Shown in pieces: positions 1 to 64,000 of a stretch of DNA of 64,000 nucleotides; position 1 is the stretch's first letter, and each line of letters begins with the position of its first letter. This DNA comes from a virus. A program made the translations under genes and the position numbers. The notes under the pieces are model-generated. The model searched no databases. It saw only the letters and a program-made list of their open reading frames with translations, and was not told where the DNA came from. The DNA lies in the IMG/VR virus record IMGVR_UViG_3300009509_000009, positions 1-64,000 of that record; one strand, given 5' to 3'.

Positions 1-642
1 CACCAGCACGTCGAGAGAGGTGCTCAGGAACTCAGTCACCTTGTCGATCTTGTTGGCGATCTTGGTGTTCTGGTTGATGATCTGGTCGAGCTTGTCTTCG
101 ATGGCGGACTTCCCGAGGTCCTCTTCCTCCTCTTCGCCACCGTCTTCGTCGTCATCCTCTCCGGACTCATCCTCGCTGTCGTCCTCGCCTCCGAGCTCGT
201 CATCCAGGAGCGCGTCGATGTCGTCGTCTTCTCCAGAGTCGTCGGAGTCGTCCGAGCCGTCGTCCTCTCCCTCGTCGTCGTCATCTCCGAGCTCGTCATC
301 GAGGATATCGTCGATGCTGTCGTCGTCTGGGTCTGTGGCCTTGCTCTTGGCCTTGCTCTTGCCGCCCTTGCCGCCCTTGGGAGCGAGGTCGTTGAGCGCG
401 ATCTCACCCTCGTCGAACTTGGTCAAGAGCTCATCGATCAGCTCAGAATCTTCAGCCTGCTTCACCTTCTTGAGAGACATGCCCATCTTCTGGTTCCACT
501 TGGCGCTTCCTTCGAGCTGCTCTCTGAAGGTAGCCCTCTCCGGGCTCTCCTTCTTCTTGCCGGGCTTCTTTGCCGCGTCCTTCTTCTTGTCGGGGTCCGC
601 TTTCTTGCCGGAGCCTTTCTTCTTCGCTGGCTTCATTGCCAT
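1..642 (-). CDS. Acidic/lysine-rich protein, 3' end off the window
   Basis: Partial gene: 214 codons are open from an ATG at 642 to the left edge with no stop. The start has a good ribosome binding site (GGAGG) just upstream. The N-terminal ~35 residues are Lys-rich (KK/KKK runs). A helical stretch follows, then a long Asp/Glu tract in which a D-D-x-I-D-x-(I/L)-L-D-D-E-L-G unit occurs twice. The last visible part returns to an ordinary amphipathic helix (DKLDQIINQNTKIANK). I do not recognise the family. It is the most distal visible gene of the replication operon, so a DNA- or replisome-associated role is plausible but is only inference. The Ser-rich reading on the opposite strand is a shadow of this acidic tract. 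Confidence 0.75.
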   Translation of the reverse strand, partial: MAMKPAKKKGSGKKADPDKKKDAAKKPGKKKESPERATFREQLEGSAKWNQKMGMSLKKVKQAEDSELIDELLTKFDEGEIALNDLAPKGGKGGKSKAKSKATDPDDDSIDDILDDELGDDDDEGEDDGSDDSDDSGEDDDIDALLDDELGGEDDSEDESGEDDDEDGGEEEEEDLGKSAIEDKLDQIINQNTKIANKIDKVTEFLSTSLDVLV

Positions 643-660
643 GAGTTCCTCCTAGCCCTC

Positions 661-1053
661 CTAGGGCGATTCCTTCAGGTGATCCGCATTCGTCACGAAA
701 CATCCCAGCACGGTGATGTCGTGGCACTGATAGCAATCACCAGTGCAGTCCATTTCCAGTTGGTCTCTGATCTTGTCCCAATGATCTCTGATGAAATACC
801 TGAGACGTGATCTGTATTTGTTGACTTTGTTCTTCGGTGGATTGTCTGGAACGACACCTTGGAGTATCTCCTCCAACATTGACCGTTCCATGCCCATGTG
901 AGCCCCGCCATCTGGATTGAGCAGGCTGCAAAGCTGCACTAGCTCTGTGTGATTGCACTGACCTATATCCGAGAGATCGAATTTCGGCCCAGCATCAATG
1001 ATCTTGACAGCTTGTTGCTGCCAGTCAAAGAATGCTCTCTGCTTCTTCGCCAT
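661..1053 (-). CDS. Hypothetical protein with a C-terminal Cys/His cluster
   Basis: 130 residues, ATG start at 1053, whose codons lie inside the end of the RusA-like gene (29-nt overlap). A helical first half contains a CNHTELVQLCSLLN segment. The C-terminus carries C-x3-C-x2-C-H spacing followed by another Cys (CTGDCYQCHD...LGC), which could bind a metal. The family is not recognised. Its place between a resolvase-like gene and the acidic gene suggests a DNA-metabolism accessory, but no function can be assigned from sequence alone. Confidence 0.7.
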   Translation of the reverse strand: MAKKQRAFFDWQQQAVKIIDAGPKFDLSDIGQCNHTELVQLCSLLNPDGGAHMGMERSMLEEILQGVVPDNPPKNKVNKYRSRLRYFIRDHWDKIRDQLEMDCTGDCYQCHDITVLGCFVTNADHLKESP

Positions 1054-1540
1054 CTCGGGGCTCCTGTTCTCTGAGGATCATCTCTATTCGTGGGTTCTCT
1101 GGATCGCACTCCTTCTGTACGATGGTAAGGAAGTGATGCTTGTCGTCAACACCAATGATCTCCGCTACCGTATCCGTAGGTAACTTCGTTCTGTTCATGG
1201 TGTCAATCTTCTTATAGCGATACTTCGCCTGCTTGGGCCAACCCTTATTTTCGATCGCCTCGAAGAAGACTTTCACTACCAGGGTGTACCGGATATGCTC
1301 TCGGAAGGAGTACGGGTACTGGGCTGCGAGCTCTCCCACAATATCCTGAACTTCCTTCTTGTACGCCTTGCCCTTAGAGCTCAGGCGCCGGCCACCTACA
1401 ATGATGATCGTCTTGCCATCCTTGCCTGGTCTTGGTCTTCCGGGCATGTTCTCGTAGAGCTGGTTGTCGGACGGCGGCAAAGGCAGAGTGACCCACATGG
1501 TCAGCCTACCCTTGCCGTCGTATCCGATCTTGTTCTTCAT
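1025..1540 (-). CDS. RusA-like Holliday junction resolvase
   Basis: 171 residues. The RusA family cuts four-way DNA junctions using a cluster of aspartates. Visible hallmarks are the N-terminal PPSDNQLY (residues ~22-29, matching the RusA P-x-S/T-x-N-x-hydrophobic signature), then D113...N116-R-T-K, D123, and an acidic VDD at ~131-133. These match the RusA D-x-D-N-x3-K...D...DD pattern, except that the first DxDN is DTMN here. I prefer the ATG at 1540 over the GTG at 1543: it has GGAG upstream and overlaps the stop of the preceding gene (TGATG). It fits next to RecA-like and nuclease genes as the junction-resolving step before packaging. Confidence 0.8.
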   Translation of the reverse strand: MKNKIGYDGKGRLTMWVTLPLPPSDNQLYENMPGRPRPGKDGKTIIIVGGRRLSSKGKAYKKEVQDIVGELAAQYPYSFREHIRYTLVVKVFFEAIENKGWPKQAKYRYKKIDTMNRTKLPTDTVAEIIGVDDKHHFLTIVQKECDPENPRIEMILREQEPRDGEEAESIL

Positions 1541-2121
1541 CACAGATCTCCGAGCTCTTCTGGTTCGCGCCGTCGCTTACCCTTCATCGAGCCGATGGCG
1601 TTGTCTCGTCGAGCGTCGTCGAGCTGTCTGATGCGGAACTCAACATCACGAGAGCAGGCGCCTCGCCCTCGCTCGAACTTGTCGACCTTGATCATGAGAA
1701 GCTGATAGGTCGCGTTGCATTCGGCTGCTCGCTTCTTGAGATGCTGTACCTTCTTGTGGATCTTGGCCTTGTCTTCACGGACGTTGACTGGACCCTCGAG
1801 AGTGAGCTTCACTTTCGTCTGGACGTTTCCAGCTTCGTGTTCGTACTCCTCTGCGAGGATCTTCTGGATGCGAGCCTGCTCTTCGGCGTAGGCCTTGATC
1901 TCTATGAACTCCCCGTGTAGATTTCTGATCTCCTTGTCCGACAGGGCCGCAATGCCCTGGGGTGGTATGGCAGGGATGTAGGCTCTCTTACCTCGCATCG
2001 GCGGCTCCTCAAGGTCGAAGCCCATCTGCTGCAGACGAGTGACGGCGCGATCCAGCACGCTCCTCTCTGACTGCGCAGCCGATCCGAGTTCCTTCAGGTA
2101 CTCTTTCAGCTTGGCTGGCAT
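1540..2121 (-). CDS. Hypothetical helical protein
   Basis: 193 residues, ATG start, one base after the stop of the Cas4-like nuclease gene. Composition is highly charged. Predicted long helices from ~75 to 180 (runs of E/K/R/Q with regular hydrophobics) suggest a coiled coil. The C-terminus is basic then acidic (KGKRRREPEEL). No catalytic motif is visible and I do not recognise the family. Operon position suggests a recombination or replication accessory. Confidence 0.7.
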   Translation of the reverse strand: MPAKLKEYLKELGSAAQSERSVLDRAVTRLQQMGFDLEEPPMRGKRAYIPAIPPQGIAALSDKEIRNLHGEFIEIKAYAEEQARIQKILAEEYEHEAGNVQTKVKLTLEGPVNVREDKAKIHKKVQHLKKRAAECNATYQLLMIKVDKFERGRGACSRDVEFRIRQLDDARRDNAIGSMKGKRRREPEELGDL

Positions 2122-2122
2122 G

Positions 2123-2971
2123 TCACAACTCCGGTGCCCCGACGAGGGGCTCCCCCCGCTCTTTCGGCTGCTTCAGCGGAGGGTTGCAATCCTCGAGGTA
2201 GCCGCATTCCAGACAGTCATATCCGACCGCCTTGATGGGGTCCTCGAGGTTATCCGCCATCTCAGCGATTCGCACGAGGCGTTCCTCCAGCGGGTTCCAC
2301 GTTCTCACGTCGAACAAGTAGGGAAATGCCACCATGTTGCTGTCGTTCTTGTCGATGTAGATCACAACCGTGACAGGGACGTCTAGGCATCGCATGTACA
2401 TGTGGGTCTGCTGTATATGCGAGGCCAGCGGCTTACTGCCGAGCTTCTTGAACCCGCCGTCGGAGATCGTCTTGAACTCGAACACGATCTTCAATCTAAG
2501 CTGCTTGTCGCCCACAGTCACGATGCGAGTAGCTAGACCGTCAGCGCTGCCACATACGCGGAGCCTCTTGGCCTCTGGGCTGTTCTCCGGCTCGAAGGCG
2601 ACCTCGTCGATATACTCCCAGTCATGGTACATGGCATGGCTAGCGAGGTAGTACTGCATCATCTCATGGACGGCTGTGCCGAGGTCGAAGATACATTGTA
2701 GATGAGTGCCCGTCTTCTTCCGGGTGGTTGCGCCTATCAGATCGAGATAGAGCTTGAAGTCGCACTTGTGCGAGATCGAAGACGGGTGAAAGATGCGACT
2801 ACGCCTGGGCTTGTTCCACTGGAGGTCGCACTTCCAGTAGATGCCCTTTCGAGCGAGCTCCACAGCCCACTCTCTGATCTCGTGTATGATGTCCCATCCC
2901 TTGAGAAACTTCACGAGATCAGCTCGCTTGAAGTTCTCGAGGTCAGAAATCGTCAGCAGTTCCTTCGTCAT
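2123..2971 (-). CDS. Cas4/RecB-family PD-(D/E)XK exonuclease with likely Fe-S cluster
   Basis: 282 residues. The core has the RecB/Cas4 nuclease order: a His in a GTAVHEMMQYY helix, a GSADGL segment (motif II Asp), then V-F-E-F-K-T (the E-x-K catalytic pair), followed by H-x-Q-Q-x-H-M-Y (QxxxY-like motif). One Cys sits N-terminally (SHKC) and three at the C-terminus (CLECGYLEDC), the arrangement that holds a 4Fe-4S cluster in Cas4/AddB-type enzymes. The likely role is 5' or 3' resection of DNA ends feeding the neighbouring RecA-like protein. There is no cas1/cas2 nearby, so this is a replication/recombination nuclease. Its start lies within the end of the upstream small nuclease gene (29-nt overlap). 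Confidence 0.82.
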   Translation of the reverse strand: MTKELLTISDLENFKRADLVKFLKGWDIIHEIREWAVELARKGIYWKCDLQWNKPRRSRIFHPSSISHKCDFKLYLDLIGATTRKKTGTHLQCIFDLGTAVHEMMQYYLASHAMYHDWEYIDEVAFEPENSPEAKRLRVCGSADGLATRIVTVGDKQLRLKIVFEFKTISDGGFKKLGSKPLASHIQQTHMYMRCLDVPVTVVIYIDKNDSNMVAFPYLFDVRTWNPLEERLVRIAEMADNLEDPIKAVGYDCLECGYLEDCNPPLKQPKERGEPLVGAPEL

Positions 2972-3290
2972 TGATCAACTCCATGAAGTCGTCCCATATC
3001 AGGACCGCTACCTCAACCTTCCGGTAGCCAATCTTGATGACTGGGTTTCGACCAGTTCGATGTGCTTCACCAAGGGCTTTCAGGATCGTGGACTCCTTGA
3101 GGGTGTACTGCTTACCAGAGACCGTGAACTTGTCCTCGCAACACCACTCCTCGTTTCGGAAGTCGCCCTTGACTATGCCACCGCCTGATTGGTAGCAACG
3201 ACGACCACTGACCTCCTCGGCTCCTCTCTCCTCCCTCTTGCGGGCTTTCTTTATGATCGCCCGCTTCTTGCTCCTCTTGCTCAGGCTCAT
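2943..3290 (-). CDS. Small PD-(D/E)XK nuclease/resolvase-like protein
   Basis: 115 residues, ATG at 3290, overlapping the end of the RecA-like gene by 4 nt (ATGA). It has a basic N-terminus (SKRSKKRAIIKKARKR). A compact core follows: SGGGIVKGDFRNEE (candidate catalytic Asp), then C-C-E-D-K-F-T (E-x-K), Y-T-L-K and a helix with PVIKIGYRKVEVAVL. This order (SG..KGD...ExK...) is what I know from small phage junction-resolving/PDDEXK proteins. The call is therefore family-level, with the substrate inferred. It lies between a recombinase and a Cas4-like nuclease. Confidence 0.65.
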   Translation of the reverse strand: MSLSKRSKKRAIIKKARKREERGAEEVSGRRCYQSGGGIVKGDFRNEEWCCEDKFTVSGKQYTLKESTILKALGEAHRTGRNPVIKIGYRKVEVAVLIWDDFMELINDEGTADDF

Positions 3291-4501
3291 ATCTTGTGGA
3301 CGCAGGTGACCCCCGCCCTCCGCATAGTGAGCCAGTAGATCGCGTCGAAGATGCTGGAGTCGTTGCCGACCATCTCTACCAGCTCCTCCATTCCGCCATC
3401 GCCCTGGTTGATTACCTCGTCGTCTTGATCGTACATGAAGAACTTTGGATCCTTGATCTTCTTCGTCTTGCTGTCCTTCGTGCCCTTGATCTTGATGACT
3501 CCGTAAGAGCGTGCCGTGATGATGAGGTCGTAGTAGACGTTGAAGCCCCAGGAGAAGTAGTAGGGCACCTCTCCGGATGGGCCCTCGTGGCAGCCGGCTT
3601 TCCCCTTGGCGATCTGCCAACGCATCTGCTTGCCTATCTTGGTGTTCTTGCTGTCGCTCTTGGCTGTCTCGTTGCCGGCGGGCGTCATGTAGATGCCCTG
3701 ACCGTACTTCACCCACACGTCTACGAGCTTGCCGTGCTTGATGGCATAGGCGCCGGCGACCACCCAGTCGCTATCGAAGGGCGAGCGCTTGGCTCGGTTG
3801 GCCTTGACTTGGTTGATCGCCAAGACTGTGGTGAGGTTGATGTCACCGTTCTCTGGGTTGCAGTAGGCACTCCAGAGCTTCTTCTGGAACTCTGTGGCAA
3901 GGCGAGCTTCGGCGCTCTGTTGCGGCTCGTCATCGAGATCTGTCTCATCACGAGCCTTGGATACCAGAGCCGCCAATGAGTCGATGACTACGATCTGGCA
4001 ACGGTTGTCTTGGACGAGCTCGACAGCCGCCTGCAGTCGCTCAGCGGTGCTACCCTCGTCGCCGATGATGAACTCACCAATCTGATGCTGCTTGCGCTTG
4101 ATCTCGGACTTGGTCAGTGGCCTGCGCCCCTGCTTCTTGCGGCTGAGGTTCTCGAGCTTCAGCTCGTACATGCTCATGGCCACCTTCACGTCGTTCAGGT
4201 GCGCGTGGTTCTTGTCCAGACCAGTGAGCTCGAGGGTGAGCCAGGCGATGGCTGCGTCATCACCGTAGATACGCTGGCACCACCTGAGAGTCTGTAGACA
4301 CAGAGCGTTCTTCCCAGCTCCTGGTGGTCCAGCGATCTCTGACACCCCACCAGCGGGCCAGCCTCCTCCCATAGCTATGTCTAGGGATATGATGCCGGTC
4401 GGCCTGCGGAGCAGAAATGGGCTCGAGGAGTCCCCAGCCCTCTTCAGAATTGGCCTCTTGTAGTGCTTCTCCACTCGAGCGAGGACGTCATCAACCCCCA
4501 T
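3287..4501 (-). CDS. RecA/UvsX-like recombinase
   Basis: 404 residues. This is an ATPase for homologous strand exchange. Walker A is GPPGAGKN (residues ~58-65; the final residue is Asn rather than the usual Ser/Thr), and Walker B is IVVIDSLAAL. The INQVKANRAK stretch resembles the loop 1/motif 4 region, and a GKAGCHEGP region lies downstream. The start at 4501 (MGVDDVLARVEKHY) is chosen because it overlaps the stop of the zinc-ribbon gene by 11 nt. A longer in-frame form to 4537 lacks a better ribosome site. It sits with resolvase and nuclease genes, as expected for recombination-dependent replication. The Asn in Walker A deserves attention but the rest of the fold looks intact. Confidence 0.9.
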   Translation of the reverse strand: MGVDDVLARVEKHYKRPILKRAGDSSSPFLLRRPTGIISLDIAMGGGWPAGGVSEIAGPPGAGKNALCLQTLRWCQRIYGDDAAIAWLTLELTGLDKNHAHLNDVKVAMSMYELKLENLSRKKQGRRPLTKSEIKRKQHQIGEFIIGDEGSTAERLQAAVELVQDNRCQIVVIDSLAALVSKARDETDLDDEPQQSAEARLATEFQKKLWSAYCNPENGDINLTTVLAINQVKANRAKRSPFDSDWVVAGAYAIKHGKLVDVWVKYGQGIYMTPAGNETAKSDSKNTKIGKQMRWQIAKGKAGCHEGPSGEVPYYFSWGFNVYYDLIITARSYGVIKIKGTKDSKTKKIKDPKFFMYDQDDEVINQGDGGMEELVEMVGNDSSIFDAIYWLTMRRAGVTCVHKI

Positions 4502-4658
4502 CGGTTTCCCTCTTCTTCTCGAATGGTTCAGATCCACACTTGGGGCAGACCGGGGGCTGGCCCTCGACCTTCGACCCGCATTTTGGACAGACTCCCTTGT
4601 CCGCCGCAGTCTTCACGGTGGGGTCGTCGTCCTTCTTCTCGTAGCCATACTTCTCCAT
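4491..4658 (-). CDS. 55-residue double-CxxC zinc ribbon protein
   Basis: Small protein with CPKCG...CPKCG spaced by 12 residues, a classic rubredoxin-like zinc knuckle pair. Both ends are charged and probably disordered. The ATG at 4658 is favoured by GGAGG four bases upstream; longer upstream in-frame starts lack this. It is translationally coupled to the RecA-like gene. The function is unknown; such ribbons usually mediate nucleic acid or protein contacts. Confidence 0.7.
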   Translation of the reverse strand: MEKYGYEKKDDDPTVKTAADKGVCPKCGSKVEGQPPVCPKCGSEPFEKKRETDGG

Positions 4659-4669
4659 CGATCCTCCAT

Positions 4670-4978
4670 TCATTCGCCTCTGATCATCTTCTTTGCTTTG
4701 TCTCTCCACTTCCGTGAGAGGCGCACACGGATGGAGAGGTAGGGTTTGATCTTCCTTCTCTGCTTAGTGTCCTTGTCAACGAGTACCTTCCCTCTCACCA
4801 GCTTTGGATCGAGAGTGAAGTATCCTCGCAATTGAACCGGCTCCCCGATCAGTAGCTGCTCGATGATGATATCCATCAGGAGACCCATCACCATCTTGAG
4901 CACCGACTTGGGCAGCTTGAGCTTGAAGTACGGAGGCAGTCTCCTGAACAACTCCTCCGTCAGCTCTGATCTCGTCAC
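4670..4978 (-). CDS. HU/IHF-like DNA-bending protein
   Basis: 102 residues, close to the usual ~90-100. The layout matches HU: an N-terminal helix pair (MTRSELTEELFRRL, then SVLKMVMGLLMDIIIEQLLIGEPVQL), a beta turn RGYFTLDPKLVRGK replacing the usual GFGTF, a basic arm (KQRRKIKPY), and a last strand and helix with RKWRDKAK. It is a divergent member. The likely role is compaction or bending of phage DNA during replication. It lies between polymerase and recombinase genes. Confidence 0.72.
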   Translation of the reverse strand: MTRSELTEELFRRLPPYFKLKLPKSVLKMVMGLLMDIIIEQLLIGEPVQLRGYFTLDPKLVRGKVLVDKDTKQRRKIKPYLSIRVRLSRKWRDKAKKMIRGE

Positions 4979-4986
4979 TGTCCACC

Positions 4987-7017
4987 TCAGACCTTTGCCT
5001 CTACCCAGTCATTTCCTGAGCCGGGCGCAGCTTTGAACGGAACCCTGAGCACTATCCCAGGGTTCTCGAGGTTCTCCTGGATGATTGGGAGGGCGTCATT
5101 GACGCAGTCGTTAGGGACCTCCCACATGGCCTCGTCGTGTACCTGGAGCAGCATCTCAGTGGAGAGCTCCTTCAGGCGCGGGTCGAAGTGACTTCTGATC
5201 ATCGCGCACTGCATGACGTCTGCCGCAGTTCCCTGGATGATCGTGTTGACGGACTTCCTCTCTCCGTCTCTCGAGGTCTTACACTTGTCGCACCAGCATA
5301 GATCACGGTGCTGAGCGTGAGCTCTGGCGAGGTGGCGCTCCTTGTCCTCCCAATCCATGATCTCGTGGAGCCAGCGGCGCCTACCAAGGAAGGTCTCAAC
5401 GTACTTGGTGCGTGCCGCCTCGTAGTAGGTACGCTGGATGAACTTGTAGGCGCCGGGGATACGGGCAAAGTACCTATCAATAAGGCTCTGTGCTTCATCC
5501 TTGGCGGCCCACTTCACCTGCTTCTCTGTCATCTCGGGGTGCTCTGCGGCGATGCGGTCGACGATGCCGATCTCACGGGCGATTGAGTTCGCTGCCTTGC
5601 CGTAGTTCATTCCGAAGCCGATCACCTTCACATAGTTCCTAAGCTCCCTGAGGTAATCGGCGCGCTCATCCTGCCAATCCTTGTCCTTCTTCGCTCGAGC
5701 TACATCATCATAAGGCTCGCCCCACACCAGCTCGACGTTTCCCGTATGGATATCCTTACCGTCTCGGATGTTCTTGATGAGGCCCTTGTCCTTCGAGAAG
5801 TGAGCCAGTATGAACATCTCGAGCTGATCATAGTCAGCTACGATCAACTTCTTTCCAGGAGGAGCTATGAACGCCTTGCGGATGTCGAAGTTCTTGCGGG
5901 GCCTGGGCTGGTTCTGGAGGTTTGGGTCTGAGCTGGACAATCGAGCGGTCTCAGCTACGTGCTGGTTGAAGGTGGTGTGAATGCGGCCGTCTGAGTCAGC
6001 GCGCTTCATCAGGCCTCGTACATAGGTACCGAGGATCTTGCCGAGCTCCCTGTACCTAAGAACAAGACCAGCGGCCTCAACTCCATTGGCCTCAAACTGC
6101 TGAAGCACCTTCACATTCACTGATGGCTTCCGCTCTCCGCTTTGACCTCCAGCAGTGTAGAGGAGCGGCTTGAGCCCCATCTTGTCGAAGAGGAGCTTGC
6201 TGACCTGTGGCGTAGAGTTTGGATTGATCACCTCGCCGCACACCTTGTTGAGCTGTTTGTTGATGTCCTCCATCTCTTGCTCGAGCAGCGGTTCCATCTC
6301 CGAGAGATAGGTCATATCGAGCTGGCACCCGCGCCTCTCCATGTCTAAGAGAACGCGCGTGAAGGGCATCTCGTAGGTCAGGAAGAGATACCACAACGAG
6401 TAGCCCCTCCATGTTACGACCTGATCCAGTTCCTTCTTGTGGTGCTCATAGAGGCGATAGACTGACCAGGCGTCAAGACTTGCGTAGTCGATCACATCCT
6501 GCGGTCTCTGGTCCCACGCCTCGAGTAGAATCTGGTGCAGGTCCTTCTTCGGCGGCTTGCGTGGCTTGCCCGCTGAGTTCCTCGGATAGAACGTCTGGGC
6601 AAAGGTGGCCATGCGCTCGTTGAACACCCGCTCATAGGTCTGCTTGAGGCCGTGCTCTTGATCTGGGTTCAGCAGGCGGTCCATCGTCAACGTACAGATG
6701 AACTCGCCGCCCATAGGGAACCCAGAGTTGGCGAGGATGTTCGCGTCGTATTTGATCTGCGAACCAATCCACGTCTTACGCGGATCAGCCAGCACCTTCT
6801 TGAAGGTTGGAAGATGTTTGGCTTCTAGGAAGTACCTGTCGTTACCTGTGGAGAGGGACCAGAAGACCACCACATCTCGAGAGATGTCGAGACCGGTGGT
6901 CTCTGTGTCCAATGCGACCAGGTCCACGTTCAGGAGCTTGTCCCTGAGCTTTCTTGCTTGCGCCTCGGTTTCAATGTGAATCGGATCAGGCCGACTCAGT
7001 CCCCATCTCAGTTTCAT
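4987..7017 (-). CDS. DNA polymerase I (family A) with 3'-5' exonuclease
   Basis: 676 residues. Exonuclease domain: DTETTGLD (Exo I), KYDANIL (Exo II) and IDYASLDAW (Exo III, Y-x3-D) are all present. Polymerase domain: motif A reads DYDQLEMF (usual DYSQIELR), motif B R-x3-K-x3-F-G-x2-YG reads RNYVKVIGFGMNYG with Gly replacing the usual Asn, and motif C is LQVHDE. No 5' nuclease domain is present. The start at 7017 (MKLRWGL) is set by AGGAGGG just upstream; the longer frame to 7164 overlaps the next gene. It is the replicative polymerase of the module, beside primase, helicase and the SSB candidate. Confidence 0.95.
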   Translation of the reverse strand: MKLRWGLSRPDPIHIETEAQARKLRDKLLNVDLVALDTETTGLDISRDVVVFWSLSTGNDRYFLEAKHLPTFKKVLADPRKTWIGSQIKYDANILANSGFPMGGEFICTLTMDRLLNPDQEHGLKQTYERVFNERMATFAQTFYPRNSAGKPRKPPKKDLHQILLEAWDQRPQDVIDYASLDAWSVYRLYEHHKKELDQVVTWRGYSLWYLFLTYEMPFTRVLLDMERRGCQLDMTYLSEMEPLLEQEMEDINKQLNKVCGEVINPNSTPQVSKLLFDKMGLKPLLYTAGGQSGERKPSVNVKVLQQFEANGVEAAGLVLRYRELGKILGTYVRGLMKRADSDGRIHTTFNQHVAETARLSSSDPNLQNQPRPRKNFDIRKAFIAPPGKKLIVADYDQLEMFILAHFSKDKGLIKNIRDGKDIHTGNVELVWGEPYDDVARAKKDKDWQDERADYLRELRNYVKVIGFGMNYGKAANSIAREIGIVDRIAAEHPEMTEKQVKWAAKDEAQSLIDRYFARIPGAYKFIQRTYYEAARTKYVETFLGRRRWLHEIMDWEDKERHLARAHAQHRDLCWCDKCKTSRDGERKSVNTIIQGTAADVMQCAMIRSHFDPRLKELSTEMLLQVHDEAMWEVPNDCVNDALPIIQENLENPGIVLRVPFKAAPGSGNDWVEAKV

Positions 7018-7025
7018 TATCCCTC

Positions 7026-7313
7026 CTAAAACGTGTAGTGGTCCGGTCCCTCCTCGAGAAGCTCTTGGATGAGTGGACTTAGGTCTTTCTGTACGTAGCC
7101 GCTCGTTACTCCGAGCTCTGCCTTGAGCGTTCCGTCCCTGCGCCCGTACGCCAGGGCTGAGCAAAGGGACTCGTGCTCCCGAAGGAGATTGACTGCTCGA
7201 GTGCGCGCCTTCGGCCCGCTGAGCATTCCCACGAGATCCCTGAGCTCAGACCTGACTTCTACGAGCCGGTGGCGGAGCGTTAGGATCGCGCTCGGATCCT
7301 TCGTCCACCCCAC
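7026..7313 (-). CDS. Hypothetical protein, possible HTH
   Basis: 95 residues starting at GTG 7313, directly after the stop of the zinc/acidic-tail gene. The N-terminal half is a long helix (RLVEVRSELRDLVGML). The C-terminal segment TLKAELGVTSGYVQKDLSPLIQ has the spacing of a helix-turn-helix, with Gly at the turn. It is not recognised; DNA binding is inference. The ribosome site is weak, suggesting coupling to the upstream gene. Confidence 0.6.
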   Translation of the reverse strand: MGWTKDPSAILTLRHRLVEVRSELRDLVGMLSGPKARTRAVNLLREHESLCSALAYGRRDGTLKAELGVTSGYVQKDLSPLIQELLEEGPDHYTF

Positions 7314-7320
7314 GGCCTAC

Positions 7321-8520
7321 CTACACGTCGATATCGAGCTCGTCGTCGTCGTCATCGTCATCCTCGACTTCATCGACGTCTTCGCGCTCTCCATCCTCGT
7401 CGTCATCGTCGTCGTCTCCCCAGCCTGAGCTGCCGGAGTCGTCGTCCTTGTCGTCGTCGTACGTGCCATATGGATTGTCGATCCCCATGAGCTTGCTCTG
7501 CTCTTCGGGATCCAGCGGCTTGTAGTCCCACACCTTCTCGAGGTTGAACGGGATCATAGCCTCCTTGATCTTGGCCTTCAGCTCAACACTGAGGGGCTCG
7601 TAGTCGGGAACCTGCAGGGAGGACTGAGTCCCCTTGCCGGCCATGTAGACTTCGAGCTTGGTATTGAACAGACCCAGCGGAGTGGGCTTCCTGCAGCTGT
7701 TGCAGTGAGGAACCTCGATGAAGGGGCCCTTGTAACTGCAGTTCTCACAGTTGTGGGGCTCCGCGCGGAACTTGGCGAGCTCCTTCTTCGTGTCGAAGGG
7801 CTCGTCCTCGAGGTCCCTGAGCGTGGCTTCGCAGCTCGGGCACACGAACGCGATGGGTCTGATCTTCCCACCACAGACGCAGTTGCGACCGAGCTGCTTC
7901 TTGGCGATGTCACCGAGCTGACGAGCGTGCATCGGGCCGAGAGGCCAGTACATCCTCTTACCGAAGACTTTCTTCACGCCCTTCTTACAGAGCTTGCAGC
8001 GCTTACCGTCACACTCCTCGTAGTCTTGATAGGGCTTGCCCTCGTTGTCGGTCTTGTCGGAGTCGACCAGGTGGAAGTGGTCGAGCAGGACCAGACTGAA
8101 GACGTGGAGCTTCTTGGTCTGGAGCCACGCCGCCCCGTCGTCGATGTGCTTGCAGGACGGACACTTGTTGTGCCCCGGGACGATGAGGTACTGCGAGCCT
8201 GCGCGGTCTCTCCTGAGGCCGGCGGTGCAGCGACAGTACTTCTTCTTGGTGGCGTTGTAGTGGCGGTGAACGATGCCGTACCGCCGTTTGATCTTGAGCG
8301 TCTTGCCCTTCAGTCCCTTGGGATCCTGAAGAGCCATCTCGTACTCGCCGGGAACGAGGACGATCTGAACGGGGTCTTCGTCCCCGCTGGGAGGAGTGAA
8401 CCGCTGCGTCCAGCTACCTCCACTCCCTTTCCCCTTTCGGGGAGTCGCCGAGGAGGCGCGCAGCTGTGCTGCCTCCTCCATGTTCGCTAGCGCGTCTTCG
8501 TAGAACTCATCCATACCCAT
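7321..8520 (-). CDS. Candidate ssDNA-binding protein, multi-zinc, acidic C-tail
   Basis: 399 residues, ATG 8520 with GGAGGAGG upstream. The N-terminal domain (~40-110) is followed by at least four Cys pairs (CRC, CPSC, CKLC, CVCG/CPSC, CENC/CNSC), pointing to several zinc ribbons. The C-terminal ~50 residues are almost pure Asp/Glu and end in DELDIDV. An acidic tail with a hydrophobic tip is the hallmark of phage and bacterial SSBs, where it recruits partners. The gene lies between primase and polymerase, which fits. The DnaB-like helicase ends in nearly the same residues. I cannot see a convincing OB-fold motif by eye, so the SSB identity is inference from tail and position. Confidence 0.5.
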   Translation of the reverse strand: MGMDEFYEDALANMEEAAQLRASSATPRKGKGSGGSWTQRFTPPSGDEDPVQIVLVPGEYEMALQDPKGLKGKTLKIKRRYGIVHRHYNATKKKYCRCTAGLRRDRAGSQYLIVPGHNKCPSCKHIDDGAAWLQTKKLHVFSLVLLDHFHLVDSDKTDNEGKPYQDYEECDGKRCKLCKKGVKKVFGKRMYWPLGPMHARQLGDIAKKQLGRNCVCGGKIRPIAFVCPSCEATLRDLEDEPFDTKKELAKFRAEPHNCENCSYKGPFIEVPHCNSCRKPTPLGLFNTKLEVYMAGKGTQSSLQVPDYEPLSVELKAKIKEAMIPFNLEKVWDYKPLDPEEQSKLMGIDNPYGTYDDDKDDDSGSSGWGDDDDDDEDGEREDVDEVEDDDDDDDELDIDV

Positions 8521-9542
8521 TGTTGAAACCTCCTCCTGTTGGCTACTGTCTTTGCGAGCCCTTTGAGGTTTAGATCGTCGGGTTGCCGATGAAAGCTGCC
8601 CAACGTGCACACACTTACATCAAGTGACTTTGCCAGCCACTTCCCAAGTCGTCCAGTCGCTTTTCTCCCGGCTTCATCGTTATCTAAGAACAGCACGATC
8701 TCACTGCTCAATCGGCGCAGAAGATCGGCCTGAGTCTTTGTCATGCTGGACCCCATCACCGCAACCGTGTCACGGAAGCCATGCTGAATCATCCAGATGC
8801 AGGCCTTGTAACCCTCAACGATTATGATCGGCTTCTGCTCTGCGCTCTTGGAGCGTACGAGCGCCGGATACACTCTGTGTGCGTTCCACAGATGTTCACG
8901 GCTGTCTATCTTGTAGCCTGGGAAATTCTCGTCGAAGAGCTCCCCGAAGTCTCCAGGTCTCCACTGTCCCTGGCTATCGTAGGACCCTCCGCTATAGACC
9001 TTATACCGAGGCTCGACCCCCGGCTTCGTGGCCCTACCGGAGACGCCAACGAGGTTCCCGTAGACGTCTCTGATGGGGAACGTGATACGATCCTGTTTTT
9101 GGTCGTATCCTATGTCCATCGACCGAAGAAGACTGGTGTCGAAGCCCTTCTTCACCAGGCCGAGTGGCTTGTAATCGAAGACCCCAAGCAGGGACTCCGG
9201 CAGGATGCGGTCAGCCAGGAATGGGTTGCCAGTCTTGAAGCGATATCGAGCTTCCTGAATGACCCTGGCGCGATGCTTCTCGAGGTCTTCCCTCAGGGGG
9301 TCTACCAGGGCGTCGATCTTGTCTCGCCCCATGCCAACGCCCTTTAGGAAGTCTACCAGTCCGCCACGCAGACCACACGATCCAGAGTGACACACCCACA
9401 CTCCCGTCTCCGAGTTCATAGCAAAGCTGGGAGTGTGATCGTCATGGAATGGGCAGCGAGCCATGATCCACCTTGGTCCGCTGGACTTCAACTTCCTGAG
9501 GTAGGGCGAGACAATCTCGACGATGGGTCCCTGATCAAACAT
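8487..9542 (-). CDS. DnaG-type primase (CHC2 zinc finger plus TOPRIM)
   Basis: 351 residues, shorter than bacterial DnaG (~580) and lacking its helicase-binding domain. Zinc finger: C30-x2-H33 (ARCPFHDD) paired with C51 and C56 (VCHSGSC). TOPRIM core: IIIVEGYKACIW (catalytic Glu), VAVMGSSMT, then VLFLDNDEAGR (DxD-type motif). It makes RNA primers for lagging-strand synthesis. The start codon overlaps the end of the helicase gene and its end overlaps the start of the SSB candidate, so the three are translationally linked. Confidence 0.93.
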   Translation of the reverse strand: MFDQGPIVEIVSPYLRKLKSSGPRWIMARCPFHDDHTPSFAMNSETGVWVCHSGSCGLRGGLVDFLKGVGMGRDKIDALVDPLREDLEKHRARVIQEARYRFKTGNPFLADRILPESLLGVFDYKPLGLVKKGFDTSLLRSMDIGYDQKQDRITFPIRDVYGNLVGVSGRATKPGVEPRYKVYSGGSYDSQGQWRPGDFGELFDENFPGYKIDSREHLWNAHRVYPALVRSKSAEQKPIIIVEGYKACIWMIQHGFRDTVAVMGSSMTKTQADLLRRLSSEIVLFLDNDEAGRKATGRLGKWLAKSLDVSVCTLGSFHRQPDDLNLKGLAKTVANRRRFQQWVWMSSTKTR

Positions 9543-10962
9543 CTATGTCGAGCTCCTCGTCCAGCTCAGTGAGGAGCCTGTCGCTTATGCCAGCTGATTC
9601 TCTCGCCGGCTTCTTCTTGCTCTTCTTCTTGGTGGGCTGCTGAGTTTCTCCGAGAGCGGTTTGATCTCCGACGTTTCCTTCAGAGCCGCTGTCGTCGAAC
9701 TGCTGAATCCACCCATCCCATTCCCACATGATGCTGGGGATCACTCTTAGCCTGAAGCCCTCAGCCTTGATCTCACGAGCACCAGCTATGTAAACTGAGA
9801 GCTTGGTGTACCCACCTGGGTCCTCCCCGTGGTTCACCATACGCAGACCTAGATCTGTTTCTTGTCCGCTGGCATCTGTGTACGAGACGTCGCCCATGTC
9901 CGTCTCATCCTTCTCTCGATTGCGCTGCGTGATTCCGATCAGTGGTATCTTGCATTGCTGTGCGGCGTGCTTGAGGTCCTGGGTGATGGCGGCTTGGTCC
10001 TGCCACTTCATGGACCTCTGTCCGTTGCGATCGTTGCGCATACGATAGTAGGAGTCGACGAATACGATGTGGGGCTTGAACTGTTCTATCTTGGCCAGCA
10101 GATGATTCACACCTCCGCCAGAAGGGTCGTCCTTATCAGACGTGATCATGAATGATCTATGATGAGTGGATTCTCTATCATGCAACTCTTCCTTCTTCAG
10201 GTTGCGCATGCGCTTGACGAAGGGTTGCAGGACTTCCTTGGGTAGCTTAGCTCTACGCAGTAGATCGTAGTCGAGGCTGCACAGGGTCGCTACGACCCTA
10301 CGTCTGACCTGCTCTGGTGGCATCTCACAGCTGTAGAAGAGCACTCTCCGGTTGCCTACCTCATAGGCATGCGTGGCCATCTTGATCGCAAGCCACGACT
10401 TCATGCTCTTCATCCTGGCATAGATGAGGATGAACTCCTCAGGCAGCATGCCTTGTGTGACCGTATTCATCTGATCCCACGGCCATGGAACGCCGAGTAG
10501 TCCTCTGGCTTTCCGAGTTCGCTTGTAGTCCGCCAGGACTTCGTTGGTTGATTCAGCAAGGATGACATCCCTGCTGTGAGCCATGAACGATTGCGACTCT
10601 ATGAGATGCGTCCGCAGGGTATTGAGCGCTTCGTACGGCCCATCACCCTGCAGGACGCGAGAGGTCTCCTCGAGGCCCTCAGCTAGGACGCGCGACATCG
10701 CTTTCTGTCGGAGCGACTCGCAGAGCTCTGGAATAGTCTCCCTGCTCTTGAGGTACTCGAAGCTGGGGAAGTGTTCTCTCATCCACCTGCTGGTGGGAAC
10801 ACGTCCGAAGTGGGCGGGGTTCTTGTAGTACTCCCCGAGCGCTTTGAACATCTGCCTTGCGTCGGCAGACTTGAACATCCGGGGTTCGATTCGCTGGCGG
10901 ATGATCTCTGCGTAGTCACCCGAGCGAATGATCTTAGCTATGAGTCGATGCTCCAGATTCAT
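9535..10962 (-). CDS. DnaB-like replicative helicase
   Basis: 475 residues. The N-terminal helical domain (~1-130) starts like DnaB (EHRLIAKII...). The RecA-like core has EFILIYARMKSMKSW at the Walker A position: the conserved GxxxxGK[ST] reads A182-x4-M187-K188-S189, so both glycines are replaced while Lys and Ser remain. Walker B is HIVFVDSYYRM, and an ITQRNRE segment corresponds to the H3/H4 region. The C-terminus is basic (TKKKSKKKPAR) and then ends ELDEELDIDV, matching the SSB candidate tail. It unwinds DNA at the fork with the adjacent primase. Confidence 0.9.
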   Translation of the reverse strand: MNLEHRLIAKIIRSGDYAEIIRQRIEPRMFKSADARQMFKALGEYYKNPAHFGRVPTSRWMREHFPSFEYLKSRETIPELCESLRQKAMSRVLAEGLEETSRVLQGDGPYEALNTLRTHLIESQSFMAHSRDVILAESTNEVLADYKRTRKARGLLGVPWPWDQMNTVTQGMLPEEFILIYARMKSMKSWLAIKMATHAYEVGNRRVLFYSCEMPPEQVRRRVVATLCSLDYDLLRRAKLPKEVLQPFVKRMRNLKKEELHDRESTHHRSFMITSDKDDPSGGGVNHLLAKIEQFKPHIVFVDSYYRMRNDRNGQRSMKWQDQAAITQDLKHAAQQCKIPLIGITQRNREKDETDMGDVSYTDASGQETDLGLRMVNHGEDPGGYTKLSVYIAGAREIKAEGFRLRVIPSIMWEWDGWIQQFDDSGSEGNVGDQTALGETQQPTKKKSKKKPARESAGISDRLLTELDEELDIDV

Positions 10963-11276
10963 GACTCACCGCCAACATAGGGACTGACCATGATGATGTT
11001 GCCCTTGTTGACGGAGGAGACTGGACCACCTTCTTTCCACTCGACTCCGTAGCTGTACTTGTCGATCCAACGAAGTGTACCCACATGGGGTTTGTCGTTG
11101 ACGTCGATCAGCTCTATCTTCTTGTCGAGAAGGGAAGTAAGCAGCGTCGTGCTATTGTCTTTGAGCCTGAGCAGTTCTTTGAGCCCGCGTACCTCCTGGC
11201 GGAGCTCCTTGATTTGATTTTCGAGTGGGCGCATCTTGCCCACACGTCGTTCCCCACGACGACCCTCGTCACCCAT
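10959..11276 (-). CDS. Small Sm/Hfq-like protein with N-terminal coiled coil
   Basis: 105 residues, ATG 11276 with GGAGG upstream; its stop overlaps the helicase start. Residues ~18-45 form a charged coiled coil (ENQIKELRQEVRGLKELL). The C-terminal ~60 residues look like an Sm fold: a helix, then KKIELIDVNDKPHVGTLRWIDKY (Sm1-like, with the conserved G and D), a loop, then NKGNIIMVSP (Sm2-like, comparable to the RGxxI box). This would suggest RNA binding or a ring-shaped adaptor. The similarity is by eye only; SH3-like barrels can look alike. Confidence 0.55.
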   Translation of the reverse strand: MGDEGRRGERRVGKMRPLENQIKELRQEVRGLKELLRLKDNSTTLLTSLLDKKIELIDVNDKPHVGTLRWIDKYSYGVEWKEGGPVSSVNKGNIIMVSPYVGGES

Positions 11277-11342
11277 GCGTCACCTCCAGGACCTTCAACC
11301 ATATCGCACTGTGAAAGATCAATCAATCCCAACATATAGGGT

Positions 11343-11362
11343 GTGCTGAGACTGACCAGCAC
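11343..11362 (-). terminator. Intergenic hairpin between DUF932-like and Sm-like genes
   Basis: GTGCTG and CAGCAC form a 6-bp stem with an 8-nt loop in the 97-nt gap 11277-11373. There is no U tract, so it is more likely a weak attenuator or RNA-processing hairpin than a full terminator. The rest of the gap shows no clear promoter. Confidence 0.4.
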
Positions 11363-11373
11363 AAGATATGGTG

Positions 11374-12660
11374 TCAGCCGATCCTCTTGATGACGTGCTG
11401 CATGTAGCGACCAGCGAGCTGCTCGATGTCGAGCTGTTTGTCCATGTCCCTCCTCCACGCCATGGCAGTGCGCGCGATGGCCTGCATCACACCGTAGGCA
11501 GTAGGGATCGGCTCCTCGTTGTAGGCTTTGACCACGGCGAGTCTGAGAGTCTTTGGCTCCCTACGCAGGAAGTTGTTGATCTCCTCCTCGACATCCTCGA
11601 GGGTCTCGTTGTGGAGCTTCTTCGTGTTGTCGATGATGGACTTGGTTCTCTCCGGCAGCGTCTGGTACATACGCCCAACGAGCCTATCGAGCTCTGCATC
11701 GGAGATGCCCCTGTGCTGCCGGTAGAGAAGAGGCTCCTCCTTCACGCCAACGATCACACCGTTGGTGCAGACGAACCTGACGAAGTACGGGTGCGCGCTG
11801 AGGGCGTACGCTCCTACCTCGCTGTTGCGGATACGGATGCCGAAGTAGGCTGCATCTCCGACGTTGCCGCTTCCCATTCCCATGCCGGAAGAGAGCTTGC
11901 CGATCTTGCCTGCGGTGAGAAGGTCCACCGGCTCCCTGTCGACGAGCATGAAGTGGCTACCATTGTCACGGAAGCTGTAGATAGCGATGCCCTGGTCCTC
12001 GAGCTCCTTCGGATCGGCGACCTCCTTGATGCGATCGAAGACGCGGACGTCTTTGATCTCGGAGTATGTCGGGCTGACGAATCCCCTGAGCACGCCGTCG
12101 GTAGCGATATCCTCTCCGAACAGTTGCTTCTGCTTCGGGATCTTCACTCCGTCGAGCTCGGCGATGATGTTCGACTCGCCATGAGTCCTGGAGATGATGC
12201 GACGGTACAGCGGCTTGGGCTGGGCCTTCAAGTGGTAGCTGATGGCCTTGTTGATCTGCTCTGGGTGCATGCCGCCGAAGAACTTGCCCATCTTCACGCC
12301 CATCAGACTTCCGAGCTGTCGGATGGCGTGGTTCGAGGCTCGCAGGTTTCCCTGGCCTCTGACGTTGATGATGAACTGCCCGTTCTCAACAGCCATCACC
12401 TGCATGCCTCGGTTGAGATTGATCGTGTCCCATCCCGGATCGTCATCTCCAGGAAGGATACCTCGGCCTCTGGCAGAGACCTTCTCGATGCCTCCGTTCT
12501 CGATGGTCTTTCGGAGAGCCTCCCTCTCGTGGAGAGACTCGTGAAGATCGTCAAAGTTGTGGAGGCTCATCTGTGGAACGTTCCACTGGAGGTTCGACAA
12601 TGCCCTGCTTTCTGGGCTTTCCCGTTCCTCCGTGGACTGCGCTTGCTCTTGCTCTGTCAT
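11374..12660 (-). CDS. DUF932-like protein
   Basis: 428 residues. The central region contains RIRNSEVGAYALSAHPYFVRFVCTNG, which matches what I know of the DUF932 phage/plasmid family (RNSE/D-x-G-x-x-A-L-S...R-x-V-C-x-N-G). That family is common in phage and plasmid replication regions; its biochemical role is unsettled. The ATG at 12660 is chosen for its GAGGTGGG ribosome site. It overlaps the preceding gene by about 110 nt; an alternative internal start at 12570 would remove most of that overlap but lacks a good site. The C-terminal half is helical. Confidence 0.75.
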   Translation of the reverse strand: MTEQEQAQSTEERESPESRALSNLQWNVPQMSLHNFDDLHESLHEREALRKTIENGGIEKVSARGRGILPGDDDPGWDTINLNRGMQVMAVENGQFIINVRGQGNLRASNHAIRQLGSLMGVKMGKFFGGMHPEQINKAISYHLKAQPKPLYRRIISRTHGESNIIAELDGVKIPKQKQLFGEDIATDGVLRGFVSPTYSEIKDVRVFDRIKEVADPKELEDQGIAIYSFRDNGSHFMLVDREPVDLLTAGKIGKLSSGMGMGSGNVGDAAYFGIRIRNSEVGAYALSAHPYFVRFVCTNGVIVGVKEEPLLYRQHRGISDAELDRLVGRMYQTLPERTKSIIDNTKKLHNETLEDVEEEINNFLRREPKTLRLAVVKAYNEEPIPTAYGVMQAIARTAMAWRRDMDKQLDIEQLAGRYMQHVIKRIG

Positions 12661-12907
12661 CACCCACCTCAAAGTAGACCTGCAGGAGATGCTCCTCAAT
12701 CGCTGATCGTAATTGACCAGCGGCTTCGGTGACCTCCTCAGGCCACGGTCCCCTATAGCTACTCTTCCCCAGGGAACCGGGTTGTTTGTCGTTCATCAGG
12801 GCCGATGTTGCCTCTATGGCAAGTTCGCCGGACGACCCTTCCAGCGTCATGTTGATCTTTACGGCTGCGACCGCATTGATGCGGCTGGGGGCTTCTGTCT
12901 TCTTCAT
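12551..12907 (-). CDS. Hypothetical 118-residue protein
   Basis: ATG at 12907 overlaps the stop of the preceding gene (ATGA) and has GAGGAAG upstream. The first ~75 residues could form a small alpha/beta domain (RINAVAAVKINMTLEGSSGELAIEA). The C-terminal ~35 residues, rich in Pro, Glu and Arg, are encoded in DNA that also encodes the N-terminus of the DUF932-like protein, an unusually long overlap for this phage. The family is not recognised. Confidence 0.6.
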   Translation of the reverse strand: MKKTEAPSRINAVAAVKINMTLEGSSGELAIEATSALMNDKQPGSLGKSSYRGPWPEEVTEAAGQLRSAIEEHLLQVYFEVGDDRARASAVHGGTGKPRKQGIVEPPVERSTDEPPQL

Positions 12908-13272
12908 GACTTCCTCGTCCTGGGCGCCGCCTTCATGAGCTTCTTCATCAGCTTACCCGACTCCTTGAAGTCCTCCAGGAGAAACTCATCCCTGAACTGG
13001 CGGCAGACTTTGTTGGCGAGCCTGATCCTCTTCTGGGTCTGCTCGCATCGAACGCTCACGGTGGCTGTGTCCTGGATGCTGATCTTGTACTCGCCGAACT
13101 CGAGCGATGAGCCTTGTTGGATACTTCGAGAGCGCCCAACCGTAGCTCCGCCTTCGTCGCCGAGCTTGTCGACGTAGACGGTGTAGTCCTTCTCCGTTCG
13201 TTTGGATTTTGGTTCTTTGCTCTTCTGCTCCACCGTAACCTCCTTGACGCGGCGAACTCTGACCTCAGCCAT
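12904..13272 (-). CDS. Hypothetical 122-residue protein
   Basis: TGATG-coupled to the upstream gene. The N-terminus is Lys/Glu/Arg-rich and probably disordered. The middle (DYTVYVDKLGDEGGA...LEFGEYKISIQDTATVSVRCEQ) looks beta-rich, and the C-terminus is a basic helix. No family or motif is recognised. Confidence 0.65.
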   Translation of the reverse strand: MAEVRVRRVKEVTVEQKSKEPKSKRTEKDYTVYVDKLGDEGGATVGRSRSIQQGSSLEFGEYKISIQDTATVSVRCEQTQKRIRLANKVCRQFRDEFLLEDFKESGKLMKKLMKAAPRTRKS

Positions 13273-13703
13273 CAGTCCACCACGATCTCATTGGGCGCGT
13301 GCAACACACGGTTGGTCTCCTTGATCTCGAGCACAGCTCTCTGTGCGGTTCCGGCGTCGATCTCTCCAGCCTGAACCAGATGATCGAAGCCCTTGCTGTC
13401 CACCTTGAACTCGAGGGATACCACCGCCTGGCGGAGGTCCTTCCGATTCTTGAACCGCTTGTAGAGGTATTCACCGTCGAAGACCCGCTTCCGGCTGATG
13501 CTGACCTCCATCATGCCGACCTCGATACCAGTTTCACGTACGGCCCTCTTGACCTGATCGAGTGCGACGTTTCGTTCGTTGACGAACTGCACGAATTTCT
13601 CGAACACCTCCTCATGTTCGTTGCGGAACATGTCCAGCTTCTGCTGGGCCTTGTCGTACACCCCGTAGAGACGCTTGACTCTCTTCGCAGAGGGATCGCT
13701 CAT
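13272..13703 (-). CDS. Hypothetical helical protein
   Basis: 143 residues from ATG 13703 ([14 protein letters not shown]), which overlaps the stop of the uracil glycosylase gene and has GGAAGGAAG upstream; the longer frame to 13781 is rejected. A long helical region (YDKAQQKLDMFRNEHEEVFEKFVQFVNE) is followed by a beta-rich part. It weakly recalls Gam-type dsDNA-end proteins in its helix-then-strand layout, but I see nothing specific enough to call it. Confidence 0.6.
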   Translation of the reverse strand: MSDPSAKRVKRLYGVYDKAQQKLDMFRNEHEEVFEKFVQFVNERNVALDQVKRAVRETGIEVGMMEVSISRKRVFDGEYLYKRFKNRKDLRQAVVSLEFKVDSKGFDHLVQAGEIDAGTAQRAVLEIKETNRVLHAPNEIVVD

Positions 13704-14407
13704 TTCTTCTTCCTTCCGTAGCACTTCTCCGCCAGCCGCAACACACGTATGGCGAACTTGAAGTCTTCCTTGAACCACCATTTCCTCGAGTACACCGTCT
13801 CGGTTTCGTCCCTGAGAACGTAGGCCGGGTGCTGCATAGCGATCATCGGATACTCGATCATCTTGTAGATTCCTGGGACGCGAATGGTGAACACGTCTCC
13901 ACGGACCTTCACGATGGACAGTTGGTTATCCATCGTGAGCCCCTTCAGGGCAGTCCCACCCAGAGCTACGATCAGCCATGGGTCTACCAGTCGTATGGTC
14001 TCCCAGATGAAGTTTCTACAGTTGGTGACCTCCTTCGATGTTGGAGGCCTGTTGGCTGAGCGACCACCGTCAAGCTCCTTCAGCGGCTGGCACTTGACCA
14101 TGTTGTCTACCCACACCTCACTCCTATTCATTCCGGCCGCCATGATGAAGGCGTTGAGTAGATCGCCAGCGCGACCCACGAACGGAACACCGTCCATGTC
14201 CTCGTTCACTCCAGGTCCCTCACCTATGAACATGAGCTTGGCGTTTGGGTTGCCGGAGCCGAACACTAGGCGGCTCCTGCTATCCACCAAATTCTCGCAT
14301 TTCTCACAATCCTGCCAGAGCTTGGACAACGCGAGCGTCGCCAGCACTAGAGGTTCTGGGAACTGGAGAAACTTGTAGCGGAAGGTGTTGAACTCTACGC
14401 TGCTCAC
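13700..14407 (-). CDS. Uracil-DNA glycosylase, family 4/5-like (Fe-S)
   Basis: 235 residues. It removes uracil from DNA. Motif 1 is GEGPGVNED (~62-70; family 4 is GEAPGxxED) followed by [18 protein letters not shown] and [12 protein letters not shown] are typical of the Fe-S families, and motif 3 is HPAYVLR. Cysteines at ~34 and 37 plus the two later ones give four ligands for a 4Fe-4S cluster. It is coupled by ATGA overlaps on both sides. In a phage it may support repair or exclude uracil from phage DNA; a role in damaging uracil-containing competitor DNA is only speculation. Confidence 0.88.
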
Positions 14408-14829
14408 CTCGGCAGCCTCCCTGACTGCGCGAGTTGTTGTAGCTTCTGCATCTCGCCGGGCTTGGGCGCCACGATGCCGGATGACTTCGCTCGAGCTACT
14501 TGGCGACGATCATCGTCCATGAGCTTGAGCATGGTGAAGTAGGCGTCCTTGAACGCCCTCTTCGTGTTCTCTTCCTGTTCGTGTGGCCAATAGAGCCAGT
14601 AGTCCCCGTGGATCTCTAGGCCCATGATCGAGTACATGCAGTAGTCCATAGAAGCAAGCGCTGGAGCCATACCTCCGTTGGGCAGTGGCTTGATCGTCAG
14701 TCCTACTGCGTAGTCGAGGATCAAGCCGGCATCTGTGAGCGTATCTCGCTTGAGTCCGATGACCCTCGTCTTGTGCTGCTCGACGACTACCAGCCGCTCG
14801 AAGTCCTTTTCTGGATCGATGTCTTTCAT
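14404..14829 (-). CDS. Hypothetical 141-residue protein
   Basis: ATG 14829 overlaps the stop of the SF2 helicase gene. It has a beta-rich N-terminus (ERLVVVEQHKTRVIGLKRDTL), a central stretch with MDYCMYSIMGLEIHGDYWLYWPHE and a helical C-terminus ending LPR. No motif is recognised. It is in the repair segment of the operon. Confidence 0.6.
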   Translation of the reverse strand: MKDIDPEKDFERLVVVEQHKTRVIGLKRDTLTDAGLILDYAVGLTIKPLPNGGMAPALASMDYCMYSIMGLEIHGDYWLYWPHEQEENTKRAFKDAYFTMLKLMDDDRRQVARAKSSGIVAPKPGEMQKLQQLAQSGRLPR

Positions 14830-16178
14830 TTCACCACCTTGTATCCCATCTCTCGGAAGAGGCGCATCATCTCCTCGCCACGCTTCCGAAGCCTCGGCAC
14901 GTTCACGTGCCAGATCATAATGACTCTGATCTTCTTCTTGCCTTCCAGCAACCTCTGGATTCTACCGACCGCCTGTTCCATCCAGATCTCAGAGGTGAAC
15001 TCCATGAGCAGGAGTAGTGAGTCCAACGACTGCTTGTTGATAGCCTCAGAGAGGATGTGGATCGTTCCAAAGGTCACCTTGTGGTTGTCCAGAACCTCTC
15101 CCCTGAGGTCTGGGTCGACGTCGGCGTCGATGACACCAGAGTCTGGCACGAGTTCGTGTAGCCGTCGAGAGTGTTCCTTCGACGTGCTGACAGCCACAAG
15201 ATCACGTCCCTTCTTCTTGGCCTCGTTCACGTACTTCAGACCTAGCTTCAGCTCTTCTGGTTGCCTGCCTACGTGAATACCCAGCTTGGCTGCGTGTACG
15301 TTGCCTGACTTGTCCAGGCAATCCTCGTGCCTCTCGTCAACCATGGTCTTCGATCTGATCACCTTCACTGTTGGGATCAAATCTTGCGTCTTATTGACGT
15401 GAACCTCTCGGCCCACGTGCCAGTAGTAGACGACTTGGTTACCGTCCGGTCTCTTCGAGGTGGCCGTGGCGCCGTACCTGTTCCCGATGAACAAGTGCGC
15501 CGTCTTTGAATAGTCAGGAGCAGCTAAGTGATGAATCTCATCCCACACCACGACACCGAATCGGTGACTCATGCCGAACGGTAGCCTGTCGTGGTGGGTG
15601 GTGAGCGTCTTGAAACTAGCGAGCACGATCGGGTGTCCTTCCCAGTCCCACTTGCTGGGGTTCCCCTGTATCCAGCCTATGCTGGGTACCTCCAGGAACC
15701 TATCGATCTCCTTCTTCCACTGCTTCAGGATGTGAACCTTGTCGTTTATGACCAGGGTCGGCTTCCCCCACTTAGCCAGGCAGTGGAGCATGATCACCGT
15801 CTTGCCCTTACCACAGCTAAGATTGAGGATGCCGCCGGTGGCGGACACGACATCATCGTAGGCTCGAGTCTGTTCGTCCCTCTCTGGCATGAGGGAATCT
15901 AGCTCGATGCTACTACGGATATCTGCCCGCTCGTATTCTGTCGGTCTAAGGTCCACCACGTCATACGGCAGCTTAGCAGGATCGATCCTGCAGCGTGGTA
16001 TTCCAAGGTGGTGTCTACTTTCTCTCCAGCACTCTATGTACTCCAGCCTGTCCCCCTTCACGTAGGGAATGCGGAGTGAGCGACGGAGCGTCTCGACGGC
16101 AATCCTTTTCTTCGGTAGCCAGAGCCATGTGTCTATGTACCCGAGCTCTGGGTCCCTGTCTGGTATGGTGTAGATCAT
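14826..16178 (-). CDS. SF2 DNA helicase, UvsW/XPB-like
   Basis: 450 residues. Motif I is LSCGKGKT (122-127), motif Ia is VINDKVHILKQW, motif II is DEIHH (213-217; DExH), motif III is GATAT, and motif VI is EQAVGRIQR. The order and the W-x-x-E-I-D spacing resemble UvsW/RAD25 helicases, which remodel recombination intermediates and stalled forks in T4-like phages. The N-terminal ~90 residues form a separate accessory domain. The ATG at 16178 has CTGGAG upstream. Confidence 0.87.
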   Translation of the reverse strand: MIYTIPDRDPELGYIDTWLWLPKKRIAVETLRRSLRIPYVKGDRLEYIECWRESRHHLGIPRCRIDPAKLPYDVVDLRPTEYERADIRSSIELDSLMPERDEQTRAYDDVVSATGGILNLSCGKGKTVIMLHCLAKWGKPTLVINDKVHILKQWKKEIDRFLEVPSIGWIQGNPSKWDWEGHPIVLASFKTLTTHHDRLPFGMSHRFGVVVWDEIHHLAAPDYSKTAHLFIGNRYGATATSKRPDGNQVVYYWHVGREVHVNKTQDLIPTVKVIRSKTMVDERHEDCLDKSGNVHAAKLGIHVGRQPEELKLGLKYVNEAKKKGRDLVAVSTSKEHSRRLHELVPDSGVIDADVDPDLRGEVLDNHKVTFGTIHILSEAINKQSLDSLLLLMEFTSEIWMEQAVGRIQRLLEGKKKIRVIMIWHVNVPRLRKRGEEMMRLFREMGYKVVK

Positions 16179-16193
16179 ACTACTCCAGTAGCA

Positions 16194-16643
16194 TCAATCG
16201 AGATCGACGTCTATCAAGTCGTCGTCATCATCGATCTTCACTTTCTTGGCCACCTTCTTCTTGGGCGGCTCTGTTTTGGGTGGCGGATCGGGGTCCTGAT
16301 CCACTGGGGCTGGCACCCCTCTTGACGAGAACGGGAATCTCCACTCCTGGAAGAACACGCATACCTCGCCGCCCATGGCGCTGATTGCGCCAGAGGCCAT
16401 GTTCTTGGCTATGCGAGCAGCTGGGTGCTCACCGTCAGCCGGTAGGATGTAGTTCTTGTTGGTGCGGTACCCATAGTCCGCCTGGTTGGCGTTGGGGCTG
16501 AACTCTCCCTTCGAGCCGACAGCTGCACCCTTCTGTCGTCTTCGCCTAAGAAAGACGTCCTTGCATGCGTACTCGTCTATGCACTCGTCGCACACAGGAT
16601 CGTCTGTCTCCCACTCCTTCCCAAAGCATGGCTTTCTTCCCAC
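16194..16643 (-). CDS. Zinc-finger protein with acidic C-tail, first gene of operon
   Basis: 149 residues from GTG 16643, preceded by AGGAGG. N-terminal cysteines (C6...C18-x2-C21...C27) suggest a zinc knuckle. A middle domain (TNKNYILPADGEHPAARIAKNMASGAISAMGGEVC) follows, then a Pro/Lys linker and the tail DDDDDLIDVDLD, echoing the helicase and SSB candidate tails. It is the promoter-proximal gene of the ~16.6-kb replication operon. The family is unknown. Confidence 0.7.
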   Translation of the reverse strand: MGRKPCFGKEWETDDPVCDECIDEYACKDVFLRRRRQKGAAVGSKGEFSPNANQADYGYRTNKNYILPADGEHPAARIAKNMASGAISAMGGEVCVFFQEWRFPFSSRGVPAPVDQDPDPPPKTEPPKKKVAKKVKIDDDDDLIDVDLD

Positions 16644-16675
16644 GTTACCTCCTTTGGCTAAGTGTCTAGCCTCTC

Positions 16676-16694
16676 CAGTGTTCTTATGACGAGG
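16676..16694 (-). promoter_or_regulatory. Minus-strand promoter-like motif, replication operon
   Basis: Read on the minus strand this is CTCGTCATAAGAACACTG, matching the six-site consensus G[TG]NATAAG[AC]NCNNTG. The ATAAG core lies about 40 nt before the GTG at 16643. The remaining 16695-16789 stretch of this divergent gap must also hold a plus-strand promoter for 16790, but I cannot pick one with confidence. Confidence 0.65.
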
Positions 16695-16789
16695 TGGCTG
16701 GGTGCTTTGCCAAGCGGTTTCGGGGTGGTAGACTGGAGCGAGCTATTGTAAAAATCGTCGACGACTGAGTCGATGCCTATGGAGGAACG

Positions 16790-18010
16790 ATGATCAAGGT
16801 AGCCGGGGCTGTAGTGGACCCCTATGATGACGACTTCGCTTCCTTGAAGGACATGGCTGGAGGGCGGGGGCTCCCAGAGTTCATCAAGCAGGCAGGGATC
16901 ATGGAGCCTACGGCACTCAAGAACCTGCCTGATCATGCCTTCGCCGTCGTCATTCTTGGAGACGGTGAGCCCATGAGGAAGTTCGCGTGTGTGGATAAGG
17001 CACACACCGCAGTCAACGTGATGTACTTCACAGAGTACGGCGCTGATCTCCCCGCCCCCGTCAAGGAGAAGGTAGCCACCAATCTCTGCAAAGCCTGCGA
17101 ACATTTTGGGCTTGAGGCCCCTCCTCACATCAGGAAGGAGGCGGCTGGAGCCAAGAGACTCCTCAAGCATGACGGCGCAGAGATGATCGTGCCGGCGCGT
17201 GAGGGAGAGAAGACTTCAGAGCTCACCGGCACGATGACCATGCCGAACACGAAGCCGGTGCGCGTCAAGAAGGCGTCAGTACTCGACGAGCCATACGTGC
17301 ATGTCTCGAGCTTCATTCCCAAGACAGCTTCGACGACTCCCATGGACCCGGGTGTGTACGCTCTGGACAACGGGCAGCTCCCGCTGCTTGGATTCGACCA
17401 GGTCCTCGAGGCTGTGGACTACTTCGACAAGTATGCCATGAAGATGCACCCGAGAAAGCGCCATGATTTCGCAGTGAAGGTGGCCGCTCGGGCGGAGCAG
17501 CTCGGCATTCCCGTGTCTGAAGATCTCGAGAAGTATGGGTCGCGCAAGTACGCGCAGGCCGGCTCGATCAAGGTGGCTGTCGAGACGCGAAAGCGCATGT
17601 GGCATAGCCTTGGAGACGGGGAGCGGCACGGAATCGGTGGAGAGATGCTCGACCGTCTCTTCGAGAAAAGAGCGAGCGTCAATCCCGAGGTGTTTGCCGA
17701 ATCCCTAGCTGAGCTTGACGCGCAGCTCGGCCTGTCCCACTACTGGGATAGCGGCATTCCCGATCCCTGGTACAGCACGTTCGGGATCGAGAAGAAGGCA
17801 GCGTGGTCCTGGAATCAGGGCGGCGAGTACGTCACCGAGGATGAGCTCACGCGGCTGGCACGGGAAGAGACTGATCTCTTGGAGGATAGATTCGGGAACG
17901 ACGTGGCTAAGGGGTTGGCAAACAACCCCACGACCGTGTTCGACTCGCTTCCTCTGGATAAGAAGCGTATCATCGCTCGGATGGCCCAACAGAGGGGCTC
18001 TGGTTTGTGA
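16790..18010 (+). CDS. Virion-associated protein with repeated K-x-A motifs (hypothetical)
   Basis: 406 residues, ATG with GGAGG six bases upstream; first gene of the plus-strand structural cluster. It carries several copies of the K-(T/R/K/Q)-A-(S/G) short motif (FIKQAG, VKKASV, PKTAST, EKRASV, EKKAAW) that mark this phage's virion proteins. A conserved-looking block (VLEAVDYFDKYAMKMHPRKRHDFAVKVAARAEQLG) is helical. There is no enzyme motif. The role is unknown; a structural or internal virion protein is inferred from context. Confidence 0.7.
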   Translation: MIKVAGAVVDPYDDDFASLKDMAGGRGLPEFIKQAGIMEPTALKNLPDHAFAVVILGDGEPMRKFACVDKAHTAVNVMYFTEYGADLPAPVKEKVATNLCKACEHFGLEAPPHIRKEAAGAKRLLKHDGAEMIVPAREGEKTSELTGTMTMPNTKPVRVKKASVLDEPYVHVSSFIPKTASTTPMDPGVYALDNGQLPLLGFDQVLEAVDYFDKYAMKMHPRKRHDFAVKVAARAEQLGIPVSEDLEKYGSRKYAQAGSIKVAVETRKRMWHSLGDGERHGIGGEMLDRLFEKRASVNPEVFAESLAELDAQLGLSHYWDSGIPDPWYSTFGIEKKAAWSWNQGGEYVTEDELTRLAREETDLLEDRFGNDVAKGLANNPTTVFDSLPLDKKRIIARMAQQRGSGL

Positions 18011-18048
18011 TCACCCCGGTCAGGGAGATCGGGTAGGAGGAAAGCAAA

Positions 18049-18771
18049 ATGGCAAGTAAGGCAATGGCGCAACAGCGTGCAGCGAAGCCCCACCTGACCT
18101 CGGGGAAGGGTGGCGTGGCTGGTGAGGTGGACGATCTTCGAGGGGATGTCGACAGCGCCCTCGAGACCTTCGAGTCCCGCTCGGGCTATCCAGAGCTCGA
18201 CTACATCGACGGGGCAGGTCCGGCAGCAGCCGGCGGTGATATGGTCATGGTCGGCAGGCTTCTCCTGCAAGGTCAGGCCTTCGCCAGCCTGACGCTCGGC
18301 GCATCGCTCGACATCATCGCCAGGGTCCCCGGCAGGGCCGGCAACGACTACAGCGTGGAGGTCATCGACTCCGGCGGCGTGGGTGGACTGGCAGTGTCGT
18401 GGGCAGCAGACAAGCTCACGATCGACCTCGATGGTGCAACCCCCAACGAGGATGCCATCGCCACGGCCATCAACGACGCCGGCGTTGGGTCCCCGCTGCG
18501 AGCGAACTCAGGTGGTGGAGCGGCCTTCGGTACGGTCGCCGAGACCTCGCTGGCCGGCGGAGCTGGCGACGGCTGGAGCTGTACGGTTGGTGGCTTCGAC
18601 GCCCCGATCAAGTTCGACACGGGTGCTGCGACGTCCAACGCCAACCTCACCGAGACTCAGGTCACCGTTACTGTCCCGGCTTTGGCCCCGATCGTCGCCA
18701 CCGACAAGGCGCACGTCTCGGTCACGACGGATGGGATCCGGTCCGACCTCGGTGCGGTGGCAGTCGAGTAG
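18049..18771 (+). CDS. Probable structural/decoration protein
   Basis: 240 residues, ATG with AGGAGGAAAG upstream. Ala/Gly/Thr-rich and beta-rich with no charged clusters. The segment RAGNDYSVEVIDSGGVGGLAV...LTIDLDG...AIATAIND resembles the Ig/beta-sandwich insertion domains seen in phage sheath and decoration proteins, ending in a sequence of strands (QVTVTVPALAPIVATDKAHVSVTTDG). It lies just upstream of the portal region. The exact role is not known. Confidence 0.65.
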   Translation: MASKAMAQQRAAKPHLTSGKGGVAGEVDDLRGDVDSALETFESRSGYPELDYIDGAGPAAAGGDMVMVGRLLLQGQAFASLTLGASLDIIARVPGRAGNDYSVEVIDSGGVGGLAVSWAADKLTIDLDGATPNEDAIATAINDAGVGSPLRANSGGGAAFGTVAETSLAGGAGDGWSCTVGGFDAPIKFDTGAATSNANLTETQVTVTVPALAPIVATDKAHVSVTTDGIRSDLGAVAVE

Positions 18772-18776
18772 TAGAG

Positions 18777-19790
18777 GTGGCTGAACGTCAGCATGAGGAT
18801 GATCTGTATCAGTTGCTTCGAGGCGTGAACAAGAATGAAGTCGCGCCTCGGGGCACTGATGCGGTTCAGCCTGCCGTCGCCTCTTATGACACCCTCATCG
18901 AGCCTCCCATAAAGGATGCTACGCCCGAGGAGGATGAGCCGACCAACGAGCCGACGGATAAAGTGCCAGAAGAGGACGGTCAGCCGCAGTCCCCAGAGGG
19001 TGGAGCCGATTACAAGCCGTTCACCCTTCGATCAGTATTCGCTCATCACGACTCTCACCCACTCCTGATGGACATGCTTCTCCTAGAGAAGTATGGACTC
19101 GACTGGTTGACGTGGGAGCCGGAGACGCTCTGGGATGCGATCTCGGAGGACTTCAAGACCACGGTAAGCACCAACAATGCCAGCATGATCCAAGCGGCGA
19201 AGACGTGCCACCTGGTCGAGACGCCTTGGGTAGCGTGGGAGATCTTCGTACCAGTCTGCCAGGCGTTCAACAACAACATTCCAAACTTCAGGACGTTCTT
19301 CAAACCTACGATTCCGCAGACGATGTTTGCGGTCGAGGTGATGAACTCTATCGACGACCGCAAGTTCAGCGAGGAGCTGGAGCGGTTCGTTGCTGCAGTC
19401 TTCCTGGACGCCAGCGTCTTCTACCTGCCGCCTCCAGTCGACTTCGCCCAGAAGATGGCGATGCAGATCGAGTATCGCTGTTCCAGATGTGGTAGAGTTG
19501 ATCTGGATGACGACAACCTCATGTGCGATTCCTGCGGCGCTCCTCAATCGGCGCTCAAGACGATTCCGAAGTGGGACCCCGAGCCTACGAAGAAGCGTTA
19601 TGAGCACATACTGTCGCAAGGAGAGGAGCATGATGTGCTGCAGGAGAAGGGGGTTGACGTCCAGGTTGCCAAGCTGCTGGTCGCCAGGAACTACCTGGAT
19701 TACAGGAAGAAGCAGCTGGCGGATCAACTAAAGGCGGTCGAGGATGAGCGACTACAACTACGATCTGGCTCTCGTAGACGGCCAGCTTGA
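18777..19790 (+). CDS. Zinc-ribbon virion protein near portal (hypothetical)
   Basis: About 337 residues. The start is uncertain: GTG 18777 follows the upstream stop closely, while GTG 18825 has GAGG upstream. An acidic, Pro-rich N-terminus leads to a helical domain (SHPLLMDMLLLEKYGLDWLTWEPETLWDAI...). A zinc ribbon CSRCG...CDSCG lies near residue 240, and a charged helix ends the protein. The 3' end overlaps the next gene by 47 nt. It is placed directly before the portal, so a connector or packaging accessory is possible. Confidence 0.65.
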   Translation: MAERQHEDDLYQLLRGVNKNEVAPRGTDAVQPAVASYDTLIEPPIKDATPEEDEPTNEPTDKVPEEDGQPQSPEGGADYKPFTLRSVFAHHDSHPLLMDMLLLEKYGLDWLTWEPETLWDAISEDFKTTVSTNNASMIQAAKTCHLVETPWVAWEIFVPVCQAFNNNIPNFRTFFKPTIPQTMFAVEVMNSIDDRKFSEELERFVAAVFLDASVFYLPPPVDFAQKMAMQIEYRCSRCGRVDLDDDNLMCDSCGAPQSALKTIPKWDPEPTKKRYEHILSQGEEHDVLQEKGVDVQVAKLLVARNYLDYRKKQLADQLKAVEDERLQLRSGSRRRPA

Positions 19791-20715
19791 CGAGTTTCAA
19801 AAGATCGCCTTCGTCGGTAGGGTGGCTCGAGCTCTTGGCCGTGGCACGGCTATGAGAGGTGCTGCCATAGGCGGAGGCATCGGTGCGTTGAGTGGCGGCG
19901 CTCTCGGAGCAGCTTCAGCTGACCCTTCACAGGGAACAATGGGCAGGGTTCAGGGAGCTATATCAGGAGCTCTGTCTGGCGGCATCCTTGGTGCTGGCAC
20001 CGGTACCGTAGCGACGAAGGCTGGTAGGCAGTGGATAGGACGTGCTGGTAAGGCGCAGGTGCACGGGCTGACTGGCTGGGTGCCCGGTTCAAGGAAAGCT
20101 GGCAAGGGATTCTTCGGACAGCACATGAATCCAGCAGAGAGGGCCAAGGCCCTCGAGGGCCTTGGCATCACCGCTCCGAAGGGACGACTGTCTCACGGTC
20201 AGGCGCTCGGAAAGATTCAGCAGGGCAGGCTTACTGGGAAGCTCCCATCGGGGATGCAGCAGCAGCTCGCCGATCTCTCCGTGGCACGTCACATGGCTCA
20301 GCAACAGCAGGTGAGCAAAGGACTCACGTCCGTACCAGGATTCGTCAAAGGAATGGTGAAGGACCCGACTGGCACAGCAAAGACTGGCCTCCTCGCCGCC
20401 GGCGGACTTGGTACAGCGATGACTCTTGGCTTCAGTGCTCCTGAGGCTATCCAGGCGGCCAAGGAAAGGGACATCAAGAGGCTCGGAGGATCTCTGGCGG
20501 AGACTGGATTCTACGCAATGGGCGGTGGTATCCCCATGCTTGGGTCCATGGCACTCGGAAGTGGTGTCAGACGTCTGGGGCAGGCTCCTGGCGCTCTGGT
20601 GGAGAAGGTGATGGGCCAAGGACCTCAGCCGGGTCAGCCGCAACGAACGATGGGTAGCGGCGCCCAGAGGGCTGCGGCTCAGAGGGCTGTTCACCACATG
20701 ACTAGGGAGGGCTGA
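19744..20715 (+). CDS. K-I-A tagged glycine-zipper virion protein
   Basis: 323 residues. The N-terminus has QLDEFQKIAF at residues ~14-23, the tag shared by many proteins of this phage. It is followed at once by long glycine-zipper stretches (AAIGGGIGALSGGALGAA, AISGALSGGILGAG) that can insert in membranes or pack as helices. The middle is basic and helical, and the C-terminus has another hydrophobic segment. No enzyme motif. A likely internal virion protein, perhaps ejected with DNA; this is inference. Confidence 0.7.
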   Translation: MSDYNYDLALVDGQLDEFQKIAFVGRVARALGRGTAMRGAAIGGGIGALSGGALGAASADPSQGTMGRVQGAISGALSGGILGAGTGTVATKAGRQWIGRAGKAQVHGLTGWVPGSRKAGKGFFGQHMNPAERAKALEGLGITAPKGRLSHGQALGKIQQGRLTGKLPSGMQQQLADLSVARHMAQQQQVSKGLTSVPGFVKGMVKDPTGTAKTGLLAAGGLGTAMTLGFSAPEAIQAAKERDIKRLGGSLAETGFYAMGGGIPMLGSMALGSGVRRLGQAPGALVEKVMGQGPQPGQPQRTMGSGAQRAAAQRAVHHMTREG

Positions 20716-20720
20716 GTCTG

Positions 20721-22604
20721 ATGTTTGATTTCAACAGAGCACCAGCTACTCGCCCAACCATGGCCCCCGGCCGTATTCAGGGTGGCCAACGGCTCCAAGG
20801 TGTGAACTACCCGAGCCCGTTCTTCGATGTCGCTCATACGTACCTGCCAACAACCATCAAGCAGATGTTTCGGTGGTGCAGGTATTACTACCTCACCAAT
20901 CCGTTGATCGCCGCAACCGTCAACAAGATGGCGGAGTACCCGATCACTGACATCTTGGTGGACGAGGACAACAAGGGGCTGAAGCAGAAGTGGGAGGACT
21001 TCTTCGAGGACACTCTTCAGCTACGCCCATTCCTGATCGAGGCTGGTCTGTTCTACATGACCTACGGCAATGCCATGATCTCGATCAGCCATCCGTTCAT
21101 CAAGTGGCTCACATGCAAGCATTGTGGCCACAAAGTCCAGGCCAGGAAAGCTCGGTTCCAGTTCAGAGAAACGAAGTTCTTCCTGCACTGTGATCACTGC
21201 GGCACGAGCGGTGACGCCGTAGCCTTTGACCAGTACCTCAGGACTCCTCATAAGCTGAAGCTCATCCTGTGGAATCCCGAGGACATCGAGATCAGATACA
21301 ACGAGCTGACTGGGGAGACCACGTACTACTACACAGTCCCCCAGAAAACCAAGAACGAGATCACTCTGGGCAAGCGAGATGTGGTAACCACAGTCCCGCA
21401 GGTGTTCATCGACTCGGTGAAGTCCCGCAAGGCTGTAATCATTTCGCCTGACAACATCTTCCATCTCAGACGCCCGTCCATACTGACTGGCAAGAGAGAT
21501 AGAGGATGGGGTATCCCGATCATCCTTCCTGTTCTGAAGGACGTCTTCTACCTGCAGCTGATGAAGAAGGCCCAGGAGGCTATCCTACTCGAGCGCATCG
21601 TTCCTCTCACAGTGCTGTTCCCACAGCCTGGATCTGGTACATCAGACCCATTCCAGATGGTGAATCTGCAGGACTGGAAGAACCAGGTCGTCAAGGAGAT
21701 CCAGCGTTGGAGGATTGATAGGAACTACATTCCGGTCATGCCGCTGCCACTGGGCAACCAGGTTGTCGGTGGGGACGGTAGAGCTCTGCTACTCAGCCAA
21801 GAGATCAAGATCTGGAGTGATCACATCATCTCTGGAATGGGAGTGCCCAACGAGTTTGTCTTTGGTGGTCTGCAGTGGTCTGGGTCGAACGTGTCTCTCC
21901 GGATGCTCGAGAACCAGTTCATGCGGTACGTGCAGGACCTTGGAAGATTCCTCCGTATCTTCCTGGTGCCCAAGATCGCTGCGTACCTCGACTGGCCCAA
22001 GGTCAACGTCAGGTTCAAGCCGTTCAAGATGGCTGATGATCTACAGCGCAAGGCTCTGTACATGCAGCTCAACCAAGCTGGTAAGCTCAGCGATACGACA
22101 CTGCTCAACGACTGCGACTTCAATCCCGAGGATGAGGACGAGCTCATGGCCACTGAGACGGAGCGTCGTCTCGAGGCTGTCAAGAAGCAACAGCTCGCTG
22201 AGGCTGAGATCCAGGGAGAGATGGGTGTCATCCAAGCCAGGTACCAAGCCAAGGCTCAGCAAGTCATTGCTGAGGAGCAGGAGCAGATGGCCCGAGGCAC
22301 GCAGGGCACAGCTCAGGGTGAGCCTGGTGCGGAGATGGGAGGAGGCCCGGCTACAGCTCCGGAGCAGCAACCCGCTCCTCCTTCAGGAGCTCCACCTCCT
22401 CAGATGATGCCTCAGATCATTCAGAGGATGAGAGCCATGAGCCCGGACGCCCAGGTAGGTCTTCTGAAACAGATCGCTCAGAGGAATCCGGAGATGGCTA
22501 TGCAGATCGCCGAGGCACTCCAGCCAGGCGAAGAGATGACGCGCGGTGAGCCGCTGCCCGAGACTCTTCCTCCGAGGAGAGACGCGGCCAGCGCTCTGAT
22601 ATAG
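20721..22604 (+). CDS. Portal protein with inserted zinc ribbon
   Basis: 627 residues, in the usual size range. Portal features include the clip/wing-like opening, then LMKKAQEAILLERIVP, and the stem region SGMGVPNEFVFGG followed by WSGSNVSLRMLENQF, which matches phage portal signatures (G-x-P-x-x-x-F-G...S-N-x-x-x-x). Unusual: C132-x2-C135 (TCKHCG) and C157-x2-C160 (HCDHCG) form a zinc ribbon inserted early in the chain. The C-terminal ~110 residues are Gln/Pro/Glu-rich and low-complexity. It forms the dodecameric DNA channel at the capsid vertex. Confidence 0.87.
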   Translation: MFDFNRAPATRPTMAPGRIQGGQRLQGVNYPSPFFDVAHTYLPTTIKQMFRWCRYYYLTNPLIAATVNKMAEYPITDILVDEDNKGLKQKWEDFFEDTLQLRPFLIEAGLFYMTYGNAMISISHPFIKWLTCKHCGHKVQARKARFQFRETKFFLHCDHCGTSGDAVAFDQYLRTPHKLKLILWNPEDIEIRYNELTGETTYYYTVPQKTKNEITLGKRDVVTTVPQVFIDSVKSRKAVIISPDNIFHLRRPSILTGKRDRGWGIPIILPVLKDVFYLQLMKKAQEAILLERIVPLTVLFPQPGSGTSDPFQMVNLQDWKNQVVKEIQRWRIDRNYIPVMPLPLGNQVVGGDGRALLLSQEIKIWSDHIISGMGVPNEFVFGGLQWSGSNVSLRMLENQFMRYVQDLGRFLRIFLVPKIAAYLDWPKVNVRFKPFKMADDLQRKALYMQLNQAGKLSDTTLLNDCDFNPEDEDELMATETERRLEAVKKQQLAEAEIQGEMGVIQARYQAKAQQVIAEEQEQMARGTQGTAQGEPGAEMGGGPATAPEQQPAPPSGAPPPQMMPQIIQRMRAMSPDAQVGLLKQIAQRNPEMAMQIAEALQPGEEMTRGEPLPETLPPRRDAASALI

Positions 22605-22617
22605 GACTAAAAGAAAT

Positions 22618-22645
22618 CGCCGGACCCGTTGGAACGAGCCCGGCG
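22618..22645. terminator. GC-rich hairpin after the portal gene
   Basis: CGCCGG pairs with CCGGCG and the loop contains an inner CGTT/AACG stem. It lies 14 nt after the portal stop and also 29 nt past the end of the converging small minus-strand genes, so it can serve both directions. There is no long T tract. Confidence 0.6.
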
Positions 22646-22673
22646 ACGTGGGGTTTCCTTGGCTACTCTTTAC

Positions 22674-22769
22674 CTACCGTTGTCGACTGGCCGTCTCTTT
22701 GACGACGAGGTAGTGGGTCACCCGGGCAAGGTAGGTGCCCACTGCAGCCAGGATGAAAAGCTCAACCAT
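22674..22769 (-). CDS. 31-residue single-pass membrane peptide
   Basis: Tiny ORF with ATG 22769 and a strong AGGAGG six to seven bases upstream, lying within the end of the previous small gene (8-nt overlap with it). The N-terminal half (VELFILAAVGTYLA) is a short hydrophobic membrane segment and the C-terminal half is basic. Product unknown; holin-like or membrane-signal peptides are possible, but size alone cannot decide. It was found by reading the gap 22605-23030. Confidence 0.5.
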   Translation of the reverse strand: MVELFILAAVGTYLARVTHYLVVKETASRQR

Positions 22770-22899
22770 CGTCGTCCTCCTCTTCATCGTCGTCTTGGCG
22801 ATCGTCCTGTTGTTCTTGAGCTGGTTGGCTCTGAGAACTCATGGCTAGAAGATCGTTCTCGAGGGCTGCGAAGAAATCCGGCTTGTTCCACTCTCCCAT
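22762..22899 (-). CDS. 45-residue acidic small protein
   Basis: ATG 22899 with AAGGGG upstream, preceded ~60 nt upstream by the ATAAG core of the minus-strand promoter-like motif. An amphipathic N-terminal helix (MGEWNKPDFFAALENDLLAM) is followed by a Gln stretch and an Asp/Glu tail. The tail resembles the acidic tails of the replication proteins. Small acidic phage peptides often act on host enzymes; here that is only a guess. Together with the next ORF it forms a two-gene reverse-strand unit inside the structural cluster. Confidence 0.55.
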   Translation of the reverse strand: MGEWNKPDFFAALENDLLAMSSQSQPAQEQQDDRQDDDEEEDDDG

Positions 22900-22951
22900 A
22901 TCCAATCCCCTTCTTTTCCCTGCGAGAGTTGGAATCTAAGCTGGTGCTCTT

Positions 22952-22972
22952 CAAAGCTCTTATAACCACTAG
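22952..22972 (-). promoter_or_regulatory. Minus-strand promoter-like motif, small-gene pair
   Basis: Minus-strand reading TAGTGGTTATAAGAGCTTTG fits G[TG]NATAAG[AC]NCNNTG. It lies ~55-60 nt before the ATG at 22899. The plus-strand RNA polymerase gene begins 58 nt to the right in the opposite direction, so this gap is divergent. Confidence 0.65.
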
Positions 22973-23030
22973 ATTGACCACCCTGCGGCGAGGCTGCTAA
23001 GGTGAGTAGGCTGGAAACATAGGAGAAAAT

Positions 23031-26000
23031 ATGGCCCGGCTAGACCCTAGAGAGGGGTTCGAGCTCCTCAAAGACAGGGTGACTACCGAGGTGAAGGCTG
23101 CGTTCCCCCAGGAGGGGAACGATCACATTCTCGACATCGAGAATGTGGAGATCCAGGACGAGCTGGACCCCGAGGATATTGAGGGTCAGAAGAAAGCGAA
23201 GCTCGGTGGATCAACCTGGGGAGTCCCCGTGAAAGCAGAGTTCGTCTTGAAGGACAAGGCGAGCGGCAAGGTCATCAACCGAAGTAAGATCAAGGTGGCG
23301 ACGATCCCGAAGCATACTCGTCGTCATTCCTTCATAGTCGGTGGATCTGAGTACCAGGTGGACAACCAGTGGCGGTTGAAGCCCGGTATCTACACACGTG
23401 TCGCGCAGAACGGTCAGCTCGAGTCACGGTTCAACTTCCAGGGCAAGATGAACCTCGATATGATCTTCGACCCCAAGAGCAGGAAGTTTCAGCTCAAGCA
23501 CGGTGGGTCGAAGCCGCCGCTCTATCCAATACTCAAGGCGGTTGGCGTTGACGACGACGCGCTACAGCAGGCGTGGGGCAAAGAGATCCTCAACGCCAAC
23601 AAGACAACGCCGAATGGAAAGGCGCTGAACGTAGAGAAGCTAGCGATCGGTTTCGCCAAGAGACTCGATCCAAACAAAGACGTCAAGAACTTCGACGACG
23701 CTGGAGATGTCATTCGTGAATACATGGGTACGGCGGAGCTCAGACCCGACGTGACCAAGCTCACGCTAGGCAAGGAGTTCAATACCATCACGCCTGAAGC
23801 ACTCACGAGGACGTCGGGTAGACTTCTTGGTGTAGCTAGAGGCGACAAGCCAGACGTGCGGGATGCTCTGCAGTTCAAAGATCTTCTCAGCACGGAGGAC
23901 TTCATCGCTGAGCGTCTTCAGCAAAGCGCCAAGATCATCAAGCGCAGGATACAGAACAACATAGATCGAAGGACCACCGTTCGTGAGATCGTGGGGCCAG
24001 ACATTTTCGATCGACCCGTCAAAGAGTTCTTCTCGAAGACGTCGCTGGCGAATACACCTCAGCAGGTCAATCCACTCGAGATGTTGTCCGGCCAGCAGCG
24101 TACCACTATCACTGGAGAGGGTGGAGTCAAGAGCGCACACAAGATCCAAGAGGACGCAAAGCTAGTAGATCCGTCACACTTCGGTGTGCTCGACCCACTA
24201 CACACTCCGGAGTCCGACAAGACAGGAGTGACACTACACCTTGCCATGAGCGCCGTGAAGAAGGGCAACAAGGCCTTCGTCCCACTGCACAATGTCAAGA
24301 CTGGAAAGGTAGAGTATCTCGATCCAGAGACGGTCAATGAGAAGATCGTGGCAATGCCGGATGAGGGTAGGTGGGACAAGGGTAAGTGGGTGCCCAACGC
24401 GAAGAAGGTCAAGGCGAGTACGCTGGGCAATGAGATTCGAGACGTCGACTCCTCCAAGGTCCAGTACGTCATGAAGAATCCTGGTCAGATGTTCTCTCTC
24501 GCCACCAACATGGTTCCGTTCCTCTCCTGCGACTCCCCGAATAGATCATCCATGGCTGGGAAGCAGATGGAGCAGGCGATCTCGCTGAAGTATAGAGAGC
24601 CGCCTCTAGTTCAGGTAGCGCGAGGAGACGGGACCAAGAAGACCTTCGACGAGTTCGTCGGGCGATATGCCTCTCATGAATCCCCAGTTGATGGGAAGGT
24701 GACCAACATCACTGACACGTTCATGGAGGTCAAGTCGGGGCGCAAGACACACAAGGTCCAGCTGTACAAGGACTATCCCCTCAATGACAAGAAGGGTCTT
24801 CTCCAGAGTACCCCTACGGTGAAGGTAGGGGACAAGGTGATGAAAGGGCAGACTGTAGCCGATACCAACTTCACAAAGGGCGGAGTCTACGCGCCTGGAG
24901 TGAACCTCAACATCGGGTACACGCCGTGGAAGGGCTACAACTTCGAGGACGGTGTGGTGATCTCTGAGTCTGCTGCGAAGAAGCTGACTTCAGAGCACAT
25001 GCACAAGAAGACCCTGTCCACAAAGGAGGCGAAAGCTCCCGGCAAGGAAGTCTTCATGTCCCACTTTGCCAGCAGTCTGGACAAGGAGCAGGCAGAGAAG
25101 CTGGACAGAGACGGCATCATCAAGCCGGGCATGAGGATCAGAAAGGGCGACACTCTCATCGCTGCAGTGGCCGACGCCCCGCCCACTACTGAGAATCAGA
25201 TGTTCAAGAATCTCCACCGATCATTGGTGCAGCCATTCGACAACCGATCTATCACCTGGGAAGAAGACCAGGAGGGTGAAGTCGTCAATGTCACCAAGAA
25301 GGGGAAGAAGATCCAGGTTCACGTCAAGACTGAAGAGCCGATGACTGTTGGCGACAAGATGGTTGGGCGCCACGGCAATAAGGGAATCGTCACCAAGATC
25401 TTGCCAGACAACGAGATGCCGTCGACCAAAGATGGCAAGCCCCTCGAGGTGCTGATGAATCCAATCGGTATTGCTGGTCGGATGAACATCGGTCAGGTGC
25501 TTGAGACAGCAGCCTCTAAGGTAGCTGAGAAGCGCGGACGCCCGCTCAAGATCACAAACTTTGGAGTCAGTGATAGCCGCACGGAGATCGAGAATCTGCT
25601 GAAGCGGCATGGAGTATCAGATCGAGAGACCATTGTAGATCCAAAAGACGGGACGGAGATAGAGGGCATCCAGGTTGGAAAGCAGTACATCCTCAAGCTC
25701 CAACACCAAGTAGATAAGAAGATGTCTGCTCGAGACAGAGCTGGCTACGATCGTAACTTGATCCCAAAGGGCGGCGGGAAGCACGGTGCTCAGGCGCTAG
25801 GAGCTCTCGGCATGTACGCCATGTTAGCTCACGGGGCTAAGCACAACATCCGTGAGATGCAGACCTACAAGTCTGATAAGGCGCAGAACGACGATCTTTG
25901 GAGCGCCATTCAGACTGGTGAGCCACTGCCTCCTCCGAAGACTACCTTCGGGTATCAGAAGTTCGAGTCCTACCTCAAGGGAATGGGCGTCGACACGCAG

Positions 26001-29000
26001 AAGGATGGGAACTCCCTGAATCTCATACCACTGACTGACAAGCAGGTGGAGGAGATGTCTTCTGGGGAACTCAAGGATGCGGGGCGGGCTGTTCGAGGGT
26101 ACAAGATTGGATCGAAGCGCAGAGGCTCAATAGATCCTGAGAAGTCTGGTCTATTCGATCCGCAGATCACCGGGGGCTTGGATGGCACCAGGTGGTCTCA
26201 CATCAACCTAGCAGAGCCAGTGCCAAATCCACTCTTCGAGAAAGCAGTCCGTAGTCTCACCGGGATTCGTGGACCTCAGTTCAATCGTCTGATCGAAGGC
26301 AAGGACGGCGTCGATAAAGACGGAAAGATAGTTCCTCCGGGTACTCAGGGAGCTCTCTACGGTCCTCAGTCCATTGGTCTCATGCTGGATAAGGTAGACA
26401 TCAACAAGGACCTGCAGGCCGCGCAAGCGAAGCTCCCAACCATCAAGAATCGTCAGCCACTGAATGAGACACGCCGAAAGATCAAGTACCTGCAGGCCCT
26501 GCAGAAGGTTGGCCTGTCCCCTCGTGAAGCGTACATGACCTCGAAGGTTCCAGTTCTTCCTCCAGCGATGAGGCCTCTATCAATGCTCGAGGACGGAGCT
26601 CTGCAGTTCGATGATCTCAACCAGCTCTACAAGGACGTGGCCCTACTTGATCAGCAGATCAAGGAGATGCCCAGCTTCGCGCCAGACAGCGCGAAGGCAG
26701 AGGCTAGGGCTGACGTATACGATCGGATGAAGGCCCTAACTGGTCTTGGTGGCTCCCTCAAGGGAAGGTACAAGGGGATAGCCGACATCATAGCCGGAGA
26801 CAATCCGAAAAGTGGTTACGCCCAGGACAAGCTGATCAAGAGGAAGATGGACCTGTCCATGAGGTCCACTATCGTGCCCGAGCCTTCATTGTCCTTGGAC
26901 GAAGTAGCCATTCCTCGCAAGGCAGCTATGGAGATCTACAAGCCCTTCATCGTCAGGGAGCTCCGTATGTCCACGGGTTCCGGACCTCTCACTGCCAAGG
27001 AGATGGTGGAGGCCAATCACCCGGCTGCTCGGGAGGCCCTGAACCGAGTGGTTGAGGAGCGACCCCTCCTCATGAAGCGCGACCCAGTACTCCACAAGTA
27101 CGGCATTCAGGCCTTCAAGCCTAAGATCGTAGAGGGCAAGGCCATCAAGATACACCCCCTTGTGTGCTCCGGATTCAACGCAGACTTCGACGGGGACACC
27201 ATGAGCGCCACAGTACCCATCACCGAGGAGGCTGTGGATGAAGCCCGAAAGATGTTTCCGTCGAAGATGCTGTTCAATCCAGCCACCAAGGGAGTCATGT
27301 ACACGCCGGCCCATGAAGCTCAGGTTGGTCTCTACATGATGACGGACGTAAAGAAGAAAACGAACTACCAGTTCAAAGATCAAGCCGCCCTCGAGCGCGC
27401 AGTGAAAGAGAAGAAGCTGGGTCCTAATGATGCTGCCAAAGTAGGCGGGAACTTCACAACACTAGATCGGTTGAGGCTCAACGCCACCCTGCCAACACAA
27501 CTGCAGGGAGGAAAGCTGCTCACTGATCTAGACTACCGCTTTACCAAGAAGGACCAGGGTCAGTTCTTCAAGCAGATGGCAGAGACGGACGAGAAGGGTT
27601 TCCCGATCAACATAGATAAGATGAAGGACGTGGGAAACCTGAAGGTCACTCATGGAGGGTTCAGCTTCGGGCTCAGTGACTTCAAAGTACACAAGGACAT
27701 TCGAGATCCGATCATGCGTGAGGCGGATAGGAGAGCGTCAGCTCTGGATTTGTCCAAGAAGAACGACATGAACAAGTTCGTCGACATCTATGAAGGTGCG
27801 ATGACCAAGATGAAGGATCGGCTGGATGTCAGAGTCAAGGAGCTCAGCACAAAGAACTCTTTGGCAATGCTCGAGACGGCAGCTGGGATCAAGGGTAAAG
27901 GGTACGCCCAGCTCACCACAGCTCCAGGTCTGTTCGTTGACGCAAAGGGAGAGGTAGTCGCCAGTCCAGTGAGGAAGTCGTACTCTGAGGGTCTCTCCGC
28001 TTCTGACTACTGGGCGTCAGTGAGCGGTGGACGCAAAGGAATCATCCAGCGAACGCAGTCTACAGCCAAGCCAGGCTATCTCACCAAGCTCATGATGAAC
28101 TCGGTGATGGACACCTTGGTGCAGGAGGACGACTGCGGTACCGATCGTGGGGTCAGTCTCAACATAGATGAACCAGACCTTATCGGTAGGTACACTACGG
28201 CCCCAATAAAGATCGGAAGCACGACGTTCAAGCCAGGAACTCTGGTCACTGCTGACATCGTCAACAAGGCCAAGAATGCTAAGGTCACCAGGATCGTTAG
28301 CCGATCTCCGATGCGTTGCAATCACGCACACGGCGTATGCGCGAAGTGCATGGGGCTCAACGAGAGAGGAGAGCACCACGGGCTCGGAACCAACATCGGC
28401 GTGCTGGCTGCCCAGGCTATCGGAGAGCGCGGAACCCAGCTCGCTATGAAGGCGTTCCACTCAGGCGGGGTGTACGAGGGTAAAGCCGCGCAGGAGAGGT
28501 CGATCACTGGTGGTGGGTTCGAGCGCGCCGTCACTCTGCTCTCCATGCCGAAGCAAGTGAAGGGATCTGCCAAGCTGGCTATCGCTTCTGGTAAGGTAGA
28601 GGCGGTGAAGAAAGATCCAGCGGGTGGGTTCGATGTGAAGATAGGCGGCGTCAAGCACTACATTCCTGCTGATCGTACACCGCTACCCGATCTGAAGAAG
28701 GGTAAGGCTTTCCGAAAAGGTGATCCTCTGACTAAGGGTCCTATCAATCCGAGGGAGCTGCTTCCTCTTACCAACATGAACAAGGTCCAGGGATACCTGG
28801 CTTCGGAGCTACACAGTCTCTATGCCCCAGAAGGAATCAGACGTAGAAACTCCGAGGTCCTCGTCAGGTCACTATCCAACGTCACCAAGGTCGAGGACTC
28901 TGGAGATAGCTCGTCGTGGATCAGGGGAGACTTTGCTCCGACTGCTGTAGTCAACGAGTGGAATCGTAAGAACGCCAAGCGCGGGCTGAAACCTGTACAG

Positions 29001-29213
29001 CACACGCCAGTTCTTCGTGGGGTCAAGACTATCCCCGAAGATGTGCAGACAGATTGGCTAGCCCGATTGAATCATGAGAACATCAGGTCTACCCTAGTAG
29101 AAGCGGCACAACAGGGTTGGGCGAGTAATCTTCACGGTGATCACCCAATCCCGCCGATGATCGTGGGTAAGGAGTTCGGCAAGGGAACAAAGGATAAGCC
29201 CTGGTCGTACTAA
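23031..29213 (+). CDS. Single-chain multisubunit RNA polymerase (beta fused to beta-prime)
   Basis: 2060 residues. The first ~970 follow bacterial RpoB: IVGGSEYQVDNQWRLKPGIYTR (~105), MVPFLSCDSPNRSSMAG (~494, Rif-region equivalent), GYNFEDGVVISE (~634), VGDKMVGRHGNKGIV with both active-site lysines (~774), and RMNIGQVLET. The rest follows RpoC: DGTRWSHINLAEPVPNPLF (~1047), LKGRYKGIADIIAGD, PVLHKYGIQAFKP, NADFDGD with the three Mg-binding Asp (~1382), a trigger-loop/bridge region ending SGGRKGIIQRTQSTAKPGYLTK (~1665), the second zinc site DDCG...RCNHAHGVCAKC, and GVLAAQAIGERGTQLAMKAFHSGG. The beta-prime N-terminal zinc finger is absent. No stop or frameshift separates the halves. No alpha, omega or sigma gene is in the window. 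It is co-directional and tightly spaced with virion genes (11 nt to the next), so packaging in the particle is plausible. Confidence 0.97.
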   Translation: MARLDPREGFELLKDRVTTEVKAAFPQEGNDHILDIENVEIQDELDPEDIEGQKKAKLGGSTWGVPVKAEFVLKDKASGKVINRSKIKVATIPKHTRRHSFIVGGSEYQVDNQWRLKPGIYTRVAQNGQLESRFNFQGKMNLDMIFDPKSRKFQLKHGGSKPPLYPILKAVGVDDDALQQAWGKEILNANKTTPNGKALNVEKLAIGFAKRLDPNKDVKNFDDAGDVIREYMGTAELRPDVTKLTLGKEFNTITPEALTRTSGRLLGVARGDKPDVRDALQFKDLLSTEDFIAERLQQSAKIIKRRIQNNIDRRTTVREIVGPDIFDRPVKEFFSKTSLANTPQQVNPLEMLSGQQRTTITGEGGVKSAHKIQEDAKLVDPSHFGVLDPLHTPESDKTGVTLHLAMSAVKKGNKAFVPLHNVKTGKVEYLDPETVNEKIVAMPDEGRWDKGKWVPNAKKVKASTLGNEIRDVDSSKVQYVMKNPGQMFSLATNMVPFLSCDSPNRSSMAGKQMEQAISLKYREPPLVQVARGDGTKKTFDEFVGRYASHESPVDGKVTNITDTFMEVKSGRKTHKVQLYKDYPLNDKKGLLQSTPTVKVGDKVMKGQTVADTNFTKGGVYAPGVNLNIGYTPWKGYNFEDGVVISESAAKKLTSEHMHKKTLSTKEAKAPGKEVFMSHFASSLDKEQAEKLDRDGIIKPGMRIRKGDTLIAAVADAPPTTENQMFKNLHRSLVQPFDNRSITWEEDQEGEVVNVTKKGKKIQVHVKTEEPMTVGDKMVGRHGNKGIVTKILPDNEMPSTKDGKPLEVLMNPIGIAGRMNIGQVLETAASKVAEKRGRPLKITNFGVSDSRTEIENLLKRHGVSDRETIVDPKDGTEIEGIQVGKQYILKLQHQVDKKMSARDRAGYDRNLIPKGGGKHGAQALGALGMYAMLAHGAKHNIREMQTYKSDKAQNDDLWSAIQTGEPLPPPKTTFGYQKFESYLKGMGVDTQKDGNSLNLIPLTDKQVEEMSSGELKDAGRAVRGYKIGSKRRGSIDPEKSGLFDPQITGGLDGTRWSHINLAEPVPNPLFEKAVRSLTGIRGPQFNRLIEGKDGVDKDGKIVPPGTQGALYGPQSIGLMLDKVDINKDLQAAQAKLPTIKNRQPLNETRRKIKYLQALQKVGLSPREAYMTSKVPVLPPAMRPLSMLEDGALQFDDLNQLYKDVALLDQQIKEMPSFAPDSAKAEARADVYDRMKALTGLGGSLKGRYKGIADIIAGDNPKSGYAQDKLIKRKMDLSMRSTIVPEPSLSLDEVAIPRKAAMEIYKPFIVRELRMSTGSGPLTAKEMVEANHPAAREALNRVVEERPLLMKRDPVLHKYGIQAFKPKIVEGKAIKIHPLVCSGFNADFDGDTMSATVPITEEAVDEARKMFPSKMLFNPATKGVMYTPAHEAQVGLYMMTDVKKKTNYQFKDQAALERAVKEKKLGPNDAAKVGGNFTTLDRLRLNATLPTQLQGGKLLTDLDYRFTKKDQGQFFKQMAETDEKGFPINIDKMKDVGNLKVTHGGFSFGLSDFKVHKDIRDPIMREADRRASALDLSKKNDMNKFVDIYEGAMTKMKDRLDVRVKELSTKNSLAMLETAAGIKGKGYAQLTTAPGLFVDAKGEVVASPVRKSYSEGLSASDYWASVSGGRKGIIQRTQSTAKPGYLTKLMMNSVMDTLVQEDDCGTDRGVSLNIDEPDLIGRYTTAPIKIGSTTFKPGTLVTADIVNKAKNAKVTRIVSRSPMRCNHAHGVCAKCMGLNERGEHHGLGTNIGVLAAQAIGERGTQLAMKAFHSGGVYEGKAAQERSITGGGFERAVTLLSMPKQVKGSAKLAIASGKVEAVKKDPAGGFDVKIGGVKHYIPADRTPLPDLKKGKAFRKGDPLTKGPINPRELLPLTNMNKVQGYLASELHSLYAPEGIRRRNSEVLVRSLSNVTKVEDSGDSSSWIRGDFAPTAVVNEWNRKNAKRGLKPVQHTPVLRGVKTIPEDVQTDWLARLNHENIRSTLVEAAQQGWASNLHGDHPIPPMIVGKEFGKGTKDKPWSY

Positions 29214-29223
29214 GGAGACTGTC

Positions 29224-29616
29224 ATGGATGATCAACTGTACAAGGAAGCCATGTACTCTGGATTCTTCGACGAGCTCGGACTGCTCGAGAAGCAACAGAT
29301 GTTCGAGAAGCAGGCTGCGGGTCTTGGTACCTTAGTCAAGGGCTTCCGTCAGCTGGGCAAGGATCCGACGAAGGCCCTCGGTGGTGTTCGTAGAGCCTGG
29401 GAGGTCGGTGTTCGTAGAGGAGCTGGTCTGGGTAGAGGACAGGCTGGGCCTCTCCAGGGAGGCGTGGCGAACAGACTCCGCCAGGCGTGGGGTGGCGTGA
29501 AGAACGTCGCCAAGACACCGGCGGGCCAAGCTATTGGAGCTACGGCGCTGGGCGCCGGAGCGCTGGGCGCCGGGGCCGTGGGAACTGGGTACGCTGCTGG
29601 CCGTGCTCAGGGTTAG
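29224..29616 (+). CDS. K-x-A tagged small virion protein
   Basis: 130 residues, ATG with AAGGAGACTG upstream. N-terminal region: YKEAM, GFFDELGLLEKQQMFEKQAAG, i.e. the D-E-L...E-K-x-A tag. The middle is basic and Gly-rich. The C-terminus is a hydrophobic glycine-zipper (GQAIGATALGAGALGAGAVG). It has the same architecture as the other tagged proteins, in miniature. Role unknown; internal virion protein inferred. Confidence 0.65.
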   Translation: MDDQLYKEAMYSGFFDELGLLEKQQMFEKQAAGLGTLVKGFRQLGKDPTKALGGVRRAWEVGVRRGAGLGRGQAGPLQGGVANRLRQAWGGVKNVAKTPAGQAIGATALGAGALGAGAVGTGYAAGRAQG

Positions 29617-29626
29617 TGAGTCCTGA

Positions 29627-30799
29627 GTGCCACGAGCTCAAGCAAACTCGATCGCTCAGAGCGGTCTGAATACTCCCAGCATTGAGGAGGGCCGTATCGT
29701 CAACGTCGACATGGCCAACTTTACTGCTGACGTGAAAACAAAGACCAGCCAGAGACAGTTGATCGACGTACAGTGGTCCAGCCCTTACATGCACTTCGCC
29801 AAGGGTGAGGGGATCAACTTCATGCCAGAGGTGGGGGCGATCTGTAAGGTCTGTATGCCGAGTGACGGTACCCCGTTCATCATGTGCTTTGTCACTACCT
29901 TCGAGCGCGAGCGACCAGCCGATGGTCAGGACTCTGAAACGACTCTGCATCCTGACAGCACCGAGAGTCAGGAGTCTCCTGCTGAGGTTACGTTCCGATC
30001 TGGCAGAGCCAAGATGGAACAGGGTGACATACACCTCAGTACCAGAGACGGCAACGCTCTGTGGCTGCACAGGGGAGGTGTAGTCGAGCTCGGAGCGAAC
30101 GGTATAACGAAACGGTTCTACATCCCACTACTCAACACGATCCGTGATGTCTGCGAGAACTATGATATGGTCTCGCTGGCAGGAGAGATGAGCTGGACAG
30201 TCTCCAGGGATGACAGGAACGCTTCTGGTGATGCTGAGGCCGCGTTCACGCTTGCTTCGAGGAACTTTGCTCAGGATGAATTCGCCACGGTCTTCCTCCG
30301 AGTTGGGCACGTTGACGATACCAAGAGGTTCCAGCTCCTCATCGCTCCGAACCGCATCAACCCCAGGACTGGAGAGGTCGACGGGGATGTAGTCTACTCA
30401 GTGGAGATCGATGAAGAGGGAAACCTCGACGTCACCGTCAAGAAGAAGGCTACGATCAATATTCAAGACGAGCTGGCTCTCACTGTGAGCGGGGACGCCA
30501 ACCTCACGTTCAGCTCAAATCTCAACGAGACGATCAGCGGTGACAGGGATACCCAGATCTCAGGGAACCACTCTATGCAGGCTACCGGCAGCACAGAGAG
30601 GCTGTCAGCGGACAAGACAATCGACGCTCCAAGGATCAAGCTCGGTGGTAGCGCCATGTATCCGGTGTTGATCATGAGCCCAGCTACCGTCTCATTCCTG
30701 ATGGGGCATACCCATCCGGTCACTGGTGCTGCTACTGGCCCGCCTGTTGCGACGACCAGCCCCAACATGATGACCGCTAGAAAGACGGTGGCTGAGTAA
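29627..30799 (+). CDS. Baseplate spike/hub protein (gp5/gpV-like)
   Basis: 390 residues from GTG 29627. The N-terminal OB-like domain (EGRIVNVDMANFTADVKTK...IDVQWSSPYMHF...MPEVGAICKVCMPSDG) is as in phage spike proteins. The C-terminal part has many short beta repeats (LTVSGDANLTFSSNLNETISG, TQISGNHSMQATGS), typical of a triple-stranded beta-helix spike. It ends with the membrane-piercing signature GHTHPVTGAATGPP. It would sit at the tail tip. The ribosome site is weak. The following gene starts in the TAATG stop. Confidence 0.8.
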   Translation: MPRAQANSIAQSGLNTPSIEEGRIVNVDMANFTADVKTKTSQRQLIDVQWSSPYMHFAKGEGINFMPEVGAICKVCMPSDGTPFIMCFVTTFERERPADGQDSETTLHPDSTESQESPAEVTFRSGRAKMEQGDIHLSTRDGNALWLHRGGVVELGANGITKRFYIPLLNTIRDVCENYDMVSLAGEMSWTVSRDDRNASGDAEAAFTLASRNFAQDEFATVFLRVGHVDDTKRFQLLIAPNRINPRTGEVDGDVVYSVEIDEEGNLDVTVKKKATINIQDELALTVSGDANLTFSSNLNETISGDRDTQISGNHSMQATGSTERLSADKTIDAPRIKLGGSAMYPVLIMSPATVSFLMGHTHPVTGAATGPPVATTSPNMMTARKTVAE

Positions 30800-31089
30800 T
30801 GGCCATGGACATCGACAGTCTGACCGAGGCGATCGTCACCAACTACAGTGCGGAAATGAAAGCCTCCTTCCCAGAGGTGGTGAAGAGCGTTACTGTAGAA
30901 CAGATACCGAAGGAAGATGGTAGCTTTGAGTACGAAACCACGCCTCAGATGGGCCCAGTAGAGGTGGACGAGGCGAAGTTCAGGCCGATGGCGAAGGCAA
31001 TAGCCAAGGCTGTGATAGAGCACATACAGTCGAGCGCCTACGCCGACGATAACGACGGCACTGCGGGCGGTGATTGGAGGATCAAATGA
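30799..31089 (+). CDS. Small baseplate-region protein
   Basis: 96 residues, translationally coupled (TAATG) to the spike gene. Helical N- and C-termini (SLTEAIVTNYSAEMKASF, MAKAIAKAVIEHIQSSAY). The position after the spike suggests a baseplate wedge or chaperone. No family recognised. Confidence 0.6.
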   Translation: MAMDIDSLTEAIVTNYSAEMKASFPEVVKSVTVEQIPKEDGSFEYETTPQMGPVEVDEAKFRPMAKAIAKAVIEHIQSSAYADDNDGTAGGDWRIK

Positions 31090-33089
31090 ACCCGGGACTT
31101 TTCCTAGAAACTGATCTGGATTTCACGAAGGTGGCGGTGTCGGAGGTGCGAATCTCTGACAACGCCGACACCTGGCCACAGGAGCTTCTGCAGGAGCTGC
31201 TCAAGCAGCATCCGTACCTCGGCCAGTACGACACCAGCCCAGTGATGAGCGAGGTTGATGGAGAGCGCGGGTTCGGTCTCGGCTACTTCACGGTCTCGAG
31301 CAGGTCAGCCAGGATGGCGGTTGGGCCTGGTGGTCAGGCGATGCAGCAGATGGAGGGGGTGAAGTCCATCCGCATTCCGATCATCGTGGCGGAGAACTCA
31401 GCGAAGCCATTCGACGTGTTCATCGGATCTGACGGCACGGCCCAGCCGCTAACCGATGAGCGCACGCGCGAGGCTCTGTATCGCCCAAACATGTTCGACA
31501 CGACCGGGAAGTCACCCTCCACCGACTGGATCTCAGACAGCCTCTATCCTCCGAGCTCGAGCGGACGAACTCTTCATGGCGGTCAGGTCATGGAGATGCC
31601 CAAGACGAGTGCGGCCAGGTTTGTCATGCCGACTATCGTCCCCACGATCCTCAAGGACGATCTTCTGGCTGTGGAGGACGAGATCAATAAGACGGCAAAC
31701 CTCGGACCAGCACTTGTCCAGAACGATGCTGTCTTCCCCTTCATCGATCTCCTCTCCAAGGTGCAGCCAACCACCGCTCACGATGTGGCCAAGGTAGCCT
31801 CAAGGCACATCCCCTATGACCTCGTCCAGGTGGTGCGCGAAGGAGAGCGGTACGTCCTCAAGGTGGCGAACAGTCAGATGTTCGCACCAGAGGAGCTCGA
31901 GGCGGATAGACCTACCATGGTGCAAGAGGCTGGTGAGGATCTCGTTCAAGAGGCTGATGAGAGCGGAGCTGTGGTGCTCAGCACCAATCCGGTCGTCCAC
32001 AACAACGTTGAGGACGACGAGGTCGGGGTAGCCACCAAGTTTGGTGAGTACCGCGTGAAGGATGCTACCACTGGGAAGGAGTACCTGGGGTGGGTCTTCC
32101 CCAAGGTACTGGACTACGATGGGACAGAGCTCCCCATGAGCGTCTTCTCCAATGGAGCTGTGTCAGCTATCCAATCAGAGATCGCTGGTAGCTTCGTAGG
32201 AAAGAGCGCGAACATCATCAGGGGTAACCCTGAGGGGCATGGATTCTTCTACCGAGTCACCGCCAGTGGGAGCGTCGTCGCGTTCATTCCATCTGAGTGC
32301 AAAGGATCGTTTGCCGATCCGAAGGGGCAGGGGTACATGATCGAGAGCCTCGGCGGAGCTCAGGTTGTGGTGCGTCCGACTCAAGGATTCACAGGACTGC
32401 AGGCACTCGGTCCCAACGAGTATGCCATTCCAGGCGATGTGAAGTGGGCCCCTCTCGGCGAAGAGGCCATCGCTCTTCTTGAGAGCCCCGAAGACTTCGC
32501 CAAGACGGCTTCGCTCAAGCACCACGCCACTACTGTGCGGATCATCTCCGATGGGTCCTGCTGGTCATTCAAGGATGGTCCTGGACTCGGTAAGCTGGCC
32601 AGTCATCAGCGTGAAGGACTCGATGGAGCAGACGCTCACTTCTTGGCCTGTGCCTTTGGTATGGAGCCCAACTTCGCTGTAGGTCAGCTCATCAAGGCTG
32701 CGAAGTACGGTGAGGTCAACGTCCGAGGATGTAGGCCAATCGGCGTTCCGTCCGATAGGATCGAGGAGATGAGGAAGATCGCTCGTAAGGAGTGGGAGCA
32801 GCTTCCTCCCCGCTACCTTCTGTTGAAGGAGGCCGCCTCGCTCACTGACGTGAGCACTGTGGACAAGGTCCTGTCGATCGGATTCATCAACCCTGAAAAC
32901 GTTGGCGTGTTCATCGACTACCTCCCAGACTTCCAGCACTGTGTCAGCAAGCTGGCGGAGATGCTCATCGCTATCCGCATGGGGATGAAGGATGTTCCGG
33001 AGTCTGCGGTGAAGAACGCTATGGAGAGAATGGATGAGGTAGTCAGCGGTCTGCGTAAGCTGGTGTACAGACAGAGCACTCTCGATTAG
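31086..33089 (+). CDS. Large virion protein with many K-x-A motifs (hypothetical)
   Basis: 667 residues from ATG 31086 (GGAGG upstream, ATGA overlap); a TTG at 31074 is less likely. The N-terminus LDFTKVAVSE carries the tag. Further copies are NKTANLG, VAKVASRH, FAKTASLK, LGKLASHQ, RKIARKE and LKEAASL, many near proposed domain borders. The middle is beta-rich (~300-470), the ends are helical. No catalytic residues are recognised. Position between spike and terminase region suggests tail or baseplate structure. Confidence 0.65.
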   Translation: MNPGLFLETDLDFTKVAVSEVRISDNADTWPQELLQELLKQHPYLGQYDTSPVMSEVDGERGFGLGYFTVSSRSARMAVGPGGQAMQQMEGVKSIRIPIIVAENSAKPFDVFIGSDGTAQPLTDERTREALYRPNMFDTTGKSPSTDWISDSLYPPSSSGRTLHGGQVMEMPKTSAARFVMPTIVPTILKDDLLAVEDEINKTANLGPALVQNDAVFPFIDLLSKVQPTTAHDVAKVASRHIPYDLVQVVREGERYVLKVANSQMFAPEELEADRPTMVQEAGEDLVQEADESGAVVLSTNPVVHNNVEDDEVGVATKFGEYRVKDATTGKEYLGWVFPKVLDYDGTELPMSVFSNGAVSAIQSEIAGSFVGKSANIIRGNPEGHGFFYRVTASGSVVAFIPSECKGSFADPKGQGYMIESLGGAQVVVRPTQGFTGLQALGPNEYAIPGDVKWAPLGEEAIALLESPEDFAKTASLKHHATTVRIISDGSCWSFKDGPGLGKLASHQREGLDGADAHFLACAFGMEPNFAVGQLIKAAKYGEVNVRGCRPIGVPSDRIEEMRKIARKEWEQLPPRYLLLKEAASLTDVSTVDKVLSIGFINPENVGVFIDYLPDFQHCVSKLAEMLIAIRMGMKDVPESAVKNAMERMDEVVSGLRKLVYRQSTLD

Positions 33090-33091
33090 TG

Positions 33092-33958
33092 ATGGATCAT
33101 CCCTCCCGATACTGGATCAAGTTTCTCTGCTCGAGGGGGAAGCATACCCACGAGGCAATCGAGGCTATGCTGACTGCTATCGAGCTCGGAGGAGCTGATG
33201 CAGACTTCATCAAGAGTGTGGATGATGATCTAGACCTTCCAGAACCGTTCATGCCAAGGGATCTTCGGCACAGACCGAGCCAAGCGTTTCTGAGGCGTGA
33301 GGGAATCTACGAAGCCTGGCACGACACCAAGGCCTTCAACGAAGCGTTCGACATTCTATCCACGACAGAGCTTCGTCACATGGTGGAGACCTTCGCGCTG
33401 TCTCCACTACGTTCAGATCAAGCAGTCAAGAAGATCAAGCAGAAGACAGGCATCTCGCTCTCCGTGCAGGCCTATGAGCTGTACCAGCACTACTTCTGGA
33501 ATAGGTCACTGCTCAGTGGCGCGGCGTGGGGAGAATTCATCCTCCAGCGTGACCAGGCCCACATGGAGTGGCTGCAGCTTGCAGTTCACGCCAAGGGAGC
33601 TCAGGGCGCGCAGATGCTGATGTGGAAGATGGGCGCGGCCGGTAGACTTCACGTTGAGTCTGGCCGGATGTTCCGTGATATCCGTGACATCAACTACATG
33701 TGCATCAAACAGATCGAGCATAGGTTCCCTACAGTTGAGCACTCGAAGATGATGCTCAACTACGCTCGAGTCTGTGACATCTCTCAGCGTCAGGTTGACG
33801 CCAGTGAGAGCGCAACTGAAGATATCGTCAAGACCTTCAACTCGTTCAGGATGAAGCGGGAGGAGGTCCAACGTACGCCGATCCAGCAGCTGACGGGGGG
33901 CAACTTCTCAGAAGCTGAGGATGTGGCGGCTGGCAAGGAAGGCATAGGTGACTACTGA
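33092..33958 (+). CDS. Hypothetical helical structural-region protein
   Basis: 288 residues; ATG 33092 (GTG 33089 overlaps the previous stop). Mostly helical with many aromatic and charged residues (AYELYQHYFWNRSLLSG, DQAHMEWLQLAVHAKG). No zinc, ATPase or nuclease motif. The family is not recognised. Small terminase subunits can be helical, but this one is long and not next to the large subunit, so I do not assign it. Confidence 0.6.
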   Translation: MDHPSRYWIKFLCSRGKHTHEAIEAMLTAIELGGADADFIKSVDDDLDLPEPFMPRDLRHRPSQAFLRREGIYEAWHDTKAFNEAFDILSTTELRHMVETFALSPLRSDQAVKKIKQKTGISLSVQAYELYQHYFWNRSLLSGAAWGEFILQRDQAHMEWLQLAVHAKGAQGAQMLMWKMGAAGRLHVESGRMFRDIRDINYMCIKQIEHRFPTVEHSKMMLNYARVCDISQRQVDASESATEDIVKTFNSFRMKREEVQRTPIQQLTGGNFSEAEDVAAGKEGIGDY

Positions 33959-34395
33959 TGGCATACCTCAGTCAGGAGCAAGGGGAGAGGATCAAGGAGC
34001 TCGATATCCCACACGGTGGCGTTCAGGTTGTTCCTCGGAAAGAAGTCAAGAGTGGCGACCTCCGGATGGAGTATCTGGCGAAGGACGGTGATCTGATCAT
34101 TCATTTCTTCTGGGAGAGGCCGCACCCCACCCAGACGGGTACGAGGTCGCTGGGTGACGGATTCCCGGAACAACCCATCTTCGCTCCTTGGCCCGACAAG
34201 TTCAGGGAGACGGCCTGGAGAAAGCTCGTTGAGCACTTCAGGATGGAGGGCAGGGAGACCAATGTCGACGTGGTGTGGGTTCCGGAGCTGTTCAGCTTCG
34301 ACGCCACCATCAAGGGCATCGCAATGATCACCAACCCACCCAACTCCTCCATGATCCGGTTCATCAACGATCTCGTTGAGCATCTCCATAGCTAG
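33958..34395 (+). CDS. Hypothetical 145-residue protein, last gene of block
   Basis: ATG overlaps the preceding stop (TGATG). An alpha/beta-looking domain with a strand-rich middle (GDLIIHFFWERPHP...VDVVWVPELFSFDATIKGIAMI). No recognised motif. Followed directly by a strong hairpin terminator at 34402. Confidence 0.6.
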   Translation: MAYLSQEQGERIKELDIPHGGVQVVPRKEVKSGDLRMEYLAKDGDLIIHFFWERPHPTQTGTRSLGDGFPEQPIFAPWPDKFRETAWRKLVEHFRMEGRETNVDVVWVPELFSFDATIKGIAMITNPPNSSMIRFINDLVEHLHS

Positions 34396-34401
34396 CTAAA
34401 A

Positions 34402-34421
34402 GGAGGGGCCGCTGCCCCTCC
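34402..34421. terminator. Bidirectional hairpin terminator
   Basis: GGAGGGGC-CGCT-GCCCCTCC, a perfect 8-bp stem with a 4-nt loop, preceded by AAAA on the plus side. It lies between the convergent genes ending at 34395 (+) and 34445 (-). There is no long T tract. Confidence 0.7.
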
Positions 34422-34444
34422 CGAGTCAACCACTACGGGTGACT

Positions 34445-34852
34445 CTATTTATCTGACCCCTGGTCAGCTGGCTTCTTCCGCTTCCACTTCTTCCGCTTCT
34501 TGTACGGAGCGAGTGATAGTAGGAATCCGTCTCGATCCATCATCATGTGTACTACTCGCTGCTGGCCGGAGCTTCGAGCTTCCGCCACGATGACGTTGTA
34601 GATGAGTTTGGCTGACTCTTTGTCTGATCCCAGAGGGAGGGGCATGCTCACCCTGACGAGGTCAAGTTCCACCGGTCCGAACTCGATTTCGTGTGCAAGG
34701 CAGCAATACCCTCGATCGGTATCGGCCACACCGATCTCTCCCTCCATAACGAAGCTGAGCCGTTTGAGCGCTACCTTGAGCCACTCAGGGCTGGCTGGTT
34801 TGCTCTGCTGGTTCAACGGCTTCCTGGTCTGCTTCCTTCTCGATGGAGCCAC
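34445..34852 (-). CDS. Hypothetical basic-tailed protein
   Basis: 135 residues from GTG 34852, overlapping the end of the upstream gene by 68 nt; an internal TTG or ATG start is possible. Basic N- and C-termini (SRRKQTRKP; YKKRKKWKRKK) flank an alpha/beta core (EFGPVELDLVRVSMPLPLG...AKLIYNVIVAEARSSG). Nucleic acid binding is possible. Unrecognised. Confidence 0.5.
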   Translation of the reverse strand: MAPSRRKQTRKPLNQQSKPASPEWLKVALKRLSFVMEGEIGVADTDRGYCCLAHEIEFGPVELDLVRVSMPLPLGSDKESAKLIYNVIVAEARSSGQQRVVHMMMDRDGFLLSLAPYKKRKKWKRKKPADQGSDK

Positions 34853-35504
34853 ACTCGTGAAGGATCATGCGGTCTCGGGTAGCCTTGTCGAGATGATTGA
34901 CGATCGGGATATCATCCTCGTTCTTCCTCACCTCTATCCACCCGAGAGAGGGCGCCAGAACGCTCTTGACCGCGCTGTCTACTGCAGCGCGTAGATCGTT
35001 GATGGTAACGCTGACTGCCGTGGCGACACCCTTGATGGGGGTGTGACCCTCGAACTTGCCGTCGTCGCCCTCGAACCTGATGAAGCGACTGCCGAAGTCA
35101 CCGGGGTTCTCGGTGAGGTCGAAGTCTGCCTCTTTCTTGTTCGGGCCAATGATCAGGCCGTTGCGATTGTCACCGTCCAACCACACAGTGATGTCTACCA
35201 GCTCGCCAGCCTTCTTGCGAGCTGACTTCAGGATGGTAAGTTTTGGCAGCACACCGGTGAACTCCTGCGCCGCGCCCAACCTCGCCTGCAGCATGGTGCT
35301 CTCCATGCTGTTCAGACGCCTCTTACGTCCGACCACTCCTCCCTTCGCGCGCTTCTCCGGCGGTACCCCCGCCATCAAGCTGTCTCCAAGCACATCCCGT
35401 GGGAGGTACTTGTCCATTTCCCTCAGCTCATCCTTGGTGTATCCCATGGATGTTGCGAGGGGCTCCAATTGAGCCAATGTGTACTTGACCTTCTTCTTGC
35501 CCAT
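34785..35504 (-). CDS. Hypothetical 239-residue protein upstream of terminase
   Basis: ATG 35504 with AGGAGG upstream and the ATAAG core of a minus-strand promoter-like motif ~47 nt upstream. A charged N-terminus (KKKVKYTLAQLEPL) is followed by a beta-rich middle (VDITVWLDGDNRNGLIIG...ADFDLTE), then a helix and an acidic Glu/Gln/Pro tail. No family recognised. Confidence 0.6.
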   Translation of the reverse strand: MGKKKVKYTLAQLEPLATSMGYTKDELREMDKYLPRDVLGDSLMAGVPPEKRAKGGVVGRKRRLNSMESTMLQARLGAAQEFTGVLPKLTILKSARKKAGELVDITVWLDGDNRNGLIIGPNKKEADFDLTENPGDFGSRFIRFEGDDGKFEGHTPIKGVATAVSVTINDLRAAVDSAVKSVLAPSLGWIEVRKNEDDIPIVNHLDKATRDRMILHECGSIEKEADQEAVEPAEQTSQP

Positions 35505-35542
35505 CTGGTCCTCCTGGCTATTGGCTAAAGGCTCTTCGTCTA

Positions 35543-35561
35543 CAAAGAGCTTATAACCAGG
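35543..35561 (-). promoter_or_regulatory. Minus-strand promoter-like motif upstream of 35504
   Basis: Minus-strand reading CCTGGTTATAAGCTCTTTG, nearly identical to the site at 22952 over 13 bases. It lies in the 78-nt divergent gap between the 239-residue gene and the large terminase gene. Confidence 0.65.
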
Positions 35562-35582
35562 AAGTGTGGTAAGATCAGTTCG

Positions 35583-37376
35583 ATGTCAGCCATTCTAGAA
35601 GATGTTAGGACTCCCAGGATCGAGCCACGGTTCGACTTGGACCTTGAAGACGAGCTCATTGATAGCTTCATTGATCCTGATGAAGAAGCTGAGATGGCCG
35701 AGCTTGACGCTATCATAGATGGCGTTGCTTACAAGCCTCCTGAGAGTCAGCTACCAGAGATCACTCCCTCTGAATTTACAGAGTTCGCCATCAGGATACC
35801 GGTGAAGGGTGACCTCGAGAGGTTCAGCTTCGAGGGCCGTGAGTACCTGCGTGAGATCTATGACACACCAGCTCGCCGCATACTCATGAAGTGTGGGCGT
35901 CAGACAGAGAAGTCTACCACTCTGGGGAACAAGTGCCTGGCGTACTGTGGGATCAACGGCAACTTCAATGTGCTGTACGTCAGCGCAACTGCCCAGCAAG
36001 CTCAGGTCTTTTCGGTAGACCGGATCAAGAACGTGATCGAGACCTCACCAGAGTTCGCTCATCTGGTCGACAGGAAGCTCCAGCAGAACGTTCTCTTCAA
36101 GCAGTTCAAAAACAGATCCAACATCAGAATCAGGTACGCCTTCCTGTCTGCAGACCGCGTTCGTGGTATTCCAGCAGACAAGATCTTGATCGATGAGATC
36201 CAGGACATCATCACCGATAACATACCAGTCATTGAGGCATGCGCCTTCCACTCTGACTGGAAGATCTTCTGCTACTCAGGCACTCCAAAGAGTCTGGATA
36301 ATACGATCGAGGTATACTGGGCGGACTTCAGCACGCAGAACGAGTGGGTAGTTCCGTGCGAGGCCTGTGGCGGTACCAGCCGTCGTAAGGACACCTGGCA
36401 CTGGAACATTCTCGGATCAAGGAACATCGGTAAGAAAGGTCTGGTGTGCGCCAAGTGCAAGAGATCGATCAACCCGAGACACCCAGACGCGCAGTGGTCA
36501 TCCAGGCAGCCAATAACGAAGGAAAATAGGAACCGAGTATCATTCGAGGGCTATCGAATTCCTCAGCTGATGGTACCGTGGGTAGACTGGGAAGAGGTAC
36601 TGTCTGCTCGTGAGCGATTCTCCACAGCTCAGTTCAACAACGAGGTCCTCGGACTGTCATACGATTCTGGCGTACGACCGCTCACAAGGGCACAGATCAA
36701 GTCGTGTTGCAAGGAAGAGATACACTTCACTGACCTAGAAGAGAATGCCCGCAAGTGCCACGGTGGAGTGTTCGCTGGTATCGACTGGGGTACTGGGGAG
36801 AATACCTACACAGTCATCTCACTTGGCGGTTACATGGGAGGATCGTTCCAGATATTCTTCTGCCACCGCTTCACTGGTGACGATCTTGAACCCAGAATGC
36901 AGCTGGATAAGATCGCCAAGCTGCTTCACGCAGTGAGGTTCAGGTGCTGTGGTGCTGACTACGGCGGAGGCTTCGACAAGAACGATTGGCTGATGAGAAA
37001 CTTCGGCCCAACAAAGTTCGTCAAGTTTCAGTACGCTCCGAACCCGAGTAAGAAGATCTACTGGCAGCCGAAGCTCGGCCGCTACATCGCCCACCGCACC
37101 GAGATCATGAGCGACATTTTCAACGCTCTCAAGCGTAAGCAGATCTGGCTGCCCAACTGGGAGGAGTTTGTCACTCCGCATGGAGAGGACATCCTCAACA
37201 TCTTCAGTGAGTGGAACGCCCAGCTCAGAATGCTGCAGTACAAGGTTAGCCCAGGGAAGACAGACGACACCTTCCACTCGATTCTATACTGCATGCTTGC
37301 CTCTATGATCGGCGGGAAGATGAGACCAGATATTCTGGTTCCAGTTCGTGAGGGCGACGTCCTGTTTCATGGTTAG
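35583..37376 (+). CDS. Terminase large subunit
   Basis: 597 residues. The ATPase is evident from the degenerate Walker A G105-R-Q-T-E-K110-S-T (Glu where Gly is usual), Walker B ILIDE (201-205) and the coupling-motif region CYSGTP. The C-terminal RNase H-like nuclease begins at GGVFAGIDWGTGENTYTVIS (motif I Asp) with further acidic residues (ADYGGG). Between the two lies a zinc ribbon: CEACGG...CAKCK. No obvious ribosome site precedes the ATG, so expression may be low or leader-dependent. It is isolated from the portal (which is at 20.7 kb) and flanked by minus-strand genes. It packages DNA through the portal. Confidence 0.93.
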   Translation: MSAILEDVRTPRIEPRFDLDLEDELIDSFIDPDEEAEMAELDAIIDGVAYKPPESQLPEITPSEFTEFAIRIPVKGDLERFSFEGREYLREIYDTPARRILMKCGRQTEKSTTLGNKCLAYCGINGNFNVLYVSATAQQAQVFSVDRIKNVIETSPEFAHLVDRKLQQNVLFKQFKNRSNIRIRYAFLSADRVRGIPADKILIDEIQDIITDNIPVIEACAFHSDWKIFCYSGTPKSLDNTIEVYWADFSTQNEWVVPCEACGGTSRRKDTWHWNILGSRNIGKKGLVCAKCKRSINPRHPDAQWSSRQPITKENRNRVSFEGYRIPQLMVPWVDWEEVLSARERFSTAQFNNEVLGLSYDSGVRPLTRAQIKSCCKEEIHFTDLEENARKCHGGVFAGIDWGTGENTYTVISLGGYMGGSFQIFFCHRFTGDDLEPRMQLDKIAKLLHAVRFRCCGADYGGGFDKNDWLMRNFGPTKFVKFQYAPNPSKKIYWQPKLGRYIAHRTEIMSDIFNALKRKQIWLPNWEEFVTPHGEDILNIFSEWNAQLRMLQYKVSPGKTDDTFHSILYCMLASMIGGKMRPDILVPVREGDVLFHG

Positions 37377-37387
37377 CTAAGAGGAAC

Positions 37388-37442
37388 GGACGGGTGTAGA
37401 ACTGGGACGCTGTAAAGCCATCCCTGTTCTACGATCCCGTCC
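37388..37442. terminator. Long interrupted hairpin after terminase
   Basis: Three consecutive stems: GGACGGG/CCCGTCC, GTAGAAC/GTTCTAC and GGGA/TCCC, separated by a bulge and a mismatch, with a 13-nt loop. It lies 12 nt after the terminase stop and in the gap before the converging 37541 gene. It is longer and more articulated than a simple terminator, so a structured RNA is an alternative. Confidence 0.6.
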
Positions 37443-37445
37443 CTT

Positions 37446-37522
37446 CAACCAGGTCCGTCGACGATCCCTCTCGGTTTCCTCTTTTCAGATCGCTGCCGAT
37501 CCTAGCCGTAGAACCTGGTTGG
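37446..37522. repeat. Inverted repeat in terminase 3' gap
   Basis: CAACCAGGT (37446-37454) and ACCTGGTTG (37514-37522) are perfect 9-bp inverted arms around 59 nt. A third copy of GTAGAAC lies at 37509. Together with the hairpin at 37388 the whole gap 37377-37540 looks structured; no ORF is evident in it. Confidence 0.5.
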
Positions 37523-37540
37523 TACTGCTCGGTGCCGAAC

Positions 37541-38116
37541 TCAAGCGGCTTTGCGTCCGCGCTTCTTTGCGGCCGGCTGCTTGGTCGTGGACTGCTTGGT
37601 TTTTCTGGCTGCACGCTTCTTGGGGGTGGGGGTGGGGACGTCGGTGATCTGGGTGCCGAGCGCTTCGACGTCTTCCTTCACGGACTCGAGCTCTGCGTTC
37701 AGCTCCTTCTTGAGCGCCTCCTTCAGGCCGCTTCGGAGAGTGTTGATCTCTCCTTGGAGCTGGGTCTCCTGCGCCTTCATCACCTTCTCGGCCTCGAGGG
37801 CGAAGCTGTTGATGGCGCTCACGGTGTTCTTGTCGAGCTGTCGGGTAACGCCGGCTGCGGCGCCAAAGCCCATGACGGCGCCCGACGTCGAACCGATCGT
37901 GATTCCGAGCCAGTCAGCCAACTCCAAGAGGCGCCCGGTGCTCCAGCCCAACAGCGCGCCGAGTCCCGCACCGCCGATCGTTCCCAGCAGATACACGAAC
38001 CAGTATCTGCCCAACGAACTCCCAAAGGTCAGCTCCTTGGCCGTCTTCTCGGCGATCTTGCTGATCTCCTTCTCGGTCTTCTCCTCTTTCTTCTCTGTCT
38101 TCGTCTCGTCTGACAT
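37541..38116 (-). CDS. Membrane protein with H1-like basic tail
   Basis: 191 residues, ATG 38116 with AGGAGG. Charged N-terminus with SKIAEKTAKEL (tag-like). Two hydrophobic segments follow (~33-60, WFVYLLGTIGGAGLGALLG; ~70-92, ITIGSTSGAVMGFGAAAG). Then a coiled coil (~100-160) and a Lys/Ala/Pro tail (PKKRAARKTK...KKRGRKAA) resembling histone H1/AT-hook tails. It could tether phage DNA to membrane, but that is inference. The opposite-strand ORF of similar length is a shadow. Confidence 0.7.
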   Translation of the reverse strand: MSDETKTEKKEEKTEKEISKIAEKTAKELTFGSSLGRYWFVYLLGTIGGAGLGALLGWSTGRLLELADWLGITIGSTSGAVMGFGAAAGVTRQLDKNTVSAINSFALEAEKVMKAQETQLQGEINTLRSGLKEALKKELNAELESVKEDVEALGTQITDVPTPTPKKRAARKTKQSTTKQPAAKKRGRKAA

Positions 38117-38128
38117 TGTCTTCCTCCT

Positions 38129-38146
38129 GACCTAATAGGTTAGGTC
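38129..38146 (-). promoter_or_regulatory. Palindrome between promoter motif and ribosome site
   Basis: GACCTAA-TAGG-TTAGGTC, a perfect 7-bp inverted repeat, directly abutting the AGGAGG of the 38116 gene and downstream of the ATAAG motif at 38159. It is well placed to act as an operator or as an RNA hairpin next to the ribosome site. Confidence 0.55.
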
Positions 38147-38158
38147 GCAATCTGGGTT

Positions 38159-38176
38159 CAATGATCTTATGACTGG
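38159..38176 (-). promoter_or_regulatory. Minus-strand promoter-like motif upstream of 38116
   Basis: Minus-strand reading CCAGTCATAAGATCATTG fits the six-site consensus. The ATAAG core is ~50 nt before the ATG. Confidence 0.65.
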
Positions 38177-38196
38177 AGGAAGGTCGGTTTTGCAGG

Positions 38197-38940
38197 TTAG
38201 AGGGCTGCCAGACGGCCCCTACTGCCTGTCTTCTTCATCTGGCGGGCCAGGTCATCGAAGGCGTCGATATCATTCGAGGCGAGGTGCTGAAGGAGCTTCT
38301 GGCTTGGCCCGAGCTCTGCGGCTCGCTCTACGAACAGTACTGCGATAGTGGACAGGTTCTTTCTGGCGACGACCAGGAGGTCACGAATGCGTTGAAGCTC
38401 GAGATTTGTTTTTAGGTCTTGGTGGGTAGCCACGAACTTGGTGGCCCTCATGCACAGCTGGTAGAAAGTCTGCCAAGAGTGATCTACTTTTAGCATATCA
38501 TTCAGCCGATCGATCTCTAGCTCTGTGATCTTGATAAAGATCTCGCAGAAACTGAGAAGCCTGTCTGTAGGCCAGGAATCTTCCCCGAGCTCCATCTCTA
38601 CCACCTGGTAAAGTTGGATGAGCTGGTCGTCCTCCATCTTAGTGAACCTCGATGCCACGAGACCGTTGACCTCGAAGAGCATGTTCAGGGCCTCTTTGAG
38701 GCGTTCGACTTCTCGCTCGAGGAATAGTAGGCGACGTATCATATCGCCAGGAGCAATCTCTCCTGCTATGTTCAGTCGATGGATCTCTGCGACGTCAGCA
38801 GTGCGTACATAGCAGCTGTCGCCCTCGTACTTCCTGCGAATGAGGCCTTGGTCGCATAGGTCATGGACCTTCTTCTGGGGGCAGTTGAGGATCCCCGCTG
38901 CCTTTGAAACTGGAATGAACTCTTTAGGGTTGCTTCCCAT
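38197..38940 (-). CDS. MerR/excisionase-type HTH regulator (predicted)
   Basis: 247 residues. The N-terminal ~50 residues fit a winged HTH of the MerR/excisionase type: IPVSKAAGILNCPQKKVHDLCDQGLIRRKYEGDSCYVRTADV (split-helix, then wing and a D-V anchor). The remainder is helical and may be a dimerisation or effector domain. It is transcribed away from the plus-strand capsid block, with a 20-bp palindrome in the shared gap, the usual arrangement for an autoregulating switch. The start is ATG 38940; GAGGATCGC lies just upstream. Confidence 0.65.
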   Translation of the reverse strand: MGSNPKEFIPVSKAAGILNCPQKKVHDLCDQGLIRRKYEGDSCYVRTADVAEIHRLNIAGEIAPGDMIRRLLFLEREVERLKEALNMLFEVNGLVASRFTKMEDDQLIQLYQVVEMELGEDSWPTDRLLSFCEIFIKITELEIDRLNDMLKVDHSWQTFYQLCMRATKFVATHQDLKTNLELQRIRDLLVVARKNLSTIAVLFVERAAELGPSQKLLQHLASNDIDAFDDLARQMKKTGSRGRLAAL

Positions 38941-38985
38941 GCGATCCTCTATATGCTAGTTTTTATAGTAGCAGTAGTGGGAGTA

Positions 38986-39005
38986 GACACCAAGTACTCG
39001 GTGTC
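38986..39005. promoter_or_regulatory. 20-bp palindromic operator candidate
   Basis: GACACC-A-AGTACT-C-GGTGTC: symmetric arms with one mismatched pair, centred on AGTACT. It lies between the HTH regulator (start 38940, minus) and the plus-strand capsid operon (start 39043), so it is the natural binding site candidate for that regulator. Confidence 0.55.
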
Positions 39006-39006
39006 A

Positions 39007-39021
39007 CGCCCGTAAGGGGCG
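39007..39021 (+). promoter_or_regulatory. Leader hairpin before capsid operon
   Basis: CGCCC-GTAA-GGGGCG stem-loop immediately after the palindrome and ~20 nt before the operon start codon. It could be an mRNA 5' stabilising hairpin or part of the regulatory switch. Confidence 0.4.
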
Positions 39022-39042
39022 CCAGCTATGAGGAACAGGCGC

Positions 39043-39939
39043 ATGATCGGAACTGAGACAGCACCCTTCACGATGGGTGACCATTCTCATCGTGAGGTGG
39101 CACCTGATCGGCTGCGTCTTCTTGGAAAGCAAGCTAGCGCTTTGTATTCCCAGAGGAACATGCCGTTGACTGAGGCGGTGGTCCAGGTTCTGGGTTCGGA
39201 ACAGAATCTGGGTCCGGAGCACGTGCGGAGGGTCGTTGAGTTCGCCAACACCTACGCCTTCGACAGCGACTTCGACAAGCAGGCTGGAGATCACAGGGTC
39301 GTGAACTTCAACGACGGCCCGGCGGATCCATCAAGTGTCATGAAGGAGCTGCGTGATGGCTCGACCCCCTCGGTCTATGGTGCCCCTGCTCCTGTGAGCG
39401 AGCCTTCGGGTTACGTTCCAGGGGCTGAAGGCGCTCTGGCTGAGGCGTTCGGTCAAAACGTGAAGACGGCTGCGGCGAACGGAGGCTATCCGTTTGAGAA
39501 CCCACACGGAGACATGTTCGCTCTCTACGATACGGTGAGGGCTGCTCGAGATCAGATCCACGCGGAACTGTCTGAGCTGGAAGTGGCGTATGACAGCGCC
39601 GCTGACTCCCTCTTCAAGGAGGCTCGCCAGGTGATCCTGGATGGGAACTCCCCGGCCGACGTGTCTTCTGTCGTCGCTTCCGCTGCTCCCAGTGTGGACT
39701 TCGTGAAGCTGGCGCTGAAGCTCATCTCGAACCGGATGGAGTACGAGCGCATCCCTGTGAGGGAGGGTCTGAACAAGACGGCTTCTGTGCGCCTGGCCAA
39801 TCCACAGCACCCGCTGTACAGGGCCACGGTCGAGTTCGTCAAGGTGGCTGGTGCTCGCTTCCATCGTGTTGCTGCGCTCGAGCACCTCAACGAGCAGATC
39901 GCTGAGGTCAGGCGAGAGATGAAGAAGGTGATGCAATGA
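39043..39939 (+). CDS. Tagged virion protein, first gene of capsid block
   Basis: 298 residues from ATG 39043 (GAGGA nine bases upstream; the ATG at 39028 has none). It carries the short motif repeatedly: FDKQAGDH, VKTAAAN, FKEARQ, FVKLALK, NKTASVRL and FVKVAGAR. Otherwise helical with a Pro/Gly-rich segment at ~105-145. No recognised domain. Spaced motifs may mark processing sites. Structural role inferred from the operon. Confidence 0.65.
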   Translation: MIGTETAPFTMGDHSHREVAPDRLRLLGKQASALYSQRNMPLTEAVVQVLGSEQNLGPEHVRRVVEFANTYAFDSDFDKQAGDHRVVNFNDGPADPSSVMKELRDGSTPSVYGAPAPVSEPSGYVPGAEGALAEAFGQNVKTAAANGGYPFENPHGDMFALYDTVRAARDQIHAELSELEVAYDSAADSLFKEARQVILDGNSPADVSSVVASAAPSVDFVKLALKLISNRMEYERIPVREGLNKTASVRLANPQHPLYRATVEFVKVAGARFHRVAALEHLNEQIAEVRREMKKVMQ

Positions 39940-40292
39940 GTCTGATCGCTGCTGACCACCTGGTTCGTCAGGAACTCCAGAAGGCTGCCACGGCCGCTGA
40001 TGTCGGCCGTGGCATCATTGGTGCCGTCAAAGGTACTGGTCGTGTGATCCAGAAGGGATTCTCAGAGGCTGGTCGTCAGGCCGCCCAAGAGCTTGGTGGT
40101 GGAGCGGGCGGCAAGCTGGTTGGTGGAGCTATCACTGCAGCTCCGGCTCTCGCCGCTGGTGGAGCGGCTGCTTACGGAATCAATGAGATGGCCGGCGATC
40201 CGCTTGGTCGTTACGTGGCTCGGAAGCGTCAGCAGCTCGCCAACAGAATCCAGGGCTCTCAGGTCTACCAGCAGGGAGGAGTGTACTACTGA
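39936..40292 (+). CDS. Tagged glycine-zipper protein
   Basis: 118 residues, ATGA-coupled. N-terminus VRQELQKAATAAD (tag), then a hydrophobic Gly/Ala stretch (GGAGGKLVGGAITAAPALAAGGAAAYG) able to cross a membrane, then a basic C-terminus. Same architecture as 19744 and 29224. Confidence 0.65.
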   Translation: MSLIAADHLVRQELQKAATAADVGRGIIGAVKGTGRVIQKGFSEAGRQAAQELGGGAGGKLVGGAITAAPALAAGGAAAYGINEMAGDPLGRYVARKRQQLANRIQGSQVYQQGGVYY

Positions 40293-40744
40293 TGGGCGCA
40301 ATCAGAGACTTCCTCGAGCACGAGGGTATGATCGAAAAAACAGCTGCGGCTCCTCTGTCCTGGAGAGAAGCCGCACACAAAGCTGGGGTCATGGCTGCTG
40401 GTACAGCTCTCACCTACGGAGTCATGGAGGCTATCAGCGCCGCCAAGAATGCTGTCAACAGGACTCGTGGCTACCGAGCCATGATCGACACCAACCCAGA
40501 GCTCAAGGAGATGGATGCCGAGGGCGTCAAGGCCATGTACAACATGATGCACAAGACCGCCCCGACTCTTGCTCAGAACCCCTACATAGCTGGGGGCTTC
40601 GTCAAGCGAATCGAGCACGGCAAGAAGTGGATGGATCCGCGCATTGTGTCCGACTTGGCTGAGACCGAGGCGAAGATGCAGCGCACTGGCTACGGACCAC
40701 TGACCGGCTTCCCATTCGAGGTCGGCAAGGCCATGGCTGGCTGA
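40292..40744 (+). CDS. Tagged hypothetical virion protein
   Basis: 150 residues; the ATG overlaps the previous stop (TGATG). N-terminus LEHEGMIEKTAAAPLS carries the tag. A hydrophobic helix (AGVMAAGTALTYGVMEAISAA) and a charged helical C-terminus follow. No enzyme motif. Confidence 0.65.
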   Translation: MGAIRDFLEHEGMIEKTAAAPLSWREAAHKAGVMAAGTALTYGVMEAISAAKNAVNRTRGYRAMIDTNPELKEMDAEGVKAMYNMMHKTAPTLAQNPYIAGGFVKRIEHGKKWMDPRIVSDLAETEAKMQRTGYGPLTGFPFEVGKAMAG

Positions 40745-40754
40745 TTCCTCTATC

Positions 40755-42764
40755 ATGATCATAAAGCAGTGCCAGTTTAGTGGGCGGGATGATAGTGGAG
40801 TGCACGTGCACCTCCTCCATCCTGGCTACGACAACGAGCACCTGGTCAAGGTAGCTGCGGCGTCGCCTCCCCAGCTTGAGCGAGTCCTCAAGCTGGTGCG
40901 GTCAATGCCCAAGACAAACAGTTCTCTTCCAGTTCTGGTAAGCGCCATGGGGGCTGGAGAGTACTGGGGGTCGAACTCCAACGGAGACTACTTCCCAGAG
41001 TCCTCATTGATCCACACTCCACCAAACTGGTTGGGTCTGTCTCTGGACCTGCAACGGCAATTGGGAGCTAGGTGGGAGTGGGGATACCCGACGTTCTACA
41101 ACGCCCACGCCTTCCAGCACCACGTGAACAAGGATCCAGCTCGAGCATTCGGCGATGTCGTCTACGCGATGTGGGATCCACAGATGAAGCGAGTGCTTCT
41201 GGTCATCAACATCGACCGGGAGAAGGCGCGAGTCATGGGTGCCATCAGCGTGGTGGACAAGATCGAGAACGGGGAGTTCCCTGATGTCTCGATGGGCTGC
41301 AAGGTGCCCTACGATGTCTGCACCATTTGCGCCGACTGGTCGCGCATCACACAGAACCCAAAGAAGGACCTCGCTGAGCACAGGAAGCGTCCCATTCGTG
41401 GGCTCTCCACCACGCGCCACGAGTACTGTCAGCATCTGCAGGCAGAGCTGAACAAGATCTATCCTGACGGCCGTAAGGTCGCCATGATCAATCTGCACCC
41501 CAAGTTCTTTGATCTTAGCTTCGTATTCATCGGAGCCGACAAGACCTCGAAGGTGATGGCGAAGCTGGCTGGCGCTCAGATGTGTCCCATCCGCTCTAAC
41601 GCCAGGATGTGCAAGAAGGGATGTTTCGACTGTGCTATTCCCTCGAGCCATGTGTACGAGGTATGGTCAAGAGAGAAGACAGCCGAAAGGGCTGAGAGAT
41701 CTGGTGCTGTGGCAGTCTCTATGAGTAAAGAGGAACCAACTGCATATGATCGTATGCGCGCTGAAGCTACCTCCAGAGGTCTAACTCCTCATCAGCACGC
41801 TATGAAGATGGGCCGTAAGGAGTGGCTGACGCGCATAAATAAGGCGCGGAAAGAGGATGCAGCTTCGGGGAGACCCTGGCTCGGTGATAAAAAGATCGAG
41901 AAGAAGGCGGTCACCTTTCCAGGTATGGAAAGGGAGCTCCGAGACGAGAGGGATGAGATGGGCCCACTCGAGGAGCTGTTTGGGATCGATAAGCAATCTG
42001 CTGCAGAGATCGCTAAGAAAGCGGAGATCATCAAGCAGATAAGATCTAACTTCTCGAAGAGCCTGCCAGGAATGACAGCTGAAGAACCCAACATTCCTAA
42101 CGACGTTCTCAACGCCATGTCTCAATGTCCCAGAGAAGCTCTCGGTACGGCTGGCAGTATGGGAATCGTTCTCAAGCCCAGAGAGTTTCAGAGGACCATA
42201 ATCATAGCTCGAGGCAGGCCTGACTTGGCTGACCAGCTCGACGATGCTGGAGCTTGCTTCAGTCCAGGAGCTCCTCCATCGAGGGACTTCAGCATCTCAG
42301 ATAAGATCATTCCGCGCCTACTACAGGCGCTGGCACCATTGATAGGAGAACGGAGCTGTTTCGGCCCGCCCGTTCACCGAAGAGTCATACGGATGACGAT
42401 CATCAAGAGGCCGGAGTCACCGCTTGAGCTTGAGGGTAATCCGCTTCTAGACAAGCTGAGCGCAGATTATTCTGCGTACCGACAGCAGCTTCTGTACAAG
42501 CAGGCAGCTCTAGTTGACCAGCTCATCCACGAGCACCCTTGGGTAACGTCCGCTATCCTCGGACCCCAAATTGAAGGATCGTTTGGAGGGGGTCTTGTCA
42601 AGGCGGGGGGTAGTGTGGTGGAATCAATGCTTGGAATGCTCTCGATCGACTATCTAAACCAGGCACACCTTCCGAAACCGATCTCGGAGTTCGTTTCGGA
42701 TCATTGTGACCTGGCCGGATTGAAGTCGGCAGGGGAGCTCGCTTCGTGCGGTAGGGTAGCGTAG
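40755..42764 (+). CDS. Prohead maturation protease candidate, extended
   Basis: 669 residues. The N-terminal ~230 residues resemble phage prohead proteases: LVSAMGAGEYWGSNSNGDYFPE, then HVNKDPARAFGDVVYAMWDPQMKRVLLVINIDR, and FPDVSMGCKVPYDVC, where the conserved His and the Ser of SMGC are catalytic candidates. Cys pairs (CTIC; CPIRSNARMCKKGCFDC) suggest a metal site. The C-terminal ~430 residues are an extension of unknown role with several K-x-A motifs (EKKAVTF, KKAEI, YKQAALV). It lies upstream of scaffold-like and capsid genes as expected for a capsid protease. It could process the tags found in the other proteins. Confidence 0.65.
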   Translation: MIIKQCQFSGRDDSGVHVHLLHPGYDNEHLVKVAAASPPQLERVLKLVRSMPKTNSSLPVLVSAMGAGEYWGSNSNGDYFPESSLIHTPPNWLGLSLDLQRQLGARWEWGYPTFYNAHAFQHHVNKDPARAFGDVVYAMWDPQMKRVLLVINIDREKARVMGAISVVDKIENGEFPDVSMGCKVPYDVCTICADWSRITQNPKKDLAEHRKRPIRGLSTTRHEYCQHLQAELNKIYPDGRKVAMINLHPKFFDLSFVFIGADKTSKVMAKLAGAQMCPIRSNARMCKKGCFDCAIPSSHVYEVWSREKTAERAERSGAVAVSMSKEEPTAYDRMRAEATSRGLTPHQHAMKMGRKEWLTRINKARKEDAASGRPWLGDKKIEKKAVTFPGMERELRDERDEMGPLEELFGIDKQSAAEIAKKAEIIKQIRSNFSKSLPGMTAEEPNIPNDVLNAMSQCPREALGTAGSMGIVLKPREFQRTIIIARGRPDLADQLDDAGACFSPGAPPSRDFSISDKIIPRLLQALAPLIGERSCFGPPVHRRVIRMTIIKRPESPLELEGNPLLDKLSADYSAYRQQLLYKQAALVDQLIHEHPWVTSAILGPQIEGSFGGGLVKAGGSVVESMLGMLSIDYLNQAHLPKPISEFVSDHCDLAGLKSAGELASCGRVA

Positions 42765-42845
42765 GGGCGTCATGGACTCTCGAAGATCGCTTCTCACCGT
42801 CAATAGGCCTTTTGAAGGGTAAATGACAACGAGGAGAAAAGAACA

Positions 42846-43730
42846 ATGGATCCTAACAACATGCCCGATCCTTTCCTGAGCCAGTACTACGGTACCAACG
42901 TGCCCGAGCCGATCGAAGGCGACAGCCTCGAGAAGATGGCCCAGCTTCATCTCCTGGAGAAGCTGGCAGAGGACGAGCAGATCGACCTCACCCAGTACTC
43001 CGACGAGGAGATTCTCGCCATGACCGATCAGGTCTTTGGTGAAGGCAATGGGGGCTACGAGCCCCAGTACGGTGACGGCGACTACGAGAAGATCGCCGCC
43101 GCCCGATTCGAGGAGGCCGACTATCTCGGTCGCGTGATGGCCCACTCCATGTGGAACGAGCTCGAAGCCATCCAGAAGGCAGCCGCTCGAGGCGGTCAGA
43201 TGTGGGAGGGTGGAGAAGCAGCAGGCGAGAAGGCTTGGCAGGAGCAAACGAAGAAGGTCAAGGATCTGAAGAGCGAGGCCGTCAGCGCCGCCAAGGAGCG
43301 ACACTGGGCCAACAAGCCCTCCGCCGCTGGCAAGGGCTACAGCGGTGCCCGTTCCGTCGGCAAAGCTGAGGGAGCAGCTCGAGGCGCTCTCCACAAGCTG
43401 AAGAGGCCAGGCGCCAAGGGCAAGGCCGCTCTCGTCGCCGGCGGAGCCGCTGCTCTCACCGGCGGAGCTATCCTCGGAGCCCGCGCGCTGAAGAAGAGGC
43501 AGGAGCAGCAGAAGACGGCCTCGGCTCTCGACACTCTCGCCGACTCCCGCGCCTTCGACATCCTGGCCGAGTATGGCTACGTCACCGAGCGGGGAGATGT
43601 CATCCCTCCCGACGGCGAGCCCGGAACTCCCTGGGATGTGCCGTTCCAGAAGACGGCCTCGGTGGAGCTGGACAACGCGGTCGAGGACCTGGCGTGGGGC
43701 AAGCTCTACGACCTGGGATACCTCGGGTAG
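42846..43730 (+). CDS. Tagged capsid-region protein with glycine-zipper
   Basis: 294 residues, GAGGAGAAAAG ribosome site. N-terminus LEKMAQLHLLEKLAEDEQ, then YEKIAAARF, IQKAAAR, QQKTASAL and FQKTASVE: five or more copies of the motif spread along the chain. One hydrophobic zipper (AALVAGGAAALTGGAILGARAL) is in the middle. The final repeats FDILAEYGYV and YDLGYLG look like paired C-terminal elements. It precedes the capsid genes; internal head protein inferred. The preceding gap 42765-42845 shows no clear signal. Confidence 0.65.
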   Translation: MDPNNMPDPFLSQYYGTNVPEPIEGDSLEKMAQLHLLEKLAEDEQIDLTQYSDEEILAMTDQVFGEGNGGYEPQYGDGDYEKIAAARFEEADYLGRVMAHSMWNELEAIQKAAARGGQMWEGGEAAGEKAWQEQTKKVKDLKSEAVSAAKERHWANKPSAAGKGYSGARSVGKAEGAARGALHKLKRPGAKGKAALVAGGAAALTGGAILGARALKKRQEQQKTASALDTLADSRAFDILAEYGYVTERGDVIPPDGEPGTPWDVPFQKTASVELDNAVEDLAWGKLYDLGYLG

Positions 43731-43739
43731 CATGAGCTC

Positions 43740-44036
43740 ATGTCGGGCCTGGGTGTGAGAACGGTGGAAGCTATGATGGACGAGCTACAGAAGATCGCTA
43801 AGTTTTCTGTTTCAGCTCCGTCCATCAAGGCTCCACCTGCACCTGGAGGAGATGGATCGGTGCTGAAGGCAACTCCAGCGTCGCCTGTCTCCCCGAAAGC
43901 GATCTCTGCCAAGGCTCTGAAGTCCACGAACCTAACGAAGACGAACTACACCAACGTCTCCACTGAGGTGCCAGCACCACAGATCGGTCAGACGATGGAA
44001 CAGAAGGCTTTGCAGCCTCCTGTAGTTCGGTCATAG
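43740..44036 (+). CDS. Short tagged protein
   Basis: 98 residues. N-terminus EAMMDELQKIAKFSV is the clearest form of the tag (D-E-L-x-K-I-A). The remainder is Pro/Ser/Thr/Lys-rich and probably disordered. It looks like a tag plus a flexible tail. Function unknown. Confidence 0.6.
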   Translation: MSGLGVRTVEAMMDELQKIAKFSVSAPSIKAPPAPGGDGSVLKATPASPVSPKAISAKALKSTNLTKTNYTNVSTEVPAPQIGQTMEQKALQPPVVRS

Positions 44037-44046
44037 GAGGTAGCCG

Positions 44047-45198
44047 ATGAGGTTTACGCTACAGCAGATGGTAAAGGCTGCAATGCGTGGGTCTCAGGCC
44101 GATGCCATGCAGAAGATCGCCGAGGAGGCAAACGACTCGGGAGCATGTGAGGCCTGTGGAGAATCCGCGCCCCCCGGCAGCAAGCTGTGCCGGGAGTGTG
44201 CCGCCAAAGCTGCCAAAGCGGAGGCCGTGCGCGGCGGCGACAGCGAAGAGGAGGGGGAGGAGAAAACTTCGGCCCTCCGAGTTGAGAAGCTGGCGTCTGC
44301 AGTCGAAGAGGTCCTGTACAACTTCGACAACATGGACTGGAGTCTGTGGCACCAGTTCAAGCTCGCCGCAAGCGTGCCGACCGCTTCGCCTGGCACCGGC
44401 CCCGGGGCCGGACCTACGGCGACACCAACAACGGACAAGACTCCGACTCCTGGAGTTCAGGCGACGGAGTTTGGGGAGGCCAAGAAGGACAAGCCTCCCA
44501 TGAATCCGCCGATGGAGACACCTGTGGGTGGGGGCAAAGGCGCCCCGAATGCCATGGCGGACAACGTCGACGATCTTCGGGCGGCCTACCCGGAGCAAGG
44601 TGTGATGAAGCAGGGCGGCATGCGCTCCCTGTATCAGAACATCATGCTCCGAAAGGTTGGAGCTGACTCGGAGAGCCCGGCGTCCGTTTCAGGACCCAAG
44701 TTCACCACGCTTCCTGAGGATCAGCCTTCTCAGATGAAGCGCCCACCGGAGGTCACCTCTCAGGAGGCGATGGTCGCAAGCAACCAAGCTGCGATCGACG
44801 CCACCAAGCGGCAAGCGGCAGAGGTACCGAAGAGGCGGATGGGTGAGGTGATCGAGGAGCCAGCCCAGAGTGCGGCGTCCGACAAGGCGCTTGATGCGAA
44901 TCTGGGTTCGGCTACGGTGGACCAAGCAGGGGCGAAGATCGCTGCTGCTCGTGTCCTCCTGCAGAAGGTAGCGTCCCAGGGATGCTCCTGCGGAGCAGAT
45001 CATCCCAGCAACGGAAGCTGCAACTTCTGCAAGCTCGCCGCACGCATCGAACAACGAAAGGGAGCTCGTATGGGCAAGGCCTCGCAGATGGCAGGAGCGG
45101 CACCGATGCCGACCCCGCCGACTGCACCTGGCTCATCGGCTGGCGCAGCTCCTCCGCCACCGGTACCAGGCAGTCCAATGCCTGGGACGGGGATGTAG
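44047..45198 (+). CDS. Tagged virion protein with two zinc-binding motifs
   Basis: 383 residues, TAGGAGG ribosome site. Tags: MVKAAMRG, MQKIAEEA, EEKTSALRVEKLASAVEE, FKLAASV and LQKVASQG. Zinc pairs: CEACG...CREC near residues 36-56 and CSCG...CNFC near 310-330. Long Pro/Thr/Gly linkers lie between, and the C-terminus is Pro/Gly-rich (APPPPVPGSP). Structural or scaffold-associated role inferred from position just before capsid genes. Confidence 0.65.
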   Translation: MRFTLQQMVKAAMRGSQADAMQKIAEEANDSGACEACGESAPPGSKLCRECAAKAAKAEAVRGGDSEEEGEEKTSALRVEKLASAVEEVLYNFDNMDWSLWHQFKLAASVPTASPGTGPGAGPTATPTTDKTPTPGVQATEFGEAKKDKPPMNPPMETPVGGGKGAPNAMADNVDDLRAAYPEQGVMKQGGMRSLYQNIMLRKVGADSESPASVSGPKFTTLPEDQPSQMKRPPEVTSQEAMVASNQAAIDATKRQAAEVPKRRMGEVIEEPAQSAASDKALDANLGSATVDQAGAKIAAARVLLQKVASQGCSCGADHPSNGSCNFCKLAARIEQRKGARMGKASQMAGAAPMPTPPTAPGSSAGAAPPPPVPGSPMPGTGM

Positions 45199-45208
45199 AA
45201 AGGAGAGC

Positions 45209-45577
45209 ATGATGGATAAGATCGCAGCACACGATGCGTTCGCCGCGCTCTCCGAAGTGCCTGGCACTCTCAGGGCACAGCAGACCCGCATCCGGGAGCT
45301 CACGAGTGAGAACCATGAGCTTCGGGAGAAGGTCGCCAGCTACGAGGTTCGTGACCGAGTCGAGAAGATCGCCTCTGAGATGGAGGAGAAGGGAATCGAC
45401 GCTGGTCTGAGCCACGAGGAGAAGCTGGAGATGCTCCAGAAGAAGGCGTCCGAGGGAACCCTCGACGTCGTGGAGCACGCGGTGAAGCTGGCGGCTTCGG
45501 GAAGCCCCTTCGGAGAGTTGGGCGACCGTCCCAGCGCAGGAGGTAGTTTGGTGGGCTACCTTCTCGAGGATGAGTAG
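45209..45577 (+). CDS. Coiled-coil scaffold-like protein
   Basis: 122 residues, AAAGGAGAGC ribosome site. N-terminus MMDKIAAHDAF (short tag). Residues ~25-55 form a coiled coil (RIRELTSENHELREKVASYEVRDRVEKIA). Further KKASEG and VKLAASG motifs follow. A short, charged coiled-coil gene just before the decoration and major capsid genes fits a scaffold, but this is inference. Confidence 0.6.
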   Translation: MMDKIAAHDAFAALSEVPGTLRAQQTRIRELTSENHELREKVASYEVRDRVEKIASEMEEKGIDAGLSHEEKLEMLQKKASEGTLDVVEHAVKLAASGSPFGELGDRPSAGGSLVGYLLEDE

Positions 45578-45610
45578 GACTGCCACCATCAACCAAGAGG
45601 AGACTGAAAG

Positions 45611-46069
45611 ATGGCTGAGAGGATTCAGACCTTCAAGCTGGTGACGGCAGTTCAAGGCCTCATCACCAGGGATTTCGAGGTGAACGATCCCAACTATGTC
45701 GTGCCGGGTCACGCCGACGCGATCGTGATGGGTGAGTTCGTCGAGCTGAACGCAGCGTACAAGATCATCCCGAGCTCGGGCGCTGGGCTTCAGTTCGCAG
45801 TGTGGGTCGAGGAAGGGCGATCCGACGTTCAGGCGATTCGTCAGATGACGACGCTGTTCGGCGGCACCTACGAGGCCGACACCCTCATCTTCGACTCGGG
45901 CGCCGCTCCCGCACTGGGCGCGAAGCTCGAGGTCAACAACGCGCTGACCTACAACGGACGGACGGTCTCTGGCCTCCGGACCCTCGTCGGCGCCGAGCAG
46001 GTCGGGTGGGTCACCCGTACCGAAGACGTCAACAACGGCTACCTGAGGTTCCTCCAGACCCTCGTGTAG
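45611..46069 (+). CDS. Capsid decoration or accessory protein candidate
   Basis: 152 residues, GAGGAGACTG ribosome site. Beta-rich and compact (FKLVTAVQGLITRDFEVNDP...LQFAVWVEEG...LRTLVGAEQVGWVTR), with no K-x-A tags. Immediately precedes the major capsid gene, the usual place of the head decoration protein. Confidence 0.6.
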   Translation: MAERIQTFKLVTAVQGLITRDFEVNDPNYVVPGHADAIVMGEFVELNAAYKIIPSSGAGLQFAVWVEEGRSDVQAIRQMTTLFGGTYEADTLIFDSGAAPALGAKLEVNNALTYNGRTVSGLRTLVGAEQVGWVTRTEDVNNGYLRFLQTLV

Positions 46070-46093
46070 TGGAGACAAAGGAAGGAGAGATCA

Positions 46094-47218
46094 ATGAGTG
46101 TTCCCGCAAGAGTGTTGAACGAGCTCTTCTCCCAGAAACTCTCCACAGGAGAGGGCAAGGAGAAGATCGCTGAGTACGGTGGCGCTTACATCCGAGACAG
46201 GCTGCGTGAGGTTTCGTACGCTCGCCAGATCCTGCCGCCGGAGAACGTCACCAGAACCGACTGCCAACGGTCAGTCAACCACGACACCCTCGTGAAGGTC
46301 ATCGACGTGGAGCCGGAGAGCCGGGCCATGGCGATCACCTTCCGTGGTCAGCCCACCGCGCGGTTCATCCGTGCGCCCCGTGCCGAGGTTCCCTTCTTCA
46401 CGATCTCCTCGGAGAAATTCGAGAAGACCGAGCAGGAGCTCCTCGCGTACGAGATGCCCATCACCAAGGTCATCGAGGACAACACGGTGAAGGACATCCA
46501 AGAGGTGGAGGACCGTGAGTTCACGATCCACATCGAGGCTGCCGTCCAGGCCCTTCAGGCCGAGGCGAACAGCGCCGCCACCTCTCCCGAGCTGTCCTCG
46601 AACACCATCGGGACCACCGTCGAGTTCTCGGTCACGAAGGGTGAGATCGCTCGCAACTTCACCGGGACCCCCGACGCCACGGTCCATCCGCTTCAGAGGC
46701 CGGACATCGTTCGTCTCTGCAAGCTCCTCGATGGGAATCGGCTCCGCTCGGAGCGGATCCTCATGACCGAGGTGGAGTTCGACGACATCAACCAGTGGAC
46801 CGTCGAAGACTTCGGCGACAAGATGCAGTCCGAGACCACCGTCGACGGGTACAAGTACTCGACGCTGTTGGGCAAGGCGTTCGTCCGCACGATCAAGACG
46901 GACATCCTCCGCCCCGGCAACGTGTACGTGTTCACTCGTCCCGAGTTCTTCGGGAAGTTCTACATCCTCAACCAGGTGAAGTTCTACATCGACAAGATTG
47001 CGAACCTGATCACCTGGCAGTCCTGGGAAGACATCGCCATGTCGGTGATCAACATCGCTTCGGTGCGGAAGCTCGAGCTCTACTCGGCCGACGCCTCGAA
47101 TGCCGACGCCCAGGGCCTCAGGGATGCGAACTTCATCCCGGTGATCGAGGAGGACCTCGGCGCGATCAACAACCGCGTCGATAAGGGATGGGTGTTCCCG
47201 CAGGTGCAGAGCTTCTAG
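46094..47218 (+). CDS. Major capsid protein (HK97-like, predicted)
   Basis: 374 residues, AAGGAAGGAGAG ribosome site. Layout and composition fit phage major capsid proteins: N-terminal arm (VLNELFSQKLSTGEGKEKIAEYGGAYIRDRLRE), E-loop-like PRAEVPFFTISSEKFEKTEQELLAYEMPITKV, a long spine helix (VEDREFTIHIEAAVQALQAEANS), a P-domain with TEVEFDDINQWTVEDFGDK, and a C-terminal beta region KTDILRPGNVYVFTRPEFFGKF. Codon use is more C-ending than in neighbours, as often seen for the most expressed virion gene. Followed by a strong terminator. Confidence 0.82.
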   Translation: MSVPARVLNELFSQKLSTGEGKEKIAEYGGAYIRDRLREVSYARQILPPENVTRTDCQRSVNHDTLVKVIDVEPESRAMAITFRGQPTARFIRAPRAEVPFFTISSEKFEKTEQELLAYEMPITKVIEDNTVKDIQEVEDREFTIHIEAAVQALQAEANSAATSPELSSNTIGTTVEFSVTKGEIARNFTGTPDATVHPLQRPDIVRLCKLLDGNRLRSERILMTEVEFDDINQWTVEDFGDKMQSETTVDGYKYSTLLGKAFVRTIKTDILRPGNVYVFTRPEFFGKFYILNQVKFYIDKIANLITWQSWEDIAMSVINIASVRKLELYSADASNADAQGLRDANFIPVIEEDLGAINNRVDKGWVFPQVQSF

Positions 47219-47229
47219 CCTACATCTGC

Positions 47230-47253
47230 TACGAGATGCCGATCACGAAGTGA
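47230..47253 (+). repeat. Duplicated capsid-gene fragment after the capsid stop
   Basis: The 21 nt at 47230-47250 read YEMPITK and then a stop. The same peptide is encoded inside the capsid gene at 46448-46468, and 19 of 21 bases match. It lies 12 nt after the capsid stop codon and before the terminator, with no start codon of its own. Probably a recombination scar or remnant of a second capsid gene copy. Confidence 0.6.
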
Positions 47254-47254
47254 C

Positions 47255-47290
47255 GGGGCGGCGGTGCTTGGCGGCGCCGTCGCCCCTTTT
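47255..47290 (+). terminator. Rho-independent terminator after major capsid gene
   Basis: A stem of about 13 pairs (GGGGCGGCGGTGC with GGCGCCGTCGCCCC, two G-U pairs) is followed by TTTT. It is the best intrinsic terminator in the window and would limit read-through from the highly expressed capsid gene into the connector genes. Confidence 0.85.
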
Positions 47291-47305
47291 AGTTTGGAGG
47301 TCGCC

Positions 47306-47797
47306 ATGAGTCTTTTCATCTGCAATACCGTCCGCCGGCAGCATACGCGCCAGAAGCGGATGGCGACCGGCTTCCGTCACCGGTTCAAGCAGATCATCTG
47401 CAACGGGAAGCTCCGACTCGTCCGCAATCGGCCTGTGCCGCTCAGCGAGGAGCTCCTGGAGAAGCACTACGAAGAGTTGCGCGGCCTCCAGGAAGCTGGC
47501 GTGCTCGAGATTCGTGTCGACGGGCACAACGGTCCCGTCTACGACTTTGGTTCACCCCCTCCCAAGGAGACGAAGGATGATGAGCCCAAAGACGCGGAAG
47601 AAGCTCCGGATGCTCCAGAGGAGGAGATGGACGCAGAACCCGAGCTCGAAGCCGAAGACGAGTCAGAAGAGGAAGAAGTAGACATCGATCGGCTCCGCAA
47701 GGCTGAGCTCGTTGAGTATGCGGCCGAGCGGCTTGACGAAGATCCCGCAGAGCTCGAGAAGCTCACCATGGCGGAGATCAAGGAGATGCTGCGATGA
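47306..47797 (+). CDS. Head-region protein with acidic linker and SAP/HeH-like C-end
   Basis: 163 residues from ATG 47306 (GGAGG upstream), not the longer frame from 47264, which runs through the terminator. Basic N-terminus (RRQHTRQKRMATGFRHRFKQ). A long Asp/Glu linker follows. The final ~35 residues (DIDRLRKAELVEYAAERLDEDPAELEKLTMAEIKEMLR) resemble the small HeH/SAP-type helix-extended-helix fold of phage head accessory proteins. Role unknown. Confidence 0.65.
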   Translation: MSLFICNTVRRQHTRQKRMATGFRHRFKQIICNGKLRLVRNRPVPLSEELLEKHYEELRGLQEAGVLEIRVDGHNGPVYDFGSPPPKETKDDEPKDAEEAPDAPEEEMDAEPELEAEDESEEEEVDIDRLRKAELVEYAAERLDEDPAELEKLTMAEIKEMLR

Positions 47798-48156
47798 GGG
47801 TCTTCAACCTTTCAGATGCGACTCCTCCGTACAAGCCTGAGCGGAGAGCGCGCAATCTGAAGATCAAAGGCGTCGTGATCAAGCCAGGAGAATCCGGCGA
47901 CGTTCCCGACACCGTTCCCACTTCGGAATTCTCTGGGCTGATCGTGTCCAACATGGTCAGCGTGGATGTGGTTCCGGATTGGTACGCATTCGCCAAGAAG
48001 CAGGTCGAGCTCAAGAAGGTTGATGTCGAGGAAGAGCTGGTTGTCGAACTCCCTGACTCTGATGAAGAGGAAGCTATGGCTGAGGAAGACGACGAGCTCG
48101 AGCCCGAGCAACTGGAAGGACCGAAGAGGCCGAAGAAGCGGCGTAAGAGGAGCTGA
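47794..48156 (+). CDS. Hypothetical protein with acidic then basic tail
   Basis: 120 residues, ATGA-coupled. The first ~70 residues form a beta-rich domain (LKIKGVVIKPGESGDVPD...). A Glu/Asp stretch follows, ending in KRPKKRRKRS. The charge reversal at the C-terminus suggests DNA or capsid contact. Unrecognised. Confidence 0.6.
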   Translation: MRVFNLSDATPPYKPERRARNLKIKGVVIKPGESGDVPDTVPTSEFSGLIVSNMVSVDVVPDWYAFAKKQVELKKVDVEEELVVELPDSDEEEAMAEEDDELEPEQLEGPKRPKKRRKRS

Positions 48157-48677
48157 TGACACTGCAGGGCGTAGAGGATATCTCCAGGATCGCTGGTGCC
48201 AGCGACGAGTTCAACCAGTTCGTCGCTGACACTAGGCTATTCCTACGAGACTTTCCTGAGCTCAATCGCTTGGTGGCGGGAGTGGAGTCGTCCGACAGGA
48301 TGATCGCATTCTGTGCCATCGAAGCGATCTCGGACTTCAACTCCACTCCCCCTCACCTCGGCATGTACGGATTCTCCAGTTTCGTGAGCAACGGGTGGAT
48401 CCACATGTTGAGGCTCGGTACTCTTTGCAACCTGCTCACTTCGGTGGGCCTGTTACAGACCCGCAACCACCTTCCGTTCTCAGACGGAGGCCTCAATGTC
48501 TCCGTGTCTGACAAGACCCCTTTGCTGCAGAGCTGGATTCAGCTTATCTGCAACAAGTGGGAACGTCAGGTACAATTGGTAAAGGTGGCCAAGAACATCT
48601 CACAGCTCCTGGATGGTAGCGGCGGCATCGCCAGCGAGCTCTTCGATATCCACGGCTACTACGCCGAGGTTTACTAG
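48156..48677 (+). CDS. Head-tail connector-region protein (hypothetical)
   Basis: 173 residues, TGATG-coupled to the gene before. Helical throughout (VADTRLFLRDFPELNRLV...WIHMLRLGTLCNLLTSVGLL) with a C-terminal LLDGSGGIASELFDIHGYYAEVY. Order capsid - two small genes - this gene fits a head completion/connector protein, but no motif proves it. Confidence 0.55.
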   Translation: MTLQGVEDISRIAGASDEFNQFVADTRLFLRDFPELNRLVAGVESSDRMIAFCAIEAISDFNSTPPHLGMYGFSSFVSNGWIHMLRLGTLCNLLTSVGLLQTRNHLPFSDGGLNVSVSDKTPLLQSWIQLICNKWERQVQLVKVAKNISQLLDGSGGIASELFDIHGYYAEVY

Positions 48678-48685
48678 GAGGGCAT

Positions 48686-49147
48686 ATGGCCTCTTGGGAA
48701 AAGCGTAAGTTCGGATCCTCGCAGGAGCTCGAGGAGTATCTCAATGGCGCCCTCATCAGCAGCCTCAATCTGCACGATGGCGCGTTCATGGACGGTCAGA
48801 CGTTCGTGTTTGAGGTAGACGGTGGTGGCGACACCACGGTCAACTTCCCTGCCAAGAGCAGGAAGTGGACTCTCCAGGAGATCATCGACCAGATCAACGC
48901 CTCTGAAGCCGGTCTTGCTCATATCAGGACTGAAGTAAGACCGGGCTCCAACAAACCGATCCGGAAGCTCAAGCTGCAGAAGGACCTGACTTCGTTCGTG
49001 GTCAAGAACACAGGTACTGCCAACGATGAACTTGGATTCCCCACCGGCTCCAACACACCAGCAGTGTATGTCGCTCCGGCTGATCTCGAGTTCATCAAGC
49101 AGGTCCCCGGAGAACAGGACAGCTGGATCGTCTGGAGGTACGCATAA
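48686..49147 (+). CDS. Virion protein, beta-rich (hypothetical)
   Basis: 153 residues, AGGAGGGCAT ribosome site. Contains SLNLHDGAFMDGQTFVFEVDGGGDTTVNFPAKSRKW..IIDQINA, a beta-sandwich pattern also seen in the decoration candidate at 18049 and inside the sheath (strand - LTI/VNF - I..AIN/INA helix). Probably structural. Confidence 0.6.
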   Translation: MASWEKRKFGSSQELEEYLNGALISSLNLHDGAFMDGQTFVFEVDGGGDTTVNFPAKSRKWTLQEIIDQINASEAGLAHIRTEVRPGSNKPIRKLKLQKDLTSFVVKNTGTANDELGFPTGSNTPAVYVAPADLEFIKQVPGEQDSWIVWRYA

Positions 49148-51636
49148 TGTCAGTCTTCGACAAGCTCGTTGAGGAGCGGTATGAGATTCCGTTCAGCACG
49201 CGAGCGGCATACTTCAATGCGATCATGCAGCCCTTCGGAGTTCCTCCAGAACCCGTGTTCACCAAAGAGGCTCAAGCGGGCATGTTGAAGATCGCTCTGG
49301 TCCTCAACAAAGCCAAGGACGAAGCCGAAGCTATCCAGGCCATGCAGAGAGAGGCCCTGAAGGACCCCAACGTTCAGCAGGCTATGGACTATCAGCAGGC
49401 TTTGGCCGAGCGCGAAGATGCCATGGCTCAGCTCGAGCAGATGAACCAACAGGTCATCGAGGCTGAGACGAGAGCTCAAGAGGCAGAGCAGCGAGCCATG
49501 CAGGCTGAGCAGGGGGCAGAAGAGACCGGCATGCAGGCTCAAGAACTTCAAGCTCAGCTCGAGCAGGAGCAGCAGGGCAGGCAAGAGGCCACTGCGATGG
49601 CCGTGCAGGCTCGTGATCAGAGTCTGCAGGAGCAGATCTCACTTCAGGAGCAGAAACAGACCATCGCGCAGCAGGCTGAAGCATTCCAGCAGCAAGCCAA
49701 TATGCTCAGCCAACAGCTTCGTCAAACAGCGGCTATGCCGACAGCACCGGCAGCTCCTCCCCCTGGTGGGGCTCCTGGTGCGGAGGAGATGCCTCCACCA
49801 GCCACTGCGGATGCTGCTCAAGAACAGCAGGAAGCTGCAAATGCGGAGCAGGAAGCCGCCGTCCAAGGTGAGCAAGCTCAGCAGGCTACTGCTGAAGATC
49901 AGGCGAAGCAAGAGCAGATGGCTGCCCAGGGTGGCGGTCCAAGCCCCGAAGAGGAGGCAGCGGCCCAAGAGGAGCAGGCTGCTGCTCAAGAGCAGGCCAT
50001 GGCGCAGGAACAGCAGATGGCCGAACAACAGGCCATGGCTGAACAGGCCATGCAGTCGGCAGCAATGCCTAAGCAAGGGATGGCTCTCTTCTTCCAGAAA
50101 GCGGCGATGTTGAAGAGGGCCCAAGGAGAAGATGTGGTTCCGCCGGCTCCGCCGGTTGCTTCAGCCCCCGCTCAAGAGAGTCCTCTAGAAGACGAGGACG
50201 ATGAGGAGGAATACGACGAGGTAGGAGAACTCCTGGATGAGATCGTCGACATCAGAGAAAGACTCATCCAGCTTGGTCTCACTCCAGAGGAGATCTCTGA
50301 GTACATAGACCTTGTTGATCAAGGGGATGAAGAAGCTGCCGATGAAGGACTCCAAGAGGCTATGCAGTCTGAGGGTCCTGTGAAAGCAGCGGCAGCCAGG
50401 ATCAGTCTCACGAGACTATTCCATCTCAACAAGACTGCGTCAGCTGCTATGTCCCCCCAAACTCGAGGAGCTATCATCGGCGCGGCCATCGGCGCCCTCG
50501 GTGGCGTAGCCTCTGGTCTCGTCCCTGGTGCTCTGGCTGGAAAGAGCGACTCTCCTGGAGCTCCTACAGGCGGTGCTCTTCGTGGAGGAGCCTCCGGAGC
50601 CATGGCTGGCGCCGTGAGCGGAGCCACGGGTGGAGCTCTCCTTGGACATGCTCTCGGGAGCGGGGAAGTTGGGAAGCAGATGGGCAAGGCCATTGGCGGT
50701 GGCGCTCTGGTTCTTGGTGCTCCGATCGCCGGGGCTCTCAGTGGTCTTCGCAGCGCAAGATCACAGGACTACCGAGTCAAGCAGGCCGCCATGGAGAAGG
50801 CCGCCGCCAATTTCGGGCTCGGCCCGAAGTCACTCAACCTGGCCAAGCCCGGCACCAGAGTGCAAGCCCGCATGACCAACGCTCGCAATGTTGGTAAGCC
50901 CACCGGCAAGCCGGGGAACATCGGCCAGCTCACTGAGTCGGCCTTCATGCCGAAGACCGGATCGGAGAAGTGCTCCGAGATGGGGAAGTGCTCTGGCTGT
51001 GGCAAGATGGCCAAGCTCTCTGAGATGGGGAAGTGTGGCATGTGCGGCGCCAAGCACGCAGCGATGAGCAAGAGCGCTGCGGGGGTCATGGTTTCCCCAA
51101 AAGGATCACGCCGCCTCACTGAACAAGAGGAGGCGGCACTCCTTATGAATGCAGAGCGACTCCCCAAAGAGATCATCGCTGATGTGAACCGTGGGCTCGC
51201 TGGGACCATGCAGGACATGATGCCAAAGACCGCCGGTGAGGTCACCAACAGGCTGCTTCGGTTGGCCAAGCGCAAGGCTGTTGGTGCGGGAGTTGGTGCA
51301 GTAGCTGGCGGCGGTGTTGGTGCTGCCGAGGTTGCGGGCCACGAGATCAAACATAAAGGCAAGGGCAAGGACGTTCCGTCTGATAAGGAGCTCAAGGTTG
51401 AGGGAAAGCTCCACGCAGCGAAGCTCAAGGCTCAGAGTGATCCGTCCTACGCCAATAAGATCAACGTCGCTCGGCTTCGGCTGAAGCGAGACATAGAGCA
51501 GACCTCGAGGGAGAATCCCAAGGGTCATATTGCTCGACGAGCTGCGGAAGGTGCAATCGTTGGTGCGATTGCCGAAGGACACGCACGCGGCCTTGGAAGA
51601 AAAGGACTTGAGGCTCTGAAAGGGGCTGGGCGTTAG
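49147..51636 (+). CDS. Large Gln-rich coiled-coil and glycine-zipper virion protein
   Basis: 829 residues starting in the upstream stop (TAATG). Order: tag-like FTKEAQAGMLKIALVLNKAKDE (~33-55), long Gln/Glu/Ala coiled coil (~75-330), FFQKAAMLKRAQ, acidic stretch, NKTASAAM, glycine-zippers (GAIIGAAIGALGGVASG; SGAMAGAVSGATGGALLG; ~440-530), a Cys cluster (CSEMGKCSGCGKMAKLSEMGK, then CGMCG; ~615-640), KSAAGVM, PKTAGEV and a second Gly-rich stretch. It looks like an elongated internal head or tail protein with membrane-active parts, in the manner of ejection proteins; inference only. It is not an obvious tape measure, though coil content and size would allow one. Confidence 0.65.
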   Translation: MSVFDKLVEERYEIPFSTRAAYFNAIMQPFGVPPEPVFTKEAQAGMLKIALVLNKAKDEAEAIQAMQREALKDPNVQQAMDYQQALAEREDAMAQLEQMNQQVIEAETRAQEAEQRAMQAEQGAEETGMQAQELQAQLEQEQQGRQEATAMAVQARDQSLQEQISLQEQKQTIAQQAEAFQQQANMLSQQLRQTAAMPTAPAAPPPGGAPGAEEMPPPATADAAQEQQEAANAEQEAAVQGEQAQQATAEDQAKQEQMAAQGGGPSPEEEAAAQEEQAAAQEQAMAQEQQMAEQQAMAEQAMQSAAMPKQGMALFFQKAAMLKRAQGEDVVPPAPPVASAPAQESPLEDEDDEEEYDEVGELLDEIVDIRERLIQLGLTPEEISEYIDLVDQGDEEAADEGLQEAMQSEGPVKAAAARISLTRLFHLNKTASAAMSPQTRGAIIGAAIGALGGVASGLVPGALAGKSDSPGAPTGGALRGGASGAMAGAVSGATGGALLGHALGSGEVGKQMGKAIGGGALVLGAPIAGALSGLRSARSQDYRVKQAAMEKAAANFGLGPKSLNLAKPGTRVQARMTNARNVGKPTGKPGNIGQLTESAFMPKTGSEKCSEMGKCSGCGKMAKLSEMGKCGMCGAKHAAMSKSAAGVMVSPKGSRRLTEQEEAALLMNAERLPKEIIADVNRGLAGTMQDMMPKTAGEVTNRLLRLAKRKAVGAGVGAVAGGGVGAAEVAGHEIKHKGKGKDVPSDKELKVEGKLHAAKLKAQSDPSYANKINVARLRLKRDIEQTSRENPKGHIARRAAEGAIVGAIAEGHARGLGRKGLEALKGAGR

Positions 51637-51658
51637 GCCAGGAAGATAGGAGATCAAG

Positions 51659-52969
51659 ATGCTCAACCAGTGGCTGAATGATCTGGCGCAGGAGGAACAC
51701 GAGAAGACGGCCTCCGCCCAGTTCGAGGAAGTTCTCAAGGACATGGACATCCCTGAGCTCAGGGCGTTCTTGGACATCGGCAAGGAGAAGACGGCGTTTG
51801 ATCCCCGCCTGGCGCTTGCCTCTGGAGCTCGAGGAGCTCTTGGCGGAGCCGTTGGTGGCGGCCTTCTCGGCGCTGCTGGGGGAGCTCTCGGTGCCGAACA
51901 GGGTCAGCGTGGAGAGGGCGCCATTGCTGGTCTCCGACGCGGGGCGGCCATTGGAGCCATTGGTGGTGGCCTCGCATCTGGCATAGCGGGCGGCGTAGCT
52001 GGTAAGGGTTCCGCCTACGATCCTGCCGCACAGCGTCAGATGCAGGAAGACTTGATCGACGAGCAGCTGAGCCGCATAAACGCGGGAAAGGAACCCATGG
52101 GCATTGGCGAGACCATGCGGAAGATGAGGAGTAGGATCAGCCCTCGAGACATGAAGATCCAACAAGCTGACATGGCCGCTCAACTCGCTTCTCGAGCTGG
52201 TGCTGCTGGCGCTGGATATCACGCTGGTGCTACCCTACCAGATCAAGAGGTAGCCAAAGAAGCATCGGCCATGTTCGCTGCCGCTGATGCCGCCGGACGG
52301 TCACTGGCCCACTCTATCGCCAAAGAGGCCAAGGTGGATCCAGAGGTGCAGGCAGCTGCGATCAGAGGCGGAGCTATCGGGGGTGGGCTCGAGGGCGCTG
52401 CCCGAGGAATCCTGCACGGCGGGGGTATTCCAGGGGCTGCCATTGGCGGTGGTTTTGGCGCTGGATTCGGAGCGCTTGGTGGCCGTATACATGAGTCTGA
52501 CTTTGCTGAGCGTCACCCGATTGCTGGTCGGTGGGTGGCTCCCGTTCTGGTAGGCGGCCTTGGTGGAACCGCTGGGGCTTACCTCGGAGCAGAGGGAGCC
52601 AGGGCCAAGCAACGAGGAGACCTTGAGGCCGTCGAGCAGGAGGCTGCGGCTGCAGCTCCTGGCGGAGGTATGGCCGGCACCCTCGGAGCAGGCGCTGGAT
52701 CTCTTGCCAGGAAGGCCAGAGAGGCTAAGAGAGAAGCAGAGGCAGCCTACGGCTCGGCCAAGACCGCCTCGTTCCGTGGTGCCATCCAGAAGCTGGCTGC
52801 AGAGGGCAGGCTCCGCACCTTCACTGAGAAGACGGCAGCCATGACTCCGAATGACGTCGCCAAGGTACAGGCTGTCAGCGACGCCATGAAGAAGACAAAG
52901 GGCATGTCCCTTCAGCAGCGCAAGCAGGTCATGAAGGGCGTCGGCAAGGCCATTCCTGGCGGCAAGTAG
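51659..52969 (+). CDS. Tagged glycine-zipper virion protein
   Basis: 436 residues, GATAGGAGATC ribosome site. N-terminus LAQEEHEKTASAQF and KEKTAFDPRL (two tags), then the strongest glycine-zipper of the window (GALGGAVGGGLLGAAGGALG; AAIGAIGGGLASGIAGGVAG). Later VAKEASAM, IAKEAKVD, SAKTASFR, IQKLAAEG and TEKTAAM, with further Gly-rich segments (~205-260). Same modular plan as the 829-residue neighbour. Probable internal or ejected protein. Confidence 0.65.
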   Translation: MLNQWLNDLAQEEHEKTASAQFEEVLKDMDIPELRAFLDIGKEKTAFDPRLALASGARGALGGAVGGGLLGAAGGALGAEQGQRGEGAIAGLRRGAAIGAIGGGLASGIAGGVAGKGSAYDPAAQRQMQEDLIDEQLSRINAGKEPMGIGETMRKMRSRISPRDMKIQQADMAAQLASRAGAAGAGYHAGATLPDQEVAKEASAMFAAADAAGRSLAHSIAKEAKVDPEVQAAAIRGGAIGGGLEGAARGILHGGGIPGAAIGGGFGAGFGALGGRIHESDFAERHPIAGRWVAPVLVGGLGGTAGAYLGAEGARAKQRGDLEAVEQEAAAAAPGGGMAGTLGAGAGSLARKAREAKREAEAAYGSAKTASFRGAIQKLAAEGRLRTFTEKTAAMTPNDVAKVQAVSDAMKKTKGMSLQQRKQVMKGVGKAIPGGK

Positions 52970-52975
52970 GGATTG

Positions 52976-53857
52976 ATGATCGAAGTCACCAACCTGAAAG
53001 TGTACTCCTTGAGTAAGGATCATCTGGACCTTACTTGGGAGATCGCTGATACCAACCTCGATCCCCACGATTTCACGTTCACGGTCGAGAGGAGTGAGGC
53101 TCAGTATGGCCCGTTTGATCAGATCAGTGAGCCGTTCAGCGACAAGTACAATTTTAGGGACGTGATCGTCAATCTCATGAGTCGGTGGAGGACATACTTC
53201 TACCGCATTCGTGTCACTCGCAAGCTCGACAGCAAAGAAGCGGTGTCGAGCTCGGCTAGCCTTGGAGCTAAGCCGGACTTGATCGCCTGGGAGGTTCGTC
53301 GACAAGAAACCATTCTGTTCCGTGAGCACATCGGGAGGAGATGTTGGACCTTCCCGGCGAAGACTTTTGGCCAGCGCTGTAGATGCTTCGATAAGGTTAC
53401 TGGACAGCGGTTGGTGTCTCAGTGTGAGACCTGTTACGACACCAGCTATGTCGGCGGCTACCTTGATCCTGTTGAGATGTACATCCAATTCGATCCAAGT
53501 CCAAAGCATATCGAGCCTGAGCAGCTTCAGGAAACTGAGCAGCAGAACACTACGGCTCGTACGCTGTACTTTCCAGTGCTGAAACCAAGGGATATAATCG
53601 TTGAGAGTGAGAACCGGAGGTGGAGAATTGAGCGCGTTTCTACCACCCGTAGGATGCAAGCAGTCCTCCACCAAGAGCTAGTTCTCCATGAGATTCCAGG
53701 GACTGACATTGAGTTCAAGATCCCGATCAACATCGACGATCTAAAGAACTTCGAGGCCAGTCCAGAACGCGAGTTCACCAATCCGCAGGACCTCGAGGTC
53801 CACGACGACGCGAACTGGTTGACCCGCACTTTGAGGTCGCACGGGTACGAGGGCTGA
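52976..53857 (+). CDS. Neck/connector-region protein with Cys motifs
   Basis: 293 residues; ATG 52976 preferred to TTG 52973. The N-terminal ~95 residues resemble a fibronectin III-like domain (LKVYSLSKDHLDLTWEIADTN...FTVERSEAQYGPFDQIS...TYFYRIRVTR). Then RRCWTFPAKTFGQRCRCFDKVTG and a CETC motif give four or five Cys in a possible zinc site. The rest is beta-rich. No K-x-A tag. The place between ejection-like proteins and sheath suggests neck or tail terminator. Confidence 0.6.
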   Translation: MIEVTNLKVYSLSKDHLDLTWEIADTNLDPHDFTFTVERSEAQYGPFDQISEPFSDKYNFRDVIVNLMSRWRTYFYRIRVTRKLDSKEAVSSSASLGAKPDLIAWEVRRQETILFREHIGRRCWTFPAKTFGQRCRCFDKVTGQRLVSQCETCYDTSYVGGYLDPVEMYIQFDPSPKHIEPEQLQETEQQNTTARTLYFPVLKPRDIIVESENRRWRIERVSTTRRMQAVLHQELVLHEIPGTDIEFKIPINIDDLKNFEASPEREFTNPQDLEVHDDANWLTRTLRSHGYEG

Positions 53858-54330
53858 TGTACTACCTGTTCTCATCGTTCAGCGACGAGCTGATCAAGAT
53901 AGCCCAACAGGAGCCTGGGTTTCCTGATCCTCGTATGGTGGAGATCGCTCAGCGCCAGCAGAGTACCCCAAAGCAGAAGTACCTCAACAAAGAGGTTCTG
54001 AAACAGTTCGGAAAGAACACTCTGGCTATTGGAGCTGGTACTGCCGCTGGTGAGGGCCTGGCCACACTCACGAATATGGGTTTGGAGGCCGGGGCGAAGC
54101 GTCTCGGTCATAAGCTCCACCCCGCAGTACCTCACGTGGTTCGAGGAGTAACCATCCCAGTCATGGGTGCTGGTTCCCTGATGGCCTACAGGGCAATGAG
54201 GCAGAGAGCTGATGAGAAGCTGGAGGAGGCACGTCAGCGCTCCGCAGCTGAGAAGGGTGAGAAGCCCACAGACGTGAGCCTCGAAGACTGGGAGAAGATC
54301 AATCCTGGTTATGGTGGAGGTGCTTTGTGA
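53857..54330 (+). CDS. K-I-A tagged small virion protein
   Basis: 157 residues; starts in the preceding stop (TGATG). N-terminus FSSFSDELIKIAQQEP is the D-E-L-x-K-I-A tag. A short hydrophobic segment in the middle (LAIGAGTAAGEGLATL; GVTIPVMGAGSLMAY) and a charged C-terminus follow. Unrecognised otherwise. Confidence 0.65.
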   Translation: MYYLFSSFSDELIKIAQQEPGFPDPRMVEIAQRQQSTPKQKYLNKEVLKQFGKNTLAIGAGTAAGEGLATLTNMGLEAGAKRLGHKLHPAVPHVVRGVTIPVMGAGSLMAYRAMRQRADEKLEEARQRSAAEKGEKPTDVSLEDWEKINPGYGGGAL

Positions 54331-55166
54331 CGACTGGTTCCGTCCAGACCTCGAGGTTCAGCTTCGAGAATATGATCAGTTGGGACGAGAATCCACTGTT
54401 TGTGGCGACACGCACCTGCATTGTGTTCCTGCAGTCCCTGTTCTCCTACGCTCCGAAAGGACAATTTCACTGGAGCGAGGATGACGAGCTCTCCGACATC
54501 ATCATCACCGACGATGCTCCCATCAAGCAGGAGGTCGTCGAGAAAAGACCTACGATTGTTACTGTCAGATCGGCAACGGCTTTCGCAGGCATCGGACTGG
54601 ATCAGCTTGCGTACCTCGATCTCAAGACGGGGGCTGAGGCACACACTGATCTGATCTCAGGAAATCTAACCTTCAACTGCATGTCTCGGGTAAAGGTTCA
54701 GGCCGAGTACCTTGGGTGGCAGGTAGCCAGGCACATCTGGTTGTTCAAGCACTACCTAATGAAGCAAGGCTTTCATAAGATCGGTGAACAGATTCAGATG
54801 CTGTCCCCATCTCCACCAAAGGCTCTCATTCAAGGAGATACGGAATCCGAGATTGTCAACGTAGCCATCATTGTTCCATTCCACTTTCAGTGGCAGGACA
54901 TCATCGCTGAAGAGGATCTCACAGTGATGCAGGCTGTGGAGACGAACATGCAGGTGTTCATGAAGGACGTTATCAGGCCCGATACTACCACCCGTCTTCC
55001 CTTACGGGGCACGGCCCCGTATGCTGTAAGAGACGTGTACAAGAGCGGTAAGATACAACCGCCCTCAATCAGGGGGCGTCGCATGGTCCCGGTTCAGTAT
55101 CCGGGCTCCCAGCCATCTGATCCGCCACTGTCGTTCACCGTGAAGACCGGTGAGGTTGGGGAATAG
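54327..55166 (+). CDS. Tail completion/neck-type protein (hypothetical)
   Basis: 279 residues from GTG 54327, overlapping the previous stop (GTGA). Beta-rich with IVTVRSATAFAGIGLDQLAYLDLKTGAEAHTDLISGNLTFNCMSRV, then a helix (ARHIWLFKHYLMKQGF) and strands (VNVAIIVPFHFQWQ). It directly precedes the sheath; phage tail terminators have this helix-in-beta layout. Not certain. Confidence 0.55.
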   Translation: MTTGSVQTSRFSFENMISWDENPLFVATRTCIVFLQSLFSYAPKGQFHWSEDDELSDIIITDDAPIKQEVVEKRPTIVTVRSATAFAGIGLDQLAYLDLKTGAEAHTDLISGNLTFNCMSRVKVQAEYLGWQVARHIWLFKHYLMKQGFHKIGEQIQMLSPSPPKALIQGDTESEIVNVAIIVPFHFQWQDIIAEEDLTVMQAVETNMQVFMKDVIRPDTTTRLPLRGTAPYAVRDVYKSGKIQPPSIRGRRMVPVQYPGSQPSDPPLSFTVKTGEVGE

Positions 55167-55176
55167 GAGAGGACCA

Positions 55177-58100
55177 ATGTCGCAGATACCCGAACTTCCG
55201 CAGCCAGGCGTAGAGGTCATCCAGGAATTCCAGGCTGTGTCGCCGTCCGTCGTGGTGCCGACACTGGTGCCTTGCGTTGTCGGCGTGTGCAACGAGATCA
55301 GAGAGCTGTACGATTCAGACGGCAATCTGAACTCCGACATCCTGGTGAGCGGTGCTGCCGTTGCCACGGCTCCCAATGCGGAGCCGTACAACCTGGCCAA
55401 CAAGAGCATCGAGCTCCGGATCAATGGAGGGGTCATCCAGACCTTCAGCTTCGATGGCACTGCCACGGCGCTGTCGGCACAGGACCTCGCGTCTTTGATC
55501 ATTGCCGCTGTTCCAGCGCCTGTGAACTTCTCTGCCTACGTGTCCGAGGACAGCGTCGGAGACAAGTACATCCAGTTCAGGACCACAGGCAGTGGGGCCG
55601 ACAAGACGATCCAGATCATCGATGACGATGGCTCTGCCGTCCTTGGCTTCGGTCTCAACTACACCTACTACGGTCTGGGGAGCTACAAGCAGGATGGTGT
55701 CTTCCTGGCTCAGTCGAGCTTTCCAGATCCTCGTGGCAACCTCGAGGAGCTGAACATCGACGAGGACTCCATTCGGATCTTCGTGGACCTCAGCACCACG
55801 GTGGTTGAGCTGCTCAAGACCGAGAGCTTCCTCCGTAGAGGTTCCACCATCGCTCCTGTCGATGACAGCGATGGGGACCAGCTCACTCCGTACGTGGCGA
55901 TGAGCGGAGAAGACTTCAAGGCGCTTCCGAGCTCGGCCATCGTGACCGGCACGAGAGATCTCAATAGTCTTCGGCAAGAGATCAACCAGCAGGTGCTGGC
56001 GATTCAGCTCGATGGCGGAGACAAGCAGTTCATCAAGTTCTATGGCGCTGGGATCATCTCCGATGCCGCAGCCGGTTGGGTCTGGGGCAACATCACTGGC
56101 AACGACCTCGTCTTCACTGTCAACGGAGTTGCGGTGAGTGTGACGACAATCGTTGCCGGTACTCTCCAAGCCCTCGTCACCGAGATCAACGTTGCCTCTC
56201 AGGCTGCGGTAGGCGCCAACATCGCCTACGAGTCGGACGCTGCTGGAACCGAGCAGACTGCGGGCACGGGCACTCATCTCGGGATCATCTACGGCGCAGT
56301 TCCGACGTACAACATCGACAAGGACGCGGCGGTAGTGGTGCAGGACACCAGCACTGCAGCTCTGCTCGATGAGATCTTCGGCAGTCTGCGGCCCACTGGT
56401 ACTGGTGACAGCATCGCAGCTGACACGCCGGTGGCAGGAACGGCCACGCTCACAGACGCTGGAGCAACCTTCACCGCAGACATGATCGGAAAGAACGTCA
56501 TCCTAGCTGGAGCTCCGACGGGCGCCAACGATGGTACGTTCCCGATCACCGGGGTTCCCAGCCCAACCACACTCGAGTACACGAACGCCGCAGCTGTGTC
56601 TGAGGCTGCACCTGCAGTCACCTGGCAAATCTCAGGGGACATCGAGCAGCCTCTGTGGGGAGACCACACAACTGTCGCTGGTGGCGCTCTGGCTGGTGGT
56701 CCATACGAGAACATCGACATCGAGGCTCAGATCGATGCCATGTTCGGCACGAGCTTCGCTTCGATGGGCGTCTCAAACGTCCTGACTCTCACCAGCCCCA
56801 AGAGCGGGAGTGAATCGAAGATCGAGATCCTTGCAACGCCTGACAGCACGACAACGTGTCTCACGCAGCTTGGTATCTCGGCGGGCGTGACCGATGGCAA
56901 TCCATTTGCTGCTAGGGTAGGCGACTACGTCTACGCAGATGGAACCCTCATCGGTATGATCATCGAGGTCCACCCAGCAGCTACCAGCGGTCGGCTCAAG
57001 CTCGACAGAGAGGTGAGCACGAGCGCCAGCTGGGCGAGCTGGTACATCGTGGCCAAGAACCTCGATACCGTTCTCTCGAGCCAGTGGGGCGTGACAGTCC
57101 CGAATCCTGACTTCAGGCTCGACAACAACGGAGACGTGATCATCAAGCACGACTTCCTCAGGGACACGACCGGGGCTCCCATCGTCACAGCGTCTGTTCC
57201 CCTCTACGCGATGTACAGTGCTCTGAGGCTGGACGTCACCGCTGAGGCAGAGAGTCCGTCGCTTCTGGCCTTCGACACGACCACCGAGCTCGACGCTGCT
57301 CTCGATCCTGTCAGCCCCGATAACCCGCTGAGCTACGGTCTCTTCTGCGCCATCGGCAATGCCGGCTCTGTCCAGGTCACTGGACTTGGTGTCAGCGAGA
57401 CAACGGCCGACAAGCCCTACGGCACGGTGCTCGGCTACACGAAGGCCTTCGAGTTCCTCGAGAGTGAAGAGATCTACGCGCTGGCGTGCATGACGTCGGA
57501 CGCAGACATCGCCTCTCTCGGTCAGGTCCACGTCAACGCCATGAGTGAGCCTGAGATGAAGGGTGAGCGGGTGCTCATCATGCACCTCGGGAACCCAACT
57601 CGGAAGGTCGACGACATCGCCGTTTCGGGCAACGACGGTGACTCAGTCGCCGGAGGACCTCCGTACAAGTTCGACACCAAGATCGCCACTCTGTCCCAGG
57701 CTCTTCTGGCTCTGGGAATCGATCCGACGAGCGCGTTCACCGCAGACGAGGGAGTGTTCCTCGATCTGGCGAACGACGACAAGATGTACAACATCATCGG
57801 TCCGGTCGAGAGTGGTACGATCGTGAAGCTCAACTTCGCGTTCAATCCGACTCAGAACACAGACTCCTTCTACTCCGAGGATACGGGAGACTGGACCACC
57901 AACCTGCCGTTGGTGAGTGCGAGCTTCTCCGTCAAGCGGCGTGGTGCTTTGGTCGCCAGCAAGAATGAGGAGATCGAAGCTATCTACTACACCGGCAAGG
58001 CCTTCCAGGACAGGCGGGTGTGGATGATGCAGCTCGACAAGCTCAAGGCCACGATCAACGGCATCGAGCAGCTCATCGAGGGCTTCTTCCTGTGCGCTGC

Positions 58101-58602
58101 GAAGGCTGGACAGGTCGGAGGACTGAGTCCTTCCCAGCCCCTCACCAACTTCCCCATCGCCGTGTTCACCGGAGTCACAGGGACCAAGGACAGGTACAAC
58201 ACGGTGCAGCTCAATCAGGGCGCTGCAGGTGGAGCTGACTGGATCATCCAGCAGGCTGCCAACGCGCCGCTCGTCTCGAGGCACCAGGTCACAACCGACC
58301 TGACCAGCATCGAGAAGAGGGAGCAGTCGATCGTCAAGGCGGTCGACTACTGTGCCAAGTTCTACCGCGTCACCCTGACCCCATATGTGGGCCGGTACAA
58401 CATCACCCCGGTCTACCTCGACACGCTGTCGACGGTGGTGCAGGGCATCGGGCGCTGGCTGGTGGAGGAGGGCGCTGTCGTCGCTGACGCGGACCTCAAC
58501 AACCTGATTCAGAGCGAGGATAGCCCAGACACGGTGCTGATCGACGTCAGCCTCGAGGTCTGGTACCCGGGGAACTACCTCCGGCTCACTCTGATCGTGT
58601 AG
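55177..58602 (+). CDS. Contractile tail sheath protein, very long
   Basis: 1141 residues from ATG 55177 (AGGAGAGG upstream; the frame from 55150 has none). The N-terminus LPQPGVEVIQEFQAVSP is the sheath signature (PGVxxxE). The C-terminus has RVTLTPYVGRYNITPVYLDTLSTVVQGIGRWLVEEGAV..DVSLEVWYPGNYLRLTLIV, the conserved sheath end. About 450-500 residues more than T4 gp18 (659): the middle contains several beta-sandwich-like insertions (NDLVFTVNGVAVSV; ATLTDAGATFTADMIGKNVIL). It contracts around the tube at infection. Confidence 0.88.
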   Translation: MSQIPELPQPGVEVIQEFQAVSPSVVVPTLVPCVVGVCNEIRELYDSDGNLNSDILVSGAAVATAPNAEPYNLANKSIELRINGGVIQTFSFDGTATALSAQDLASLIIAAVPAPVNFSAYVSEDSVGDKYIQFRTTGSGADKTIQIIDDDGSAVLGFGLNYTYYGLGSYKQDGVFLAQSSFPDPRGNLEELNIDEDSIRIFVDLSTTVVELLKTESFLRRGSTIAPVDDSDGDQLTPYVAMSGEDFKALPSSAIVTGTRDLNSLRQEINQQVLAIQLDGGDKQFIKFYGAGIISDAAAGWVWGNITGNDLVFTVNGVAVSVTTIVAGTLQALVTEINVASQAAVGANIAYESDAAGTEQTAGTGTHLGIIYGAVPTYNIDKDAAVVVQDTSTAALLDEIFGSLRPTGTGDSIAADTPVAGTATLTDAGATFTADMIGKNVILAGAPTGANDGTFPITGVPSPTTLEYTNAAAVSEAAPAVTWQISGDIEQPLWGDHTTVAGGALAGGPYENIDIEAQIDAMFGTSFASMGVSNVLTLTSPKSGSESKIEILATPDSTTTCLTQLGISAGVTDGNPFAARVGDYVYADGTLIGMIIEVHPAATSGRLKLDREVSTSASWASWYIVAKNLDTVLSSQWGVTVPNPDFRLDNNGDVIIKHDFLRDTTGAPIVTASVPLYAMYSALRLDVTAEAESPSLLAFDTTTELDAALDPVSPDNPLSYGLFCAIGNAGSVQVTGLGVSETTADKPYGTVLGYTKAFEFLESEEIYALACMTSDADIASLGQVHVNAMSEPEMKGERVLIMHLGNPTRKVDDIAVSGNDGDSVAGGPPYKFDTKIATLSQALLALGIDPTSAFTADEGVFLDLANDDKMYNIIGPVESGTIVKLNFAFNPTQNTDSFYSEDTGDWTTNLPLVSASFSVKRRGALVASKNEEIEAIYYTGKAFQDRRVWMMQLDKLKATINGIEQLIEGFFLCAAKAGQVGGLSPSQPLTNFPIAVFTGVTGTKDRYNTVQLNQGAAGGADWIIQQAANAPLVSRHQVTTDLTSIEKREQSIVKAVDYCAKFYRVTLTPYVGRYNITPVYLDTLSTVVQGIGRWLVEEGAVVADADLNNLIQSEDSPDTVLIDVSLEVWYPGNYLRLTLIV

Positions 58603-58611
58603 GAGGGGCCC

Positions 58612-59760
58612 TTGGCGCGCAAGTATTCAGATTGGGCGATCAAGAAGCTAGCTGCTAGGCGTGAGCGCACTGGTGGCTACTTCACCAATCCCGTAGTGGA
58701 AGGCGACCCCGAGGCCATCTACAGCCCCGGCGTCGTCGGCCACGAAGCGGGTCACGCTAAGCTACACACCATTCCTGTGTTGGGGGACATGCTCACGTAC
58801 GCGCCGATCGTTGCTCCTATGATCGCTGGTGGTATTGCCGCCAGGGGAGCTGGTCCTAACGAAGCGGCTCAGCAAGCAGCAGCCCAGAAGGCGGTAGAAA
58901 AGCTATCCCCATATCTCACTGGAACTCGCCTCGCTGATGAAGCTGGATCATCTCTTATCAGCCTCAGCAACCTCAAGAAGGATGTTGAGGCCGGGAAGAT
59001 GTCCAAGGAAGACTATGCCGCTGCTCAACGCGGTCTTCTGTCAGCCTTTGGCACCTATGGCGTTGGGGCCGCCACGCAACACAAACTTATTGATCCGGGA
59101 GCCGCTGGTGCGTTAGGCATGGCTGCTACCGCAGGCACTCTCCTCTCTGAGAGAGGAGGCATGACCGCCGAACAGGCTGCGAAAAAGGTACACGAGATCG
59201 CTCCTGGAACTGACGTGTACGCGATCAACGCGCCAATCGGTGGCGGATCTATGTATATCCCTAAGGCAAGAACACCGCTGGGTGGCTTGGCACACAGGGC
59301 TCTGTTTGCTGCGGTACTCCCTCAGAAGGAGATCACCAGGCTGAGCGAGCGTGGTGGTATTGTCACGGCCCCTGTTCACCTTGGTACTGCTGGTGTAGGC
59401 ATTGCGCAGAGCATGGCCAACCAGATCAGTCCTCTCGGTCCACTAACTCCGATGCTCACCTATCCTGGTGAGATCAGAAAAGGCCGCAGAGTCATTGTTC
59501 CAGAGCTTGAAGAACAGAAGGGCGACGTTCTTGATCCAGAAAAGGCGTATCGTCTTGCAGAGGGAGGGGCTGGAGACAAGCTACGGGCGGCGGCGTACTC
59601 GTTCCGACATCCGCTGGCTATGGCTGGCCAGGTCCTCAAAGGCGGGCCGAAAGACAAGGGTAGGAAAGAGGCACCTCCGAAGGAGGAGCTTCCGAAAGAG
59701 AAAGCAGCTTCAGCCTCCCCGCACGTTCAGTATCTTCGCATGATGCTGACGGAGGCGTAG
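58612..59760 (+). CDS. Virion protein with HEAGH metallopeptidase-like motif
   Basis: 382 residues from TTG 58612, with AGGAGGGG upstream. N-terminus AIKKLAARRE (tag). H44-E-A-G-H48 matches the zinc-peptidase HExxH, and E110 in RLADEAGSSLIS is a candidate third ligand. A Gly/Ala-rich body with hydrophobic stretches follows (VAPMIAGGIAARGAG; AAGALGMAATAGTLL). The C-terminus is KEKAASASPH (tag) and a short helix. Possibly a peptidoglycan- or protein-cutting factor in the tail; the hydrolase identity rests on the motif only. Confidence 0.55.
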   Translation: MARKYSDWAIKKLAARRERTGGYFTNPVVEGDPEAIYSPGVVGHEAGHAKLHTIPVLGDMLTYAPIVAPMIAGGIAARGAGPNEAAQQAAAQKAVEKLSPYLTGTRLADEAGSSLISLSNLKKDVEAGKMSKEDYAAAQRGLLSAFGTYGVGAATQHKLIDPGAAGALGMAATAGTLLSERGGMTAEQAAKKVHEIAPGTDVYAINAPIGGGSMYIPKARTPLGGLAHRALFAAVLPQKEITRLSERGGIVTAPVHLGTAGVGIAQSMANQISPLGPLTPMLTYPGEIRKGRRVIVPELEEQKGDVLDPEKAYRLAEGGAGDKLRAAAYSFRHPLAMAGQVLKGGPKDKGRKEAPPKEELPKEKAASASPHVQYLRMMLTEA

Positions 59761-59791
59761 GCTACGTGATACAACAAGTGAGGAGGCTCTG

Positions 59792-60544
59792 ATGGCCGGT
59801 TTCGCACAATGGAATCCCCTGAACCACTTCGTTCAGGGTGGGATGCCCGACGGGCGCTTCGTCTCCGGAGCCTTGACTCTGGTCGCCGCTGGTCCACCTC
59901 GTCTGGCCCAGATGGGAGGTAGCGTTCAGAGCGCTGCCAATGCGATCAACGACGAGGCGGCGGATATCGTCTTCCCGATCGGGATCACCCAGAACATCAA
60001 CATGTCCCAGAACAAGACCTTCATGAGGATCTGGGAGCTGGGATCCGAACGCAGCTACTTCATCGGTGGCCGCACAGTCGGGCAGTTGGCTCTCTCGAGA
60101 GTCTACTACCACGGCCCATCACTTCTGCGAGTGCTCTACGCCTACTACAGGGACGAGCGCGGCAGGGTCCAGGTCCCGTGGGTCTTCCCGAATCTGGGCG
60201 CCACTCAGATGTTCAACGAGCACGATGTGATCGTGCCTCCTGGCTACGAGAACCTGTTCCTGAACCTGGCATCAGACCTGTTCAACCAGCCCATCGGGCT
60301 CTTGGTCTACGTCAGGGACTCGAACCTCAAGACCATGGGGGCCATCTACCTCGAGGCCTGCTACATCCCGAACCACACGTGGGCGACGGATGCACAGGGC
60401 ACCATCGTGCAAGAGACCGTGGCAGTTCAGTACGAGCGTGTCATGCCGGTCAACGTCTCGGCAGTCACTCTCGTTACGGGGCTAGCCAAGTCCACGGGTG
60501 GCGCTGAGTCGGGCGGCGGCTTCCACCTCACCCTCGGCTTCTAG
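59792..60544 (+). CDS. Tail tube protein candidate
   Basis: 250 residues, GAGGAGGCTCTG ribosome site. Beta-rich with ITQNINMSQNKTFMRIWELGSERSYFIGGRTVGQLALSRVYYHGPSLLRVLY, i.e. strands around a loop as in phage tube proteins. The C-terminal half has VYVRDSNLKTMGAIYLEACYIPNHTW. It follows the sheath gene (one gene between), the standard myovirus order. No enzyme motif. Confidence 0.7.
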   Translation: MAGFAQWNPLNHFVQGGMPDGRFVSGALTLVAAGPPRLAQMGGSVQSAANAINDEAADIVFPIGITQNINMSQNKTFMRIWELGSERSYFIGGRTVGQLALSRVYYHGPSLLRVLYAYYRDERGRVQVPWVFPNLGATQMFNEHDVIVPPGYENLFLNLASDLFNQPIGLLVYVRDSNLKTMGAIYLEACYIPNHTWATDAQGTIVQETVAVQYERVMPVNVSAVTLVTGLAKSTGGAESGGGFHLTLGF

Positions 60545-60559
60545 ACCCGGAGGTGGGTG

Positions 60560-61444
60560 ATGCTGCAAGACCAGAGGTTGATGGCTGACGTCCTTGTGGA
60601 GATGTCCAATGGGCACTTTCGCAAGCTGGCGTCCCTGTCTGCCAGGACGAGGGGAGCCGTCGAGCTCGGCAAGGTCGCTGCAGCGCGCTTCTCTCCTCCT
60701 ACAGAGGATGAGTACCTCCAGAAGATGGCGGCTTCTCAGCTGGGAGAAGCGTACCTTGAGAAGTTGGCTCGAGCTGTCATCAACGAGGAGGTCTCCTGGG
60801 ACGACCTTTCTGACCTGGAGAAGACTGCCCTCGGCATTGGTGGTATCGGCAGAGCCCTCAAGGGCGTTGGCCAGTTCTTCACCAAGGGCAAGACTGTCAG
60901 GATGGCTGGTGGCCCAGGAAGCGCCTCGGGGGGCATAGGGGCTCGTCTCCGGAGCGCTTGGAACAGGGGCACAGGCCAGCAGTGGAAGAACCTGGCCGGC
61001 AGCAAGGGCGGAGGCCCTGGTATCTCAGGGCCAAGGACGCAGACCTTCAAGGGCGGCACGAGGCCCGCAGGGGCTGGAGCAGGCCCGTACAGAGGGGCTG
61101 CAGCTCAGGGACCAGCCACGGCGGTACGACCTCCTCCCCAGCAGGCCGGCGCTCAGATGCGCCAGAGGTTCCAGCAGCTCAACCAGGGAGCTCAGCCACT
61201 GCAGGGTAACAGAGCGGTCCAGAGGGCCTCTGCAGCGGCCGGAGGAACTCCAGGTGCCAGGAAGCCTCTTCTCTCCTGGAGGACGAAGGCGGGCCTGGGA
61301 GCCGCAGCTGTGGGCGCCGGAGGCCTCTACCTCGGAGGCAAGGCTCTGGACACGGCCAACACCTTCCTCCATCAGCAACAGCCGGGAGCCTACCAGTACG
61401 GTATGGGGGCTCCAACCCCCTTCATGCAGCCCCAAGGCATGTAG
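60560..61444 (+). CDS. Tagged virion protein, last of capsid/tail operon
   Basis: 294 residues from ATG 60560 (GGAGGTGGGTG). Many tags: FRKLASLS, LGKVAAARF, LQKMAASQ, LEKLARAV and LEKTALGIGGIGRALKG. The remainder is Gly/Arg/Gln/Pro-rich and disordered, with a C-terminal glycine-zipper (AGLGAAAVGAGGLYLGGKAL) and a Pro/Gln/Gly end. Internal virion protein inferred. Confidence 0.65.
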   Translation: MLQDQRLMADVLVEMSNGHFRKLASLSARTRGAVELGKVAAARFSPPTEDEYLQKMAASQLGEAYLEKLARAVINEEVSWDDLSDLEKTALGIGGIGRALKGVGQFFTKGKTVRMAGGPGSASGGIGARLRSAWNRGTGQQWKNLAGSKGGGPGISGPRTQTFKGGTRPAGAGAGPYRGAAAQGPATAVRPPPQQAGAQMRQRFQQLNQGAQPLQGNRAVQRASAAAGGTPGARKPLLSWRTKAGLGAAAVGAGGLYLGGKALDTANTFLHQQQPGAYQYGMGAPTPFMQPQGM

Positions 61445-61457
61445 CTCGGCGATTTAG

Positions 61458-61484
61458 TCATAGTGAACAGTTGTTCACGTATGA
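61458..61484. promoter_or_regulatory. Extended palindrome with SOS-box-like core
   Basis: GTGAACA-GT-TGTTCAC (61463-61478) lies inside longer arms TCATA...TATGA, with one extra base on the right. The core GAACAnnTGTTC equals the LexA-box core known in actinobacteria and related Gram-positives. It lies 14 nt after the last plus gene and upstream of the terminator, so it may equally be a hairpin. Confidence 0.45.
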
Positions 61485-61508
61485 CGCCGGCGTTTGACAT
61501 ACTGCGTC

Positions 61509-61549
61509 AAATACCCCTAACGCATCGAACTGACCCAAACGGGGTATTT
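61509..61549. terminator. Bidirectional terminator at operon convergence
   Basis: AAATACCCC and GGGGTATTT, a perfect 9-bp inverted repeat with a 23-nt loop, with A on one side and T on the other so that it serves both strands. It lies between the last plus gene (61444) and the minus gene ending at 61602. Confidence 0.65.
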
Positions 61550-61576
61550 CGTTCGTTGACATGACCAGCTAAGGTT

Positions 61577-61592
61577 GGAGCCCGAAGGCTCC
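61577..61592 (-). terminator. UUCG tetraloop hairpin after minus gene 61602
   Basis: On the minus strand GGAGCC-UUCG-GGCUCC, a perfect 6-bp stem with the very stable UUCG loop, 10 nt past the stop of the 138-residue gene. No T run follows. Confidence 0.65.
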
Positions 61593-61601
61593 TCGAGGGC
61601 C

Positions 61602-62018
61602 TCAGCCCTCCCGGTGGATGCGGTCGACGAACTCCTCGGCGGCGTTGACGTCGTCTCTGAGCCTCTTCCAGGTGATGGACAGCTCGTCCTTCCACGCCAT
61701 GTGAGCTCGGACAATGGCTGCGTGGAGCATCCGCTCGATGAACTTCCGCTCGGCCGGCGTAGTCATCTGCATGAGGTTGGGCGCCTCGTCGTCCTCGTAG
61801 AAGCGGAAGCACGGGCGCTTGTAGTGGGGGAGGGTGGAGCAGAGGAGCCAATCCATAATGGATCTGTATTGCTCCTCGGGGCTAGGCCTCTTGATCATCC
61901 GCAAGGCCTTCTGGTAGTCGCGCTCCTTCTCGAGGAGACGCTCGAGCTCGGGGAAACATTCGTTGCTGGCCGGCTCTTGTATCTGTAGTGGTTGACACGA
62001 CTGGCGGAACATCGACAT
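61602..62018 (-). CDS. Hypothetical 138-residue protein
   Basis: ATG 62018 with GGAGGAGGT ribosome site and the ATAAG core of a promoter-like motif ~60 nt upstream. N-terminal Cys pair; then charged helices (ERLLEKERDYQKALRMIKRPS, AERKFIERMLHAAIVRAHMAWKDELS). No recognised domain. Confidence 0.65.
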   Translation of the reverse strand: MSMFRQSCQPLQIQEPASNECFPELERLLEKERDYQKALRMIKRPSPEEQYRSIMDWLLCSTLPHYKRPCFRFYEDDEAPNLMQMTTPAERKFIERMLHAAIVRAHMAWKDELSITWKRLRDDVNAAEEFVDRIHREG

Positions 62019-62072
62019 TGATACCTCCTCCCTCTACGGGATCAGTAGGAAAAAGAGTCCGTACTGCGACCT

Positions 62073-62092
62073 CAAAGATCTTATTACTAGGG
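62073..62092 (-). promoter_or_regulatory. Minus-strand promoter-like motif upstream of 62018
   Basis: Minus-strand reading CCCTAGTAATAAGATCTTTG fits the six-site consensus. Confidence 0.65.
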
Positions 62093-62097
62093 ACGAT

Positions 62098-62649
62098 CTA
62101 CTTTTTCTTCCACCACTCGTCGACCTTAGAAAGATCCAGCGGCTCATCTACGAGCTTGAATCCATCGTCAGTGGCGAGCATGGCTACTGGGATAGCTTCG
62201 ACGTCTTCGTCGAACTCATCAACATGATCGTCGAATCCTTCTCCAGGGCCACCAAGGTCCTCTTCCTCGGGTGGTATGGCTGGTAGGGCGCCGGCAGCCA
62301 GGCGAGCTCTTTCCTCAGCTCTGCCACTGAGCCAATCTTCTGCGAGTCGTTCGAGGTCCTCGTTGATTTCAGCTCCCTCGAGAACATCTTGCAGATATTG
62401 ATGATCGAGACGATCCCACATCTCTGGATTCTCTAGAGCCTGTCTTGCGAATTCCTCTGGCTCGAGCTGATGCTCTCTTAGCAGACTGAATGGTCTCTCC
62501 TTGGGAGTCTTTGGAGTGGGACCCGCTGGCTTGAGTGAGTCGAACACTTCCTGGGCAAACTCTCCTGGCTCGAGCGGCCTCAGATAGGCGCGCGATTCAC
62601 TTAGATCAGCTTCAGGGTCTATTTGACCCTCCCAGAAATGACGTGCCAC
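62098..62649 (-). CDS. Hypothetical acidic protein
   Basis: 183 residues from GTG 62649, just after the preceding stop. Acidic, Pro/Glu/Leu-rich, with a repeated EPGEFAQE / EPEEFARQ element (residues ~27 and ~68), an acidic middle (DDHVDEFDEDVEAIP) and a short basic end (WWKKK). No recognised motif. Confidence 0.6.
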   Translation of the reverse strand: MARHFWEGQIDPEADLSESRAYLRPLEPGEFAQEVFDSLKPAGPTPKTPKERPFSLLREHQLEPEEFARQALENPEMWDRLDHQYLQDVLEGAEINEDLERLAEDWLSGRAEERARLAAGALPAIPPEEEDLGGPGEGFDDHVDEFDEDVEAIPVAMLATDDGFKLVDEPLDLSKVDEWWKKK

Positions 62650-62651
62650 AG

Positions 62652-62888
62652 TTAGAGCTTATCAGACGGGTGATCTGCTAGCCAGCGGTGCATCCAGCAG
62701 ATATTCTCCGGATCAGCTTCAGAGACCATCTGCATCTTCACCCGGTGCTGTTCAATGAGTACCTGAATCAGCTCTCCTACGGTGAAGCGCTTGCCTATCT
62801 TGTCCTCGAGGCGCTTGCACTCCTGCTCGAGGAACGAGGCTTGGTCTCTGGTGATGTTGAGAGCTACGCGGCGCACTCTGCCTCCCAT
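62652..62888 (-). CDS. Ribbon-helix-helix-type protein (predicted)
   Basis: 78 residues. The segment VRRVALNITRDQASFLEQECKRLEDKIGKRFTVGELIQVLIEQH has the strand-helix-helix pattern of CopG/Arc-type DNA-binding proteins (RVALNIT strand, then two helices). The remainder is a short tail. It overlaps the end of the HELTH gene by 25 nt. A regulator of the small minus operon is plausible. Confidence 0.6.
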   Translation of the reverse strand: MGGRVRRVALNITRDQASFLEQECKRLEDKIGKRFTVGELIQVLIEQHRVKMQMVSEADPENICWMHRWLADHPSDKL

Positions 62889-63409
62889 GTGGTGAGGGCT
62901 GCCTTGACTCTGGCTGGTCTGTCTTGAGGTCGGCCCTCTTCAACCTCCTTCATGCGCGCATTGATCTGAGCCCTCACGATGTGCTCTGGGATTCCGTAAC
63001 CCCCGAACTGGACAACGCGACCCATCATCCACTCCTCGTCCCTCTTCCTGCCCGGGAAGCAGAGTATCTCGGCCTGGACACTCTCACTCTCGTAGTACAT
63101 CCGGAAGTTCTTGGAGAGCAGATACCAGATCGGCATATGCCACACTAAGAACTGAAGCCTGTGCGTGAGCTCGTGGCAAGACAGTGATGATGGCTCATCG
63201 TCTTCTGTCATGTGCCCGCTGTAGATTATTCCCCACAGCGTAGTGGTGTAGTCCTTCATGAACTTCTCCTTAGGGAAGTCCACGATCTTGAGCTTGGTGA
63301 GGAAGGCCAGGAGAGAGCCGATAGCTTGCATGAGCCACGACTCCTCCTTTGGCACCACCTTCACCTTGGCTACTGATCTGCTGAAGTACTTGATGAATGA
63401 CTCTGGCAT
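62864..63409 (-). CDS. Zinc-peptidase-like protein with HELTH motif
   Basis: 181 residues, ATG 63409. H79-E-L-T-H83 (HExxH) is preceded by Cys; a helical part then reaches YYESESVQAEI, where E107, E109 or E114 could be the third zinc ligand. The N-terminal 60 residues contain a hydrophobic helix. This minimal gluzincin-like layout is seen in phage and toxin-domain proteins. A proteolytic activity is inferred from the motif only. A promoter-like motif lies upstream at 63488. Confidence 0.6.
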   Translation of the reverse strand: MPESFIKYFSRSVAKVKVVPKEESWLMQAIGSLLAFLTKLKIVDFPKEKFMKDYTTTLWGIIYSGHMTEDDEPSSLSCHELTHRLQFLVWHMPIWYLLSKNFRMYYESESVQAEILCFPGRKRDEEWMMGRVVQFGGYGIPEHIVRAQINARMKEVEEGRPQDRPARVKAALTTWEAECAA

Positions 63410-63487
63410 GGTTCACCTCTAAAGAAGCGTCGGTGTCCTCTCACTCGTGGAGCGCCCCACTCGATTCCACCTGACTTCAGGTCCCTG

Positions 63488-63503
63488 CATAGTTCTTATG
63501 CCG
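63488..63503 (-). promoter_or_regulatory. Minus-strand promoter-like motif upstream of 63409
   Basis: Minus-strand reading CGGCATAAGAACTATG fits the six-site consensus. It overlaps the end of the preceding gene and lies ~85 nt before the ATG at 63409; the gap 63410-63487 holds nothing else I can identify. Confidence 0.5.
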
Positions 63504-63732
63504 TCTTGCGTCTCTTCTTTGCTGGCTCTTTCTTGGGCTTCTCATCTGCGGCAAGGATACGATCTATGCGTTTCTTTGTTCGCTTGTTGTCGATGAGCTG
63601 CCTGTAGGCAGAGATGGCCTCCTCGCAGAACTCCTGCATAGCCGTCTCCCCATGAAGCACTAGGCCCACCTTCTGCCCGCTCAGTAACGTGACAAAGCAT
63701 GTCTCCCCCTCCACGATGAATCTGTTTCCCAT
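63496..63732 (-). CDS. Hypothetical 78-residue protein
   Basis: ATG 63732 (MGNRFIVEGETCFVTLLSGQ) with GAGGAGGTC upstream; a longer frame to 63768 is less likely. Beta-rich N-terminus, then a helix and a Lys-rich tail (KPKKEPAKKRRKTA). DNA contact is possible. Unrecognised. Confidence 0.6.
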   Translation of the reverse strand: MGNRFIVEGETCFVTLLSGQKVGLVLHGETAMQEFCEEAISAYRQLIDNKRTKKRIDRILAADEKPKKEPAKKRRKTA

Positions 63733-63764
63733 CAGACCTCCTCTCAATGTGAGGAGAAGTCCGA

Positions 63765-64000
63765 TCATGCGTGCTCTTCGCCACCATCATCCTCCTCGTC
63801 TTCTTCGTCCTCCGTATCAAGGTCCGGATCTCCTCTGAATAGGTTTCCGTCCTTGACTTCTTGTATCAACATCTGCGAGATCGTCTGCTTGAACTTGTTG
63901 ATTCGATCGATGTCGAGCTTCTCTATGGCTGGTAGCTTCTCGACCTCGTCTGCAAATCGTTCAGCGAACGCAGCTCGCACGTCTTCGTCAGCGAAGTACC
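63765..64000 (-). CDS. Acidic-tailed protein, 5' end off the window
   Basis: Partial: the frame stays open upstream past the right edge (codons YFADED precede the internal GTG at 63980). The visible part is a helical domain (AERFADEVEKLPAIEKLDIDRINKFKQTISQMLIQE) and an Asp/Glu tail ending GGEEHA. Function unknown. The tail style matches the acidic tails of the left-hand replication proteins. Confidence 0.65.
   Translation of the reverse strand, partial: YFADEDVRAAFAERFADEVEKLPAIEKLDIDRINKFKQTISQMLIQEVKDGNLFRGDPDLDTEDEEDEEDDGGEEHA

Follow-up and report, generated by a model that had tools for sequence, protein, structure and literature searches.

The open reading frame at positions 23031–29213 (+ strand) raises the question of whether a phage encodes a complete bacterial-type RNA polymerase (RNAP) in one polypeptide, and what such an enzyme would transcribe. 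The window analysed here is a stretch of 64,000 nucleotides from an IMG/VR virus record of 79,665 bp in full. The frame starts with ATG and runs for 2060 residues with zero internal stops, in agreement with the single uninterrupted chain of the initial annotation. An AGGAG Shine-Dalgarno sequence was found immediately 5' of the ATG, the region being read on the reverse strand. The RpoB and RpoC landmarks noted earlier in bacterial order were recovered by a profile check. Pfam placed Rpb2_3 (residues 344–408), Rpb2_6 (571–906, E=9e-61) and a weak Rpb2_7 (919–952) ahead of a weak Rpb1_1 (1146–1213), Rpb1_2 (1272–1408, E=2e-27) and Rpb1_5 (1654–1833, E=5e-21). In sequence searches of the PDB, residues 1111–2053 matched bacterial beta-prime (E=2.5e-105), and a family profile of the first half matched bacterial beta over 13–987 (E=6e-147). 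Structure prediction, suggested earlier as a check, gave the same result. The AlphaFold models of the two halves have mean pLDDT values of 85.5 and 83.8, and in the fold search they matched experimentally determined structures of bacterial beta and beta-prime at query TM-scores of ~0.71–0.79. Alignment with the E. coli subunits divides the chain into a beta part (residues ~1–990, 23031–26000), a junction of ~15 residues (26001–26036) and a beta-prime part (26037–29210), in which similarity begins at about residue 1003 and extends to 2060.

Both catalytic motifs are intact. GDKM..RHGNKG, here GDKMVGRHGNKG, lies at residues 774–785 (nt 25350–25385) of the beta part, and NADFDGD at residues 1383–1389 (nt 27177–27197) of the beta-prime part. 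In E. coli numbering, K1065, K1073, R678, D814 and R1106 of beta are invariant in 64/64 phage sequences, which extends the earlier remark on the active-site lysines to the family. The beta-prime residues D460, D462 and trigger-loop H936 are likewise present in all 64, and D464 in 63 of them. The trigger-loop motif occupies residues 1801–1813. Its R933 is replaced by lysine and is variable across the family, so catalysis may differ. The N-terminal zinc finger of beta-prime (Zn1; C70, C72, C85, C88) is deleted in 64/64 phage sequences and kept in 13/13 bacteria, whereas the Zn2 cysteines remain at residues 1702, 1763, 1770 and 1773, as had been annotated. From these residues we infer that the product of the frame is a DNA-dependent RNA polymerase with a complete catalytic apparatus. 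The rifampicin pocket is altered (H526 in 0/64, S531T in 64/64), which predicts that the phage enzyme is insensitive to rifampicin.

The fusion is no isolated oddity. It belongs to a large family in which 113 or more distinct homologues are full-length and encoded by a single ORF, and an mReC-type lineage was described in 2020. None of the 113 is broken at the beta/beta-prime boundary; therefore, a frameshift, an assembly artefact or a stop hidden between the halves is ruled out. The junction is unbroken in 125 distinct ORFs of the fused clade and in 23 of the Arash clade. At least 549 and at least 530 relatives, any architecture counted, were collected in two profile scans. Zero relatives were found when bacterial genomes were scanned with the 2060-residue query, and a second bacterial-genome scan gave ordinary rpoC loci that served as outgroups. 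The carriers form a large group of bacterial viruses, most of them uncultured. In the Arash clade, with Salmonella phage Arash and Vibrio phage D69 as cultured members, the junction is kept and the chain is cut inside beta-prime. The cut falls after NADFDGD (~residue 1474 of the 2060-residue chain) and in other members also at ~1100, giving two or three chains. In a tree made up only of phage sequences and 14 bacteria, the fused clade and the Arash clade group as sisters, each with UFBoot 100, within a phage clade that also has UFBoot 100 and a stem of 1.44 substitutions per site. Because the sister clade retains the junction yet is cut elsewhere, beta and beta-prime were fused once, in the stem of the phage lineage, and later re-split. 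The history of this polymerase, one fusion followed by cuts elsewhere in a sister clade, is unusually clear. No report of the fusion was found in the literature searched, which took in few subscription journals and no preprints.

Multisubunit-type RNAPs of phages are as a rule too divergent for easy comparison with the cellular enzyme. This family can be aligned with the E. coli enzyme over its full length and has lost little besides Zn1, alpha and omega, so it marks out a naturally occurring minimal RNAP of the bacterial type, which could serve as a single-gene tool for expression. With the crAss-like gp66-type RNAP it shares a tailed-phage origin and both active-site barrels in one chain. 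The crAss-like enzyme has no recognisable similarity to the COG0085/COG0086 models (PMC7481178), consistent with the divergence stated earlier, whereas the present chain is recognised by cellular-type Pfam domains (E=9e-61), and membership of the crAss family was rejected. The phiKZ-type cores are split, as the initial annotation had also said, into four or five chains in two sets (PMC7598289). The present enzyme is likewise a phage multisubunit-type RNAP. It differs from that of phiKZ-like jumbo phages by its single chain and by its one locus per genome, as detected with the 2060-residue query, which a very divergent second RNAP would escape; phiKZ membership was rejected on these two grounds.

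The name mReC stands for multi-subunit RNAP-encoding Caudovirales, whose polymerases form a deep lineage among those of phages (Weinheimer and Aylward 2020, PMC7481178). Like the present family, they are tailed phages from metagenomics, with an RNAP that is alignable to bacterial beta/beta-prime, keeps NADFDGD, forms a deep phage-only clade and is encoded near virion hallmark genes (PMC7481178). Here one protein of at least 800 aa carries the beta matches, the beta-prime matches and NADxDGD, with Pfam models in place of COG0085/COG0086, and the clade is phage-only with UFBoot 100 against 14 bacteria. In the mReC paper, beta and beta-prime are referred to as subunits, and fusion comes up for crAssphage only (PMC7481178). 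The mReC capsids matched PF07068 and the terminases PF03237, a reported trait rather than a strict definition (PMC7481178). In contrast, the present capsid has no Pfam match, and the terminase is matched best by PF05876 (E=1e-14), PF03237 staying below the cut-off (E=0.006). The fused clade and the mReC, compared by published description rather than by sequences, are likely to overlap. RNAP1 of rep_vMAG_21, a hydrothermal mat virus, has been placed basally in the mReC clade, and its gene is given as RNAP beta and beta prime (PMC10159854). That text concerns diversifying selection and is silent on fusion (PMC10159854); the likeness to the present gene is one of description. The deposited isolates Arash and Vibrio phages D69, D148 and D181 have the same junction at the same place after the portal gene, with ~32–36% identity. 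Their clade differs from the fused clade by the cut chain and by a conserved sigma factor that the fused clade lacks.

End-to-end rpoB-rpoC fusions in the order beta then beta-prime are found in Helicobacter, Wolinella and Wolbachia, where the joined subunits function together with cellular alpha, omega and sigma. The phage chain is joined end to end in the same order, and the initial annotation had seen none of these three partners. This was true for alpha (PF01000), which occurred in 0/37 related phage records, and for omega (PF01192), which was above cut-off in 0/37, positive controls being run for both. The absence of these genes suggests that the fused RNAP probably needs neither subunit for assembly. 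Host alpha and omega could still be borrowed. For sigma the claim stood only in part: none was found in the present partial genome, but sigma-like genes are present in some relatives. Since the record is a 79.7-kb fragment, a sigma or an accessory subunit could lie outside it. The Arash-type sigma (7/7 in the Arash clade) was sought in the fused genomes, where only one sigma, unrelated to it, was encountered. The idea of it as a shared promoter factor was rejected.

The placement within a virion gene block was confirmed. The polymerase always lies there, adjoining the portal gene (20721–22604, +; PHROG 64, E=1.5e-6), which is its upstream neighbour in both clades. Downstream follow a 130-residue protein conserved in the closest relatives (29224–29616, +; homologues in L004, L005, L028 and L063) and a conserved gp5-like baseplate hub or tail lysozyme-type protein (29627–30799, +; PHROG 9992 and 430, weak Gp5_trimer_C). 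The order portal, RNAP, gp5-like protein and terminase large subunit (35583–37376, +; PHROG 675, E=4e-58; GpA_ATPase PF05876) is kept across 39–62% identity. The same strand carries the major capsid protein (46094–47218; PHROG 2522, E=8e-13) and an 1150-residue tail sheath protein of a contractile tail (55150–58602; PHROG 279, E=1e-7, residues 928–1149). The replication genes are on the strand opposite to RNAP and were assigned by Pfam: RecA-like (3287–4537), Family A DNA polymerase (4987–7164, –), primase (8487–9542), DnaB-like (9535–10962) and UDG (13700–14407). An N-terminal F-x-DEL-x-KIA-like motif recurs in small proteins and was examined as a candidate signal for virion targeting. Observed against expected counts were 6 vs 0.55 in the present record, 1 vs 1.25 in genome G008 and 3 vs 1.0 in Arash. 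The idea was dropped given the latter two counts and the absence of the motif from RNAP N-termini.

A promoter-like element, AA-N16-G[GT]TATAAG-N5-TG, emerged de novo from an unsupervised count in each of two genomes, independently. It gave 163 matches vs 5 for a reversed-pattern control; in two phages that encode a different RNAP, the counts were 0 and 1. Most copies (134/162; bias 134:28) lie opposite the polymerase strand. The element occurs in 46/120 unique RNAP-upstream regions, with 0 on the RNAP strand, and in 15/1122 control windows. In the present window, GTTATAAG-N5-TG occurs in full at just two sites, beside partial copies. The first (22959–22966, –; TG at 22953–22952) points away from the RNAP gene and sits ~65 bp ahead of its start; the second (35550–35557, –) precedes the minus-strand ORF 34785–35504 by 46 nt. 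As the stretch after the first site is without long ORFs, a non-coding RNA was considered for the gap between portal and RNAP. Rfam gave nothing near gathering scores, and two small translated-looking ORFs were found there instead, with equivalents in most fused loci. The first would give a 45-residue acidic peptide (22762–22899, –; MGEWNKPDFFAALENDLLAM...DDDEEEDDDG) and the second a 31-residue probable single-transmembrane peptide (22674–22769, –).

It is very probable, judging from sequence, that the chain is an active single-chain phage RNAP transcribing phage genes, although exact copies of the element are missing from several fused genomes (G014, G015, G021, G023 and G028) and the present window has just the two sites. 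Most likely, it is a polymerase independent of host alpha, made with the virion proteins and reading phage genes. Both active-site double-psi barrels come from one polypeptide, which would be synthesised alongside the virion proteins of a large contractile-tailed phage, and the enzyme would serve phage rather than host genes. In the version that we prefer, it would be carried into the next cell and would there read the opposite-strand non-structural genes from the promoters described above. That the enzyme is packaged, as already raised in the initial annotation, and starts transcription of injected DNA without the host polymerase as in N4, phiKZ-like and crAss-like phages, has nearly an even chance of being correct. 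The invariant place beside portal and baseplate genes, an all-in-one chain convenient for ejection and refolding, an element on the strand opposite to the polymerase gene and the replaced rifampicin-pocket residues all argue for it. On the other hand, a place in the virion block is no proof of packaging, the Arash-clade enzyme is split into two or three chains, and the RNAP carries no recognisable shared targeting motif. The broadest form of the packaging reading is distinctly doubtful: a lineage-wide packaged, alpha-free, single-chain RNAP that reads its own promoter class on the non-structural strand upon entry, including the divergent mini-operon beside its gene. That mini-operon would then supply the acidic peptide, a possible polymerase partner, and the membrane peptide. 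If true, virion transcription would have one more solution beside the N4 and phiKZ/crAss types, and a structurally conventional one.

That the enzyme is late and not packaged is also less likely than not. The host RNAP, perhaps with a phage factor, would then read the opposite strand via G[GT]TATAAG, and the fused enzyme would read only the structural strand, on which its gene lies, from different promoters. In D69, a second element, TAAAATATA, occurs 17 times on the structural strand vs 2 on the other, many of the copies shortly before genes; G001, G008, G014, G020 and Arash yielded no structural-strand element. G[GT]TATAAG also resembles an extended -10 (TG-N-TATAA), so reading by the host RNAP is conceivable. 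However, sigma70 prefers T as the last hexamer base, and here the hexamer ends in G and is preceded by no TTGACA. This G was part of the searched pattern, yet it also emerged from the unsupervised count. In addition, the element is common to phages of both clades at very different GC content, which points to a phage-encoded reader. With cultured relatives and a predicted promoter at hand, packaging, promoter recognition and rifampicin insensitivity are directly testable.

A non-functional relic or a purely structural role is very improbable. The catalytic residues are invariant over 38–60% divergence, and the 113 homologues have full-length open frames. Several family members contain in-frame inteins at the catalytic motifs, and their maintenance in frame at these sites is as expected for a required active protein. 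A host rpoBC fusion captured recently, or a contig of bacterial origin misread as phage, would account for the bacterial-type domain order and the clear similarity to bacterial chains, but it is next to impossible given the long stem and full support of the phage-only clade, the loss of Zn1 in every phage sequence, the portal, terminase, capsid and tail sheath genes on the record and the same phage context around the 113 homologues.

The RNA polymerase of the window, P0001, is encoded in a single frame of 2060 codons (23031-29213, plus strand). Pfam, PDB sequence search, a family profile and AlphaFold models were concordant on its make-up. A complete bacterial-type RpoB occupies residues 1 to about 990 and is followed, after a beta/beta-prime join of about 15 residues, by RpoC minus its first zinc finger (Zn1) at residues about 1003-2060. 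Compared with E. coli, P0001 is without the Zn1 region and the large lineage-specific insertions, and retains GDKMVGRHGNKG, NADFDGD, the bridge-helix region, the trigger-loop histidine and the cysteines of the second zinc finger (Zn2). This comparison bore out the initial annotation, in which Zn1 was described as lost and Zn2 as kept. A single polypeptide provides both halves of the active centre.

The fused RNAP of the window is not unique but one of many related loci. A scan of IMG/VR with the P0001 protein gave 63 related loci, most of them full-length fusions. A profile scan gave at least 549 relatives; architecture was judged on the best 80 of these only, and all 80 were single-chain within the limits of contig ends. 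The largest contigs carrying relatives reach 210 kb. A stop hidden between the halves, the danger named in the initial annotation, would make the fusion an artefact of a broken frame. This was ruled out by at least 113 distinct full-length single-ORF fusions; the junction is spanned by 125 distinct ORFs, and no ORF stopped at the beta/beta-prime boundary among the loci examined. Several phage-labelled records (L155, L156, L157 and L158; e.g. OR844998, OR846602 and CAKLQH02) carry separate, ordinary bacterial rpoB and rpoC, and look like bacterial contigs. A deep phage RNAP lineage, that of multi-subunit RNAP-encoding Caudovirales (mReC), was published in 2020 (PMC7481178), and a viral RNAP gene lies at the base of the mReC clade (PMC10159854). 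Many mReC members, compared by description only, probably belong to the family of P0001. Therefore, the fused RNAP is not categorically new; its single-chain form is absent from the texts of these two papers.

Relatives of P0001 are also present in Salmonella phage Arash and in Vibrio phages D69, D148 and D181. In these, the first chain comprises beta and beta-prime to beyond NADFDGD, corresponding to about residues 15-1472 of P0001, and the remaining beta-prime has its own gene. Among the Arash-type contigs (L161-L187), the chain is cut at varying points, near P0001 residues 500, 1100 and 1474. The cut at about 500 was seen in one Arash-clade member, L171; other members are also cut at about 1100. 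The beta/beta-prime join was uncut in every member examined. In a maximum-likelihood RNAP tree that included 14 bacteria, UFBoot was 100 for the fused clade, for the Arash clade and for the two combined, and FastTree gave the same groups with a support of 0.79 for the fused clade. Therefore, the simplest history would be one fusion in the common ancestor and later cuts elsewhere in the Arash line. A homing endonuclease is annotated beneath the P0001 match in D148 and D181, which hints at the origin of the cuts.

In the window, the RNAP gene lies between an upstream portal and a downstream gp5-like baseplate protein, followed by terminase, capsid and tail sheath, all on the plus strand; the replication genes (DNA polymerase A, primase, DnaB-like, RecA-like and UDG) are on the minus strand. 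The fused clade keeps the order portal, RNAP, gp5-like, two more genes and TerL, and the portal-RNAP adjacency is kept in the Arash clade too. Searches of 37 related records turned up neither alpha nor omega, and control genomes gave matches. Sigma-like genes were found in some relatives, and the sole conserved sigma is confined to the Arash clade. The tail sheath candidate (55150-58602, 1150 aa) matches the sheath family only over its last 220 or so residues, and its N-terminal part is unusually large. Small virion-block proteins (at 29224, 43740 and 53857 in the window, and L274 in the fused-clade genome G008) share a recurring N-terminal F-x-DEL-x-KIA-like motif, whose enrichment was inconsistent from genome to genome in the test made.

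Model-free word counts in intergenic DNA brought up GGTATAAG in G008 and, independently, in Arash. Strand-wise counts showed GGTATAAG in Arash and the phage genome G001, and GTTATAAG in D69, preceding genes on the strand opposite the RNAP. In 39 phage records, the pattern GGTATAAG-N5-TG matched 163 times and its reverse 5 times; two phages that have other RNAPs gave 0 matches and 1 match. By manual count, taking into account which strand carries the RNAP in each record, 134 copies lay opposite the RNAP and 28 on its strand. Copies of GGTATAAG stood 20-90 nt ahead of a same-strand start in 17 of 30 opposite-strand cases in Arash (random positions, 6%) and 12 of 28 in G001 (4%); the placement was less clear in G008 (0/5 opposite-strand, 3/8 same-strand). 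Directly before the RNAP, the element faced away at 46 of 120 unique loci, compared with 15 of 1122 control windows, and never faced the RNAP. The window has minus-strand elements at 22959-22966, just before the RNAP and facing away, at 9000-9007 and, as GTTATAAG, at 35550-35557. The last is 46 nt upstream of a 239-aa minus-strand ORF (34785-35504) inside the structural block, which had no Pfam match. At most fused loci, two tiny minus-strand ORFs follow the RNAP-proximal element, between portal and RNAP, and encode an acidic peptide of about 30-60 aa (22762-22899 in the window) and a probable membrane peptide of about 30-40 aa (22674-22769). No such pair was seen in the Arash clade.

Across 45 aligned sites, the element is preceded by AA at 18 nt and followed by TG at 5 nt (consensus AA-N16-G[GT]TATAAG-N5-TG). 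Judged from sequence, this spacing is sigma-type promoter geometry with a predicted start at G; the hexamer ends in G and that of sigma70 in T. This promoter-like element is common to two deeply separated phage clades and strongly biased to the strand opposite the RNAP; the RNAP, which these phages share, would be the obvious candidate for its reader. D69 (L288-L297) also has a second element, TAAAATATA, which resembles the T4 late promoter and occurs in 17 copies on the structural strand versus 2 on the opposite one, many of them a short way ahead of genes; it was not found in five other genomes.

The fused chain would fold and work without alpha. It is predicted to be insensitive to rifampicin because, in all 64 phage sequences, the H526 position (E. 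coli numbering) holds a residue other than histidine and S531 is replaced by threonine; both residues are kept in 13 of 13 bacteria. Promoter recognition would depart from ordinary sigma70 docking, since the clamp-helix residue at R275 is changed, as is that at E295 in most phage members. Made alongside the virion, the RNAP has about an even chance of being packaged and reading the opposite-strand genes on entry.

In several members, the RNAP ORF is lengthened to 2.5-3.6 thousand codons by in-frame inserts, which lie at the GDKM/RHGNKG motif, at NADFDGD and near residue 395. The RNAP ORFs of L063, L054, L123 (3596 aa), L047, L029, L036 and L041 carry inserts of about 340-510 aa at catalytic motifs. 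Of three insert-bearing RNAPs scanned, all had recognisable LAGLIDADG domains and one had an intein-splicing domain.
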